Of a DNA stretch of 64,000 bases, positions 1 to 64,000 are shown one piece after another (position 1 is the first letter of the stretch; every line of letters starts with the position of its first letter). The stretch is from positions 124,001-188,000 of the forward strand of contig JALLLS010000046.1 in assembly GCA_025094145.1 (NCBI GenBank), given 5' to 3'. Under the pieces are notes generated by a model. That model had not been told where the DNA came from. It saw only the letters and a program-made list of their open reading frames with translations, and did not search any database. A program made the translations under genes and the position numbers. This DNA comes from Spinellus fusiger (Eukaryota > Mucoromycota > Mucoromycetes > Mucorales > Phycomycetaceae).

Positions 1-938
1 CTAACAGCAGACATAGGCAGACATAGTAATACTATCACTTGTTACCCATGTGTTTTTGACTAAGTTAATTCCATCTAGACTTTTTACAATGAAATATTAC
101 TTTAATAGATATAGTCATGTACCAATAGTGGATAAGAATAAGCTTGTGAAATTAAATAAAGGTAAATAATATTTACATTGCTGAAAATATCACGGCTGTA
201 ATGGTTTTAATACTATGCTTTATGAATAACTTTATTGCTTTTTTATATTCATAGAAGTATATTCATAGTCAAATATCAACCATTAATAAAGATCTCAATA
301 GTATCTACGACTGCCAATCATCTCCGCCTTATACTGATAGTAAGGCCAGGAATCATCCGAGTAAAATTGTGAGTTACCCCTCTAGGTATCTCTTTATTCT
401 ATTTTCGAGTCAATTTAAGAGCATTTGTTTCATAATATTGTATTATCAGACTATCCATAGTAGAGAGTACTATACTGTGTATACAAGCAATGTTTATGTT
501 TGACTTTTTGTTTACAGTTGGCTATTATAAAATGACTGGACAGCCTTCGATGTTTGTAAAGTTATTATCAGTATAATGTGTCTTTCTAAATAGATCTATG
601 ATATCATATAGATATATTATTAGGGATGAAATTATAATAAAAAGTACTAATAATAGTGTATACACATTCTTTCTGTCGTCTTTGGGTTTTTAAGCCAAAG
701 GTATACGGAACAGTAGAACGTGTAGTTAAACTCTGTTATTTATTGAATGAAATAAATACGTCTTTTATACTTTTCTAATGGCATATATTCAGAGGTTAAC
801 TATCAATATCCCTTGATGTTCGATAGAGTCCTCTTCTTGTTTTGGCAATTAATGAGTTCTAATTCTTAAGAGAGTGATCTTTCCAAACATGGCAAAAGTC
901 TTCACGACATTTCATTAAAAATATAGAAATTTGAAATA
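1..938. other. Gene-free AT-rich DNA with a decayed Tc1 fragment
   Basis: No supportable gene is seen. At about 297-360 there is a short degenerate match to the 3' end of the Tc1-like family found at 939-1754, 20275-21604 and 47772-49088. It contains the strand-reversed remains of the terminal motif that reads CQAVIDAK in better copies. Confidence 0.5.
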
Positions 939-1754
939 AAGTGACTCTCAATAAGTAACCGGTTTCTTCAAATGCCGATTTCTTTTTTTAGATTCATACT
1001 TTTCTTAATGATGTTATAGCTTTATGAATTCATTAGTTAAAGACTTAAAAGTTTCAATAGACACATAGAATAGTGTTTAAGATACATAAAAGTGGGTTTA
1101 TTGCAAGGTCAATTAGTAACTACTATTAGTCTTTGGCATCTATCACTGCCTGGTATCTCCGCCCTATACTGGCAGTGAGGTTGTCTGTCACTTCTTTTGA
1201 TATTTCTCCTCATTCCAGCATCAGAGCCACCTCCAACTTCTCCTTAGTGGAATATACCCTTCTGTTCTTCGTGGAGATTTCATTGAGGTAGGCTCAGAGA
1301 TGCTTAGTTGAATTTAGATTGGGACTTTGTGAGGGCCAGCAAAGAATCATCACTATATCATATTCCGCCTTCTATTCTCGAGTTATTTTACTCGTATGGG
1401 GTCTAGCATCGTTCTCCTGTAGGCGGTAACTGACTACAGGGTTTAGGATAAAGATATATTTACTTGAGTTCATGGCATTAGACATATCCCAAGACATTGA
1501 TGTACTTGTTGGAGTTTATTTTACCCTCCACTACGATTCATCTTCTAGCACCTCCGCACCAAAACGACCTATACCATTACTCCACCACCTCTAAACTTCC
1601 TCGACTCTAAGACATTCTTGAGCTTAAATACCGTACCATAATGCTTATTGAATCGTACACCTCTGTCATAGCGCATTAGCTTTACTCCGGACTCAACGGA
1701 CCAGACTCTTCTGCCATTATAAGAAAAAAAAGTGGTTACTTAGTGATAGTTACT
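939..1754 (-). mobile_element. Internally deleted Tc1/mariner element (family with ACCCTCAAAAAGTAA ends)
   Basis: The ends are an imperfect inverted repeat: aagtgactctcaataagtaac on the left matches the reverse of gttacttagtgatagttactt on the right, flanked by TA on both sides as expected for Tc1/mariner insertions. The interior is a decayed minus-strand transposase, with the relics of the C-terminal CQAVIDAK motif around 1130-1160 and a GGGVMVW-like motif around 1570-1600. At 816 bp it is shorter than the roughly 1.3 kb relatives in this window, so internal sequence has been lost and no reading frame survives. Confidence 0.75.
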
Positions 1755-1756
1755 TT

Positions 1757-2182
1757 ATCATCGTTTGTTTCATTTCATTTCAAGTGTTAGCATATTGTAA
1801 AATAAGGCAGTGTGGCGAATTACTTGCATGAATGAAAGTAGAAGGCTAGGGGTGGAATAAAGGCCAATAATCGATTAATATAGACTCTAAGGCTAAGTGG
1901 TTGACTGTTTCTTGTGTGTATCCCTTAATCTCTCTGTTTTGGTCTTCTTTGGTTATCATTCGCTCTTCAATTGGATTCATTGCTCATTCAATCTTCTCTG
2001 TTTCTCTTGACCGACTATTCTGGCCACTCTGTTACTAGGCATCCATCTACTATCTATCTCTTGCTATCGCACGGACATCCACAAATCTCCTTTTCTGATC
2101 TCTTCTATCTGTGGACATAGCCATCCTCACCAAGGACCCTACTAGTCTCTAAGATCTCATCTTATGCAATATTAAATATCTA
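1757..2182. other. Gene-free intergenic stretch
   Basis: AT-rich sequence with a slightly CT-rich part at 1920-2150. I see no coding frame, RNA gene or clear repeat. Confidence 0.4.
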
Positions 2183-2850
2183 TACACCCAAAGATTTTTC
2201 TGGTTTTTAAGCAGTGACACCACCCTGTTATGCCTATACCGAATAATTCCCTTTTATGAAACCATGATTAAAATCAAAAGGTTTGTAAGTCTCCAAATAT
2301 TTGTTTCCTTTTGTAGAATACCTCAATATCAAATTGTATTATCAATAGAATAGTGTTGATGAATAATATTGTTCATTATAATAGTATAGCCAATACTATA
2401 CAATCACTATAGATACTTCCTTAGCATATTACTTAATAGAAATAGAATTCATACCCTAAAGGCCTTATGTTTTATTCTTGGGAGTATGCCCTAGACAGCA
2501 TTGAAAAAAGAAGACCACCTAAGACTGGCTTGAAAGGAGTCTTTACTTGTCTAATAACAATACAATAAGTATCTTGTGGAATACAATAAAATTAAGCCCA
2601 GATGAAGACAAATCTTATCTTTTTATCACTAGAATAGCCCTTAGTAATGTCTATCACTTCCTTCTATTGTTTTGCTTCATTGATGATAACACATTATGTT
2701 AAACAATAAATTCAGTGACTGAGCTGCAATATTGGCCTTATTTCTTCTTTTTATATCCAACATTATAGTGTTTAATTGCAAAGTCAATCATTAATGCTAA
2801 AATAGGCAAGTATGGTTTGAAATAGCCCATCTAAACAGCGAAAAGTCTTT
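2183..2850 (+). mobile_element. Truncated copy D of the Fanzor-bearing repeat family
   Basis: The left end (tacacccaaagatttttctg) matches the right end of copy C in reverse and, more loosely, the left ends of copies A and B. The interior tracks copy A at about 39090-39540, including the segment encoding a DED..YLFITRI frame. The right end is missing: similarity fades at about 2850, just before the left arm of the large inverted repeat at 2888. No Fanzor-like coding sequence is present, so this is a non-autonomous or deleted copy. Confidence 0.65.
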
Positions 2851-3034
2851 TTCATTTACATCATATGTTTTATTGTAATAAGATTCTCATTAAATAGAGG
2901 CAGTCATCAAGATTGTTTTATTTTATCAAAAAATAATATTCAATTACAAGGCCTTTAGTAATATGTATGCCTATTCTCATACACATCTTTCAACTAAAAG
3001 GCAGCCAAAGGTCGAAGTGTTTATTCTCACTCCA

Positions 3035-3674
3035 TTATTTGTTGGGACACATTCCTGTACAATTGCCCGAAAGAATTTCCTTGTCATAGAAATCAAAAGC
3101 CTGATTTTCAGCAGATTGCTTGGCCTTTTGCTTGTCAAGGTAATCAAGACCCTTGGTTTCAAAACTATATGGAGTGTTAATTCGTGTGCCAATAAACACC
3201 AAAGCTACTATAGACTTGGATAAGGTGTACGTACATCTTGTCAACAGCATCGGCAGAGAAACCAGAAATGAGCTGTTTGGCCTCGGCATGTCCAGAAGGT
3301 TTACTACACACTCTATTAGAGACCCTTTTTTGTCTTTTCCCTTCCACAACAAGATGATTTGTTCTTACCCCTGTGTTTGACAGTGGTTGCCAAAAGTTTT
3401 AACAGCATCGTAGGCAGCTATAAAAGAAATAAAGAAAAGAAATAAAGAAAATTAGATACAATATAAAAGATAAATTGCTTCTGTCTTTGTTTCAGTATAT
3501 CTTACCAGCACCACCAACAGTTCTGTGGGTAAGAGTGGCCTTGTTTAAGGTCTTGTTGCTGTAAACCTCTTCGTGTTGAGGACCGAAATATCTTGCAACT
3601 CCCCTAAAAACAATGTATAAGTACAACTCTTGCACCACAGGCTGTCAAGCTCTAAATCACTGATGCTCTTACAT
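3035..3674 (-). CDS. CipC-like small stress protein (DUF3759 family), copy 1
   Basis: This five-exon gene mirrors the copy at 6561-7200. Exons on the minus strand are 3673-3674, 3506-3603, 3369-3417, 3235-3303 and 3035-3164, giving 115 residues. Family features are the HEEVY segment near the N terminus, a TLTHRTVGGAAAYDA stretch, HAEAKQLISGF, and the ETKGLD..DK.KAK..A motif followed by FDFYD near the C terminus. CipC-like proteins are small soluble fungal proteins of about 110-120 residues, originally named for concanamycin induction in Aspergillus; the molecular function is not known. The start codon is split by the first intron (AT|G). The gene is transcribed away from its twin, with the promoters facing the 2.5-kb spacer. 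Confidence 0.72.
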
Positions 3675-3734
3675 GTTTATAAAGTATTAATGTGAAATGT
3701 AATAACAAACACATTAGAGCTCGAGAATCATCAG

Positions 3735-3742
3735 TTTATATA
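3735..3742 (-). promoter_or_regulatory. TATA box of CipC-like copy 1
   Basis: TATATAAA on the minus strand, about 60 bp upstream of the proposed split start codon. It is the mirror image of the box at 6493-6500. Confidence 0.5.
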
Positions 3743-3850
3743 CTTTTTTTTCAATCTCTAGAGTGTCGCAATCTCTATAGATCCAACTTCACATAGGGAC
3801 AAGGTAATCATTGAATTCACAAGTCAAAGACATATTACTAGACATATTTT

Positions 3851-6384
3851 TAAGATTTACTTTTTTTCCTTGGCCTCATTCCCTGTGTGTCCGAGTACAG
3901 TGCTCTTGATTTAGACTATAGACAGTATTACTCATTCTTTCTTGGTAAGTGCAGGAACATTTTCTGATAGAAAAAAAAACCCATCAATGAGGCCTATATT
4001 ATCTCTGTGTTTTCATATGCGTGTCTCATAATACACACAGGTCTGTTATCTCTTGGAATATAGAAGAGATATACAAAAAGAATGCTCTATGAATACTCAA
4101 CCCACGGCATATGATGAATTAACTAAGCAGATAAGTGAGCTACAATCAGACTGAAGCCTGAATAGTTGTGCGCTTAGATCATTGTCTTATAAATCGTATC
4201 GATTAATACTAAAGATAGGCATATTGTCATTAAGCCTTTATTTCTTATGATTCTGTTACTCCTATCTGAGTGTCTGGAGAATCCTTCCAAATAAAGTAGG
4301 CAAAAGCTAGAGTGTACAGTTTAATTAAATAGCACATACTTTTTGTAGTACTGTTTCTTGATCGGTGGATACACGCTTGAACTCACTGAGTCTATCTCTT
4401 ATTCAAAAAGAGGCATTATTTTCTTTATTCTTTATTCTTTACTATTATCATTAGTAAAATGATGAAACATATTGTGATTTCTAGCTAATTATTAACTGAA
4501 ACATATACAAACGACTAAGCATACAAACTACTAAGAGCCTCATAGTTGAACCTTATTTTCTGATAAAAAATAAATCATTGTCTTTTCCACCTATTGCATC
4601 CAATGCTTATGTTTAAAGACCCCATACAATTACCGTCATAGCAAGGTATGATGTAAACATGGGAAAAAATGCCCTAAGATTGATGGTAGTGCTGTATTGA
4701 AATTCACTCTATTGTCACCTTTTAGTGTTCACATGTAGTATCTATTCTCTAGTCTCTTTGTACTGTTGTCTTCAACACTCTATACTTATTAGACACACGC
4801 ATAGACCAGGTTGGATTGGCTTTATATAACCTATGACTTGGCATTGAAAAGTAATGCATTTAGTATTGACCATACTTCAATGCCTGTCATAATCAGACAC
4901 ATTAGGACTTGTATAGTGTGTCCAGAAAGTGTAATGCAATTGGTACAAGGTTCAAGATACCTGTGATAGACACAATAGCTGTTGCTTACGGAGAGTGAAT
5001 CTGAACGATCACTTGGTCCACTGTGTTTTCTCTGTGATGGTTGCTTGTGCTTCAGACTTTCCATTAAAAGACTGTCTAATGTCTATCAGCACATATCCAG
5101 CCATGATACAAGCACAAATAGGTCTTGTTATACTGGTATTATGGCTAATGATTTGGGTTGATGAAAAGTATATTGTCTTTTCAACTGTCGATATATAAAT
5201 TCTCTTCTTCAATATCTCGCTCCACTCTCTAATGCAACATATGAAGACACTTTATTTTCGAATAGCTTTTTGGCATAAATTATAAACGAGCAGTCGGCTA
5301 TAATATTATGATTCATTTACTGTTACAGTAATACTCAAAAGAATATATATATATCGGGGGGTTTGTGTTGCCATTTATGCCTTGTACCTTACAACTACCC
5401 TGTGAATGCTTTTGTAAGATGGATTAAGAATATAAACAAACCACTCTAATATGTATGGGAAAAAGACAGTAAACATAAAATAAAAAATAAATTAACGAGA
5501 AGGCATAAAGTATATTAAGGATAGATGCTGCTATAATAAAGAAATGCAGCCCTACCAAACTCCAGGCAAATTTTTCTATTTGCTTTATCTGCTTTGCTAT
5601 GAGAATAAATGTACTGGATTCTTACTGATATGCATTAAACTCGGTAAATAGAGAAAAAATTGTTTTATTTTTGTCACAAGACAGGGTTCGATTACAAGAC
5701 TCTCAGCAGCCTATATGTTTGGTTGTGCATAGACTTCAAGTAAGAATTAGCCAAAGATCACAATATTCTTCTATAACTTTAATAATAATAAAAACAACAA
5801 CAAGAATGCCTCTTGGCTGAAAAAGGAACTTGGTGAGCCCAGGCATGTATTCACAGATAAAGAAATAGCATTGTAAAAGAATAGCATTGTAAAAGATGTG
5901 TGCTGCTCAATTAAATTATGCACTTTCGTACTCTATTCTATTCTATTTTGAGTGGTTCTCCAAGTATTTGTACAGACAAAATAAATTAAAATGAGAATGA
6001 GTAACCAATGACAATACTTCCAGCTTCATATGTATTAATGTAATTTATAAAATACTGGTCTTAGCATACTTTATTTCAGGCCTCGGTCTAATTGTACTCA
6101 CCTATCCGTTTTGCTAATTCATTGCATCCTATAGACTGAATGGCTAGATAGGATTGTCTTTTGCATCTCGTTCTATATCTTAAATAATAATTATGAACGC
6201 ATAGAAACTAAGAAATGTACATATAAAATATATAATTCAGTGGTAGCTTATTTCTATCAAGCTAATCTTTTACACTTATCAAAAGAAGAAAAGAAAAGGA
6301 TGTATAGTACTGTTTATAGTCAAATTAAACCCATCGTGCTCAGGCACACAAGAAAAAAAGTTATAGAACAACAACAAATCTTAG
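3851..6384. other. Spacer between the arms of the inverted repeat
   Basis: About 2.5 kb of AT-rich DNA. Short frames occur at 4831-5064 (minus) and 6240-6476 (plus); the latter begins with a charged, coding-looking stretch (HLSKEEKKRMYSTVYSQIK) but has no recognised family and runs into the right arm. I find no convincing gene, RNA gene or terminal repeat here. It contains the upstream regions of both CipC-like genes. Confidence 0.45.
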
Positions 6385-6492
6385 AAATATGTCTAGTAAC
6401 CTGCCTTCGACTTGTGAATTCAATGATTACTTTGTCCCTATGTGAAGTTGGATCTATAGAGATTGCGACACTCTAGAGATTGAAAAAAAAAG

Positions 6493-6500
6493 TATATAAA
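6493..6500 (+). promoter_or_regulatory. TATA box of CipC-like copy 2
   Basis: TATATAAA lies 61 bp upstream of the proposed AT|G start. The same spacing (60-70 bp) is seen for the metallothionein and the small gene at 27736-27963 in this window. Confidence 0.5.
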
Positions 6501-6560
6501 CTGATGATTCTCGAGCTCTAATGTGTTTGTTATTACATTTCACATTAATACTTTATAAAC

Positions 6561-7200
6561 ATGTAAGAGCATCAGTGATTTAGAGCTTGACAGCCTGTGG
6601 TGCAAGAGTTGTACTTATACATTGTTTTTAGGGGAGTTGCAAGATATTTCGGTCCTCAACACGAAGAGGTTTACAGCAACAAGACCTTAAACAAGGCCAC
6701 TCTTACCCACAGAACTGTTGGTGGTGCTGGTAAGATATACTGAAACAAAGACAGAAGCAATTTATCTTTTATATTGTATCTAATTTTCTTTATTTCTTTT
6801 CTTTATTTCTTTTATAGCTGCCTACGATGCTGTTAAAACTTTTGGCAACCACTGTCAAACACAGGGGTAAGAACAAATCATCTTGTTGTGGAAGGGAAAA
6901 GACAAAAAAGGGTCTCTAATAGAGTGTGTAGTAAACCTTCTGGACATGCCGAGGCCAAACAGCTCATTTCTGGTTTCTCTGCCGATGCTGTTGACAAGAT
7001 GTACGTACACCTTATCCAAGTCTATAGTAGCTTTGGTGTTTATTGGCACACGAATTAACACTCCATATAGTTTTGAAACCAAGGGTCTTGATTACCTTGA
7101 CAAGCAAAAGGCCAAGCAATCTGCTGAAAATCAGGCTTTTGATTTCTATGACAAGGAAATTCTTTCGGGCAATTGTACAGGAATGTGTCCCAACAAATAA
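6561..7200 (+). CDS. CipC-like small stress protein (DUF3759 family), copy 2
   Basis: Five exons: 6561-6562, 6632-6729, 6818-6866, 6932-7000 and 7071-7200, with all four introns GT-AG and 64-88 nt long. They give 115 residues, the usual length of the family. Exon 2 opens in phase GGG-AGT read as G|GGA|GTT and therefore needs two bases from an upstream exon. The only nearby donor, AT|gtaaga, supplies them and creates an ATG at the junction. The product begins MGVARYFGPQHEEVY and ends EILSGNCTGMCPNK. Motifs are TLTHRTVGGAAAYDA, HAEAKQLISGF and ETKGLDYLDKQKAK. Family assignment is from recalled motif order and length. The sequence is identical to copy 1, so the duplication or gene conversion is recent. 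Confidence 0.75.
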
Positions 7201-7347
7201 TGGAGTGAGAATAAACACTTCGACCTTTGGCTGCCTTTTAGTTGAAAGATGTGTATGAGAATAGGCATACATATTACTAAAGGCCTTGTAATTGAATATT
7301 ATTTTTTGATAAAATAAAACAATCTTGATGACTGCCTCTATTTAATG

Positions 7348-8813
7348 CAGTTTAGCCTATAGTTTTAGATATAAAAATGAACAAATATTTACGAAGCAAG
7401 ACTGTCTGATTAAAGATAGATGATTTATCAAGCCTTAACACTAACATTATCACTATTATCACTACCATTGCTTTGCATTATACAATTATTCAAAGCATGA
7501 ATATAGCCAAGAAGTTAAGGAATAAGATTTTTACTCAAGGGAAGAATGAAAAATATTTTATATAACAAGTATTATCAGCAAAATATACTTAAGGAAGCAT
7601 TAATCAAAGGAACAAAAAAAGTATCTGGCTATTTCTAAATAGATAGATTGTTTTTGTAATTAAAAAAACATACAACATTGTTGTTATTTTCTATTTCTAT
7701 AGCCCTACTGTTTCAATAAGCTTTATTCTATCTAATGACATGACTATTTCTCTCCCAAGAATGAGATTTATTAAGATACTAAACTTAAGAACCGTTTTGA
7801 TCCTTTGGATGAAGTGATAATATACAATACCAATATAGCCGAGGTATCTCATATGCTTAAGATATACCTTACCAAGAAGTTAAATAGCTTTGATGGTATT
7901 GTACGTGTAAGATCTACTGGTGAAGGTGATAAGTGTATGTGCACGGTAAAAAGTACTGTAGACTCAATAAAATATATATGTATCTTGAAGATATAGTGTC
8001 CTGAGATTTACTTTTTTTTTATACTTGTATCCTAAGCCAAGCTAGAAGATAACAGAGGATTATATCAGCCTTTATACTATCAAAGTGAAAGAGCAGTAAA
8101 GAAATGATAATGAGACCCTATCTAACTGGCCCCTTTAAAGACTTTATTTTAATCCTATGGTTCATTCTTGGCTTTCTTGAAGAGGTTCAGCAAGAATAGA
8201 ATAATCTATACTATTGAATACATGTTTTAGATGACTTTTTATTCTGGGAGGAGATTAAAATGACAAAATAGTTCACAGACAATCCCATTGAAAGCAGTAG
8301 GTATCAATGGCAGGCCATACTTGATGTCAAGGAAAGGTATATGCAATAGAAACTAATTTTAATAAAATAAAAAGGTACTGTTACTATAAAGCACCTTTTG
8401 TTTTTTTCTTAATTCAAAATTCAAAGTCTATATCTCATACGACTGAGTTGATGTCAATACGACTATTTCAAATGTTGGCTGTTTTCTAATTGAGATATAC
8501 ACATAGAATCATCCTTTGTTTATTCTATGTACTGATCACTCTTCTTACCACTGCATTCAAGTGTCTTATTTATTTTCTACTATAACAGAAATAATAAGCC
8601 AATTCTTATTCATAGGGCACACTACAAATGAACGACAGTCATTGAATCATACGATGGGAGAAGATCCCTTATTCTAAACAACTTTAAGATGGTTTTGTAT
8701 GTTTTGTTGTAGTGATGTACTACAGATTATTTATTGAAAAAAGACTGCAAACACAACAAGAACACTACTCATTTCACCTGTGTCTGCTTGTCTGTTGGAT
8801 GTAGAGCCTTAAT
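7348..8813. other. Gene-free intergenic region
   Basis: AT-rich sequence downstream of the inverted repeat and of the SCP2 gene. Only short unsupported frames occur (for example 7805-7996). No transposon ends or RNA genes were recognised. Confidence 0.4.
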
Positions 8814-9530
8814 TTATAGCTTTGATTTTCCAGTGATCAAAGTGAGTTCTTCATTTTGCTTCAGAAACTCCAAAACGCGCTACCAAGGCCAACAGTAACA
8901 GAATAAGTTTCTCTTTTGTCTATGGAAATAATTTCCCCCTTTTTCTTTCTTACCTCTTTTCCATTTGCCTTTTCAAATAAATCTTCTAGACGCTGTGCCA
9001 AAATCAAGTCTCCTTTGACTTTGATTCTGCCTGACATATAGGCCTTTACTCCTGACATTCTAAATCAAGGCTAAATACGACTGTTCATTGGTCTTCTTTA
9101 GCTTACCCTCCTGTAATAAAGTTCAACAAATGATGGTCTTCTATCTGAATCTTAACAGTGTGGACCTTTTCAAGAATAGCTTCGCGTGCATCGGATTCTT
9201 CTGGTGTCAATACAGGTTTCACTTCATTGCCTAAAGATGAAAGTTTAATACATAGACATAGAAACAGATAGAAGAATAGATAGAAGAATAGATTAGCTTG
9301 AATTCACACAAGGATTACCTTGTAGCAAGAGATACCTAGTCACAATTAGTCTGGGTCTGACTCTAACACAACAAAACTTACCATACTGCTCTTTGCTTTC
9401 TCTTCTTTGTCACAGTAATGACAAAAAGTCCTTTGACATTAGGCCATAATGAGGTGTCTTTGCTTAACTGGCGACTTAGTTCTGGAAGAATAAGGCTGGC
9501 AATGAGAGGAGAGGAGTCGTGTTTAGGCAT
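8814..9530 (-). CDS. SCP2 sterol-binding-domain protein with peroxisomal SKL signal
   Basis: Five minus-strand exons: 9382-9530, 9319-9335 (only 17 nt), 9107-9230, 8954-9059 and 8814-8879, giving 153 residues. SCP2 domains bind lipids and acyl-CoAs in a hydrophobic tunnel and in fungi often work in peroxisomes. Visible family features are a WYLLLQGNEV strand (created only if the 17-nt microexon is spliced in), LNFITGGMSGVKAYMSGRIK and KVKGDLILAQRLEDLFEKA. The last exon reads RVLEFLKQNEELTL and ends in SKL, a type 1 peroxisomal targeting signal. Reading through the last intron instead would lose this signal, which supports the splice model. The start MPKHDSS is preferred over an in-frame Met 18 codons upstream. 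The gene lies 608 bp downstream of acyl-CoA oxidase on the same strand. Confidence 0.85.
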
Positions 9531-10138
9531 AAAGGAAGAGATAACACATAAAAAGACCAGGCTGTAAGGGGGAGGAGACCCCACCCTTTGGATAGAAATA
9601 GTACTGTACGTGTGTGAAGAAATTGGGTGTACGTACGCTATCCTTCTTCACGTGAAAAATACAGGCATCAGTGCAAGAAAGAGAAAAAAAAGAGAAAAAA
9701 AAAGTAGGACAATGCAGTGTATAAGTCCTATTCAATGACAAACCCCACATGTAGGCTTCTGTGCCTTGAATACTCTTATCCGACAAGAGTGTACTGCAGA
9801 TAGAGTAAGTGCAGTGCAGTGCAGTACAGTACAGTAGAATAGAATACAGTGGAGTAGGCCTATGTTTCTTCTACTTTCTACTGGTGGACGCTAGCAAGTA
9901 CTAGCAAGTGGTTGTATATCTAGTCTTTTCTTTTCTTTTACATAAAGGCATTGATTTATTCTCAATAAAAGAAATAGAAATAAAGGTGAAAAAAACGTAT
10001 CTATATTTTACTATGTGCAGAACTAAACACTATTTCAAGGAGTGCCTCTATCCATTTACTCACTTATTCAACGACAAGTGCTAATATTAATTATAAGAAA
10101 GTAAATAAGCTCTCCAAGGAAACAAATAGGCTATCCCT
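9531..10138. other. Intergenic region between SCP2 and acyl-CoA oxidase genes
   Basis: Holds the upstream region of the SCP2 gene and the 3' end of the oxidase gene. At about 9810-9850 there is an imperfect gtgca/gtaca microsatellite. No further gene is seen. Confidence 0.4.
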
Positions 10139-12458
10139 TCAAAGCTTGGAGGCTCTGAGAACTCCATCTTTCTGACCCGCATGGATCAGTGGCTTGATGA
10201 ACTCATCATAGCCATCCACCACCAAAGTATGGTTCAAAGGCTCTTTCTCTGCCATCTTGGTCATTGTCTCATACACAGCACCATCGTAACGACCCAAGGC
10301 AGAGTGCAGGAAATAGTCGGGCATGGCAAATGCATCCACCAAAGCAACGGCATCTGGACGCACAACTTCCAACAGAGAAATGACCTGGGCCTTGAGCATG
10401 TTGGATTGCTCTGAAGACAGGTAGCCAGAGAGCAAGAACTCAGCCAACTCCTGCTCTATGGTGTAGAGAGCAAACAGAGCTGCCATTGTCTTCAGAACCT
10501 TGGCGACAGGGGCAAGTTCAGGTTTTGAAAGAGAAGCATCTTCCTGAATACTGAGAATGAAGTTGCGAACAATGACAAACTGGCAGTGGGCTTTTGAGAT
10601 TCTGCTGATTTCTACAAGCATAGAGTTCCATGAGCGGCCATGGCGATCAATCTGTTCTGCTACTTGAGCAATGCCATAAGCAGCACGGAAACCAAAGGCA
10701 GCAAGGATAAGTTCAAAGTTGAGGAAGTCAGAAGGCTGCTGCATAGAACATTTGGCCTTGGGGTTCTGGAGGAACTGTGTAAGATAGTCGACTGTTGGGT
10801 TATGTTCAGAAGACATCTTCTTTCCAGCCACAAGGTTACGGAAGGTCTTGAGGAGGTAACGGGAGGTTTGCTGTGTAAGAATGTAGTTATCACCTTCCCA
10901 AGTGACATTGGGGAGATAGTCTTGGTAGAATTGGCCAAGACCAGAGAAGTTGCTGTAGCCATGGCCACCACAGGCACGTCTGCACTCTTCAATCGATGCC
11001 ATGGCCATATTTGTAGTCAGACTCTTGAGACCTGAGGAGGTGGCATGGAGATCAGCCAAAAGACTAAAGTTGCCTTTTGCCATGGCTGCCTCGTTCATGT
11101 TATAGAGACGGAACATCTCACGGCCTGTGAAGAAGAAGGCGTAGGCTGTGGCTACAATAGGCAAAAGACGGTATTGCTGCATAGTGTAATCAATGACAGG
11201 TGTCTCGATGACCTTGTTATCCAGTTTACGAGGATTGGCAGCATCCACAAACTGCTGACGGATAGCAGAGTAACGGACAGCAATAGTGCTAGCCTTGGCC
11301 AAAGCAAAACGAGAACCTAGTAAGAGAAGAAAGTGGTTGTTGGTATGGGTGTAAAGATATAGGCACATTCCCAGACTTACCCATAACAATATTGGCTCTG
11401 ACAAACACCATGGTACCATAAGACAGCTTGGCATTAGGGGGCTTGATGTACTCTCCTGTACCTTCCTTGACTTTGGAGTATTTGGCCAAGAAAGAAATGT
11501 GAGGAACACGGTAATGATCAAACATGATAAAGCCATTATCAATGGTGTTGAGGCCAAACTTGGGTCCAACATCACCCACAGTGATGCCCTTCATAGGACG
11601 ATGGTCTTCCAAGCTACGGATCTGGACACAGAAAGGATGAGGTCCATAGTCCTTGCCATCTGTGATCAATCGAGCCATCACAATAGCATGGTTGGCAGCC
11701 TTGCCAAGTCCTCCAATCCACCACTTGGAGGAAGTCAAGGTGGGTGAGTGGATTTCAAACTCATTGGTTGCTGGGATGTAAGTGGCGGTGGTCTCCAATC
11801 CCTGTACATTGGAACCGTGGCCCAACTAGAACAGAATAGATAAAGCTAAGTATTCTCTCTTGCAATAGATCGTAAAACTACTTACCTCAGTTTGGGCATA
11901 ACATCCAATAATCTCATATTTCAGTGCAGGCTCTAAAAAGAGCTTCTTCTGCTCGTCAGTGGTTTGTGACTTGAGAGTAGGAAGGAACATTGACGTGTGG
12001 AGAGTGAACTATAATAAAGAGTTAAAGCCCTGGCTATATCTTAAATGACCTACAGGTGTAGACTGATCATACAATGCATTGACTAGTTGAGTATCGGAGG
12101 AACTCCAGTTGTGCTCTCTATGATTTGATTTTATCAGTAAAACAAACAAACAAACAAACAGGTACAGCGATTTAGTTGCTTACTTTATCAGTTCAATCAT
12201 ACGCTTTTCCTTCCATAAGGTTGAAGTAATTCTGGCAGGTCGACCTTGGTAGTAGCGTTCACTCTTATCAAAGGCAGGCTCAGACTCGAGGATATCAACG
12301 ATTTTGCCTATGTTATCAAGGCCCTCCTTAGTATACATAAGCTCTGATAGATCGTTGACATTGAAGCTAGCTTGGGCTCTCTCGGCAGCCAACAACTGTG
12401 CCCCGGAAGGACTTTTAGTGGGAAGGTTGGGGAATTGGGTAGGAATATTGTTAGACAT
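10139..12458 (-). CDS. Peroxisomal acyl-CoA oxidase
   Basis: Five minus-strand exons: 12184-12458, 12054-12117, 11886-12008, 11381-11825 and 10139-11316, giving 694 residues, the normal size for this family. The enzyme is a flavoprotein that carries out the first step of peroxisomal beta-oxidation, oxidising acyl-CoA to trans-2-enoyl-CoA and passing electrons to oxygen to form H2O2. Diagnostic motifs are IIGCYAQTELGHGSNVQGLE (FAD/substrate site), KWWIGGLGKAANHA and the C-terminal domain segment ECRRACGGHGYS, whose neighbourhood in the family holds the catalytic glutamate (WEGDN follows). The protein ends in SKL, a peroxisomal targeting signal. The start MSNNIPTQFPNL is chosen because the longer upstream frame opens with a hydrophobic stretch that looks like 5' UTR. 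Several antisense frames inside this gene are shadows. Confidence 0.95.
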
Positions 12459-13209
12459 TGTGCCTCGAAAGAGAAGAGAGAGAAGCAAAAGAAAGGTGTA
12501 AATGGGGAGTAAGAGCACGCTTTACAGTGTAGTTTTATCATATTGACAGCTATTTCGAGTGACTAATGGTATTGAATAATAGTTCCACGTACAGCTACGC
12601 ACTGTTATTGGACATCATTTGCACATGAAAGTTGGTTGAGAATACTATTGTGTTAGGCCTTTGATTCTCCCGATTGGTTTTCAGATACATTGAGGCAATA
12701 AATGATGGAGGAGATATCAATATTTAAACGCCTTTCTGTTCTTCAATGGAAACAGTCCTATCAGTTCCAGCGAGTGTCCCTTTTAATAGGTCGAGAATAG
12801 AGCAATAACAGCTATCAGTGAATACAGAACAGAACAGAATAGAATAGAACAGATGTATTAGCGGTGGGATATTTAAGTTGGTAACTATATCAAGGCCAGT
12901 TATCAGTAAGACATTTGATAATAAGGAGAAGTCATCATAACAGCTGATAGTATGTCCCTGGATATGACTGCATCCACTAAAAGAAGGCCTACGGACACCC
13001 ACATCTATCTATCTACTGCAATAGTGTATATGCTATCAATTTATCCTTGTTATATCTGACAGTATTCTCAACAATGCAGAACAGAAAACCCATGCTATAT
13101 GTCAAGCCCAACAGAAACTTATTTAGAAAGTACAAAATACAAAATGATTAATTTAAAGCGAGATGCAGAAAGAGTTTAACCTGCCTTAAATCTAATTATT
13201 ATATATTTC
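12459..13209. other. Upstream region of acyl-CoA oxidase; no other gene
   Basis: Contains the oxidase promoter region and a short agaac/agaat repeat near 12827-12850. A minus-strand frame at 12724-13002 has no recognised relatives and no supporting signals. Confidence 0.4.
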
Positions 13210-13965
13210 CCCACTAGTTTTATATGGTCATAGCTTTATGAATTCATTGAGAATAGACTTTTTTACTTTTAAGGAATAAATAAGTGAACCTCTAATAAAT
13301 AATAAATGAACTCATTGGAGGTGTTATTAGTAGGATGGTTTATATATATTTATATATATTTATATATTAAGAAAGAGGCTCTATATTTTAACTCCTGGTT
13401 CCTGATTTTGCCTCTATCCTTCTTTTGGTATGGCTACTACCTCACTATTTTATTAGTAATGACTATTGAACCTATTGATACGCTGCATGGTACTGCAACT
13501 TACTATTGGGTTTATGTATTGTATATTAGAACTCTCTTGATGAAGCCTTTATGGAATAGCGGCATTTTATGTGTAGATGTAGGAAAGAGGAAGAATTGGC
13601 ACACAATCAGAAGTTAGAAACTTAAAGTTAGTCATATAAACCAAGAGTGTAGAAATAGAAAAGATACGGGACATGAAAATGGCCAAACCCTCTCTCTCTT
13701 TCTCTTTCTATTTGAATTCCGATAGTATTTTATTATTATACCAATAGTAGTATGATATTATGACTTAAGATTAGACCATACATAGTTCAATACATAACTA
13801 TTCAATATAAACATAGTTGACATAAGAAACAGTAGTTCTATTGTCAAACTAATCCATACTCTATATATCTACCCTTGGTATCAATAATAGACTGATATCT
13901 CCGCTCCATATTGATAATAAGGATACTCGAAAAGACTATAAATATCTTTTCCGATTCCAGTACTA
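13210..13965. mobile_element. Scattered decayed Tc1-like fragments
   Basis: At about 13226-13250 and 13865-13965 there are degenerate matches to the Tc1 family of 939-1754 and 20275-21604: the tcatagctttatgaattcatt segment and the terminal tgatatctccgctccatattg segment. Between them lies unrelated AT-rich DNA with a 103-codon frame (13306-13617) that starts in a tatatatt repeat; I do not call it a gene. Confidence 0.4.
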
Positions 13966-14377
13966 GGAAGTTCTTTAGTTTGATCCCGTTAATATAAACA
14001 GTTTTTCTCCTTTATGATCATATGAAAATAATGAATGGAGTTATAATAAATATAACAATGATAATGAGTCTGCATTGGCTTCTTCAAACAAAGGTCTGGA
14101 GTTTGAAATGTGCTATTATTCTTCACACTTTCATCCAAGAACCCCAGAAGACCTTTGAGATATTTCCTCACCGCTTTCCAGTTACCCGGAATTTTTACCT
14201 GGCTGTCCAAAAGGGAAAGAAAGAAAGAAGATTGTTTAAGGATTTTTGGATTCCGTGGGATCAACAGCAAGCCCTAGGGTGAAAATCTATTATGCTTCTT
14301 ATTTCTTCGCTTGATACTATTATCTACATATCATTAAACTGCACTCTACATGCAATGTCCATATTCATCTTGTACTA

Positions 14378-15730
14378 CAGTGACTTTCAAAATAATAATA
14401 AAGTATTTTATTTTCCGATATAATTCTTGTATAGGGAAATACTTATTCTTTGTCATAAAAACACACATTAAACACACAGTAGAGACTTGAGAATTGGATG
14501 AAGTATAAAGAAGGTCAACAGGATAATAAATACAGATTTATCGGGTGGAAACCCTTAATATTTAGTGTTTCTATCCTTGGCCTTAATGACGGCCTTGCAT
14601 CTTCAATGCATGCTGGCAATAAGGTTGTTGGTAACCTCTTTAGGGATCTTGTCCCATTCTTAGACCAAAAGAGCCTTCAGATCCTGGAGAGTGCTTACTG
14701 GGGTCATCCTCTTCCGAACTGATCTGTCAAGTTCCTCCCAAAGATGCTCAATTGAATTCAGGTCAGGGCTTTGAGAGGGCCATCCCTCCATAGTGACAAT
14801 GCTCTCTTGTGCCTTCCACAACCTGGACTCTTTGCCTTTATGACAGCTAGCATTGTCTTCTTGAAGAACATAATCCACTTCTGAATTCAGTGCCTTGAGT
14901 CGAGCCAGCTCATGGCAGTAATTCTCCTTTAAGATCTCAATGTATCTTCTACTGTCTATACTGCCCTTCACATGCACTCACTTTCCAACACCTTCACCAG
15001 AGAAGGAACCCCACACCATCACACTACCACCACCAAAATTCATGGTGGGCTTGATATTCTTTGGGAGCAGCCCCTCCTTCTTTCTTTGCACCACTCTGGT
15101 ATGGTTGTTAGTATTCATCAACTGGTACTTTGACTCATCGAACTAGATCACTGTCTTGCAGTCTTCTTCTATCCAGTGAAGATGAGCCTTAGCCCAAGCA
15201 AGTCTCAACTTCTTGTGTTTAATAGTGAGAGAAGGTTTCTTAACCACCCTATAAGAAAACAGACCAATCTTCATCAATTTTTTAAAAGTGTTCATGGACA
15301 CTTGGGTGGTCATCTGCTTGCAAAGCTGATCCATTGTCTGAAATGAATCTCTTTCTAATGTGTGTCCAACCTCTCTCTAGTCTCTCTAACTAATAATTGA
15401 CTTAATCCCGGTGATTCTTTTAGCCTTGAAGCATTAGTTTCCTTGTATCTCTTTATGATACGAGAAACAGACTGTTGACTAACTCCAAACCTAGCAGAGA
15501 TGGCAATATAACTGGTCCCATTAACAGTGGCCTCTTGATCAATGAGACAATAATTCTAGTCGTCACTATTTCTTCTTCCTGTTTCCAAGAGGTCTTTTTG
15601 GTGTGTTCGGTAGTGTTAGATGAGGTAGGCATTAGAGTGGAAAAGCGATAAATAAAGAATGTTTAACAAAAATTAAGAGCAAAACTATGGTCTGAATTTG
15701 AGATGTCCCTTATTTTATTGAAAGCCACTG
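14378..15730 (-). mobile_element. Tc1/mariner element (cagtgactttcaa ends), decayed
   Basis: Inverted ends cagtgactttcaaaataat (left) and its reverse attgaaagccactg (right) are each flanked by TA. The element is 1353 bp and holds one minus-strand transposase relic. It is the same family as the element at 45915-47251, which is better preserved. Confidence 0.88.
14660..15640 (-). pseudogene. Tc1-family transposase pseudogene
   Basis: Frames at 14660-14977 and 15143-15334 are parts of one transposase. The N-terminal helix-turn-helix part (AISARFGVSQQSV-like) near 15480-15540 is out of frame. Visible motifs are QEDNASCHKGKESRLW, holding the second catalytic aspartate, and WPSQSPDLNSIEHLWEELD, holding the catalytic glutamate. 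Stops and frame breaks mean that no active enzyme is encoded here. It is a close relative of the transposase at 45998-47072. Confidence 0.85.
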
Positions 15731-15732
15731 TA

Positions 15733-16652
15733 CTTTCTATTCCGCTCCATTGCTTATCTTATCTGATGCATTCATCTACTGTTTATTTTACTTGGAAATA
15801 CAAGTGATTTGCTTTGTATTCTTCTGACTACCCTATGAAGCTTTTTTTTTGATAAGTTAAAGTAGTCCAGAAAAGTAAAAAATAGTCAATACAAAGAAAA
15901 TAAATCGGTAAGAGAAGAGAACATTGGAGTTCTGATAAATAAAACTTGGGCTAGAACAGTTCAAAATATTCTTATTCTTATTCTTATTTTCGATCATTGA
16001 AGATGCTATCCATCTATTGAACCTGATAGCCACCGTACAAGAGCTTTGGATAAATGAAGAATATACATAAAAAATACTTTAAATGAGGTTGTGCGAATAA
16101 TTTCCGAAAATAGTGTTCTTGAAGAAACTTGGATAATCCTAAAGACATATGTTTGAGGAGAAAGAGTCTGTCTGTAGGAAGAGTCTTTTCATTCTATCGT
16201 GGCGTTAACGTTAATATTCAACACACTCATCAGCAATCTCAATGAGTAAGCTACTAGCTGATAAATCTACCCCAAAGTCTCGAGTAGATGTGGCTGGTGT
16301 CCAATAATTCAGTGAATAAAAGAAGCGCTTATAGATTTACAATTCTCCGACTCTATTTCTTGTGTAATATTGAGTAATTCCAGATTTTAGAAGCCTATAG
16401 GCCTCTTGTAAGAGTGACTATAAACACAGATAACTCACAAACATAAAGGAAAAGGGAAATAATACTTATGTATCTTAAGGCAAAGTTGTATAATACTAAA
16501 TGATTTAGATAAAGATACACAGAAAGGGCTTGTGAGATGGATGTGGAAAGAACCAAATAAAGAGTCAAAGTAACGTGAACCGATTGTAATCGAATTGGAT
16601 AACAGGTCAAGTCTCACTTCCTCAATACAATCTATCTTGTTAGAAAGCTCAA
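15733..16652. other. Gene-free intergenic region
   Basis: AT-rich, with no supported gene. A slightly less AT-rich block at about 16195-16320 (around ggcgttaacgttaat) matches nothing I recognise. Confidence 0.35.
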
Positions 16653-17899
16653 TACACACCAGGAGATTTTTGGGATATATAAGAAAATATCCTGAGAATA
16701 AAATCGCAATATTCTTATGATTGGCTAATGTGTTTTGAAATGCCTTTTCGCTGTCTAAATAAGCTATTTCAAACTCTACCTGTCTGTTTTAGCAATAGCT
16801 ACTGACTTTGTAATTAAAAAGTATAGAATTGGCTGTAAAGATAAGAAATAGAACAAGAATCACCTCAAAACTACAACTCAGTCACTGAATTTATTGTTTA
16901 ACATAATGTGTTAACTATAAGCCCATAGTATTTGCAGCATAGCACTGCTTAAGAAAGATGTATTATAGAACACACTGAATTAACTCTAGTGGTCATTGTC
17001 CATAAAATAGAACCAAACTTACTTATATTAAGAACAGTGTATTTATTTATTGACTCAATATCTATAATCATCTCAATTATCTCATTGTAACTGGTATTAA
17101 CAGTGATGCTTAATGATTACAAAGTATTGTTTCTAATACTGGGCTTTAGGCCCATGGCAAATAGTGTGAATTGTTTGACTTGTGAATTTGACGTGAATTT
17201 GACTTAAGAATTTTATGAGTGGAGGCTAGTGTATATGTCAGTAGAATAGATAAAGAAAAGTTATTATTTGTTTTGATACTTCCCTCCTTTTGTTATTTCC
17301 CATACTGCACATATAACTTAACACTCGAGTGCTCTTCAAGATGGTCATAACTGAGCAAGGTAATGTGCTATTATTAACAAAGAGAAACAATAGAAGGTGA
17401 TAGACACTACCAAGGACTATTCTAGTGATAAAAAGGTAAGCAATGTCTTCATCTGGGCTTGATATCATGGTAATCCACAAGACACTCATTACATTGTTAT
17501 TAGGCAAGTAAAGACTCTTCTCAAGTCAGTCCCAAGTAGTCTTCTACAAGGTCAATAGTGTCTAGGGTATACTACTGAGCATAGTTATCTATCTTCCAAG
17601 AACAAAGAATTGGGTTTTTAGGGTGTGAATTCTATTGCTATGAGGGAATGTACTAAGGCAGTAGCCATAGTCATAATATAGTATTATCTATACTATTATA
17701 ATAAACAATTTTATTCATAAACAATATATTCTATTGATAATACAATTTGATATTGAGGTATCCACAGAAAGAAATAAAGATTTGGATATCCACAAACCTT
17801 TTGATTTTAATCATTGTTCCATAAAAGGGCAAATTTTGGGATCCTCGTAAAAGGAAGGATATATCACCGCTTAAAAGCCAGAAAATCTTTGGGTGTGTA
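16653..17899 (-). mobile_element. Copy C of the Fanzor-bearing repeat family, internally deleted
   Basis: The left end, tacacaccaggagattttt, is the same terminal repeat as copies A and B. The right end, aaaatctttgggtgtgta, matches the start of copy D in reverse. The interior is in the same orientation as copy B: the region near 16690-16790 matches 57800-57900, and 17240-17500 matches 58400-58580, including a frame reading DED.AYLFITR..LG. There is no Fanzor-like module, so at 1.25 kb this is a non-autonomous deletion derivative. Confidence 0.75.
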
Positions 17900-17951
17900 T
17901 TTTAAGTAAAAACAATAATCATAAAGCTCTTTCTTCTCGTATTCCACAGAC

Positions 17952-18548
17952 ATGAAAAACAACTCTTATAGAACCTACAACCAAAAAAGAGTGGAAGTAG
18001 ATATTAATCCAAAGGACAGGAATTCAATACCTTACTCTGTTTTCATTGGCACCAGCAAATACTCTGTTGTCTATGATGTATCTGCCAAAGACAATAAGTA
18101 CAAAAATATGTTTTTGACTACTGTATATGAAGCATTCCCAAAAGAAAGAATCTTGGATCTTACTTTTGCGAGTACAAATGGCCGAGATTTGGCCGAGATT
18201 CATTTCAGTGATCAGGATTTATGTGAATACGCGTGTCAAGCACCTCTCATTGTCAACGGAGACATTATTTATGCCTTTCCTACTATTTCTTCTGTGGACA
18301 AGGTTCTTGAGATCGGGCTGGATGATTTTCCTTTTAGATCCTATGATATGATCGCTAGGAATATTATCTCTCGCCTTATTCAATATGGATCAGTCGTAAA
18401 GATTGTCGTGTATGAAGATAAAAGGGTGTTTTATGGTTATGGTTATATACACTTGGCCGTGTCTAAAGACTGTGCTACTTACGATGAAGATACTCTTGCT
18501 AGAAATATTGCTGAAATATTTACTAAAAAAGAAAATGCTTGGTTCTAG
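17952..18548 (+). CDS. Retrotransposon ORF1/gag-like protein with RRM-like fold (tentative)
   Basis: An uninterrupted 198-residue frame. The C-terminal half, around residues 110-175, reads IGLDDFPFR, then a helix-like ISRLIQYGSVVKIVVYE, then RVFYGYGYIHLAV. This pattern (beta-alpha-beta ending in an aromatic-rich GYG-I-L strand) resembles the RRM-like domain in ORF1/gag-like proteins of fungal LINE elements. No zinc knuckle and no reverse transcriptase follow. It begins 52 bp after the end of copy C. It may be a truncated retroelement or a host gene derived from one; identification is by pattern only. Confidence 0.45.
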   Translation: MKNNSYRTYNQKRVEVDINPKDRNSIPYSVFIGTSKYSVVYDVSAKDNKYKNMFLTTVYEAFPKERILDLTFASTNGRDLAEIHFSDQDLCEYACQAPLIVNGDIIYAFPTISSVDKVLEIGLDDFPFRSYDMIARNIISRLIQYGSVVKIVVYEDKRVFYGYGYIHLAVSKDCATYDEDTLARNIAEIFTKKENAWF

Positions 18549-18892
18549 AATACTACAACTCACATCTACTTATGAATCGAGCAATGTTGTTTTCACCCTG
18601 TTTACTATATAATAATAAACTTTGCTTTATTAAAATAAATACGATAAACTACGAGCAATATGCAGAGTGTAGAAGAAAGAGTACTCTATCATTTATTAGC
18701 TTTAGATTGATTCTGTTTGGATGTTTATGATAAGACAAACTTTTATTATAAGATGTAATAGGATTTAATAGGATGTATCAAAGAATGCGGATCACTATTG
18801 CATTTGGAGAGTCATGGAAAACCCTAAAAATTGAATGAGAGGGACCTTGGACAACTAAAAAGGGTCATTAGAAAGAGTCCATTTGCCTTGTA
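18549..18892. other. Gene-free gap
   Basis: AT-rich 3' flank of the ORF1-like frame up to the next Tc1 element. Nothing else is seen. Confidence 0.4.
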
Positions 18893-19879
18893 CAGTCACA
18901 CAACATTAGAAAGTATACAACCCCATAATTTATACATTTTTTTTCATTGCCTCTGTCTTGTAATCAGATCGGATAAATATTTCGCCTTTTACAAATTTAT
19001 CATCTATTGAGCAATATTCATCAGATATATACATCAGACTGGGTTTGGTTCCTACTTCGCAGCACACAAGCCAAGGTTGTCTGAAGAAAACATGAAGAAA
19101 AGACTTCGTTGGGCGAAGGAACAGGTCAATTGGACTCCTGAGGACTGGGGACGCGTCGTATGGCCTGATGAGTCACAGTTTGAAGTAGAGGGTTACCAGG
19201 GAGGAGCTAGAGTGATTCGAAAGATCGGAGAGAAGTATAAGGCTGCTCATATCATACCTACAACCAAATGGGAGAAAGATAGCATACTGATCTAGAGCTG
19301 TTTCTGGGCTGGTGGATTTGAGCCTTTAGTCTTTATTGATGGCACTATAAATCAAGACATACATGTCAGCATTTTAGCAGGAAAATTTCTGCCATGGTTC
19401 ATTGAATTGAATGAGGAGGATAAGGACTTTATATTTCAAGAAGATGGGGGTAGCTGCCATACAAGTGGCTATACAACATGGTGGAAAACACACATGCAAT
19501 CAGGCATTTTGATTACTGGCCTACACAATTACCTGACTTGAACCCAATTGAACATCTCTGGTGGGCCTTGGAAAGACAAATTGAAGAAAGAAGGGTATCT
19601 ATTATCAATGTAGAAGGTTGGTATTGAACTTGCACAACGATGAGTTCAGAGTATGACAGACATATGCCAGGCTGTCATTGATGCCAAAGAAGGTCATACA
19701 AAATATTAACTGTATTATTATTATTTTATTTTCTATAATCAAAGATGTTGAGCTTTGTTGTGTTAAATTTTGATGCTTATAGATCAAATGTAAAATGTTT
19801 TATTTAATGTTGAACATGTCTTATCTATTCCGTCCTTATATTCATATTCAAAAGTATTCAATTCAATTGAGTGTGGCTG
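18893..19879 (+). mobile_element. Deleted Tc1/mariner element (cagtcacacaacatt ends)
   Basis: The left end cagtcacacaacattagaaag is preceded by TA and is the same end as the elements at 42164 and 58619. A decayed right end, gtgtggctg followed by TA, is at about 19871-19881. The N-terminal DNA-binding part of the transposase is deleted. The rest is readable at 19077-19295 (KRLRWAKEQVNWTPEDW, then VVWPDESQF with the first catalytic Asp) and continues with an in-frame stop and later a frameshift through FQEDGGSCHTSGY to the terminus near 19700. Confidence 0.8.
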
Positions 19880-20274
19880 TATTCACACTTTCTTGAACAA
19901 GTATGCTTATCCTAATTATATACCCAATAGCATTATTAGAGTGAACCCTCTTCAAAATTGATATACAGGCTGTTGTGAATAGGGTTATTTGCACAAAAGT
20001 CATTGTAACTGTTAGAGTATGCTATTAAATATGATAAGTGTATACTAGTTTAATTTAAATAAACCACATGAGCTATGTCAACATATATTCAATCAAATAA
20101 TATAGCCTCTTCTGTTTTCAGGATTTGTTTATTAAATTTAACTGTAGGATATCTATTTCTTCTATCATTTCACATGCATATGATGGCTATGTCAAGACTT
20201 TTTTTATCAACTATCAGTGATACAAGCTGTGTATTTCTACAGTCAAATGTTACTGTTGTATAGATAAAATGAAA
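19880..20274. other. Gene-free gap
   Basis: AT-rich DNA between two Tc1 elements. A 62-codon frame at 20075-20263 is hydrophobic and unsupported. Confidence 0.35.
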
Positions 20275-21604
20275 AAAGAAATAATTGGATTTTTTTTTTC
20301 AAATGTAGATTTCCTTCTATAGATACTTTTCTTAATAGTGTTATAGCTTCATGAACTCATTAGATAAAGACGTGAAAGTTTAAATAGATACATAGAATAG
20401 TGTTTAAAATAAATAAAAGTGATTTTATTACAAGGTTGTTTAGTAGCCACCATCAGTCTTTGGCATCAATAACAGCCTGGCATCTCCGCCCTATACTGGC
20501 AATGAGGGTGTCTATTGTCTTTGCTATTTTACCCTATTCCAGCATCAGGGCAGCCTACAACCTCTGTTCGGTAGAATATAACCTCCTGTCCTTCCTGATA
20601 ATCTTCTTGAGGTGGGTCCACAGATGATCCATTGAATTGAGATCAGTATTTAAGGGCCAGTAAAGAGTCACTACTGTGCTATTTGCTGCATTCCATTCTC
20701 GAGTTATCTTACTCGTATTAATTCTATCATTATTATCTTGTAGGCATTAACTGACTCCAGGGTTTAAGGGGGAGAGAATTACTTGAGTTCATGGCAGTAA
20801 ACTTCTCGCAAGACATTGATGTACTTGTCGGAGTTTATTATAACCTCCACTATGATCCATCTCCCAACACCTTGATTGATAAAACAGACCCATACCATCA
20901 CTCCACCACCTCCAAACTTCTTTGTCTTTAAGACATTCTTAGGCTCAAAGGTCTTATTATACTGAATGATAAGTTTAATACCCATGTTATAGCTCATGGG
21001 TTCTACTCTGGACTCATCAGACTAGATGACCTCTTGCCACTGCTTATGAACCCACTGGAGCCTTGCCACTATATGCTTATTAGTGAGAACAGGGTTTATC
21101 ACTGGACTGAATGAATGAAAGCATATTTCATCAAGGAGACTCTTCAGAGTATTGTCTGATGCCTTGATGGCCATGTCTGCCATGATGGCTACTTTGGTCT
21201 GGTGGGAGTTGCTCATGACTGTTCTTCTCAACCACCAGAGGACCTTATAATGCATCTTTCTTTTTCTGCCACTCTTGGAAGAGGGCTCAACTCAGTTGGT
21301 TTCCTTGTAGTGCTATACTATGTCTCTCACAATAGGAGCAGATACGTTGAATATTTGAGATGCCTCAGCCATGGTAGTATTCATGTTCAGCACCTTATGC
21401 AAAATGACTGAACATGTTTCAAAGTTGTTCTGATTCTTATACATCTCAGGGGCTCTATTGAATATGTTTATGGTGTTGAATGGTATAGACATTATATGAA
21501 AAAGGTAGTTTTATGAACAGAGAAAAGAGGTGGTATATGTTATTTCTTGGTATAAAAATAGCCCCGAACTTGAAGAAAATCTGGTTACTTAGTGAGGGCC
21601 ACTT
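20275..21604 (-). mobile_element. Tc1/mariner element, decayed
   Basis: The right end (ggttacttagtgagggccactt, followed by TA) is the same family end as at 939 and 47772; the left end is strongly decayed, so that boundary is approximate. Minus-strand transposase pieces include 20779-20997 (KKFGGGGVMVWVCF, then a segment resembling YINVLREVYCHEL) and 21022-21255. The terminal segment near 20460-20500 reads as the CQAVIDAK-like tail in reverse. Several stops and frame breaks. Confidence 0.75.
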
Positions 21605-21606
21605 TA

Positions 21607-22027
21607 TTCTACAGTCTAGTCTTCTATCCGGGTTCTATTCTTTAGAATAAATAATAAAAATAATAAAGAACTTATTGAATTGTACATTAACATTATACTT
21701 TAGTTCTACACTTTGTTAGATAGAAAGAGTCCTACACATTGACTCATACTCATTCACTATTTGAATTGTGTACTGACAATAGACCCATCTTTTCATGTGT
21801 ATGCTGTTTATTGTTTGGAGATGATCTCATCAAAACATACCTCTAGAACTAGTTTATTCAGACTGTAAATAATGGTACTATTTATCAATACACTACACAC
21901 ATTAGCCTGCTTCAATAAGCCATGCTTGGTACTTGCACTCTATCAATTCCCTTCAGGCACTACAACAGTCACATAATTGTTCTTAAAGGATCCCAGGCTT
22001 TACACTCAACACGTTTGCAAAGAAAGC
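21607..22027. other. Upstream region of the stomatin-like gene
   Basis: AT-rich 420 bp between a Tc1 element and the stomatin-like gene. It presumably holds its promoter, but I cannot point to a specific element. Confidence 0.35.
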
Positions 22028-23736
22028 ATGACGATACCACTGACATTACGAACAGCCCGTACTATTGAGTCACTGTCCAGACCACTACTGTCCAGAAACT
22101 CCTTAAGACAGACTTCTTTAAAGGTTGTTGTTCTGTCTTATTTAATAATGTAGTTTCTCCTCTGAGCTTACTGTCTGTCCTGTATGAACATTCTTCCTGT
22201 TTGGACTTAGACTGCGCCTGTACTCCACAATAGAGTGGCTTTTTACAGTGGTTATGGCTATAACAACGAATACGATAACTACAGTGCTGCACCATCAAGC
22301 AGTGCATGGGGAATGAGCCCTGAACGCAAGTCACTTCCTCGAAACACAGTAATAACCTTACCCGTCACTCCTCAGCCTCCCACTTACTAACGCATCTGTT
22401 GACCCTTCCCAACCCTTCTCAATCAACAAAGATTATTAAATTTGTGCCTCAACAAGAAGCATGGATTGTAGAGCGCATGGGGAAATTCCATAGATCCCTC
22501 GAGCCTGGTCTTAATATTCTAATTCCTATTATTGACCGTATCAAATATGTAAAGACATTGAAGGAAACGGCTGTGGAGGTGCCTAGTCAGAGTGCAATTA
22601 CTCAAGGTAAACAGTGTTCTTTATCTATAAAGAGACACCCCTTTGTATTATTATTATTATATATATATATATATATATATGAAAGAAGAAAAACAATGAT
22701 GTATATATTTATATTTATATTTATATAGACAATGTAACATTGGAACTCGATGGTGTATTGTATTTTCGAATCACGGATCCTTTCAAGGTAAAGCCTTTCT
22801 TCCTTTGATGCACAAGCAAGAAAAAAAAAGAAGAGGAAAAGAGAAGAAAGGAAAAATAAATAAACACGTTTAATAAGTAACACTGCATGTATAGGCATCT
22901 TATGGTGTTGAAGATGCAGAGTTTGCTGTTACTCAACTTGCACAAACTACCATGCGTGCAGAGATTGGACAAATGACATTAGATCGTACTTTGGCAGAAC
23001 GTGCTCATTTAAACTCTAACATTGTCGATGCCATCAACTCTGCTTCTGAAGACTGGGGTATTCGATGTCTCCGTTATGAAATCAGTAAGTTTTCAATTTT
23101 GATTTCATTTAATATTTCCATCGTTATGAAAGAAAACGAAAAATGAAAAATGACAGCAACTCATCTGGCTTCTTCAATTACCAAGGGGACATCCATCCTC
23201 CTGCTAAAGTAGTAGAGTCTATGCACCAGCAGGTATCTGCAGAACGTACAAAGAGAGCACAGATATTAGAGTCAGAAGGAGCAAGACAAGCTGCCATTAA
23301 CGTGGCAGAAGGACGTAAGCAGGCCACTATCTTGGCATCCGAGGCAGAGAAGGCAGAGAAGATCAACATGGCATCTGGTGAAGCAGAGGCAATACTGCTC
23401 AAGGCAAAGGCATCAGCCAAAGGCATTGAGGTGGTGGCCAATGCCATCAACACACAGAATGGCACTCAGGCTGTGTCGATGAATGTTGCAGAAAAGTACG
23501 TAGAGGCCTTTGGTAGAATGGCCAAGGAAGGCACGACAATGATTGTACCAGCTGCCACACACGATGCTGCCTCCATGGTAGCACAGGCATTGTCTATCTA
23601 CAATACAATCAACAAGAAAACACAAGCACCACCCTCTGCCAATGACACTCCTTTATCTATCAAAGAAGAAATAACAAAAGATTTGATAAAGGCTGCTAAA
23701 CAGGAGTCTTCGTTTGAAACACCACGTGAAAATTAG
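22028..23736 (+). CDS. Mitochondrial stomatin-like protein 2 (SPFH/band 7 family)
   Basis: Six exons: 22028-22123, 22211-22348, 22432-22606, 22729-22787, 22895-23084 and 23186-23736, giving 402 residues. STOML2-type proteins form membrane scaffolds in the mitochondrial inner membrane, binding cardiolipin and prohibitins. The N terminus (MTIPLTLRTARTIESLSR) is rich in Arg, Ser and Thr without acids early on, like a mitochondrial presequence. The SPFH core follows from FVPQQEAWIVERMGKFHRSL through NILIPIIDRIKYVKTLKE, YGVEDAEFAVTQLAQTTMR and DWGIRCLRYEI. The C-terminal helical region has the family hallmark LESEGARQAAINVAEG and LASEAEKAEKINMASGEAEA. The exon 1/exon 2 junction (AAG|gttgtt) uses a weak donor and is the least certain part of the model. 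Confidence 0.93.
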
Positions 23737-24038
23737 GACAAATAATGATAAGAAAAATACATAATAAAATAGCATTTATTTTAGTGATTCTATCTATTCG
23801 TATTAGAATGAAGACTAACATAAAGAATGATGAAAGAAAGAAAGAAAGAAATAAATAAATAAATAAATAAATAATAGTAAAAGGTAGATGAAATATCCAT
23901 GAATTAAATGCGTTGTAAAATAAAAGAATGAAAGAGAGAAATGCCGAGATAAAATTTTAGACTACACAACAAGAAATGAGATTTACAAGTAGTGATATAG
24001 ACGGATCTCACCGTTTGTTTGTAAGCTATGTACCATGA
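23737..24038. other. Convergent intergenic gap with gaaa/taaa microsatellite
   Basis: This is the 302-bp gap between two convergent genes. At about 23828-23876 there is a gaaagaaa repeat running into a taaataaata repeat. No gene. Confidence 0.6.
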
Positions 24039-26200
24039 TTAGAATCCTAGATAGAGTGCCCGTTTTCTTCCGGTAGGATAAACACATAGACTGGCCAAGA
24101 AAAGACCGAGGGTGATAGAAAGAGCAGTACCAATGATTTGAAGGGCAAAGTTATTACCAGTGGCACCGTTGGTTCCATCATAAAAGGGGATGACTCCACG
24201 AACACCTAAATGAAGAAAAAAATAGTGAGTGTTTGTTATGTAGGAATGCCTTGTCTTTTATGTGTTTTACCTAAACTTCCAGGCACGAGAATAATAATAC
24301 CACCAATCAGGGGCACAAATGCTAGCTTATTCGTTAATCTTCCGTAGAGATTGCCAGTTAGACCAAGAGCAAAGGCCCCAACACTGGAGGTGATGTTTTG
24401 GTCTCCATGTGTGACTCGAGCCAGAAAAAAGGTGACTACGAATCCAACAGCAGCATTCATGGTAAAGGGTATCCACTGTGACTTGGCAGCACCAAAAACA
24501 ACAGCAATGGTAATGCCTGAAATGGGAAGTAGAAGAATGTACCAATACGGTGAAACAGGATTATTGCAAACAGCAGCCAATTCAATTGTCTCTTCGACGT
24601 GGGTCAGATTCCATACAGACGCACCATAGCCAAGTCCAAATCCGAGAAAAAGGACATACATAATGGCATGGATAAGATGAATACTGCCGCTGACAATGTT
24701 CTTAGCAGACATTTCCATGACAGCACTTGTTAATGCATATCCCGGGAGAGCCACAACAATCTTTAGAAGAAGAAAAAGGAATGGAGTGAGGATACATTTG
24801 TTACTACTCCAACCGTACTGGTTTGTTAGCAATGGAATGAATGACTTACAGCTGACAAAGATACCGAAGAGAAACAAACATGAGGGTGAAGAGCAATGGT
24901 CACAACCGAAACAAGAACACTCACAGCAATCTCAAAGACATTGGACAGCATTGGAATACGTTCTGAGACAAAAGTTAAGATGCCCACTATAGGAAGAAAG
25001 AAAGAAAAAAGAAAAAAAAAGAAGTGCGTGAGAATGCAAAGGTTTGGTACTACTTTTTGTTTTGTTTTGCCTTTACCTGCTAATCCCATCAGACCACTGA
25101 CCCAACAATCCATCCATGAACCATTAAAGAAGAGGGGAGAGATCGAAGCAGAAGAGAAGAAATAGGCTAATAAAATCCACCATTGTCCCCATGTAGGTGG
25201 GCTATTATTGATCTCATCCAAAAGTTCTGTTGCTTGGCGTACATCGAGTTCTCCTTTAGCAATCTGATGAGCGACAAGATTGACTTTTTCCAGCTTATGA
25301 ATATCAAGAGAACGAGAGCATTTGATCAAGAGGGTCTCTGATGTATGAGTTTCTACATCTCCAAAGCTCACCATCATCAATCCAGGAAGAACAATATAAC
25401 TTCCATCAATTTCAAGTCGTTTTGATGTCTTTTCCATGGCACCTTCCTACACATCAAGTAAGTGACTTGTCTATTTAGTTTGAACTTACGATGCGGTGAG
25501 AAGGTGCGCCCGTTCTAACAAGTGATTTTCCCAACTTAACAATAAAGGCCTGTCGTTCTAGAATATTTGCAATCTCTGCTGTAATACACATACGACGTGC
25601 TGCCAGTTCGGCGTGGTTACCGATCTCGGCCTGGTTTAGATCCTCCATATATAGACTGGTTCTTGTTGACTGTGACCATTCTCCTGTGGGTGTGAGCGAT
25701 TTAAGTATGGTGCGTCCAGAAGATGCATGTCTCAAGTAAGACATGGGTGGTTTGGATGCATTGAGTTTGGATGAAATTCCAGAAGCACCTTGATCAAATA
25801 GATCTAGTTTCAGGAGATTGGATAAAACACCACCTTTGCTGGGCCGTCTTCTTCTGTCTGCGTGAGTAATAGACTCAACAATACGAAGTGCATGTTTCAT
25901 CTGAGGATTCTCAAGCATATCCTCCTCATTGTCGCAGATATCCTCTTCCAGGTGATCTTTCTTTTCATCAATCTCCTCTGTCCCATCCATAGTATAGGTC
26001 TCATGCGTCTTGTGTGTTTCATTTATATGTATCTCATGTCTCTTCTTATTTTGCCTGTCTGTCTCGGCCTTGTCCTGATTGGAATTCAGGATATCTTGGG
26101 CTATGGACTCTTGTGGACTGCCATTATTTTCACCCAACGGAGAAATCACCAATTCAAGCGGTGGAGGTGTGTCAGGGTCATGAAACCGATTGCCCTCCAT
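24039..26200 (-). CDS. ThrE/Prm10-like multispanning membrane protein
   Basis: Five minus-strand exons: 25490-26200, 25077-25446, 24850-24986, 24271-24760 and 24039-24205, giving 624 residues. The family includes yeast Prm10 and bacterial threonine exporter ThrE; the substrate in fungi is unknown. Residues 1-180 are hydrophilic and likely cytoplasmic. A soluble N-terminal family domain follows (AARRMCITAEIANILERQAF, then GAPSHRIEGAMEKTSKRL). The C-terminal half has about ten hydrophobic helices, with the hallmark ALPGYALTSAVMEMSAKNIV and later FVPLIGGIIILVPGSLGVRG. The C terminus is GRKRALYLGF. An alternative Met lies 10 codons upstream at 26230; the MEGNR start is chosen. The gene is convergent with the stomatin-like gene. 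Confidence 0.9.
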
Positions 26201-26447
26201 TATTAAAAATGAAATCACTGGATAAATCAAGTAGTAGAAATAAATAAATGCATTTTTAAACAGATACTTTTTTTTTATTATTTTTTTCTTCTGTATCTGT
26301 GGCTAAAATATTGACCTGTTTTATGGATTTTAACAGTGAATTCATTCTTTCTGCCATCTCCTTTCTAAATATTAACAAATGATAACTATTGAGTAGTTTT
26401 TATTGGCTTGTCTGGTTCATTTGTATCTATTGTATTCTCGTGCATTG

Positions 26448-26657
26448 CTAGATATATCCTGCACTTATAAATATCCTTTCCAACTCATTCACCCCTGTAC
26501 TCCCTTGTACATACATACAAATGGCTCTATTGTTCGTTTTCTGAGATTGAATAGACGATGAAAAAGGCTTCTCTAAAGATTCAGAGGATAAATGTCTGAT
26601 GGTGCTACAGAAAAAGTTTTCAAAAGACTCTTCTGTGACTTTTGATATTGAAGCCAT
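26448..26657 (-). CDS. Possible small protein, unknown
   Basis: A 69-codon frame beginning MASISKVTEESFENFF. It is Ser/Glu rich at the start and resembles no family known to me. A gtatgt donor-like site within it could mean the frame is only the first exon. There is no TATA box at the 60-70 bp spacing seen for other small genes here. Low confidence. Confidence 0.2.
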   Translation of the reverse strand: MASISKVTEESFENFFCSTIRHLSSESLEKPFSSSIQSQKTNNRAICMYVQGSTGVNELERIFISAGYI

Positions 26658-27063
26658 GAAGATGAGTTTTTATTTTATTTTATTATTATTTGGATAAAGT
26701 GTCCTTTTTTATTATTTATTTCTTAGAGAGAGAGAGAATCTCCTCTTGAATGTATTTCATAGTCTAGGCATGGTTGGATGATAAATATAACAATAGCCCA
26801 TGTTTATATCAGTAGCAGCCTATTAAGAAAGGCCTCTATAGAATGAGCTGTTGCTATTTTTTAATTTTTATTTATTTTTATTTATTTTTATAGAATTACC
26901 CGTAGAGAGGAGGGACAAACAAGATTGTGCTCTTGTCAAATCAAGTCAATTAAGTGACACAGTCTCTTTAATAGTTTTCATGTATAAGCAATTTTGCCTT
27001 TATTCTATTGATACTCCATGCCCTGTAACTATGGGATCCTGAGATTACTTAATTAGCTTTGTC

Positions 27064-27291
27064 ATGGAGATGCAAATGTTGTCCTTTTTAGACACAAGGA
27101 TGTGGCGTTCCCTTGGCGCGTGGCTATGGCGATCATCCTTGGTTGTCAATGAACACAAAAAAAGCAATCGACACCTGTCTTGTTGCGGAAGAGAAGGAAA
27201 GTTTGTTCCCTTGTCAGAAGATGAGTTGGACTGTGCCGATAACAACATGAACAACAGCAAAAAAGGGCGCGAGAGAGCGGGATTTTTATAG
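27064..27291 (+). CDS. Possible small basic protein, unknown
   Basis: A 75-codon frame (MEMQMLSFLDTRMWRSLG...) with higher GC and more balanced codon use than the surrounding DNA, ending in a basic tail KKGRERAGF. An overlapping antisense frame at 27045-27260 is equally open, so the strand is uncertain. No family recognised. Confidence 0.3.
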   Translation: MEMQMLSFLDTRMWRSLGAWLWRSSLVVNEHKKSNRHLSCCGREGKFVPLSEDELDCADNNMNNSKKGRERAGFL

Positions 27292-27735
27292 CTGATGAAA
27301 AAATGACGTGCATTTGTAAGTTCATTTCAAAAGCAAAGACAGGATAAAACTAATTTTCACATGAGTCTTATGCACATTACTATATGTCATCATTATTCAT
27401 GAGAAAAAGCATGAGTAGATTATTAGCAGATCCTTTGTTTACTGTCTATCTATACAGTGTTCATACAGTGTTCATACATTAATTCTATTTATTTGGGCAC
27501 ACTAGATTCCATGGTATGATAGGTATAGAAATGGTTTTTATAGATATTTACACCCAATGATTTCTTTTACTGCTAGTGTAAAGTGTAAAATAAAAACAGA
27601 GAGAGAGAGAAAGAGGTATTTAAATATAATAATATAATGTCTTGGTGATCAGTGCGGTGTATTTACAAGTGGAGAGGCCAGGGAGAAATTTACAAGTGGG
27701 TTGGGTTGGGTTGATATCAACAGATTGGAGTACAA

Positions 27736-27963
27736 TTAGGCTCTGACTTGGAATGCTTTTTGTTGATGATGGCCACAGGTTGAATTCAGTCCCTCTGGAT
27801 TGACTTCTTCAAAAGCAGGAAAAGAGAAGTACATGTCTTCAAATGGACTGTGTGTTGATTCGAATTCAGATACAGTGTGAATGGGCTCCATGGCATTAGA
27901 GGAGGAGACAAAGAGAAGGAGATTCTTGAAGAGTGACGAAAATGAGTTGTGACGAGAACTCAT
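27736..27963 (-). CDS. Small hypothetical protein with its own TATA box
   Basis: A 75-residue frame starting MSSRHNSFSSLFKNLLLF; the C-terminal part is acidic and aromatic (FEDMYFSFPAFEEVNPEG) with a late HHQQ segment. No domain recognised. Support comes from context: a TATATAAATA box lies 65 bp upstream, followed by a pyrimidine-rich leader, the layout of highly expressed small genes in this genome. A signal or transmembrane segment is not evident. Confidence 0.45.
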   Translation of the reverse strand: MSSRHNSFSSLFKNLLLFVSSSNAMEPIHTVSEFESTHSPFEDMYFSFPAFEEVNPEGLNSTCGHHQQKAFQVRA

Positions 27964-28027
27964 TGTTGTAATTTGATATTAGTTAAAAAGGTGAATTAAA
28001 TAAGATGAAAGAGAAAGAAAGAAAGAA

Positions 28028-28037
28028 TATTTATATA
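28028..28037 (-). promoter_or_regulatory. TATA box of the 75-residue small gene
   Basis: TATATAAATA on the minus strand, 65 bp upstream of the ATG at 27963, followed by a CT-rich leader. Confidence 0.5.
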
Positions 28038-29689
28038 CAAGGCATGTGCGTCGGCATGATGACAAAGTGAGGAAAAGTGCCCCGATCCTCTATTTCTCCA
28101 TCAGCTAAAAAGTAAGGGAGCTGTCGGAAAAGGCCTGGACCTTAGTCAAAGATAAGTTACACATGTAGGCATCGACCCACTTGTTTATTTGCTCACTTAT
28201 TGTTCAGTGTTCATTTACTTACTTATTGTCTAGTGTTCATTTGCTCAGTTGTTCACTGTCTATTTGCTCAGCTGTTCCAGTGGAAAGATGCTTGCCCTCC
28301 ATCACACCCTCACCCTCACACCCCTCACACCCCTCACACCTCCCTCTATTCTTACTCTCACTATTGTCTTCCATTTCTACTTGCACCTTTACACTTGCCC
28401 TCTTTTTCTCCCTCTTCTCTTGCCCTCCTGTCTCTCCCCACTTCTCCACCCCTTCTTCCTCTTTCATCTGACAGCAAGACATTGGCTCCACTATCTATCA
28501 GCCTCTCAATTGGTCTCCTACTGCCTCAATTGATCTTTGTGCACGTCCACTGATCCTTAGCTATCCTTAACTATCCTTGATCTTCATATACTACTAGGGA
28601 TCACTGTTGATTTTCATAGATCACACTTGGTATCTATTGATCGCTCCTTCACTCCGAACTACCCTCACCCCCACTTTCTCCTCTTTTTTTTTCATCTCTT
28701 TTTGTCTCTCCAAGGACACCCCCTAATTTATCTTTCTATTTCTATTTCTCATTTCTCACCTCATTTCTCATTTCTCATTTCTCATTTTAACTTTTGCAAG
28801 TCCCACTGATAAGTTCCGCCCCAAGTACAGTAGTTTACTCTAAAAAGAGACGACTGTAAATTACATTCAAGACAATGTGTAGTAGTCTTTAGATAGGTGT
28901 GAGTTCATTTTGATGCAAAATAAAGAGAACATTTGAACAATTGACATGTAGAAATAAAAAACTCTCTTCCAAAGAGGGATATTTATTCAATGGAATGAGT
29001 GGGATGGGTATTGTTCTCTTGCAAGTTCAAAGTTCATCACCCTCCACTAGTAATGGTTCTCTGTTTCTTTTGTCATTTCTTAAGGTGTGGTATGCTGCAG
29101 TGGCCAAATCTAATACTCTTCTCTTATGGACCTGTAGTGTCCTTCTTTTCTTCTTGTATCAACAGGAATCATAGGCAGATGAGTTGGATTCTATCTGAGC
29201 CTTCTTCCTATACCAATATCAATGTTCCTTTGTAATCATCACTCCACTCATCCAATATATATTTAGATGTATAGATGTATATAAAAAGCAGATTTATGAA
29301 TGCTACTCTATTTTGTCTTTTATACTTTATTTATCGAAATGTCTACAACATACACTATGGACTGTCTCATGGATTGCAATTGTCATTGATTTCTTGTGAT
29401 TGTCTAATCTTAGGTTCAAACCCTGTATCTGGAAAGCAGTCATTTGAAGGGAGTCGGTGATGGGTTTTTAAATTTTACCTTGTCTCTTTCTACCATTTCA
29501 ACACCCGCTCATTTGTCTTTTGTTGGGCATATTTCTAAGCATACACTTACCCCCACTTTCACGGCAACTACTGCCACTCACAACGTAGGAAATGTCCAAC
29601 AAATAAACTCATTTATTTTTCGGGTGGCGTTGAGAGATAAACTCCCTTTTTAAGAAAGAACAGAAGAATATTCAAAGCGGTATTCTCTC

Positions 29690-29728
29690 TTTTTTTTTAG
29701 TTTTTAGTTTTTAGTTTTTAGTTTTTAT
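29690..29728. repeat. tttttag tandem repeat
   Basis: About five units of gtttttagtttttag-type 7-mers after a poly-T run. Confidence 0.8.
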
Positions 29729-29937
29729 TCGTGTGCAAAAAGTGGACCTCTAATCTATATACTTTGGTATTGAACCCTTTTTTTTGTCTCGGCTTTGTTT
29801 CTCAGCATCAGCACACAATATCTCTTTGGGTTACAATAAGTCTCTCTTTTTTGACTCTGTAATGTAGGATGGATTTGTCTATCTTTAGAGTCAACTTACT
29901 ACAGTAGAAATGTATTTGTATGTTTGTTCATTGATAG

Positions 29938-30135
29938 ACATTTGGTTAGTTATTTAGTTATTTAGTTATTTAGTTATTTAGTTATTTAGTTAGTTGTTTA
30001 GTTGTTTATTTAGTTGTTTATTCAGTTATTCAGTTATTTATTCAGTTATTCAGTTGTTTATTTAGTTATTCAGTTGTTTATTCAGTTATTTATTTATTCA
30101 GTTATTTATTCATTCATTTATTCATTCATTTATTC
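29938..30135. repeat. ttagttattt / attcagttattt tandem array
   Basis: About 200 bp built from variants of ttagttatttagttattt that gradually change to attcagttatttattcag and then attcattcattt. A degenerate minisatellite with no coding potential. Confidence 0.85.
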
Positions 30136-31622
30136 TATCCTAGTACATATTGCACAATTCTGTTAAACACAAGGCCATGAAGAATAAAAGAATAAAAGAA
30201 ATCTATCCTCTTTGGGCATTGGACTGGAATAAACCGCACCACCACCACCTCCTCCAAACAGTCGTTAGTCTCTCACTACACAAGCACATACTTTCTCTCT
30301 TTCCTTTTTTCTTTCCTTCTTTTTTACTATATAGAAACAATGCATGTGGACTGACTTGTGCTTTCACACAAAAGGGTATTTGGAGACAGATAGGGTCTAT
30401 CGGTAGACCTGGTGATACTTTCAACAGTATGAACAAACCCAACCCATGCCTGTCTTTATTTCTACTCTTACAAAATCATCACTGATAGATGTAGTGATGG
30501 ACTTATAAGATAGACACAGCACATAATAGTAGTGCCCTTGAACACTAGAGTGGATGAGTCAACATTGGCCATGGGCTACTGTACAAACAAAGTAACATGG
30601 GGGATTCCATCACTAGCAATAGACCCACTGGCTAATGGATCGCTATTCCTTGCCGTGAAAAAGGTGGTGTGCAAGGGGTCTTTTCTAACCATAACAAAAA
30701 AGCATCTTCAATCCAACCCAATCCAATCCAACCATCCCAAACATGTACTATTTTTACATTTGCATCCAGTCTATTCATGACAAGACAAAGCCCTGTCTAA
30801 ATTCTATTGTGATAAATTCATCATACCACTCACATAATGAAAAGAAAGGAAAAAAGAAGGAATTCTTCATAGAAAGATGAGATGAACAGTACAACTAAGC
30901 TAAAAAGAGCCCTAAAGAGAACACAGCCATTGTTCCTGTCTTTCTTCCAGTGACAGTAGAGACAATAAACATGTTGGTTACAAGTCAATGCATTGAGTGG
31001 CCTGTCTGTTCTTATTCATAGAGTCAAGATCATTCTCCTAAAGAAAGAAAGAAAAAAAGAAAGAAAAAAAAAAGAACTCTTCACTGTAGAGTCTATTTTC
31101 CATGCCCATGCACTCCTATGAATTTCTTTGGAAATACGCATCCATACACTTTATAAAGAAAGAAAGAGTGGGTGGTAGGGAGACACTCACAGGCCACACA
31201 TACCCTCCACTCCTCTGCCAACAACAATAACAACTGCTGCTGCCAGGAATACAAAAGACCCTTTATGGGTATACATTTGTAGGTTTCTCCTAGTGAGCAT
31301 GCATTTCTTACTTGGCACTTCTCCTAGGAAAGAGTCTATTCCCTATAGGCACCTGTCTATTCCCACCTAGTCTTTCTTTCTGTTGTTGTTTTTTCTCGTG
31401 TTTTTTCTCTATTTTTCCTAGGATAAAATTTCTACCAGAGACACTACCTCACTTACAATGCCTAGCAATCCATGTCAGGCCTACAATAGCCACTTATAAG
31501 AAACAAAGACAAATGTAGATATCGATCTTTTTTTAATTTAAAAATAGACTGGGTTTTAATATTCCGGGGGAATTCTTTTTCTGAGTGTATTCATCTGTGC
31601 AAGTCCCTCAGATTCAGACTCT

Positions 31623-33650
31623 ATGGAAACACTGGATACTCTTAAGTATTGTCCTAAACTGCGACATGGGCAATACGACATGGGGCACCAAGAGAACATG
31701 GACACACTGGAAGAAGTCCAAAGCCTGCGCAAACAAGTGTTTCAACTTGAGACAGAACTCGCCGCACATCAGACCCGTCATCGTGGCGATGAACGAGTGA
31801 CTCGAGAAGAGTTCCAGAATCTACAGGCCTACACACGACACATAACTCATGAACTGGCTGTGGCCCAGAGCGAAAGAGACAGTCTCATAACAAAGTATGA
31901 GATCTCTGGACCTATTGAGACCCACCCCATTCTACTGCAGCAGGCCGAGACTATCCAAACATTGAAACTGGAAGCAGCAGAGGGTCACATCAAGGGCCCC
32001 CTTGTGCATGGACATAGCGTGTCGCTTGGACCCACAACACCACGGGAAGAGCAGTTCTTTCGACTGGCCTCAACCTCTTCTGGACGAAGGAAGGTCAAGC
32101 ATGTGTCTGTGGTGCATCGGCCCAACGGAGGAAAGCGTAAAAGCCAGAGTGGTGCACGCTCACCTTTAGAGAAAGAGTATGCCTCATTAACAACAGAGAG
32201 TCTTGGAGAATTGATTGATATGTTGCGCAATAACCTCGGTGAGCAGAGTTTCCTTCGACAGCCAAGTCAACAGAGTTCGACCGAGACACCCAAGGCCTGG
32301 GATGTGACGATGAGCGGGGTACGACAAAAAGCCTCATGCATAACGCTTTGGTTTCTAAGAGTAACAAGCTCCCCTTTCCCTTTGTTGATTTAGATAAATG
32401 ACCACGCTACACGATGGCCCAAGGTGGGATGGAGAAGGAGAGAAGATATCTTCTTTATATATCTCTAGAAGAAGATGGGTGTGTACTTACTCTTCTTCTT
32501 CCATTTGATCACACAGGCCATTGATGAAACAGTAGAACCCCCCGAAGAGGAGACCAGACTTCCTAAGGATACATGTGTCTATCCTTCTCATCTGCTCTCC
32601 ATGCCAGGCCTGGTATGTACTGAAGATCCATTGGATGTGGAAGATGACCTCGAAGCACTTGTAAGTTTCCATTGATACTGGTCGTTCCTCCTCCATTTAT
32701 CTCTTCCCAATAAGGCTGTTCCTGCATGGACAGATGTGACCAAGCCACAATCCACCAATGGCTCTACTAAGCGAGAGTCACTCTCCTGGACAGACTCAGT
32801 GCTGGATGATTCTGATAATTCTGTCACTACAGCACCCTTCTCGGGATGGACAGCCAGCCGATCAAGAGAAGGCCGTCGACGCAACAAAGATCTGATCAAA
32901 ATGCTTCATCAAACCCAGGCAGATATCCTGGTAAAACAGGAACTTGTAGGTCAATTGGAAAAATCTGAAGAAGAATACACCCAAATGCGTGTCAATTATG
33001 AGGAGAAACTAAATATACTCCAAGAGCACCTCCAAGAGCACCTCCAGGAGATGCCGCCTTTTGAAGAACCACTGCCTAGAAAGACAATCCCTTCTCGTCC
33101 TGGCAGTGCTGCTCAGTTGCGTGAAGAACGTCAGACACAACAAGTGCGAAGTCAATACGAAGCCAAGCTGAAACGGTTAGTGAATGAGAATCAGGATTTA
33201 CGTCGTAAATATACCCAAGCAACGAGTGCCTTACAGACAGCACGTGTCAAAGCAGAGGGAATTGTGGCTCGTTTAAGATCGACAATAGAAGCCCTCAAGG
33301 CAGAAAAGAAACAGTTACAGAAATCCATGCGACAGGATGCAGACAGGGCGCGTGAGTTGGCCATTGTAAATGATCGCGAGATTCAACAATTGAAGCGACG
33401 TGAGGTAGCTGGTGTAGAAGCTAAAAAGAAATTGGAAGAGGCGAATGAGGCCCAGAGTCAGATGCTAAAGAAGCGTAATGAAGAAATGGCATTATCACAT
33501 ACCCACATGCGATTGCTTGTAAACGCATTGCGCAAAGCCTCTGGAGAAGGTATCTTATTAAATGAAGCCTCTCTTGATAGAATGATGGGGGCAGTGCAGA
33601 CCCGACTGTCCAGAATGCCTGCCCGATCTTCTTTTGTCAATGCAGAGTAA
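31623..33650 (+). CDS. Long coiled-coil protein resembling a kinesin tail without motor
   Basis: Three exons, 31623-32318, 32517-32660 and 32715-33650, give 591 residues. Residues about 20-80 (QSLRKQVFQLETELAAHQ and on) and the last 250 residues are heptad-rich coiled coil, for example RLVNENQDLRRKYTQATSAL and ALKAEKKQLQKSMRQDADRA. The C-terminal coil resembles the stalk/tail of fungal kinesins, but there is no P-loop or other motor motif here or within 3 kb upstream. The middle is acidic and low complexity (VEPPEEETRLP). The first intron is long for this genome (198 nt) with a gtacga donor, so that junction is less certain. It may be a cytoskeletal adaptor or a split or broken kinesin; function unknown. 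Confidence 0.7.
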
Positions 33651-34740
33651 ACAACTACAGCAAGTACAATTACAACAATTACAACAATTACAACAATGAT
33701 AGCAATGACAGCAACTACAACAGGGCTGCTGAACCCTAACCTAGTAACCCATGTGTTGTACCTATTCTTCTTCTCTATACATATGCCAACCACTGCCTCT
33801 TTTTTTATATTCTTTCTTCTCGTCTTTCTATGCTTTTGTTATCTTTTTATTTTTATTTTATTTTATTTTATTTTATTTTTTTATTTCCAATTTATCAATG
33901 TTTGATAAGCCCTCTTTCATATATAAAGTAGGATTTATTTCAAGACTTTTGTTTTAAACTTCTTTTGATACCTGATATAAGGATCTTTTTAACAATAAGA
34001 ATGAATAAAATGATATCTATTTGATTCATTGCAAAGGGTTGGTCTGTTGTAAGAGGACCTATATGAACTCAGCCTTCATGGCATTACTATAGCCTTGGTA
34101 TTGGTATTGATACAAATACATAAGAATAAATCTGTTAACAGTACCCTTCACAAGTCAGAGAAGAATGTCCAATGTTTCATCTCTACTAAACAAGAAAAAG
34201 AAAAGACTATGCATCTAGACATGGCTAAGCATTGAACTTGACCAATTCCATTCCATCTTATTCTTTTGGATATCTCGGCGGCCACCGAATCCGTCATATC
34301 TTTCTTTAGATAGTCGATAGATATGACAGAGCCAAAATACTGCGCCCTGTCCACTAACAAACGAGAACTTTTTATATCTTATTCTATTTATTACTGTTCT
34401 ATTTTAAAAAAAAAGGAAAAAAGGAAAAAAGGAAAAAAAAGTGTATTTACCTGGAAATGTACAAATTACTATCTTTATAAGCCATGACTAAAGCACACAC
34501 ATACAATAAACACATTATATCCATTATATCCATTATATCCATTATATCCAGTATATCTACTACATCCATTATTTATAAGTGTCGATCAAACACAGAAACT
34601 TAATCACTGACTGCACTTTACTTGTTTATAAAACCCAGAATCCTCATCCTTCTCTCTTTCTCTTCTTCTTTTAGTATAGATTGTCTTCTACAGTATTATT
34701 GTACATTCAAGAGCAATAATACCATTGAAGTTCCTCTGAC
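33651..34740. other. Intergenic region with several microsatellites
   Basis: Contains acaacaatt units (33665-33720), a ttttatttta tract (33845-33880), a ggaaaaaa tract (34412-34440) and a ccattatat repeat (34515-34550). A minus-strand 70-codon frame at 34148-34360 is unsupported. It includes the upstream region of the MFS gene. Confidence 0.5.
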
Positions 34741-36984
34741 ATGCCCTATACAGACCAAACAAGAGAGCCATCACCCGCAGACAGCCACTCAACACTTCTC
34801 TCTTCAAGTATTCGCTGCAGTGAAACAAGTATTAAACCACATCCTCTGGGTCCATCTGCACTGAGGCTCGATGTCTCTCATCATCTGCTCACCACAGAGC
34901 AACAGCACCCTCCCAAACCAAAACGTACTCTGCGACAAAGAGCATTTTATATTATCAGAAAGCGTATGGCTTTTAAGCCACCTGTCAAAAGTGACCCTCG
35001 CCTATATTCTCCTGGAAAGAAACGGTGGATTCTCGCCTGTCTTGCTCTTGGCTCTTCATTAAATGGGTTCTGTTCTACTGTCTATGTAGGTAAAAAAAGA
35101 AAGAAAAAAGAAAAAATCAATAGGATCCAATGGAGTCTATGAGGAAGAGAAATCTCATCTTTTTAATATGTTCATTAGCTTCCAGGTCTTCCTGACATTC
35201 AAAGGGATCTTCATGCAAGTCAAATATCTGTCGCACTTACTACCTCTTTGTTTATTCTCTTTGGTGGTATCGGTGTAAGTTTTCTTCTTTTTCTTTTTTT
35301 CCCCTTTATTATGTATTTGTTGTTTTGTTGATTATGGTTTGACGTGATGATACCTGGAATAACATGACACATTATAACTTATTGCACATTAGCCTATTCT
35401 GTGGGCCTCCATGTCAGATTTTTATCACATCAGACGGTAAGATGACTTGTAGAAGCAATAGGATATTTTGTCATGGCAAAATATTAACATTTTATTCTCT
35501 ATGAATTGGATTGAACTGGATTAGATTTCTTTACCTTTCTTCTCTGTTGATATTTATTGGAGCAACACTAGGATGTGGACTCTCACCTAATGTATGGGTT
35601 TTAGTGGTGCTTCGTTGTGTTCAGTCCGTTGGTACTTCTGGTAAGTAGACCTATGAACTACTGCATGGATTCTTTTCTTGAAGACATGTTCATGACGTAT
35701 TCTAACCTACACTCTTTCTTTCTAGTCACTATGTCTGTTGGTGCTGGTAAGTTTCTTTTCTTTCTTTTCTTTTTGCTATTTCTGTCCATAGCCTGATGAC
35801 AAGGCTATCATCATCTTTAGAGTATACATTACATACATAGTATGATGTTTATCATGTAGACTATGACGTTTTAAATATAATGTTATAATTACTACTATAG
35901 GCACTGTCACTGATTGTTGGGAGATTACTGAGCGTGGTTCAGCCTTCAGTATTCTATTTGTAGGACAATTTCTTGGACCACTGGTGGGTTAGTATTTTAA
36001 ACAGGCTTTTATTTTTTAAACTATTGCTATGCATACATACATACAAACATACATCAATATTTACATATTTACATATTTACATGCATCTATATTTATATAT
36101 TTACATACACTTATATTTACATGCAAAGGCTTACTTACTGCTGCCTTGTTCTATTAACAGGTCCTATTATTGGAGGTGGTATTGTCACTGCACTTGGTTG
36201 GAGAGCTACCTTTTGGTTCTGTGGTGCTTATGGTGTTTTCCTTTTTTCTTTTCTTCTCATCTTCCTACCGGAAACCTACCGTATTGACTCTCATTGGGAC
36301 CATCCACAGAGTACAGAGAAAAAACCTCGGGGTCATGGTCTAGATCCTGCCAGCTCAGCACCAGGCGTCTATCCTGGACCCCATGATATAGAGGCGGGAG
36401 AAAACCAGCTGGGTGGCAGTGAAGAAGAACAGGGTGGTGATGCTCATGGAGAACAAAGAAGAGGCAGCCACCTGCACCACCAGCAACGTAACCATCACCC
36501 TAATGACGGTGATAGTGATAGTGAGGAGGAAGGTGTCTATGTACAAGAGCCACCTCCACAAGGCACAATGAACCCAGTCAAAAGTATTGCTCTCCTTAGG
36601 CATAGGTTTGTTTGGCTTATTGCCTTACAAGTTGGTATTTGTTTTGGTACAATGTTCACCATTGAAACCATTGTACCCGATCTCTATGACAAAGAATATC
36701 ACTTTGAATCATGGCAAACAGGTAAGCGTAGTATTGATGAACTGAGCAGAGTGGAATAAAAAAATAAAAAAAGTGTTTCTAATCCTCCTGTGTCTAGGAT
36801 TGAGTTTTCTGGGTGCTGGTATTGGCAATGTCTTGGGTGCAATAGTCTCAGGAAGACTCTCTGATCTATTTTTAAAAAAAGCACGCGATCAAAGAGGAGG
36901 TCTGTCAGTCAAAGAAGATAGACTTACTCTGAACACATGGTAAACAAACAAACAAACACATTAGACCAACAAGACAACGTGTTC

Positions 36985-37016
<32 letters not shown>

Positions 37017-37494
37017 GGAGTTGACTAATGCCCATGTCCTTTTATCTTAGGCCAGGAGGGTTTATTTGTGTGCCATTGGGTGTCCTTATTTTTGGCTGGT
37101 GCACTCGTTCTTCCATCAGTGTATGGGCCCCTATTGTTGGATTTGGAGTTGTATGTTTTGGCATGAGTCAAGGTAACCCTCTCTCTCTCTCTCTTTCGTC
37201 TCTTTGATGCTGTGTACTAATGTATACTATTTTACAGTCTATTCTGCAGGGTCTGCTTATTTGGTGGATTCTATTCCTGGAAAGGGTGCCTCAGTTACTG
37301 CCTGCTCTAATCTTGTTCGTCTCTTGATGGCCTGTGTATTGAGTTTAGCTGCCAAACCCATCTCCCTCTCTATTGGACCAGGCTATTTGTCTGTTGTCTT
37401 GGCAGGGATCAATGTGATGGGTATGTGCTTCTATCTTCTTGTCAAATTGAAAGGTACATCCTTAAGAAGATCGGCTGGTTATGGCGATATTTGA
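34741..37494 (+). CDS. MFS drug/H+ antiporter, Qdr (DHA1) type
   Basis: Ten exons: 34741-35085, 35179-35274, 35393-35436, 35525-35640, 35726-35746 (21 nt), 35901-35987, 36161-36721, 36798-36939, 37051-37172 and 37238-37494, giving 596 residues. Proteins of this group export drugs or other small molecules across the plasma membrane with proton exchange. Motifs are NGFCSTVYLPGLPDIQRDL in the first helix, PILWASMSDFYHIRR (motif A position), and FLGPLVGPIIGGGIVTALGW (motif C of antiporters), then FWFCGAYGVF and FLPETYR. A long hydrophilic central loop, about residues 290-400, is rich in His, Gly and acids (HLHHQQRNHHPNDG). The N-terminal 90 residues are cytoplasmic and basic. The first donor (TAT|gtaggt) was chosen because it restores the VYLPGLPDI motif. 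Confidence 0.9.
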
Positions 37495-37797
37495 TATGAT
37501 GTTTTCTATCTTACTCTCTTCTGGTCTTTGTATTATTTCTGTATTTTGCACTGTTGCTATTTTATTGTACACTAAAGCTCACTTTCTCATGACATAAAAA
37601 CTATTTCTTATTCATTTTTGCATTGTTTGGAAAATAGAGTTTATTAAAGTGGTATCGCGTTTTATATAGGAACAAATAGTAGACAGACCAATAGGACACA
37701 GGAGAGCTAAAGAGCCAAGTCAGTTTATGAATTCACAGGCCTGTTTTCCTTCTTTCAATAGTTTACCTCGTGATGTTAGAGTGTTGGTTTAGAGTGT

Positions 37798-37974
37798 TTA
37801 TTTCTTGCATTTGCAATCAGTGCAGGAACAAGTAGCACAGGCACAGGCGCTAGCACCACCACAGCAAGAACTATAGTTGGATAGAATCAGTCAATACAGT
37901 GTTCTGTGTAAAGAGAGGCTATTCAATAGACAAAAAAAAACTTACCCGTTGCATTTTCCGTCGTTGTTTTGCAT
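37798..37974 (-). CDS. Metallothionein, 33 residues, 9 cysteines
   Basis: Two minus-strand exons, 37946-37974 and 37798-37870, separated by a 75-nt intron. The product starts MQNNDGKCNGSCCGG, continues ASACACATCSCTDCKCKK, and has nine Cys in KC, SCC, CAC, CSC and CKC clusters. Metallothioneins of this type chelate Cu(I), Zn or Cd in the cytosol and are usually metal-induced. It is far too short for ordinary gene finding. A TATA box lies 70 bp upstream, and a three-copy tandem repeat lies about 360 bp upstream. The gene is convergent with the MFS transporter, 303 bp away. Confidence 0.88.
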
Positions 37975-38043
37975 AGTGAAGAAGAGAAGAGAGAAGACTG
38001 TTGGGTAAGGAGAAAAACAAAAAGTTCTGATCATTTAGGTATG

Positions 38044-38051
38044 TATTTATA
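38044..38051 (-). promoter_or_regulatory. TATA box of the metallothionein gene
   Basis: TATAAATA on the minus strand, 70 bp upstream of the ATG, followed by a CT-rich leader. Confidence 0.6.
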
Positions 38052-38332
38052 CGTAAAATTAAAGTAGATGACCAAGTGTAGGACAAACATTAGTGTTTGG
38101 TTTCAAGTACACAGACCCGGGGATTCCCTATCCTTCTCTTTGTAGCATTATGTTTGCTCCATCTTACATTTTCTTACATTTCTACAAGCATAATGGTTGT
38201 ATTGAACACCTCCAGAATAAATACTATCTTTGAATAAATACTCACTTTTACTGATTCTACTGGAATATTGGATGTAAAGACATTGGGAGGCCAGCCATAA
38301 TATTAAAATACTTCTGTCTGGGGCGTATTTCT

Positions 38333-38452
38333 GAGTGTAGAATATCAGCACAAAATGCTCATCTATTATATTTCTGAGTGTAGAATGCCAGCACAAAATG
38401 CTCGCTTCTTGTGTTTTCCGTGTGTGGAATATTAGCACAAAATGCTCACTTA
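38333..38452. repeat. Three-copy tandem repeat of about 43 bp
   Basis: The units share gagtgtagaat, two or three variable bases, then cagcacaaaatgctc. The third copy is the most diverged (gtgtgtggaatattagcac). The cores begin at about 38333, 38376 and 38420. It lies about 360-480 bp upstream of the metallothionein start. Confidence 0.7.
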
Positions 38453-38482
38453 CTCCACCCTTTGTCTCCTCTACCTTGAACA

Positions 38483-38660
38483 TTTTACCTGGTACAGTAC
38501 AAAGTATTTCTTATTTTAGGTGTTGGTGCTATTCTTGCATTGGGCATATTAGCCACCCTATTAGATCTTCTGAAAAAAGAGATAAACATATAACTACTTT
38601 AAATATACAAGTGGAAAAATAAATAAATACATAGAAATGAAAAACATTTTGCCTGGTACA
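38483..38660 (+). repeat. Dispersed repeat, copy 1
   Basis: The segment from the tggtacagtacaaagtattt box through ggtgttggtgctattcttgc, gccaccctattagatct and the A-rich tail gtggaaaaataaataaatac is repeated with substitutions at 44452-44600 in the same orientation. In one frame it reads LGVGAILALGILATLLDLL, but it has no start. It may be the 3' part of a retroelement. Confidence 0.6.
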
Positions 38661-40291
38661 GTGCATATAGTACTAAGTGGCGGATTTCAGAAGGTATGTC
38701 GATATTTTAAATATCCATCGTATTAAAATAAAATTAAAATTGCGGTCCTTAAAAAACCCAAATAGTAGATTATTGTAGTTTGGTGTTTCATATTCTACAC
38801 ACCAGGAGATTTTTCTGGCTTTTAGGCGGGGATATCTCCTTCCTTTTACGTATATTTTTTTTTGCTTTCTATGAGACTGTATTTAAAATCAAAAGGTTTG
38901 TGTATCCAAATTATTATTTCCTTTTGTGGAATACATCAATATCAAATTGTATTATCAATAGAATATATTGTTTATGAATATAATTATTGGTGGATAAAAT
39001 TGTTTATTGTAATAATATAGATAATACTATATTATGACTATGGCTAATGCCCAAGTGCATTCCCTCATAGCAATAGAATCCACAACCTAAAAGCTTTGTG
39101 CTTTATCCTTGGGAGATAGATAACCATGCTCAGGAGTATACTCTAGAGACTCTAGACAGTATAGATGACCACCTGAGACTGACTTGAAAGGAATCTTTAC
39201 TTGCCTAATAACAATACAATGAGTGTCTTGTGCATTAGAATAAGCCATAGCCCAGATGAAGACACTGCTTACCTTTTTATCACTAGAATAGTCCTTGGTA
39301 GTGTCTATCACCTTCTATTGTTTCTCTTTGTTAATAATGGCACATTACCTTGCTCAGTTATGCTCATATTGAAGAGTAATTGATTGTTATACTGTGGGCT
39401 TAAGGATAACAAACTATGTTAAACATTAAATGCAGTGATTGAGTTGTAATGTCAGGTTTTCTTCTTCCCTTTATCCAACTTTATAGTGTTTAATTACACA
39501 GTCCATAGTCAATGCTAAGACAGGCAGACAGTGAAAAGGCTCTTTTCAAACACATTAGCCAACCAAAGAAATAATATGATTTCATTGTTCATGTATTTCC
39601 TTTTATATCCCAAAAATGTTCTGTTGCTATGGGACAAAAGACATAAGACCTCGTAAGGCTGATTACTCACACAGAAATTGACAGAAAAGAGAAGGATATG
39701 AGGTGACAGAAGGCAAACTAGTGGTTGGAATAATGATGGCACCCTATGGGAATACAGAAAGAAAGAAAAAATCGAGAACAAGAAACAGTCAGCTGCCCAA
39801 GTCCTTAAAGCTTATCTTGTGTATACTCTAGGAAGCTATTTGGATTAAAGTCTATTTTATTAAAGATATAGACAACTACACTTTTTATACTAGTTTGCTA
39901 TTTCTTTTTCTTTTTTCACTACCAATTTCTCTAATTTGCTATTCTCAAGCAATAGATATGGTCTTCATAGAACATCCAAGCAGACTGGGAAGGGTAACTG
40001 TCCTGTCCTATAGTGTGTATAATCTTGGTCCTGTATTTCAAGGCCATAGAATTCTAGAAAGTGATTTTATTGTAAAAAAAAGGTTTCTCTTTTCCCTTGA
40101 AACACACACAGGATAAGAGGAGGGAGTTCATCTATGAATTTACTGAGATTTTATTATCGTATAGCTTTGATCCCTATAGCTTAAAAAGATATATATATAT
40201 ATATAGGTAGCCTCAAGATCTATACTATGTAACTTTGTAAAATATATCTTTTATTCTGTAATAAAGAGTACTGAGGTTATCAACAGGACCA

Positions 40292-40618
40292 CTAGAAAGA
40301 TAAATATATAGATATTTGGTCTCTATCAGGGACATAACACACAATTTGAGCACAATGGGTAACTAGGCAACTGTTTTTAAGCAGTTCTTTTCTTTCTAAA
40401 ATGTTGTTGTAGTCTGCATTGCTTTGGTGGTTCTGATTAAGCAAGTGACTTGTGAAATTTTGTTTTGTTCTCTTCTGCTCGAATATAAATACTCGCCAAA
40501 CACACTGTCTGTTGTTCTTCATAACTTCTATCCTTTTTAACTTGTTTGCCTTTGTCTGGCATATAAACCAACAGTTGTAATCTGGTGAGTGTTTGTGTAT
40601 GTTTATTATGTCTGACAT
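40292..40618 (-). CDS. Conserved 108-residue frame inside the Fanzor-bearing element, unknown
   Basis: An intact frame beginning MSDIINIHKHSPDYNCWF and containing KNNRQCVWRVFIFEQKRTKQ. The same frame is open in copy B (56815-57141) and to the window edge in copy E (63694 on), with a few amino-acid differences. It is antisense to the Fanzor-like module and lies beside it. No family is recognised. It could be a real accessory gene or the reverse strand of a conserved upstream region. Confidence 0.3.
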   Translation of the reverse strand: MSDIINIHKHSPDYNCWFICQTKANKLKRIEVMKNNRQCVWRVFIFEQKRTKQNFTSHLLNQNHQSNADYNNILERKELLKNSCLVTHCAQIVCYVPDRDQISIYLSF

Positions 40619-40776
40619 GTTATTCAGTTTCTATTGTATATTCTTTTATTTTAATAAACCCAGTGAACCAGTTACAAAGGCAAAGGCAAGAAGGTGCCAG
40701 TGCAAGGGTAATACGACACACACATAGAGAGTGCATTAATACATCTCAAACTAATTATTTTTACTCTTTTATTAGT

Positions 40777-41311
40777 GAAAAGGGGTATTGGCACCTAAGA
40801 ATATTGGAGTATAACCCTACCAAGCTGCCTGTAATTGATTATGGCACAGGAATAAAGGTAAAAGATGCTGCCAAATTTAAAGGCCATCGTGTTGGTTTGA
40901 CTAAAGTTTTATATCAAACATTGAAAAAGAGACAAAAGGGTGGAGATCTTATGGTTGATGTCGATGAGTTCCTTACATAAAGGGTAAGGATGATTGATTT
41001 CTCACCCAATATGAAAAGCTCTTCTAACAGTTACTCTTATTTTTATTCTCAAGATCTGCCACACTTGTAGCACAAATAACCTCACCAAAGTATTAGTAAA
41101 TTTCAACACTATCCACGCTTGCCAAAGTTGTGGAATTGTTTGGAACAGAGATGTGAATATATCAAAGAATATCTATACAATTGCAGAAGAGGGATTAAAA
41201 GGGTCGCCACCGACCAGTTCCTTTCTGTTGAGAAGAATAGATATTTGTATTCATATTATATATCACCACATCGAAGGTGGTTTTCTCCAGGATTCAGATA
41301 TTTACAGGTAA
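40777..41311 (+). pseudogene. Fanzor/TnpB-like RNA-guided nuclease, C-terminal fragment (copy A)
   Basis: Two exons can be read, 40777-40983 and 41054-41311. The first gives KGYWHLRILEYN, LPVIDYGTGIKVKD, KGHRVGLTKVLYQTL and then VDVDEFLT followed by a stop codon where the family has TS. After the intron come ICHTCSTNN (first CxxC), CQSCGIVWNRDVN (second CxxC plus the RuvC-III aspartate) and SKNIYTIA. The order of DE[FY].TS, zinc ribbon and NRD.N is diagnostic of TnpB/Fanzor proteins. The RuvC-I aspartate region and N terminus were not found, so this is a remnant with at least one nonsense codon. After WNRDVN a 1-nt insertion relative to copy B alters the C terminus. Confidence 0.8.
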
Positions 41312-41446
41312 ATCTACATAGTAATCTTTATTTAAAAACTAACATGAATACATAATTTATTTTTGCTCCTCAAATCGATTTGTTATTTTTAAACAATTGT
41401 ATTTCGACTATTTCCTTTCATATCCTAAAGATCTCCTGGTGTGTAG

Positions 41447-42163
41447 TAACAGTTGTTTCCTAAATGCATGAACATAATTCGACTTCAGATATCATATCAT
41501 TAGGGTTGACTATATTTCTTATATCCTAAAAAAAAAAACGAGAAAATAGCAGTTAACAAATCGTAAAAAACAGCTACACAATCAATGGTCTTGGATGAAG
41601 CATCTATGATAAGCTGTAGTGTATTTAATACAGTTGATAGATTTTTTAGAGATAGTATAAAAGTGCAACAGCCTGTATTAGTATGTGTACCTTTTAGTGA
41701 TGATATCTGCCAAGCTATTCTATCTGTGGTAGTCATTAGAGTAGAGTACAAGCATAAATGAATGACAAATAAGTTGAATAAAAGAGCAGAGTAAACCATA
41801 CGTTAACTAACAAAATACTTTTGAACCTAAGCAACCATTAACGACACTATCACCAACAAATAATAAATAGTATATGAAACTTCAATCTTGTTAAAAACTA
41901 TTTATTTTTTCATTATTATTATTGTGTTTCTATCTATTTCTCTGAACTAAAAATTCTAAATAGTCAGTAAGATATAAATAAAGAAGATATAATATGATTG
42001 TAGAGACAATATAAGATTCTTATATAATTTTATAGAAGACTGGTGAGAATCCTATAACAATTTCTTCGTGTGACAATTCTGCTAGAATAATGACAATCAA
42101 AACATCCTTAAATGATACTAGCTAGAGATAAGATTATCTACCTGTTTTGCAAGATTTGGTCTA
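41447..42163. other. Gene-free flank of copy A
   Basis: AT-rich DNA between copy A and a Tc1 element. A 99-codon minus-strand frame at 41500-41799 has no recognised features. Confidence 0.35.
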
Positions 42164-43543
42164 CAGTCACACAACATTAGAAAGTATACGACCCCCTAAT
42201 TTATACATTTTTAAACATTATTCCTCTTCTTCTTTTTACCAGAGAATCACATTTCATTAAATAATTTCAAATGTCAAACGCAGAATCCTCAACTAAAAAT
42301 TCTAGAGTCTACAATAAGCTTAAAGAAAGAGAGTACTGGGGTGTTTATTGGCTTAAAAAAGAAAAACACTTCATGGGTAGTATTTCAAAGATCGTTGGCA
42401 TTAGCAACTCTACTGTCCAGAATATTATTAGTAGAATCAAGACCACTGGTACACCTCTATCAAAACCTAGTTCTGGTGCACCAAATAAACTTAACGAGAG
42501 AGACCTCAGATGACTTGAGGCCATTCTAAGAGGCAACCCATTTGTCTCCTATAACTACATAAATTTTGAACTTAAGGCACGTGAGATAATCATCTGTAGA
42601 GCAATATTAATCAGATATATACATCAGATTGGGTTTGGTTCCTACTTCACAGCACACAAGCCAATGTTGTTTGAAGAAAACATGAAGAAGAAGGCTTCAT
42701 TGGGCGAAGGAACGGGTCAATTGGACTCCTGAGGACTGGAGACGCGTTGTATGGTCTGATGAGTCATGGTTTGAAGTAGAGAGTTACCAGGGAGAAGCCA
42801 TAGTGATTCGAAAGATCGGAGAAAGATATAAGGCTACTCATAGTGTGACTACAACCAAATGAGGGGAAAGGTAGCATAATGATCTGGAGATGTTTCTGGT
42901 CTGGTGGATTTGGGCCTTTGGTCTTTATTGATGGCACTGTAAATCAGAACGTATATGTCAATATTTTGGCTGGTGAGTTCCATCCTTGGTTCATGGAATT
43001 AAATCAGAAAGAGAACAATGAGTTTTTTTTTACAATAAAGTGGTGCTAGTTGTCATATTGGGCTTACACCAGATGGTGGAAAGAGACACATCAAATTAGG
43101 AGCTTTAATTACTGGTCCACACAAAGTCCTGACTTAAACCCAATTGAACACGTCTAGTGGACCTTGGAAAAACAAATTGAAGAAAGAAGGGTATCTATTA
43201 CCAAATTTTGAAATATTGAAGGCTCTACTTTCAGAAGAATAAGAGAAAGTTGGTGTTGAACTTGCACAACAATAAATTCAAAGTATGATAGATAGATACC
43301 AGGCTGTAATTTATGCCAAAGCAGGCCATACAAAGTATTAAATAGAACGATATATATTAATATATTAATATAGAACATATACTAAACTAACTTTGTGTTG
43401 AATTTGAGGTCATTGGTATCTGTTTTGAGGTCGTAGCCATTTCATGCATAAAGCATGTTTTTTCTCAAGATTTCAAAAAAAAAAGAAAAAGAAAAAAGAA
43501 AAAAGAAAAAGAAAATCGTATAATTTCTAATTTTTTGTGACTG
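42164..43543 (+). mobile_element. Tc1/mariner element (cagtcacacaacatt ends), decayed
   Basis: Left end cagtcacacaacattagaaagtatacg after a TA; the right end is its decayed mirror ending gtgactg before TA at 43544. The transposase relic starts at 42271 (MSNAESSTKNSRVYNKL, then a helix-turn-helix reading SKIVGISNSTVQNIISRI) and breaks at 42513. The rest is scattered over several frames (first-Asp region near 42750-42780). It is a close relative of the better copy at 58619-59958. Confidence 0.88.
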
Positions 43544-43545
43544 TA

Positions 43546-44451
43546 TATGTGATTCCCTATGGAGAGAACACTAGATGAATACTGTATAAAGAAATAATAA
43601 CAATTGTAGTATATAATTACTCACTATAGACCGCCATGGAATTCGTACCACTTGCATTGCTTAAGCTTTTACAGTTTACCATTGAATTTTAATCTCAGTG
43701 ATCACTCAATTTTGATGAGTACTTTATCATTAAAATAATAAGTCTAATCGACTCGAGATAGAAGATAAAGAAATATAGAGTAAATGTTAGCTCTATCCAA
43801 TCAAATGAAAAAATATACTATAGACAGTGAAACTATCAAAATCCTATGTGACCCCTCTGATATATTTATAAAGGTAAGAGAGCTAAAAAAAAAAGAATTT
43901 TACAGTTTTAGTTACTTTTTTATAGTTAAATTCATAAAGGGACTTATTTGACTTCACTCTAAAAACCACTTCTTGATCAATCTTTTGTACTCCAGATGAC
44001 TGTTAAATGCATGATTATAACAGAGAATTTATTTAATGCAAAAATAAAAAATAAGTCATTTGGCGTAGTTTTCTTTATACAGTATTTAAAAGATGAGAAA
44101 ACTTCTATAATGAGGATATATGTGTGGTATAGTGTAGCAAGCAGAGAGGATTTGTTATACTATTGATTTAGAAGGAGATTTCAAGTATATAATCGGAGTA
44201 CTACTAGCAATTACCTACAGAATGTTGGTTATTATCAGTGGCATTGTGATTTTTATGGTTTCTCTTTCTAATTAATACCATTTCCATATTTAGTTATCCT
44301 TTTTTCTGTTTATTATTATTTAAACTTATATTCTCATATCAAAACATGAATAGAGTACGTTATTGATATAAAGACGTAGTATGTGATGACAATAGAAAGT
44401 CGGCGTAAAAATTGTCTGCATTAATGCAAGACTACAGCCAACCTACCCATT
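43546..44451. other. Gene-free AT-rich region
   Basis: No gene or repeat structure is evident apart from poly-A/T runs. Confidence 0.4.
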
Positions 44452-44600
44452 CTACAGTTCAAAGTATTTTATTATTTTTGGGTGTTGGTTGCTATTCGCA
44501 CATTAGACATGTTAGCCACTCTAGGAGAACTTTTTAACAATTAAGATATACATATAAACACTTCAAATACAAAAGTGGAAAAAAATAAATGCAAAGAGGA
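44452..44600 (+). repeat. Dispersed repeat, copy 2
   Basis: Diverged copy of 38483-38660: cagttcaaagtattttatta, ggtgttggttgctattcgca, ttagccactctaggagaac, ending in the same A-rich tail. It lies just outside the 3' side of the ORF1-like pseudogene. Confidence 0.55.
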
Positions 44601-44817
44601 AGGAAACAAAAAGACAAGAGAATATAAAACCTCACATGAGGAAAAAAAATGGAGAAATATGAGAAATGAGAGAAAATAACAATGCAGACATAGACATTAG
44701 TTTGAGCCTAATCCCACAAGCTTCTCAACAGACCAAAGATTGGTCCATTTATAAGTCTTGCTGGGTATGTTGATTGTCTCCCTCGACTCCTTCCATGGCT
44801 GAGTCAGACCCAAATGC

Positions 44818-45907
44818 CTAGAGGGCTTCTTTTTTAAGGGTGGAGGGAGGGCTAGTGGCTGTAGCCTTGGCCTTGAGGTCTTCCAGGAGCTTCTCAAAGG
44901 CAATGGTGGATAGACGGGGCGTGGCAATGCTTGAGCCAAAGTGGCGAGCAATTCTGTACCTTAAATGAGTGGGGGCACGAAGATAAGTGTTGGACACTCT
45001 TTGCTCAAAGAGTTCTTGGGCCATTACAGCCTTGGTGCTATCTGACTCCTGCTGGAGCTTAGGGTCTGCAATCACCGTTGCAGCTACTGGATCAAAGCTT
45101 GCCTGTGGCTTGATCTTTGATTTCTCGAGTTTCTCCTCGATTTCTTGCTTGAACCTACCGTGTACAAGCAGTGCAATTGTGTCTCTTGTAGGGAAGTGGA
45201 TGTCTATGATCTGTGACTGTTGGATCTTCAGTGATCCCAACATCTTGCGGATCTGGCCGTACTTGAAGTAGCGGTGACAAGGGACATACACAAAGTCGTA
45301 TACTGAGGGCCCATTAGGCTCTTGTAAGGCCCGAACTGTTTGTGCTCTAAGCACTGCTCTGGCCTTTGCTGTCTTCTTTGGTGGGGAGGCATTCTTTTTA
45401 GCCATGTTGGCATAAGTGGTAGTAGCCTTTTCTATGGCAGCCGTGGGTTTCACTGTGGGGATGGGGGTGGAAGTAGGGGCGGGAGGTGATTTGGGTGCAT
45501 TTTCTGCACTCTTGGTATTGATCTGAGCCTGGAGAGATGTAATAAGGTCATCTTTGACCTTGACTTGTGCTTCCAATTCCTGCATGCGGAGTCCGATTGT
45601 TGCCATTTGTCTGAATATCTGACAGAAATGCCATCATCTGCTGGGTGAAGGTATCAGGCCTTTCTACCTCAGTCATTTGATACTCGTAAGTCTTTGCACG
45701 AGTGCGCTTGGTAAGTAGTCTGGGTTTTCTGCTGTCTGAGTTAAGAATGATGGTGGCAGTGGTGGCCTCAGACACAGAAGGTCTGACAGGTGCTGTTACA
45801 TGAGGTTGCTTAATGGTTGGTGGTTGGACAGGATACGTAGTTGGTGTATCCACTCTGTACTGTGTACTATGTGGGTGGATCCCTACCCATTTTACATTGG
45901 CTTTCAA
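44818..45907 (-). pseudogene. LINE-type ORF1-like protein in two overlapping frames
   Basis: Two minus-strand frames, 45548-45907 and 44818-45606, overlap by 59 bp. The upstream part is Pro/Thr/Val rich and ends with FTQQMMAFLSDIQ. The downstream part opens with a coiled-coil heptad stretch (MQELEAQVKVKDDLITSLQA), then a Lys/Ala/Pro linker with TYANMAKKNASPPKK, and a globular C-terminal region (YVPCHRYFKYGQIRKMLGSL). This layout resembles ORF1 of Mucorales non-LTR retrotransposons. No reverse transcriptase follows, so it is a truncated element. The frame change near 45600 is either a frameshift mutation or programmed; a single mutation is simpler. Confidence 0.6.
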
Positions 45908-45914
45908 TAAAACA

Positions 45915-47251
45915 AGGAAGATTTCAAATTCAGACCATAATTTTACCCTTAATTTTTTTTAAATTAAACATTCTTCATCTATTGCTTTTCTACTATAATG
46001 TCTACTTCATCTAACACCAATGAACATACCAAAAAACTTCTTGGAAACAGGAAAAAATATTGATGACTTCACCCGCTGTCTCATTGCTCACAAGGCCACC
46101 GTTAATGGGACCAGCCATGTTGCCATTTCTGCTAGGTTTGGAGTTTGTCAGCAGTCTGTTTACCGTATCGTAAAGAGATACAAGGAAAATGGTTGCTTCA
46201 AGGCCAAGAAGAGCACTGGGAGAAAGTCCATTCTTGATGAGAGGGAAGAGAGAGAGGTCAGTCGCGAAGTGGGAAGGGATTCATTCCAGACAATGAAGCA
46301 GCTTTGCAAGCAGATGACCACCCGAGTGTCCATGAACACTTTTAAAAAATTGATGAAGATTGGTCTGTTTTCTTATAGGGTGGTTAAGAAACCTTCTCTC
46401 ACTATTAAACACAAGAAGTTTAGACTTGCTTGGGCTAAGGCCCACCTCCATTGGACTGAGGAAGACCGAAAGACAGTCATCTGGTTCGATGAGTCAAAGT
46501 ACCAGTTGATGAGGACCAACAACTGCAACAGAGTGGTGCAAAGAAAGAAGGAAGGGCTGCTCTCAAAGAACATAAAGCCCACCATGAAGTTTGGTGGTGG
46601 TGGGGTGATGGTGTGGGGTTCCTTCTCTGGTGAAGGTGTTGGAAAGTGGGTGCATGTGAAGGGCAGTATAGACATTATAAGATACATTGAGATATTAAAA
46701 GACAACTACTGCCCTGAGCTGGCTCGACTCAAGGCACTGAATCCAGAGATTGATTATGTTCTTCAAGAGGACAATGCCAGCTGCCACAAGAGTAAAGAGT
46801 CCAGGTTGTGGAAGGCACAAGAGAGCATTGTCACTATGGAGGGGTGGCCCTCACAAAGCCCCAACCTGAACCCAATAGAGTATTTTTAGAAGGAGATGGA
46901 TAGAGATATTAGAAAGAGGATGACTCTAGCAAACACCCTCCAGGATCTGAAGGCTCTCCTGGTCCAGGAATGGGACAAGATTCCCAAAGATACTACAGAC
47001 ACCCTCATTGCCAGCATGGGGCGGAGATTCAAGGCTGTCATTGAGGCCAAGGGTGGAAACACCAAATATTGAAGTTATCCACCCAATAAACTTGTATTTA
47101 TTATTTTGTTGACCTTTTTTTATACTTCATACAATTTTGAAGTCTTTAATGTGTGTTTACTGTGTGTTTTTATTACAAGTAATAGGTATTTCTCTATACA
47201 AGAATTATATCGGAGTGTAAAAAATATCCCTTATTATTTTGAAAGCCACTG
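45915..47251 (+). mobile_element. Tc1/mariner element missing its left end, nearly intact transposase
   Basis: The right end (ttattttgaaagccactg before TA) is intact and matches the element at 14378-15730. The left terminal repeat is missing: similarity begins about 40 bp inside the expected end (at tcaaattcagaccata), where the ORF1-like pseudogene abuts. The element is otherwise full length. Confidence 0.85.
45998..47072 (+). pseudogene. Tc1-family transposase with two lesions
   Basis: The frame opens at MSTSSNTNEHTKKLL, loses frame by one base in an A-run near 46050, then continues as the 46020-46889 frame. Domains: a helix-turn-helix (HVAISARFGVCQQSVYRI), then VIWFDESKYQL (first catalytic Asp), KFGGGGVMVWGSFSGEG, QEDNASCHKSKESRLW (second Asp) and PSQSPNLNPIEYF with the catalytic Glu, 35 residues after the second Asp. 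A TAG codon stands where relatives have Trp (HLW), at 46887-46889. The tail after it (KRMTLANTLQDLKALLV, then RFKAVIEAKGG) is in frame to the terminator at 47070. Confidence 0.88.
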
Positions 47252-47253
47252 TA

Positions 47254-47771
47254 TTATTACTCTTCCCCAGTAACTCAGACCAGTAACTTCCAAACTGTTC
47301 GAGAATTCTTGAGGGGCCTTTGAAAATTATAGTGCCAATCTTTAGTATGGTTGTACTATACATTGGTGTTTATTTGATAAAGTATACTCTAGATACAAGT
47401 AGAGATAGGGAAAAAAGTACCGGTGGTATTCAGAAGAAATGGTAAATTAAGCAAGTTTTTCTAAATATATGATGTCAGTGGTATGAAAAGCATATTATTG
47501 TATTGATCAATGATAGAGGTTTCATCATCAGAATAAGCAGATACAAGACTATTTATAGAATGTTTGTTTCTCTGAATATCGCCCCGATTAGGCCTATTAC
47601 AGCTCAAAGCTTTATTCATTCAATAGATGTTCATTCATATAACAGATGTGGAAACTAAAAATATTATAAAAATATTAATTTATAGATATACGATCATTAG
47701 TGTAGTTTTATGTACATTTGAAAAAAGTTTTATTCCAAACAGTATATTTATATAAAGCTATAAATAATATA
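47254..47771. other. Gene-free gap between Tc1 elements
   Basis: AT-rich DNA without recognised features. Confidence 0.4.
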
Positions 47772-49088
47772 AACTAACCCTCAATAAGTAACTGCTATGA
47801 AAAATAGCAGTTCTCTTCTTCTTTATATAGTGTCTGACTCATCTATCAATATCAACCTTTTTTCTTTCTTTCAAAACTCCATAGATGTATGGAAAAGTAC
47901 ACTGGCTTTAAAAATTGTTTAGCCATCTTGCATGAGGTGTTGAACAGGAACACTACCATGGCTGAGGCATCTCAAATATTCAACTTATCTGCTTCTATTG
48001 TGAGAGACATAGTATAACACTACAAGGAAACCAACTGAGTTGAGCCCTCTTCCAAGAGTGGTAGAAAAAGAAAGATGCATTAAATTCTTCTGGTGGTTGA
48101 AAAGAACAGTAATGAGCAACTGCCACCAGGCCAAAGAAGCCATTAGTGCAAGCATGGCCATCAAGGTCTCAGAGAATACTTTGAAAAAGTACCTCAATGG
48201 AATGTGCTTCTATTTATTCAGTACTGTAGTGAAACCTCTTATCACTAAGAAACGTATGGAAGAAAGGCACGAGTGGGCACGTGAACACATTGGTTGGGCT
48301 CATGAATAATGGCAGAAGAGACTAGTCCGATGAGTCTAGGGTAGAGCTCATGAGCTATGACAGGGGCACAAAAGTCATTAGACAACCTGGTACGGCCTTT
48401 GAGCCTAAGAAATTTCTGGAAACAAAGAAGTTTGGAGGTGGTAGAGTGATGGTATGGGGCTGTTTAAGTGGGGAAGGTGTTGGAAGATGAATCGTAGTGG
48501 AGTGCATAATAAACTCCGCCAAGTACATTAATGTCTTGGGAGATGTCTACTGCCCCGAGCTTGAGCGTCTCTCTCTCCAAAACCCTGGAGTCAGTTATCT
48601 ACTACAGGAGGACAATTCTAGACCCCATATATGCAAGTAAACTCATGAATGGAATGCAGAAAAGAGTGTGGAAACTCTTTCTTACTGGCCATCGCAAAGT
48701 TCCGATCTCAATCCAATTGAGCATCTGTGGGCCCACCTCAAGAAGATCTTCAGGAAGGACAAGATTATGTATACCACCAAGGATAAGTTAGAGGCAGCTC
48801 TGATGCTAGAATGGGGTAAAATATTGAAGGAAGTGACAGACACCCTCATTGCCGGCATGGGGCGGAGATGCCAGGCTGTCATTGATGCCAAGGGTGGTCA
48901 CAGTGGTTACTGAGTAAACTTACAATAAAACTACTATTATATATTCTAAACACTCTTCTATGTATCTATTGAAAGTTTTATGTTTCTGTCCAATAGATTT
49001 ATGAAGTTATAACACTATTAAGAAAAGTATGAATATAAAAAAAGAAATCTGCATCTGAAAAAATTCCATTACTTTTTGAGGGTCACTT
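47772..49088 (+). mobile_element. Tc1/mariner element (accctcaaaaagtaa ends), decayed
   Basis: Left end aaactaaccctcaataagtaac and right end ccattactttttgagggtcactt before TA. Transposase pieces are at 48040-48309 (NSNEQ-like helix region, then ERHEWAREHIGW) and 48668-48913 (YWPSQSSDLNPIEHLWAHLK with the catalytic Glu, RRCQAVIDAKGGHSGY at the end). Several stops and frame changes between them. Confidence 0.82.
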
Positions 49089-50095
49089 TATAAATATAGA
49101 TTTAATAATGGGTGCTCCCACCTTTGTTTTTGCATTCGTACTGGGATTATTTCAATTAAAGAATTCCAGGCTTTTGGCTTAAAAGATTCCTAACCCTCTT
49201 GTATTGTAGTCTTAAACTTGTCTGTCTTGACAGAACCATTGCATCTCTCTTGGACTTTGTCTTTCATTTGCATCCAAAGGTTCTCAATGGGGTTCAGATT
49301 GGGTGATTGAGAAGGTCACTCCAAATAATCAATTCCTCTCTCCCTTTTTTAGTTACTTGCTATAATACTTTTGTGTATGAGTGCTCCGTCCTCCACTAAT
49401 ATCAAATGGCATTCTTGACCCCAGAAACGTAGCAATGACTCTTTTTTAAACTCTTCTAACTAAATTAATAGCCTTTTGTTCATTCTTCTCAAGTATCACA
49501 AGTTCTGACTTCTTATCATGACAAATAGCTCCCCAGACCATAACTGGGCATCTCTTGCCTTTGTGTGGGAGTAAGACAATAATTTTTATAGGCTTCTTTA
49601 TTATTACGCCAAACATGAACCATTCGACTATTCTTGATTGTTTCGAAACTACTTTTGCCAGTCCATATAACTTTTTTTTCACATATCAATAACCCCATGG
49701 AAATACTCTTTGGAAAGTCTTCATCTTTTTCTTTATGTGTTTTATTCAAAAAAAAAATCTTTCTTGCTATTCAGTTAAATATACTCTCTTCATGCAGTAC
49801 ACTTCTAACAGTACGCTTGCTATAATTATCCCACTTAAAGCCAACACTCTATTCCTGCTAACAACATTCGAAAAGTGAATTATTCCTCTTTCATTAAACA
49901 TTCTGGGTCTACCCTAACCTTCTTAGTGTTTGATGGTTCCTCTTGTCTTTTCTTGATTCAAAAAATTGTAGATTGTTCGCAGCTTTACTCCAGTTCATTC
50001 AGCTATTTTCTTTACTTTCATATTTGCTTGTCGAAAATTAACAATGGTAGGTTTTTGATCGTCTGCTAGTTGCATTGTAAATTAAATATGAATAT
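49089..50095 (-). mobile_element. Second Tc1-like remnant directly abutting the previous one
   Basis: The minus-strand relic reads from a start near 50075 (MQLADDQKPTIVNFRQAN) with an early stop, through 49516-49749 (VIWTGKSSFETIKNS, MVHVWRNNKEAY) to PNLNPIENLWMQMKDKVQE near 49265-49300. The first catalytic Asp position (WTGKSSF, usually WSDESSF) is mutated. It belongs to a different Tc1 subgroup from the others here. Its ends were not resolved; the left boundary coincides with the end of the 47772-49088 element. Confidence 0.65.
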
Positions 50096-50652
50096 ACTTT
50101 TATTAAGAAGAAAAAGAAGAAAGCTGCTACTAACGCTGTATTGATGATATGAGATTTATTGGATTTCTATTAAAAAAATTGCCATCTTTCCTGTCCCCTC
50201 ACTATATAATGCTATTATGATCTTCTCTTATCATATCTTAACTCAGATATATCCATATAAAGTAGTATTTAACGTTCAACTCGAGGCAGCAGCAACCAGC
50301 TTAATGAAACAGTCACAATCTATCGTTGGAGAATCACTCTTCACTACATGCCTGTAATAAAAGAATATTCTCAGTATACACCATCTTTCTAAAGAGATTG
50401 CACGGAATAGCAAGGCATAGATTGGTATATTCTCCTATAAACTGAGTTTAGTATAATCAGCCATAAGTGTTTGTAAAACATCAACAACAATTCTTTTCTT
50501 TTCTTTTCTTTTACACATCATATACATTATACATAATAGACTTCCTCTCATTTTAACCCAAACACATTTTATCATAATAATAAAAAGAAAGGCCAGTGTG
50601 TATTGATGTGTATTGATGTTTATATATGCATGGGTGAATGTCTATTCCTGCA
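50096..50652. other. Intergenic region downstream of mitochondrial uS7
   Basis: AT-rich sequence with a tttct repeat at about 50492-50510. No gene seen. Confidence 0.45.
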
Positions 50653-51570
50653 CTAGTTATTATACGAGACTTGAGCATTTGCACGATTGGCCAATACTTG
50701 TTTATGCAACTGAGATTTCTTCTGGAGTACACCACTAACACCTTGATTGATATCGTAAATCTCAGAAGCAAACTTTTGTTCAAATGTCTTATCGTTACGC
50801 TTGCTAGCAGCATCGATGATCCAAGTAATTGCGCGACGACGACGCTGACGTTCTCTTAATGGTGTAGGCACACTGGTGACTTTAGAGCCTTTCTTTGTCG
50901 TTGTCAATTTAAGAAGAGGAGAAGCTAATTCAATGGCTTCTGTCAATATAACATAGGGATTGGGTGCTTCTGTCTTCTTTTGAAGAATCTTCATACTATC
51001 AATGATGATCTTTTGGGCTTTTGTCTTTTTACCGTCACGCATGAATGTGTTGACAACTTGGCTAATAATATCATCCTTGGGTATGATGTTGACATCAAAG
51101 GGTTGTACTTTGGGTTCAGTAGAGACGTTTGTAGAGGCGTCGGTGGGTGTGTCTGCTTCTTTGGGTGTCTCGGTGAGTTTTGGGATGTCGGTGACTTTAA
51201 GTGCCTCAAAAGATTTAAGCACATCAAATACTTGGGACACTTGAGGAACTTGAGGCACTTGAGGCACTTGGGCTGCTTGGGATGATTGGGCTGCCTCTAG
51301 TATATCGGGTATGGCAGATACTTTGAGGGCTTCAAAAGATTTAAGCACGTCGGGTGTTTGAGAGGGTTCCTCGATGACCTTTTCTTCAGTCACTTTGACT
51401 TGTTCTGTGACTTGAGTTGTTGTGGACTGTGGTGTAGCAGACACAGGCTCACTGGGTTGTGTGCTCATACCACGTGTCCAACGCACTGTAGAAGAATAGG
51501 GTTGGATGCGTACGTTGTGTCTTAATACACTCATGCCATGTTGGCGCATTGACTGCCATACAGTTGCCAT
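50653..51570 (-). CDS. Mitochondrial small-subunit ribosomal protein uS7m
   Basis: Single-exon gene of 305 residues from MATVWQSMRQHG; an in-frame Met five codons upstream (51585) is possible. The first 40 residues are basic and poor in acids, as in a mitochondrial presequence. Residues about 45-155 form a Pro/Thr/Val-rich low-complexity linker with VPQVPQVPQ repeats. The C-terminal 150 residues are the S7 domain: VVNTFMRDGKKTKAQKII, ELASPLLKL, PTPLRERQRRRRAITWIIDA and the closing helix KSQLHKQVLANRANAQ. uS7 nucleates the 3' domain (head) of the small subunit and contacts the mRNA and E-site tRNA. Divergent from the IMPACT-type gene. Confidence 0.9.
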   Translation of the reverse strand: MATVWQSMRQHGMSVLRHNVRIQPYSSTVRWTRGMSTQPSEPVSATPQSTTTQVTEQVKVTEEKVIEEPSQTPDVLKSFEALKVSAIPDILEAAQSSQAAQVPQVPQVPQVSQVFDVLKSFEALKVTDIPKLTETPKEADTPTDASTNVSTEPKVQPFDVNIIPKDDIISQVVNTFMRDGKKTKAQKIIIDSMKILQKKTEAPNPYVILTEAIELASPLLKLTTTKKGSKVTSVPTPLRERQRRRRAITWIIDAASKRNDKTFEQKFASEIYDINQGVSGVLQKKSQLHKQVLANRANAQVSYNN

Positions 51571-52055
51571 GAGAGAAATAGTCAATGGAAAAAGCGAGTT
51601 TTAGAAACTCACGTCTCGTAAAGAAACAAGACACCCACGCCCTGAGGAAGTGATGTCACACATCCAGTGGCTTGGTAAGAGACTTCTTCTGGTGATAGAC
51701 ACAGGCAAATAAAATAAAAAAGACAGCCAAGCTATGTCTCTAAAGACTCAAGGAGAAATAGCCCAGTTTCTTCTTCTATTTATTATTATTTTATCTCGTG
51801 TTCTTTATAGCACTTCTTTACAGCCAGTTTTTACAATAGAAAGAAAGAAAAACAAGACACTTTAGGACTCTATTTTCCACACCACACTGCACTTTTTATA
51901 TATAAATTATCCCACTGAAAATGAAATAATAAAAAGCCACGGCCCTATCCCACTGCATAAGAATACACTGTTAAAACTGTCTTTTTCTTCTTTTCTCTTC
52001 TTTGTGTGTGTACGTGTGAATATATAAATATCTATTTTTCTCTTTCTCTTACTGT
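51571..52055. promoter_or_regulatory. Divergent promoter region between uS7m and IMPACT-type genes
   Basis: The 485 bp separate two divergent start codons. Candidate TATA-like stretches (tttttatatataaat at about 51893-51907) exist, but neither start can be assigned firmly. No other gene. Confidence 0.4.
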
Positions 52056-53186
52056 ATGGAGGACAATCAAAGCCTTCAAGAAGAAGAATGTTTGGCACTT
52101 GAGGCCATTTTTGGTCCTGAAGCCTTCTCCAAAGACACTTCTGCCACCAACGCCTATCTCTGCACTCTACACCTTGACCAGGACCAACCTCATCTCAAAT
52201 CCCCACGTGTGTTTGTTATGAGACTATTTCTTCCCGCCTCCTATCCTAGTCATGACATGCCTATGTTTGAAATTGTCTCTGTCTATTTTGGAGCCTATAA
52301 AATAGACACTGCTACTTATGAGACAATGACAGCTGCCTTTACACAGTTGTTTGTCCCTGGATCTGTGGTTGTTTTTGAGTGGTTGACATGGTTACGTGAC
52401 TATTTAGAACAGTGGACAGTTGAAACAGGAGAGACACATTCAAAAGACAAAAAAGACACAGAAGACATGGAGAAACAAGACTTCCTGCTCCCACTAGAAG
52501 AGAAACAGGAAGAACAAGAAGAGGTAGCTAAAGTCGTGCCTTTTCTCTCCATCTTCATCCACCCTTCAACTTGTTCATTGACTCATAACCTGTAGGCCTA
52601 TGGAGTGGACAGACCTACTATGCGAAGTGTTGGTATGAAATTAAGCAGTCCCATTCAGGCACCCGAGATCCACTCCAGTAGCGATCCTCTTGTAGATAGG
52701 AAATCAGTGTTTATTGCTCATATTGCTACTGTGCATGACACACACCAAGTGAGAGCCGTGATTGCTAAACTGCTGGAGAATAAAAAGATTGCTAGAGCCA
52801 CCCATAATATCATGGCCTATCGTATTGTCACTGACAATGGGACTGTGATGGAAGACAATGATGATGATGGTGAGACGGCTGCAGGAGGTAAGAGAGCCCA
52901 CTGTATAGGTAGTGTCTACTAACACATTAGGACGCCTCATGCACCTGCTACAAGTTCTTCAAGTGCGAAATGCAGTTGTCATTGTCAGTCGGTGGTTTGG
53001 AGGTAACATTGGGGATTCTACACTAGATGCTCAAGTGGAAATGTTCATGTAGGAATTATGTTGGGTGCAGATCGATTCAAAGACATCAACAACTGTGCAA
53101 GAAGAGCATTGGAGGAATTCGGCTACCTTCCTAATGATACCACGACTCGGCTCGACAATAAAAAACATAAAGGCAAAAATAGATAA
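52056..53186 (+). CDS. IMPACT/Yih1-type RWD and UPF0029-domain protein
   Basis: Four exons, 52056-52523, 52596-52887, 52931-53002 and 53053-53186, giving 321 residues. The N-terminal RWD domain (EEECLALEAIFGPEAF, then LFLPASYPSHDMPMFEIVS) is the part that in Yih1/IMPACT binds Gcn1 and so restrains Gcn2 activation during amino-acid starvation. An acidic Glu/Asp-rich linker follows (about residues 135-160). The C-terminal UPF0029 domain has RKSVFIAHIATVHD, ATHNIMAYRI, the hallmark DGETAAGGRLMHLLQ, VVIVSRWFGG and ADRFKDINNCARRAL. The order matches the family exactly. It is convergent with mL60, whose stop is about 100 bp away. Confidence 0.93.
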
Positions 53187-53288
53187 TAAAACACACACAG
53201 CCACACCCACACAAAACAAAATAAAAACAAAATAAAAACAAAGAACACTATAGGCATATCTTTTTGTTTATCTAATAGACAGGCAAGA

Positions 53289-53657
53289 CTAGAAACCAGC
53301 AGGACTTGTTCGTGCTGTCTTCTTTGTGAATTTGGGCAATTTGTGAAGAGATTTACGGTGACCTGGGGCTGTACGACTGAAGATGGTGTATTTGTCTCTG
53401 GGGTGCATCTCACTCTCCTTGGGTAAAGCAAGGGCTTCTTTCAGGGCTTTACATTCAACACCTGACTCAGCAACTGTCGCAATCACTTCATCCACCTGTC
53501 TCAGTCTCTTGCGGACGTTGGCTTTGCGTGTGGCGGACATGCGGAAAGGGTTCTTCCTACAAGACAGAGGTAATGAGAGGTACAGTCAACACAGCACAGT
53601 CATGTACCAGAGAAGACCTCCTTGCGCTACCAGTGAAGGTCGGAAGGCACCAAACAT
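53289..53657 (-). CDS. MRPL31: Mitochondrial large-subunit ribosomal protein mL60 (Mrpl31)
   Basis: Two minus-strand exons, 53608-53657 and 53289-53556, giving 105 residues. The product begins MFGAFRPSLVAQGGLLWKNP and continues FRMSATRKANVRKRLRQVDE; the C terminus is YTIFSRTAPGHRKSLHKLPK, then KTARTSPAGF. These are the signature blocks of the fungal mitoribosomal protein mL60 (yeast Mrpl31), a component known from fungi. Splicing at TG|gtacat joins GGLLW to KNPFRM and restores the conserved GLLWK motif, which supports the model. It is divergent from Rrp1, with 263 bp between starts. Confidence 0.93.
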
Positions 53658-53920
53658 ACTGTGATGGGTGCAGAAAAGGGAGCCAGTGTCCTTTAGAGTC
53701 ACTTCCACACCATTGTCCTGGGTGGGAGGGTGACTGCTTAATAGGCCTCTGTTCTGTGGGTGGCTTGGCTTCTTTTTTTTCGTTTTTTCTTGAGCCATGC
53801 GTCTAAGAAGAGGCTGTGTGGAAACCTAAGCTCTGTCTGAGATTGGAATGGAAAAAGAGGAAAAGATATAGAAATATAAAAAAGAAATGATGGTCTTCTC
53901 ATTCAGTCACTCTTTTCCTC
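53658..53920. promoter_or_regulatory. Divergent promoter region between mL60 and Rrp1 genes
   Basis: The 263 bp between the two start codons must hold both promoters. No clear TATA box; polypyrimidine runs only. Confidence 0.4.
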
Positions 53921-54901
53921 ATGGCAGACTTCATTACCCAAGACTCTGCTCTTCCCTTTGGAAAACACTTGGCAGCCAATGGTAATAACAGCAGAGGAAG
54001 AAAATAACAACCACTAACTGTGGAGTGTAGAGAAAAAGACAAGAGATAAAGCAGTACGGTCTTTGAGAACTTACTTGTCGAGTGGACCTGAATTATCGCA
54101 TGTCGACCTCCTTAAGCTATGGAAGGGACTCTTTTACTGTAATATAAGCAGCATTCACTTTAAGACACTCATACAGTCGTAGGTTTCTGGATGTCAGACA
54201 AGCCTCTGGTACAGCAAGCACTGGCCAATGATCTCGGTTCACTTGTTCTTGCCATGCCCCCTTCCAACGCCATTCCCTTCTTAGCAGCCTTCTGGGAAGT
54301 GCATTGTGAACAGTGGTATGGTCTTGATCGTCTTCGGTAAATAGCAGTAGAAATAGCAGCCAATAGAGAAACAAGACTTATCACCACTACAGACTTGACA
54401 AGTACTACCTTCTCTTCAGACGTGTTATCTTCTTCTCTTTCAAATTCCTTGCTGAGCAGAATTGGGATATGGAGTTGGTAGAGAGCTACATTGATATGTT
54501 ACTGGAGATTCCTTTACAGTAAGTAGTTGTTGATGGCATGTTTATTTACTCTCTCATCCTCTTTCAGTCCCACCGACCGCACAAAGCCTGACTCTATTCG
54601 CTACCATATCATTGATATTTACTTTGGAGAACTTGTCAAAGTATTAGATGAGTTGCGTGAGACACTGAAGGACGGCGATGTATTGGAAATCCCCATGGAA
54701 GAATTAGAAACACCCATTAGAGTCACTGCTACCGACAATATCAACAAAGTAACACGCACAAAAGCTAAAGAGGCCATTCGTCAGTATGAAGAGTCCGATG
54801 CCATGGAGCAGGATGAATTGCAGGACAGTGACGAACAAGCCACTGATGGGGAAGAGGATGAAGAAGATGAAGAGGAAGAGTCTTGCGAAGAAAGCCAATG
54901 A
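53921..54901 (+). CDS. RRP1: Rrp1/Nop52-family rRNA processing protein
   Basis: Five exons, 53921-53981, 54031-54138, 54183-54336, 54393-54518 and 54568-54901, giving 260 residues. Rrp1 is a nucleolar protein of pre-60S particles needed for 27S to 25S pre-rRNA processing. Family blocks are FGKHLAANEKKTRDKAVRSL at the N terminus, DLLKLWKGLFYCFWMSDKP, FLAAFWEVHCEQWYGLDRLR, LDKYYLLFRRVIFFSF and DSIRYHIIDIYFGELVKVLD. The C terminus is a 30-residue acidic tail (GEEDEEDEEEES), common in nucleolar proteins. Length is close to the yeast protein. Convergent with the Svp26-like gene, 110 bp between stops. Confidence 0.92.
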
Positions 54902-55011
54902 CGTGGTTATTTCTCTATACATAGTCACTCTTAGAATACACTTGTACAAAAGCATCATTGCCATTCAATAGGGATTTTATTGGCTGTACTTCTTTTGAAG
55001 AGTAGCACTGT

Positions 55012-55884
55012 TTATAGACCCTTTCGATGGTGAAGTTGAGGGTTGTAGTGAGTGCGGAAAGAGGGAGGAGGGAGGTTCGACAGTCCTTGCTGAGAGGGAA
55101 AAGCAGTCACAGGATCTTGGCCTTTGATGCCTACCCATGACAAGAGTGATTTGAACAGTCCCTTTTTAGAGTGTGGGGGTGTATAATCTAGCCCTCGAGC
55201 TTAGTGGTGGTGCGATAGATAGATAGATGACTCACCACTCATTGGCAGGGAATTCTCATTGGCACTTAGGCTAATGAAGTAGGTCAAGGGAATTAACCAG
55301 ACACAGATACCAAAGAAGGCAGTGATGTCCATAAAAGGCCTGTAATGCATAGTGAAGTATTTGAACCACAGGAAATGGTCGACAAGAACAAGGACTAAAG
55401 AGGTGAGCAAGTCATATTCAACAGTCACACTTACGACAGCTGCCCAAGAACGGCAGACTGAGGAGATCAATCCAAGGAAATGTCTTGAGATTGAGGCTGT
55501 AGATACAGTGGCAGAAGAGAGAAAAGAGAATATGAAAGAAGGGCAGATTGTCGAATAGCAGAAGAATATGAACAGCCATCACCGTCTGTATTTTAGTCAC
55601 CAACAAAAAACAAGAAATAAGCCTACCGCTGTCATGGCTTTGATAACTTTTCTCGTGTAGGCTGTGTATTCCTCTACCTGGACTTATAAGGTTAATAGAC
55701 GCTGGTGATAACCCCAGAGCGTGACCCACCAATTCAGTCAGATAATAAAGACCACATGCTGTATTAGAACACGTCATGAGTCAAGTGTGTTTATTAGACT
55801 ACTCTAAGCTCTACCTAAACTAAGCACAACAAAACAGAGGCCGAGTGCAGAGGCACCATAGGCTACAAAGTGGAGTGGTGTCAT
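55012..55884 (-). CDS. Svp26/TEX261-family early secretory membrane protein
   Basis: Six minus-strand exons: 55815-55884, 55730-55758, 55627-55677, 55435-55585, 55236-55394 and 55012-55199, giving 215 residues. The family acts as an ER-to-Golgi cargo adaptor for certain glycosyltransferases and other type II membrane proteins. Blocks in order: FVVLSLACGLYYLTELVEEY, TRKVIKAMTAVMAVHILLLF, LKTFPWIDLLSL, LVDHFLWFKYF, ICVWLIPLTYFISLSANENS and a cytosolic Pro-rich tail. Four membrane helices are visible. The start MTPLHFVAYG fits relatives; an in-frame ATG at 55932 would add 16 residues. Splice sites at 55730 (gtgggt donor) and 55677 were picked to join the ELV|EEY motif. Confidence 0.9.
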
Positions 55885-56186
55885 GAGAAGCAGAAGTAGG
55901 TCGCTATCTTGATGCCATAAGTTATCTATCATTAAAAGCAGTCACTTTTAACGCTACTGACAGTCGCTACACGCCAGGAGATCTTTAGGATATAAAAAGA
56001 AATAGTCAAACTACAATTGTTTAAAAATGACATTGATTTGAAAAGGAGCAAAAATAAATTAAGATGTATTCATGTTAGTTTTTAAACAAATAAAGATTAT
56101 GTAGATTTACCTGTAAATATCTGAATCCCGAAGGAAAACACTTTCAATGTGGCGATATAGTAAAATATGAATACGAATAAGAATAT

Positions 56187-56653
56187 CTATTCTTTTCTAC
56201 AGAATGGAACTAGTCGGTGGCGAGCATTTAATCCCTCTTGTGCAATTGTATAGATATTCTTTGATGCATTCACACCTCTGTTCCAAACAATTCTGCAACT
56301 TTGGCAAGCGCAGATACTGTTGAAATCTACTAATACCTTGGTGAGGTTATTTGTGTTATAAGTATGGCAGATCTTGAGAACAAAAATAAGAATAACTGTT
56401 AGAAGAGCTTTTCATATTGGATGAGAGATCAATTATGTTTACTCTTGATGTAAGAAACTCATCGACATCAACCACAAGAAGATCTCTATTCTTGTTGTTT
56501 CTTTTTCAATGATTGATATAAAATTCTTGGCAAACCAACACGATGACCTTTAGACTTGGCAGCATCTTTTACCTTTATTCCTGTGCCATAATCAATTACA
56601 GGCAGCTTGGTAGGGTTATACTCCAATATTCTTAGGTGCCAATACCCCTTTTC
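56187..56653 (-). pseudogene. Fanzor/TnpB-like C-terminal fragment (copy B)
   Basis: Minus-strand frame with KGYWHLRILEYN, LPVIDYGTGIKVKD, KGHRVGLPRILYQSL and DVDEFLTSR, so the TS after DEFL is kept here. Further on, the first zinc-ribbon pair reads CHTY instead of CHTC, the second CQSC has become CQSCR, and the aspartate of NRDVN is glycine (NRGVN). The acceptor before EKGYW, attag in copy A, is attat here. The frame ends naturally at LVPFCRKE and a stop at 56187-56189. This copy is therefore inactive but retains the reading frame around DEFLTS that copy A has lost. Confidence 0.78.
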
Positions 56654-56814
56654 AATAATAAAATAATAGTAAAGATAATTAGTTCGAGATGTATTAATGC
56701 ACTCTCTATGTGTGTGTCGTATTACCCTTGCACTGGCACCTTCTTGCCTTTGCCTTTGTAACTGGTTCACTGGGTTTATTAAAATAAAAGAATATACAAT
56801 AGAAACTGAATAAC

Positions 56815-57141
56815 ATGTCAGACATAATAAACATACACAAACACTCACCAGATCACAACTGTTGGTTTATATGCCAGACAAAGGCAAACAAGTTAAAAAG
56901 AATAGAAGTTATGAAGAACAACAGACAGTGTGTTTGGCAAGTATTTATATTCGAGCAGAAGAGAACAAAACAAAATTTCACAAGTCACTTGCTTAATCAG
57001 AACTACCAAAGCAATGCAGACTACAACAACATTTTAGAAAGAAAAGAATTGCTTAAAAACAGTTGCCTAGTTACCCATTGTGCTCAAATTGTGTGTTATG
57101 TCCCTGATAGAGACCAAATATCTATATATTTATCTCTCTAG
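56815..57141 (+). CDS. Conserved 108-residue frame of the Fanzor-bearing element (copy B)
   Basis: Same frame as 40292-40618, differing at four residues: Tyr to His, Arg to Gln, His to Tyr and Phe to Leu, each from a single base change. No internal stops. It is divergent from the Fanzor-like module, which starts upstream on the other strand. Product unknown. Confidence 0.3.
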   Translation: MSDIINIHKHSPDHNCWFICQTKANKLKRIEVMKNNRQCVWQVFIFEQKRTKQNFTSHLLNQNYQSNADYNNILERKELLKNSCLVTHCAQIVCYVPDRDQISIYLSL

Positions 57142-58618
57142 TGGTCCTGTTGATAACCTTAGTACTCTTTATTACAGAACAAAAGATATATTTTACAAAG
57201 TTACATAGTATAGATCTTGAGGCTACCTATATATATATATATATATATCTTTTTAAGCTATAGGGATCAAAGCTATACGATAATAACATCTCAGTAAATT
57301 CATAGATAGATTTCCTTTTTTTTTCCTATGTATGTTTCAGGGAAAGAGAGAAACCTTTTTTTTTTACAACAAAATCACTTTCTGGAATTCTATGGCCTTG
57401 AAATACAGGACCAAGATTATACACACTATAGGACAGGACAGTTACCCTTCCCAGTCTGCTTGGATGTTCTATGAAGACCATATCTATTGCTTGAGAATAG
57501 CAAATTAGAGAAATTGGTAGTGAAAAAAGAAAAAGAAATAGCAAACTAGTATAAAAAGTGTAGTTGTCTATATCTTTAATAAAATAGACTTTAATCCAAA
57601 TAGCTTCCTAGAGTATACACAAGATAAGCTTTAAGGACTTGGGCAGCTGACTGTTTCTTGTTCTCGATTTTTTCTTTCTTTCTGTATTCCCATAGGGTGC
57701 CATTATTATTCCAACCACTAGTTTGCCTTCTGTCAATTTCTGTGTGAGTAATCAGCCTTACGAGGTCTTATGTCTCTTGTCCCATAGCAACAGAACATTT
57801 TTGGGATATAAAAGGAAATACATGAACAATGAAATCATATCATTTCTTTGGTTGGCTAATGTGTTTGAAAAGAGCCTTTTCACTGTCTGTCTGTTTTAGC
57901 ATTGACTATTGACTGTGTAATTAAACACTATAGAGTTAGATAAAAGGAAGAAGTAAACTTGACATTGCAACTCAGTCACTGGTATTCTTCTCTTAACATA
58001 ATGTGTTATCCATAAACCCACAGTATTTGCAGCATAACAATGTTTAAAAAAGATTTATTGTAGGACACATGGAATTAACTTTAGTAATTATTGTCCATAA
58101 AATAGAACCAAACTCACTTACATTGAGAACTGTATAGTCATTCATTGAATCCATATTCATAATCATCTCAATTATCTTATTGTAACTGGTATTAACAATA
58201 GTACTTTGTGGGAACAAAGTATTGTTTCTAATACTGGACTTTAGGCTTAAGGCAAATAGAGTGTGAATTGTTTGACATGAATTTTATGAGTGGAGGCTAA
58301 GATAAATGCCTCACCAGAATAGAGAGAGATTATTATTTGTTACTATATTTCCCTCCTTTTGTTATTTCTCACACTGCACATACAACTTAACGCCTAAGTA
58401 CTCGTCAAGATGAGCATAACTGAGCAAGGTAATGTGCTATTATTAACAAAGAGAAACAATAGAAGGAGGCGATAGACACCACCAAGGACTGTTCTAGTGA
58501 TAAAAAGGTAAGCGGTGTCTTCATCTGGGTCTGAGCTCATTGTATTCCACAAGACACTCAATGTATTGTTATTAGGCAAGTAAAGACTCCTTTCAAGTCA
58601 GTCTCAGGTGGTCTTCTA

Positions 58619-59958
58619 CAGTCACACAACATTAGAAAGTATACGACCCCCTAATTTATACATTTTTAAACATGATTCTTCTTCTTTTTACCACTGAATC
58701 ACATTCCATTAATCAATCTCAAATGTCAAACGCAGAATCCTCAACTAAAAACTCTAGAGTTTATAATAAGCTTGAAGAAAGAGAGTACTGGGGTGTTTAC
58801 TGGCTTAAAAAAGAAAAATACTCCATGGGTGCCATTTCAAAGGTCATTGGCATTAGCAAGTCTACTGTCCAAAAGATCATTAGTAGAATAAATACTAATG
58901 GTACACCTCTACCAAGACCTAGTTCTGGTGCACCAAAAAAACTTAACGAGAGAGACCTCAGACGACTTGAGGCCATTCTAAGAGGCAACACATTTGCCTC
59001 CTATAACTTCATAAATTTGGAACTCAAGGCTCATGAGATAATCATCTGTAGAGCAACATTCATCAGATATATACATCAGATTGGGTTTGGTTCTTACTTC
59101 GCAGCACACAAGCCAAGGTTGTCTGAAGAAAACATGAAGAAAAGACTTCGTTGGGCCAAGGAACGGGTCAATTGGACTCCTGAGGACTGGAGACGCGTTG
59201 TATGGTCTGATGAGTCACAGTTTAAAGTAGAGGGTTACCAGGGAGGAGCCAGAGTGATTCTGGATATTAGAGAAAGATTCAAGGCTGCTCATATCATACC
59301 TACAACCAAATGGGGGAAAGGCAGCATAATGATCTGGAGCTGTTTCTGATCTGGTAGATTTGGGCCTTTGGTCTTTATTGATGGCACTGTAAATCAGGAC
59401 GTATAGGTCAACATTTTGGCAGGAAAATTTCTGTCATAGTTCATTGAATTGAATGAGAAGGAGGATAAGGACTTCATATTCCAAGAAGATGAGGCTAGCT
59501 GCCATACAGGTGGCTATACAACATGGTGGAAAAACACACATCAAATCAGGCGCTTTGATTACTGGCCTGCCCAAAGTCCTGATCTCAACCCCATCGGACA
59601 TCTCTGGAGCTGTCTTGATAAGCTTATTGATAACAAGAGGGCCGGTATCAAAAATATCGATGAGCTCAAGATAGCTTTAGAAGAAGCTTGGGGAAATATC
59701 CACGTTGATCTTGCCGAACGTTTAATTGGCTCAATGAAGGATCGCTGCCAGGCAGTTATTGATGCCAAAGGTGGCCCAACAAAATATTAAATAATTTTTT
59801 TATATATATTACTATAAAAAATATGTTAAACTAACTTTGTGTTGAATTTGAAGTCATTAGTATGTGTTTTGAGATCGTAACATTTATATCCGTAAAGCAT
59901 GCTTTTTTTCAGGATTTCAAAAAATGAAAATCGTATACTTTCTAATGTTGTGTGACTG
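58619..59958 (+). mobile_element. Tc1/mariner element inserted into copy B
   Basis: 28-bp inverted ends (cagtcacacaacattagaaa continuing gtatacga), each flanked by TA. Copy A at about 39160 has the uninterrupted sequence gacagtatagatgacc at the matching position, showing the empty site. Total 1340 bp. Confidence 0.95.
58723..59790 (+). pseudogene. Tc1-family transposase with three nonsense codons and a lost catalytic Glu
   Basis: A 355-codon frame from MSNAESSTKNSRVY to a stop at 59788, in one frame throughout. The helix-turn-helix includes SKVIGISKSTVQKIISRI; a second DNA-binding part includes RRLEAILRGN and IRYIHQIGFGSY. Catalytic motifs: RVVWSDESQFKV (first Asp), FQEDEASCHTGGYTTWW (second Asp) and SPDLNPIGHLW, where the family has NPIEHLW; the Glu 35 residues after the second Asp is Gly. 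In-frame stops stand at 59347-59349 and twice more before 59449. The C terminus is RCQAVIDAKGGPTKY. Confidence 0.92.
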
Positions 59959-60314
59959 TATACTGTCTAAGGTGTCTAGGGTATACTCCTGAGCATAGTT
60001 ATCTATCTCCCAAAAATAAAGCACAAGGTTTTTAGGTATAGATTCCATTGCTATGAGGTAATGCACTTGGGCAGTAGCTATAGTCATAATATAGTATTAT
60101 CTATACTATTACAATAAACAATTTTATTCATAAACAATATATTCTATTGATAATACAATTTGATATTAAGGTATCCACAAAGGGAAATAATAATTTAGAT
60201 ACTTGCAAATCTTTTGATTTTAAACACAGTTCCATAAAACGGCAAAATATGGGACCCTCGTAAAAGGAAGGAGGTATCACCGCTTAAAGGCCAGAAAAAT
60301 CTCCTGGTGTGTAG

Positions 60315-62138
60315 GACTAACAATTTGTATTTTGTTTTGTTTTGTAACTTAATATTATTTTATCTGCTTTTAATTGACATACTTTTTATTTTATTTGTTT
60401 GGGCTTTTATTTCGACCGGGTAAAATAACAGCCACAAGAGAATAGAGATAGAGCCAAAAGCTACATAGAGCAAACTATCCCTTGTCAATAGCATATTCAT
60501 CTTAATAATATTGATATTTTTCAATATGAACACTAACAGCAACCCTCACACTATAGGAATTCTTTTATCTCATTATTTTTAATAATACCATCATTTCAAT
60601 GCCCCTTTCTTTGTTGTCCTCTAAGACCCTCACCAGCAGCTGCAGTTATCTCAGTGGAGTGTTGAAGAATTTTTCGGGTAAGATATTCAGGCAGAAGACG
60701 TTTGTAAATAATATGAATGATTTAGTTTTGAGAATATAAAGAGAAAAAAGAGAAAAAAATATTGTTGTTGCTTATATATTTATTATTGGTGTGTTTATAT
60801 GCATCTACAAAACTAAATAATATATTAATGGGTAAATGTTCATTATGATAAATTAAATTGCTATTGTTGGAAATGGGTAGACCTAGTCACCTATTTCGGG
60901 AGAACTTATTATAGTAATTCTATATATGTAAAAATGTAGAATAGCATAAATAGTGAGAGCAGATGCACACTTTGCATCTTTGAGAAATATACCTTTATTT
61001 TACCAAGCACCCCTTTTGCCTCTGATTCTTAACACTATGAATTACTACTGTTCTCTTTATTTGTTTTGAGCTTTGATCATCTACCTTCTTTTTATGGAAA
61101 ATAGTTTTATAAAGTGTCTTCATTGAAGAAATGAAGGGCAATCAAAGAAAACAAACGTAGGATATTATGTAGATGCACAATCTATGATATTCTAAAAGTT
61201 CTATCAACTTCAAAGCTTTATTTCTTTGTATTTCATCAAATTAAAAGTCACATAGAATAAAGGAGAAAAAGATATAGAGTTAAGAGGATCAGTAATTGAT
61301 CACTAGTTTGTTTTTCAAAGAGTTAATATTTTTATAATTAAATCCACATTAATAGACATTTATTTAAAAATAAACTAAAAAAGGCATAATCGAAAGACAA
61401 TTGAATCCATAAGACTGTAGAATGCCTCGTTGATATCTCTATGCCGGTAGGGTGTTAGGCGTCAAAGTCATAAAGTGACTGTGTTTAAATACACTTGCAT
61501 GACTTGATGTCGGAGTAAAATGACTGTTGGCTACAATGAGGGATACACGATGTTCAATCATTATTCATAAGTTTCTGAAACAGAAATTGACAAAAATTAT
61601 AGCAGAATTTATTTCATTATCCAAAACAAATAGCTCAAAACTGCTGACAGAGCCTATTGTTCATTAAATTATATTAAGATAAACACTGCTAGTGATAGAT
61701 AGAAAAGAAAATTCTTTACAAATATGCCTCTATTTATTTTAAAAACACACGAACAATGATTGAAGATGGAGCATTTAACGGAATACTTGTTGAGGACACA
61801 GAAAAGTGATTTTTACAGAACGTAATCCTATTGATGACTCGGAAGCAAAGTATATTCCAATAATGGCGACAGAGAGTGAGAAGAATGGAGATAAAAGAAA
61901 TACAAAATTCAAGTAAGATGGCTAGTAGACATATCTATTCATCAGCATACGCAATGAACAGAAATACAATAAACAGATTATACAGAAACAGATATATGTA
62001 AATGAACAGAAACAATATCTGTCCAACGGCTTACTAAGTATTTATGTAGAAATCGGACCAAGGAGAGCGATACGATCAAGTTGTAGAAATACACCAATGT
62101 GTACTAAGTAGTCCTGTTGTGTTGCTATTCAGGTAATT
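60315..62138. other. Gene-free AT-rich region
   Basis: No supported gene. At about 61420-61550 there is a less AT-rich block (around tatgccggtagggtgttagg) of unknown nature. Otherwise only short frames. Confidence 0.45.
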
Positions 62139-62140
62139 TA

Positions 62141-63500
62141 CAGTCTCATGTAATAAATGAGTAGATGGAAAATCATTAAGAGAAATAAAGGCATATATAT
62201 CAGTCTAAGATGTTCATAATAAAAGGCTTATGGAATAACACAAGATTTGGAACAGTTGTTCTTTAGATAATTGTCTACATTTTTATTATAACCATATTGC
62301 CCAGTACTTTGCAGCAAAGTCTTTATTCTTCATCACAGAGGAGTACCTCCTTGACATACTATTGACTAAATTTTCCAGAAATTCATTTGGGATCTTCTCC
62401 CATTCACTACGCAAGCATCGTTCAAGCTGTTTTGTATTAGTTATGTTTGTTCGACGCGGCTCTATATTCTTTTCAATATAGGCTCATACAGGCTCAATTG
62501 GGTTAAGATCTGGACTTTGTGCAGGCCAAAAATCAAAAAATTCAATCATAGATCTCTCTTGTTTGCAATATCTACCATATGCTCCTGTGTGGCAAGGAAC
62601 ACCATCTTCTTGGAAGAGAATGATCTCATTGAGTTCCTCTTTCAATTTTTGGAACCAGGGAAGAAAGTATTTGGAAAGTACATTGACATACTTGTCTTGA
62701 TTAACTGATCCCTCCAAGAACACAAAAGGTCCTACACCTCCACACCAAAAGCAACCCCAGACTATAACCGAACCTTTGCCATACTTGTATGTTTATTGTG
62801 TATGACGCTCCTTATACCTTTCACCTTTCTTCCTGATCACTCTAGTCCCTTTATCATTGTCCACAACTGTAAAACGGGACTCATCAGACCAAACGACTTT
62901 ACTTCACCTCTCCACTGGCCAGCCAACCTTGTTTCTACACCATCCCAATCGCCTTTGCTTGTAAGTAAATGTTATAATAAGTTGTCTTGATGGTGAGCAT
63001 GAAAAAAACCCCGAGTTTATTCATGTATTTTAGAAATATGCTACGGCAAATATCCACGCCTGCATCATTCAAATTTCTTAAAGGATATGCAATTATTTGC
63101 ATAGGGTTTCTATGAATAGACAATATCATTGCCAGTTTTGAAGTAGACAAAACCTTTTTAGGTCTTCCTGTATGCATCTTGAGTTGAAATGTGCTTTTGC
63201 TCTTATACAATAGAACACTCCTGACCATTGTACTCTTTAGGATGTCGAGATCATTAGTAATCTCTTGATAAATAGCATATCTTTTCTATTGTCCTATGAT
63301 TTGACCTCTAATAAACATATTATGCTCTCTTCTTTTGGTGGGACTATCTTTATGTTCTTGGCTAACAGTTGGCTGATTTTTATTGACTATGGTCATCTTT
63401 TGAATAAGTTATAAAAGAAAAGAAAAAGACCTCTATTTTATTTTTGAAGAATAAAAAATAGAAGTCTATCTTTTGTCTAGTCACTTATTACATGGGACTG
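62141..63500 (-). mobile_element. Tc1/mariner element (cagtcccatgtaataagtga ends) inserted beside copy E
   Basis: Left end cagtctcatgtaataaatgag and right end tcacttattacatgggactg form a 24-bp imperfect inverted repeat; TA flanks both sides. It holds one minus-strand transposase relic and is a third Tc1 family in this window. Its right TA abuts element sequence shared with copies A and B, so it is inserted in copy E. Confidence 0.88.
62290..63400 (-). pseudogene. Tc1-family transposase pseudogene
   Basis: N-terminal part at 62935-63228 (RPKKVLSTSKLAMILSIHRN, helix-turn-helix, then FLKYMNKLG), then 62484-62723 with a FVFLEGSVNQDKYV-type motif, FQEDGVPCHTGAYGRY (second Asp) and FWPAQSPDLNPIEPV with the Glu. 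A stop follows PIEPV. The remaining tail (ERCLRSEWEKIPNEFLENLV, then SMSRRYSSVMKNKDF) is in frame to 62300. The first-Asp region near 62880-62910 reads VVWSDESRF-like out of frame with the 62935 start. Confidence 0.85.
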
Positions 63501-63502
63501 TA

Positions 63503-64000
63503 CATAGGACAAAAAAAGGAAATCTATCTATGAATTTACTGAGATGTTATTATCGTATAGCTTTGATCCCTATAGCTTAAAAAGATATATATATATATAT
63601 ATATATAGGTAGCCTCAAGATCTATACTATGTAACTTTGTAAAATATATCTTTTGTTCTGTAATAAAGAGTACTAAGGTTATCAACAGGACCACTAGAGA
63701 GATAAATATATAGATATTTGGTCTCTATCAGGGACATAACACACAATTTGAGCACAATGGGTAACTAGGCAACTGTTTTTAAGCAATTCTTTTCTTTCTA
63801 AAATGTTGTTGTAGTCTGCATTGCTTTGGTAGTTCTGATTAAGCAAGTGACTTGTGAAATTTTGTTTTGTTCTCTTCTGCTCGAATATAAATACTTGCCA
63901 AACACACTGTCTGTTGTTCTTCATAACTTCTATTCTTTTTAACTTGTTTGCCTTTGTCTGGCATATAAACCAACAGTTGTGATCTGGTGAGTGTTTGTGT
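63503..64000 (+). mobile_element. Copy E (partial) of the Fanzor-bearing element, cut by the window end
   Basis: From ataggacaaaaaaaggaaat onward the sequence matches copy A (40110-40610) and reverse copy B (56820-57330). It includes the tatatata run and the conserved 108-codon minus-strand frame, here open from 63694 past the edge. The Fanzor-like module would lie beyond position 64000. Confidence 0.8.
63694..64000 (-). CDS. Conserved frame of the Fanzor-bearing element (copy E, partial)
   Basis: Third occurrence of the frame described at 40292-40618. The visible part contains NNRQCVWQVFIFEQKRTKQ and ends YVPDRDQISIYLSL without internal stops. The start codon lies outside the window. Confidence 0.28.
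   Translation of the reverse strand, partial: HKHSPDHNCWFICQTKANKLKRIEVMKNNRQCVWQVFIFEQKRTKQNFTSHLLNQNYQSNADYNNILERKELLKNSCLVTHCAQIVCYVPDRDQISIYLSL

Follow-up and report, generated by a model that had tools for sequence, protein, structure and literature searches.

The window analyzed here, a 64,000-nucleotide stretch of a Spinellus fusiger contig, holds at positions 38798 to 41443 (+ strand) a non-autonomous element of ~2.65 kb with terminal inverted repeats and the C-terminal remnant of a gene for Fanzor, an RNA-guided DNA endonuclease, hereafter element A. The motifs VDEFLT, CHTC, CQSC, and WNRDVN are spread over two plus-strand exons separated by a GT...AG intron, the splicing being read by eye: positions 40777 to 40983 carry the RuvC-II region (VDEFLT), and positions 41054 to 41311 carry the CxxC...CxxC zinc ribbon and RuvC-III (WNRDVN). 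A preliminary description of the locus had placed DEFLT, CxxC...CxxC, and WNRDVN in the order found in TnpB and Fanzor proteins; that order stands, and TnpB/Fanzor profile searches agreed with the assignment. The open reading frame (ORF) of the second exon matched PF07282 (TNB/OrfB zinc ribbon) at an E value of 1.1e-5 and 25.9 bits, just below the curated cutoff of 26.3, and the joined exons, with X at the stop codon, matched a solved TnpB-like protein in the PDB (E = 9.2e-5). The C4 zinc ribbon followed by RD, as expected of a Fanzor1, is present in the window exon at this score just below the cutoff. What had been described as a nuclease module is only its C-terminal part, however. An in-frame TAA at positions 40978 to 40980 breaks the frame just ahead of the zinc ribbon, and no RuvC-I aspartate was recognized in element A in the region 125 to 275 residues upstream. 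A short stretch at positions 40664 to 40708 (+) is probably an upstream coding remnant of the same gene, sharing by eye same-frame words (KKVPVQG) with copies L062 and L064, and the other ORFs of at least 90 amino acids matched no Pfam family. The element A module is a pseudogene remnant that comprises RuvC-II, the zinc ribbon, and RuvC-III and is missing RuvC-I and the N-terminal part.

The same description had reported perfect 16-bp terminal inverted repeats. They are confirmed: the 16-mer lies at positions 38795 to 38810 (+), and its exact inverted copy lies at 41431 to 41446 (−). Allowing up to 3 mismatches, the window contains six occurrences compared to 0.53 expected, a number attained in 0 of 100 shuffles. 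Throughout the S. fusiger (Mucorales) genome (38.08 Mb in 197 contigs), there are 461 exact matches to the 16-mer and none to its reversed control, while variants with A, G, or T as the first base add 341 more. The inner 13-mer, CACACCAGGAGAT, has 849 genomic copies, of which 802 are preceded by TA, and the base ahead of the TA is variable. The simplest parse of the 16 bp is therefore a flanking C or G, a TA, and a 13-bp inverted repeat, so that the reported ends are real but the true inverted repeat is shorter, the outer C (38795) and G (41446) being flank. Accordingly, the left (L) repeat of element A spans 38798 to 38810 (+) behind a TA at 38796 to 38797, and the right repeat spans 41431 to 41443 (−) ahead of a TA at 41444 to 41445. 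Since TA precedes 802 of the 849 13-mers, the TA at both ends is likely a target-site duplication in the Tc1/mariner style, and element A has the terminal inverted repeats expected of that superfamily. The earlier statement that no target-site duplication was evident is probably wrong. No clean empty site was found: 36 joined end pairs gave no spanning match to the fetched loci, and three nested or adjacent cases (L076, L078, and L001) matched on one side only. Because of this, the TA could instead belong to the repeat.

Element A belongs to a family in which one end type, L (with TTTTTCTGGC inside the repeat), is paired with either of two right ends, R1 or R2; R1 is the end beside the Fanzor 3′ end. 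Element A has the order L, relic of R2, Fanzor remnant, and R1. The decayed R2 relic lies at positions 39526 to 39626 (+) and is a homolog of the element C right end, with 39389 to 39626 aligning to 16931 to 16657. The R1 region (41344 to 41443, +) is kept in minimal copies (L024, L073, and L079) and is the candidate place for a guide RNA scaffold, the structure of which found no support (see below). Further members lie in the window. Element B (55970 to 60311, −) has the same layout in reverse orientation with a Tc1 transposon nested inside, and elements A and B are 92% identical over 39389 to 41446. Element C (16655 to 17897, −) is a Fanzor-less relative with its L end near 17897 and its R2 end at 16655. 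Another copy begins at 63502 (+), fills the window to 64000, and continues beyond it. Relative to element A, other copies carry ~365 to 400 bp extra at position 39389. Deletion derivatives fall into classes of about 1.1 to 1.4 kb (e.g., ~1.37 kb), ~0.9 kb, and ~0.26 to 0.29 kb; the smallest copies retain ~190 bp at the L side and ~100 bp at R1 and account for 5 of the 32 exact L-R pairs on contigs C1 to C122.

The proposal of a fungal repeat family was borne out by hundreds of genomic copies with common 13-bp ends. Co-occurrence of the ends with the module held in part: Fanzor-bearing copies are flanked by these ends, but so are Fanzor-less copies of ~1.1 to 1.4 kb and minimal copies of ~0.26 to 0.29 kb. 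Such a mixture is what a single family with deletion derivatives would show. Two unusual arrangements were also seen. Contig C129 has three same-orientation R2 ends (188288, 193603, and 198915, −) spaced 5.31 kb apart, which suggests a tandem array including the element. At L076 (near 740) and L078 (near 643), an L end abuts part of a right end of this family, and the far side carries no counterpart; one-ended events could explain these cases, as could a nested insertion that was followed by a deletion.

Elsewhere in the window, ORFs at 2894 to 3364 and 6871 to 7341 have identical translations in inverted orientation ~3.5 kb apart and thus form a long inverted repeat, which is perhaps another element. 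A short dispersed repeat occurs at 38494 to 38636 and 44453 to 44597 (78% identical) and again beside an element in L015 and in L064. By eye, we take the acyl-CoA oxidase-like (10139 to 11825), stomatin-like (22324 to 23736), and mitochondrial ribosomal protein S7-like (50653 to 51600) genes to be ordinary host genes.

A genome search with PF07282 gave 150 matches at an E value of ≤1 (the best 150 of 457 candidates scored), and all but the last three of the matches listed exceeded the cutoff. The L062 copy scored 33.3 bits, above the cutoff of 26.3; upstream of its Fanzor exons, this fuller copy has one same-strand ORF of at least 75 codons, which is 84 codons long and of unassigned nature. 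A query made from the RuvC-I region found 52 exon-level genomic matches, and at four loci (L069, L081, L082, and L083) the RuvC-I region occurs together with sequence matching the RuvC-II to RuvC-III part. The RuvC-I motif of these longer relatives reads GVDLGRKHIFAA in L082 and GVDPDRKHIF in L083. All four appear damaged, with stops, lost cysteines, or broken frames, as judged by eye without gene models. Longer copies with RuvC-I are rarer than C-terminal remnants. Two of the longest Fanzor copies have upstream ORFs (L083:276-1355 and L084:142-1311) that by eye resemble a zinc-knuckle gag and a piece of reverse transcriptase.

Relatives were found in Rhizopus, Mucor, Cokeromyces, Mycotypha, and Basidiobolus. 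A 10-sequence profile, built as a search aid from nine database proteins (one from the S. fusiger genome) and a composite query that is not a real protein, matched the solved SpuFz1, a Fanzor1 of Spizellomyces, with an E value of 5e-9; the score was borne by the RuvC-I stretch, and the RuvC-II and RuvC-III stretches were weak but collinear. The best full-length relative, Mucor plumbeus P0021, reached only an E value of 0.03 against SpuFz1 on its own, and single pieces of L083 gave no match in the PDB. On the kinship to a characterized Fanzor1 that this profile detects, the parent gene of the element A remnant is placed in Fanzor1. Within the literature searched, to which this statement is confined, we met no publication on the S. 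fusiger genome or on Fanzor in Mucoromycota. Across 41 non-redundant copies, mean divergence was ~12%, and exons (0.86 to 0.90) and introns (0.88 to 0.89) were similarly conserved. This similarity suggests that neutral decay prevails in most copies. Conservation at codon position 3 was 0.829 compared to 0.884 at positions 1 and 2 in the first Fanzor exon (P = 0.06) and was hardly lower in the second (P = 0.37). With these values, and with introns matching exons, we dropped protein-level selection as a sign of function.

No transposase was found inside element A, where ORFs of at least 90 amino acids matched no transposase family in Pfam. The sole transposase in element B is that of the nested Tc1 (58619 to 59958, +), which has its own TA flanks at 58617 to 58618 and 59959 to 59960 and the insertion site of which appears in element A as a single TA near 39162; the possibility that element B is a composite with its own transposase was thereby ruled out. 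Another copy of this Tc1 lies just outside element A (~42160 to 43548). Tc1-type transposase pieces also occur at 14660 to 14977, 19011 to 19295, 45999 to 46889, 48013 to 48913, and 62484 to 63285; four of the five match Pfam DDE_3 in the parts tested, and the piece at 19011 was recognized by DNA similarity to the nested Tc1. Among the genomic DDE_3 matches (best 150 of 1,544 candidates), compared by eye, none listed falls inside the 32 exact L-R pairs on contigs C1 to C122; with this coverage, the negative result carries little weight. Five further L-R pairs, L085 to L089, showed no transposase by eye, and six of their ORFs had no Pfam match, although one of these ORFs, from L089, is itself the Fanzor remnant; a blank result in decayed copies is for that reason weak evidence.

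Several copies are nearly identical at unrelated flanks. L031 and L032 are 99.8% identical and L033 and L034 are 99.6% identical over 500 bp, and element B is 99.6% identical over 1.37 kb to the copy at 63502 to 64867, which has a different right flank. To judge from this identity, these elements seem to have moved recently, and in trans; element B, the single one inspected over its whole length, carries no intact gene belonging to the element itself. Together with the lack of a transposase in element A, this makes the earlier suggestion of mobilization in trans probably correct. The TA flanks point to a mobilizing enzyme of the Tc1/mariner type.

The right ends gave no support for a guide RNA structure. 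Single folds of three stretches of the R1 end were no better than shuffles (z = +1.0 to +1.6), and that of the R2 end was little better (z = −1.2), being equaled by 16 of 200 shuffles. Consensus folds of 65 R1 and 15 R2 ends contained only a weak terminal hairpin, located in nearly invariant bases at the repeat, and column shuffles were equally good in 4 of 200 (R1) and 25 of 200 (R2) cases. By eye, the base changes that fall in the hairpin of the single R2 fold are uncompensated, and Rfam had no match in the window. A guide RNA from the right end is a prediction only.

The number of copies allowed the base before the TA to be compared between the two ends. Exact end patterns covered 553 of the 802 TA-flanked ends. 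Genome-wide, this base was C at 196 L ends and another base at 70 (n = 266), compared to 111 and 176 at the R ends (n = 287; C = 38.7%), an odds ratio of 4.4 (Fisher's test, P = 9.5e-17). As background, C precedes 18.6% of the TA dinucleotides in the window, and in the family of the nested Tc1, which served as a same-genome control, it was present in 21 of 143 cases (14.7%). The difference recurred in both parts of the genome: on contigs C1 to C122, for which the listings were complete, C was found at 99 of 131 left ends versus 71 of 151 right ends (P = 1e-6), and on the remaining contigs, by subtraction, at 97 of 135 versus 40 of 136 (P = 2e-12). Thus, the left share was steady between the two sets, while the right share shifted. 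Fetched ends not selected for C likewise gave 18 of 27 on the left versus 23 of 60 on the right (P = 0.02). Duplicated segments do not explain the bias, because the 126 distinct fetched flanks include one near-identical pair only. In an exploratory inspection of several positions, position −4 among the flanks with C was T in 24 of 39 distinct L flanks and in 6 of 27 R flanks, whereas G stood there in none of the L flanks and in 8 of the R flanks. Repeats of the Tc1/mariner type are expected to give a symmetric preference. The right flank, too, has more C than the background. Some preference on the part of the insertion enzyme is therefore probable, and part of the C bias is not TAM-like.

L ends without C are enriched in G over A and T (28 of 70, P = 4e-4), seemingly in the L-R2 branch. 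Among 26 exact L-R1 pairs on contigs C1 to C122, classed by eye, the left base was C in 22, T in 2, G in 1, and A in 1. Of the L-R2 cases, 4 of 6 had G there (5 of 7 once C134 is included); in this tally, one case was assigned by size, L009 came from a fetched locus outside the exact pairs, and one 5.3-kb pair with left C was omitted. L001, L004, L007, and L022 also look like L-R2 and have a left C, which was, however, the criterion for fetching them. By eye, the left-G ends at C101:199229, C110:246283, C134:215680, C1:552779, and C1:1360385 seem tied to Fanzor-less L-R2 copies. The notion of two TAMs, CTA for L-R1 and GTA for L-R2, is a lead only; against it stand the four loci just named and the share of G among all L ends (28 of 266), which is below background.

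Element A is an ordinary degraded, non-autonomous copy of a known sort of transposon. PMC3627910 already describes Fanzor-only mariner elements, such as PUl-4, and lists Fanzor1 families in Mucor, Rhizopus, and Phycomyces, among which ROr-4, PBl-3, and MCi-4 were assigned to MuDr with 9-bp duplications. The S. fusiger family resembles the PUl-4 type (PMC3627910) in having Fanzor1 without a transposase, inverted repeats, and TA flanks; it differs in that our search of S. fusiger found no transposase-bearing partner with CACACCAGGAGAT ends and in that most copies seen hold C-terminal remnants only. For Spu-1 of Spizellomyces punctatus, PMC10432273 reports that CA is conserved beside the left repeat, that SpuFz1 requires CATA, and that ghost loci keep the ends and not the ORF. 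Common to both families are Fanzor1, inverted repeats with no transposase between them, many ORF-less copies with ends, and a base or bases outside the left repeat next to TA, namely, CA in Spu-1 and C in S. fusiger (PMC10432273). The smallest S. fusiger copies (~0.26 to 0.29 kb) resemble the ghost loci in particular (PMC10432273). In contrast, the left C of S. fusiger is present at 74% of ends, whereas the Spu-1 bases are termed conserved, and the repeats measure 13 bp and 30 nt, respectively (PMC10432273); moreover, the S. fusiger Fanzor copies seen are truncated or damaged. Tc1 elements of the same genome (e.g., 58619 to 59958) also insert at TA and have inverted repeats starting with CA, but they encode a DDE transposase, are flanked mostly by ATA, and have a different repeat sequence (CAGTCACACAACATTAG).

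Taken together, we consider it probable that element A arose by internal deletion from a mariner-like element with a Fanzor1 gene, which would rely on a transposase in trans, RNA-guided action, and retention through a TAM, 5′-CTA. In this scheme, a Tc1/mariner-type transposase outside the copies seen would cut and paste the element into TA in trans, and full-length Fanzor copies would once have acted, or may still act, in trans. Transcription from the R1 end into the adjacent flank would yield a guide RNA, and the nuclease would need the putative TAM 5′-CTA. After excision, it would recut the empty site and so restore the element, which would favor insertions with C on the left only. A one-sided left motif is what a TnpB/Fanzor TAM predicts, as with the CA and CATA of Spu-1, and 5′-CTA is accordingly the predicted TAM; that the left-C bias is its imprint is a testable inference. 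A more specific and more tentative reading, which we hold at somewhat below an even chance, is that the left CTA is a fossil of RNA-guided retention by Fanzor1 with the TAM CTA, or perhaps YCTA, that nuclease-less derivatives would benefit in trans, and that the G(TA) of L-R2 copies may reflect a second nuclease specificity. The flank asymmetry fits RNA-guided retention and does not prove it.

Other accounts were weighed against the same data. All of the left-only C could stem from the transposase itself if the complexes at the left and right ends touched the target differently, with Fanzor uninvolved. The elevated C on both flanks, the L end common to Fanzor-less derivatives, and the damage in the Fanzor copies seen all suit this account; the identical 13-bp repeats at the two ends, the same-genome Tc1 family without a C preference, and the exploratory position −4 difference speak against it, and we regard it as possible yet rather doubtful. 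It is unlikely, in our estimation, that the family is plainly MITE-like and the Fanzor piece a passive cargo of a Tc1/mariner-type element that was never RNA-guided. Exons and introns decaying alike, an RNA structure without support, and the spread of Fanzor-less copies would be natural under passive cargo, but longer copies with RuvC-I adjoin the same R1 end, and the one-sided flank is reminiscent of Spu-1, in which CA is conserved on the left and the Fanzor uses CATA (PMC10432273). Finally, the TA may lie within the repeat and no target be duplicated, with IS607/IS605-like movement leaving a target motif on the left and adding none on the right. The nearly invariant TA, the lack of an empty site among those sought, and the more constrained left flank are compatible with such movement; a TA at each end next to inverted repeats is nevertheless typical of DDE transposons, and PMC3627910 describes Fanzor-only elements that have mariner repeats and TA duplications. 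We hold this reading to be quite improbable.

What Fanzors do for eukaryotic transposons is unsettled, in-trans help to other transposons being one possibility raised in PMC10432273. The value of the S. fusiger element lies in its copy number, which permits a statistical test of flank asymmetry. The resulting bias, which the Tc1 control lacks, predicts the TAM of this Fanzor1 group to be CTA; we met no measured TAM for the group in the literature searched. If the nuclease helps to keep insertions, mainly the left flank should bear its TAM, and the observed bias has such a form.
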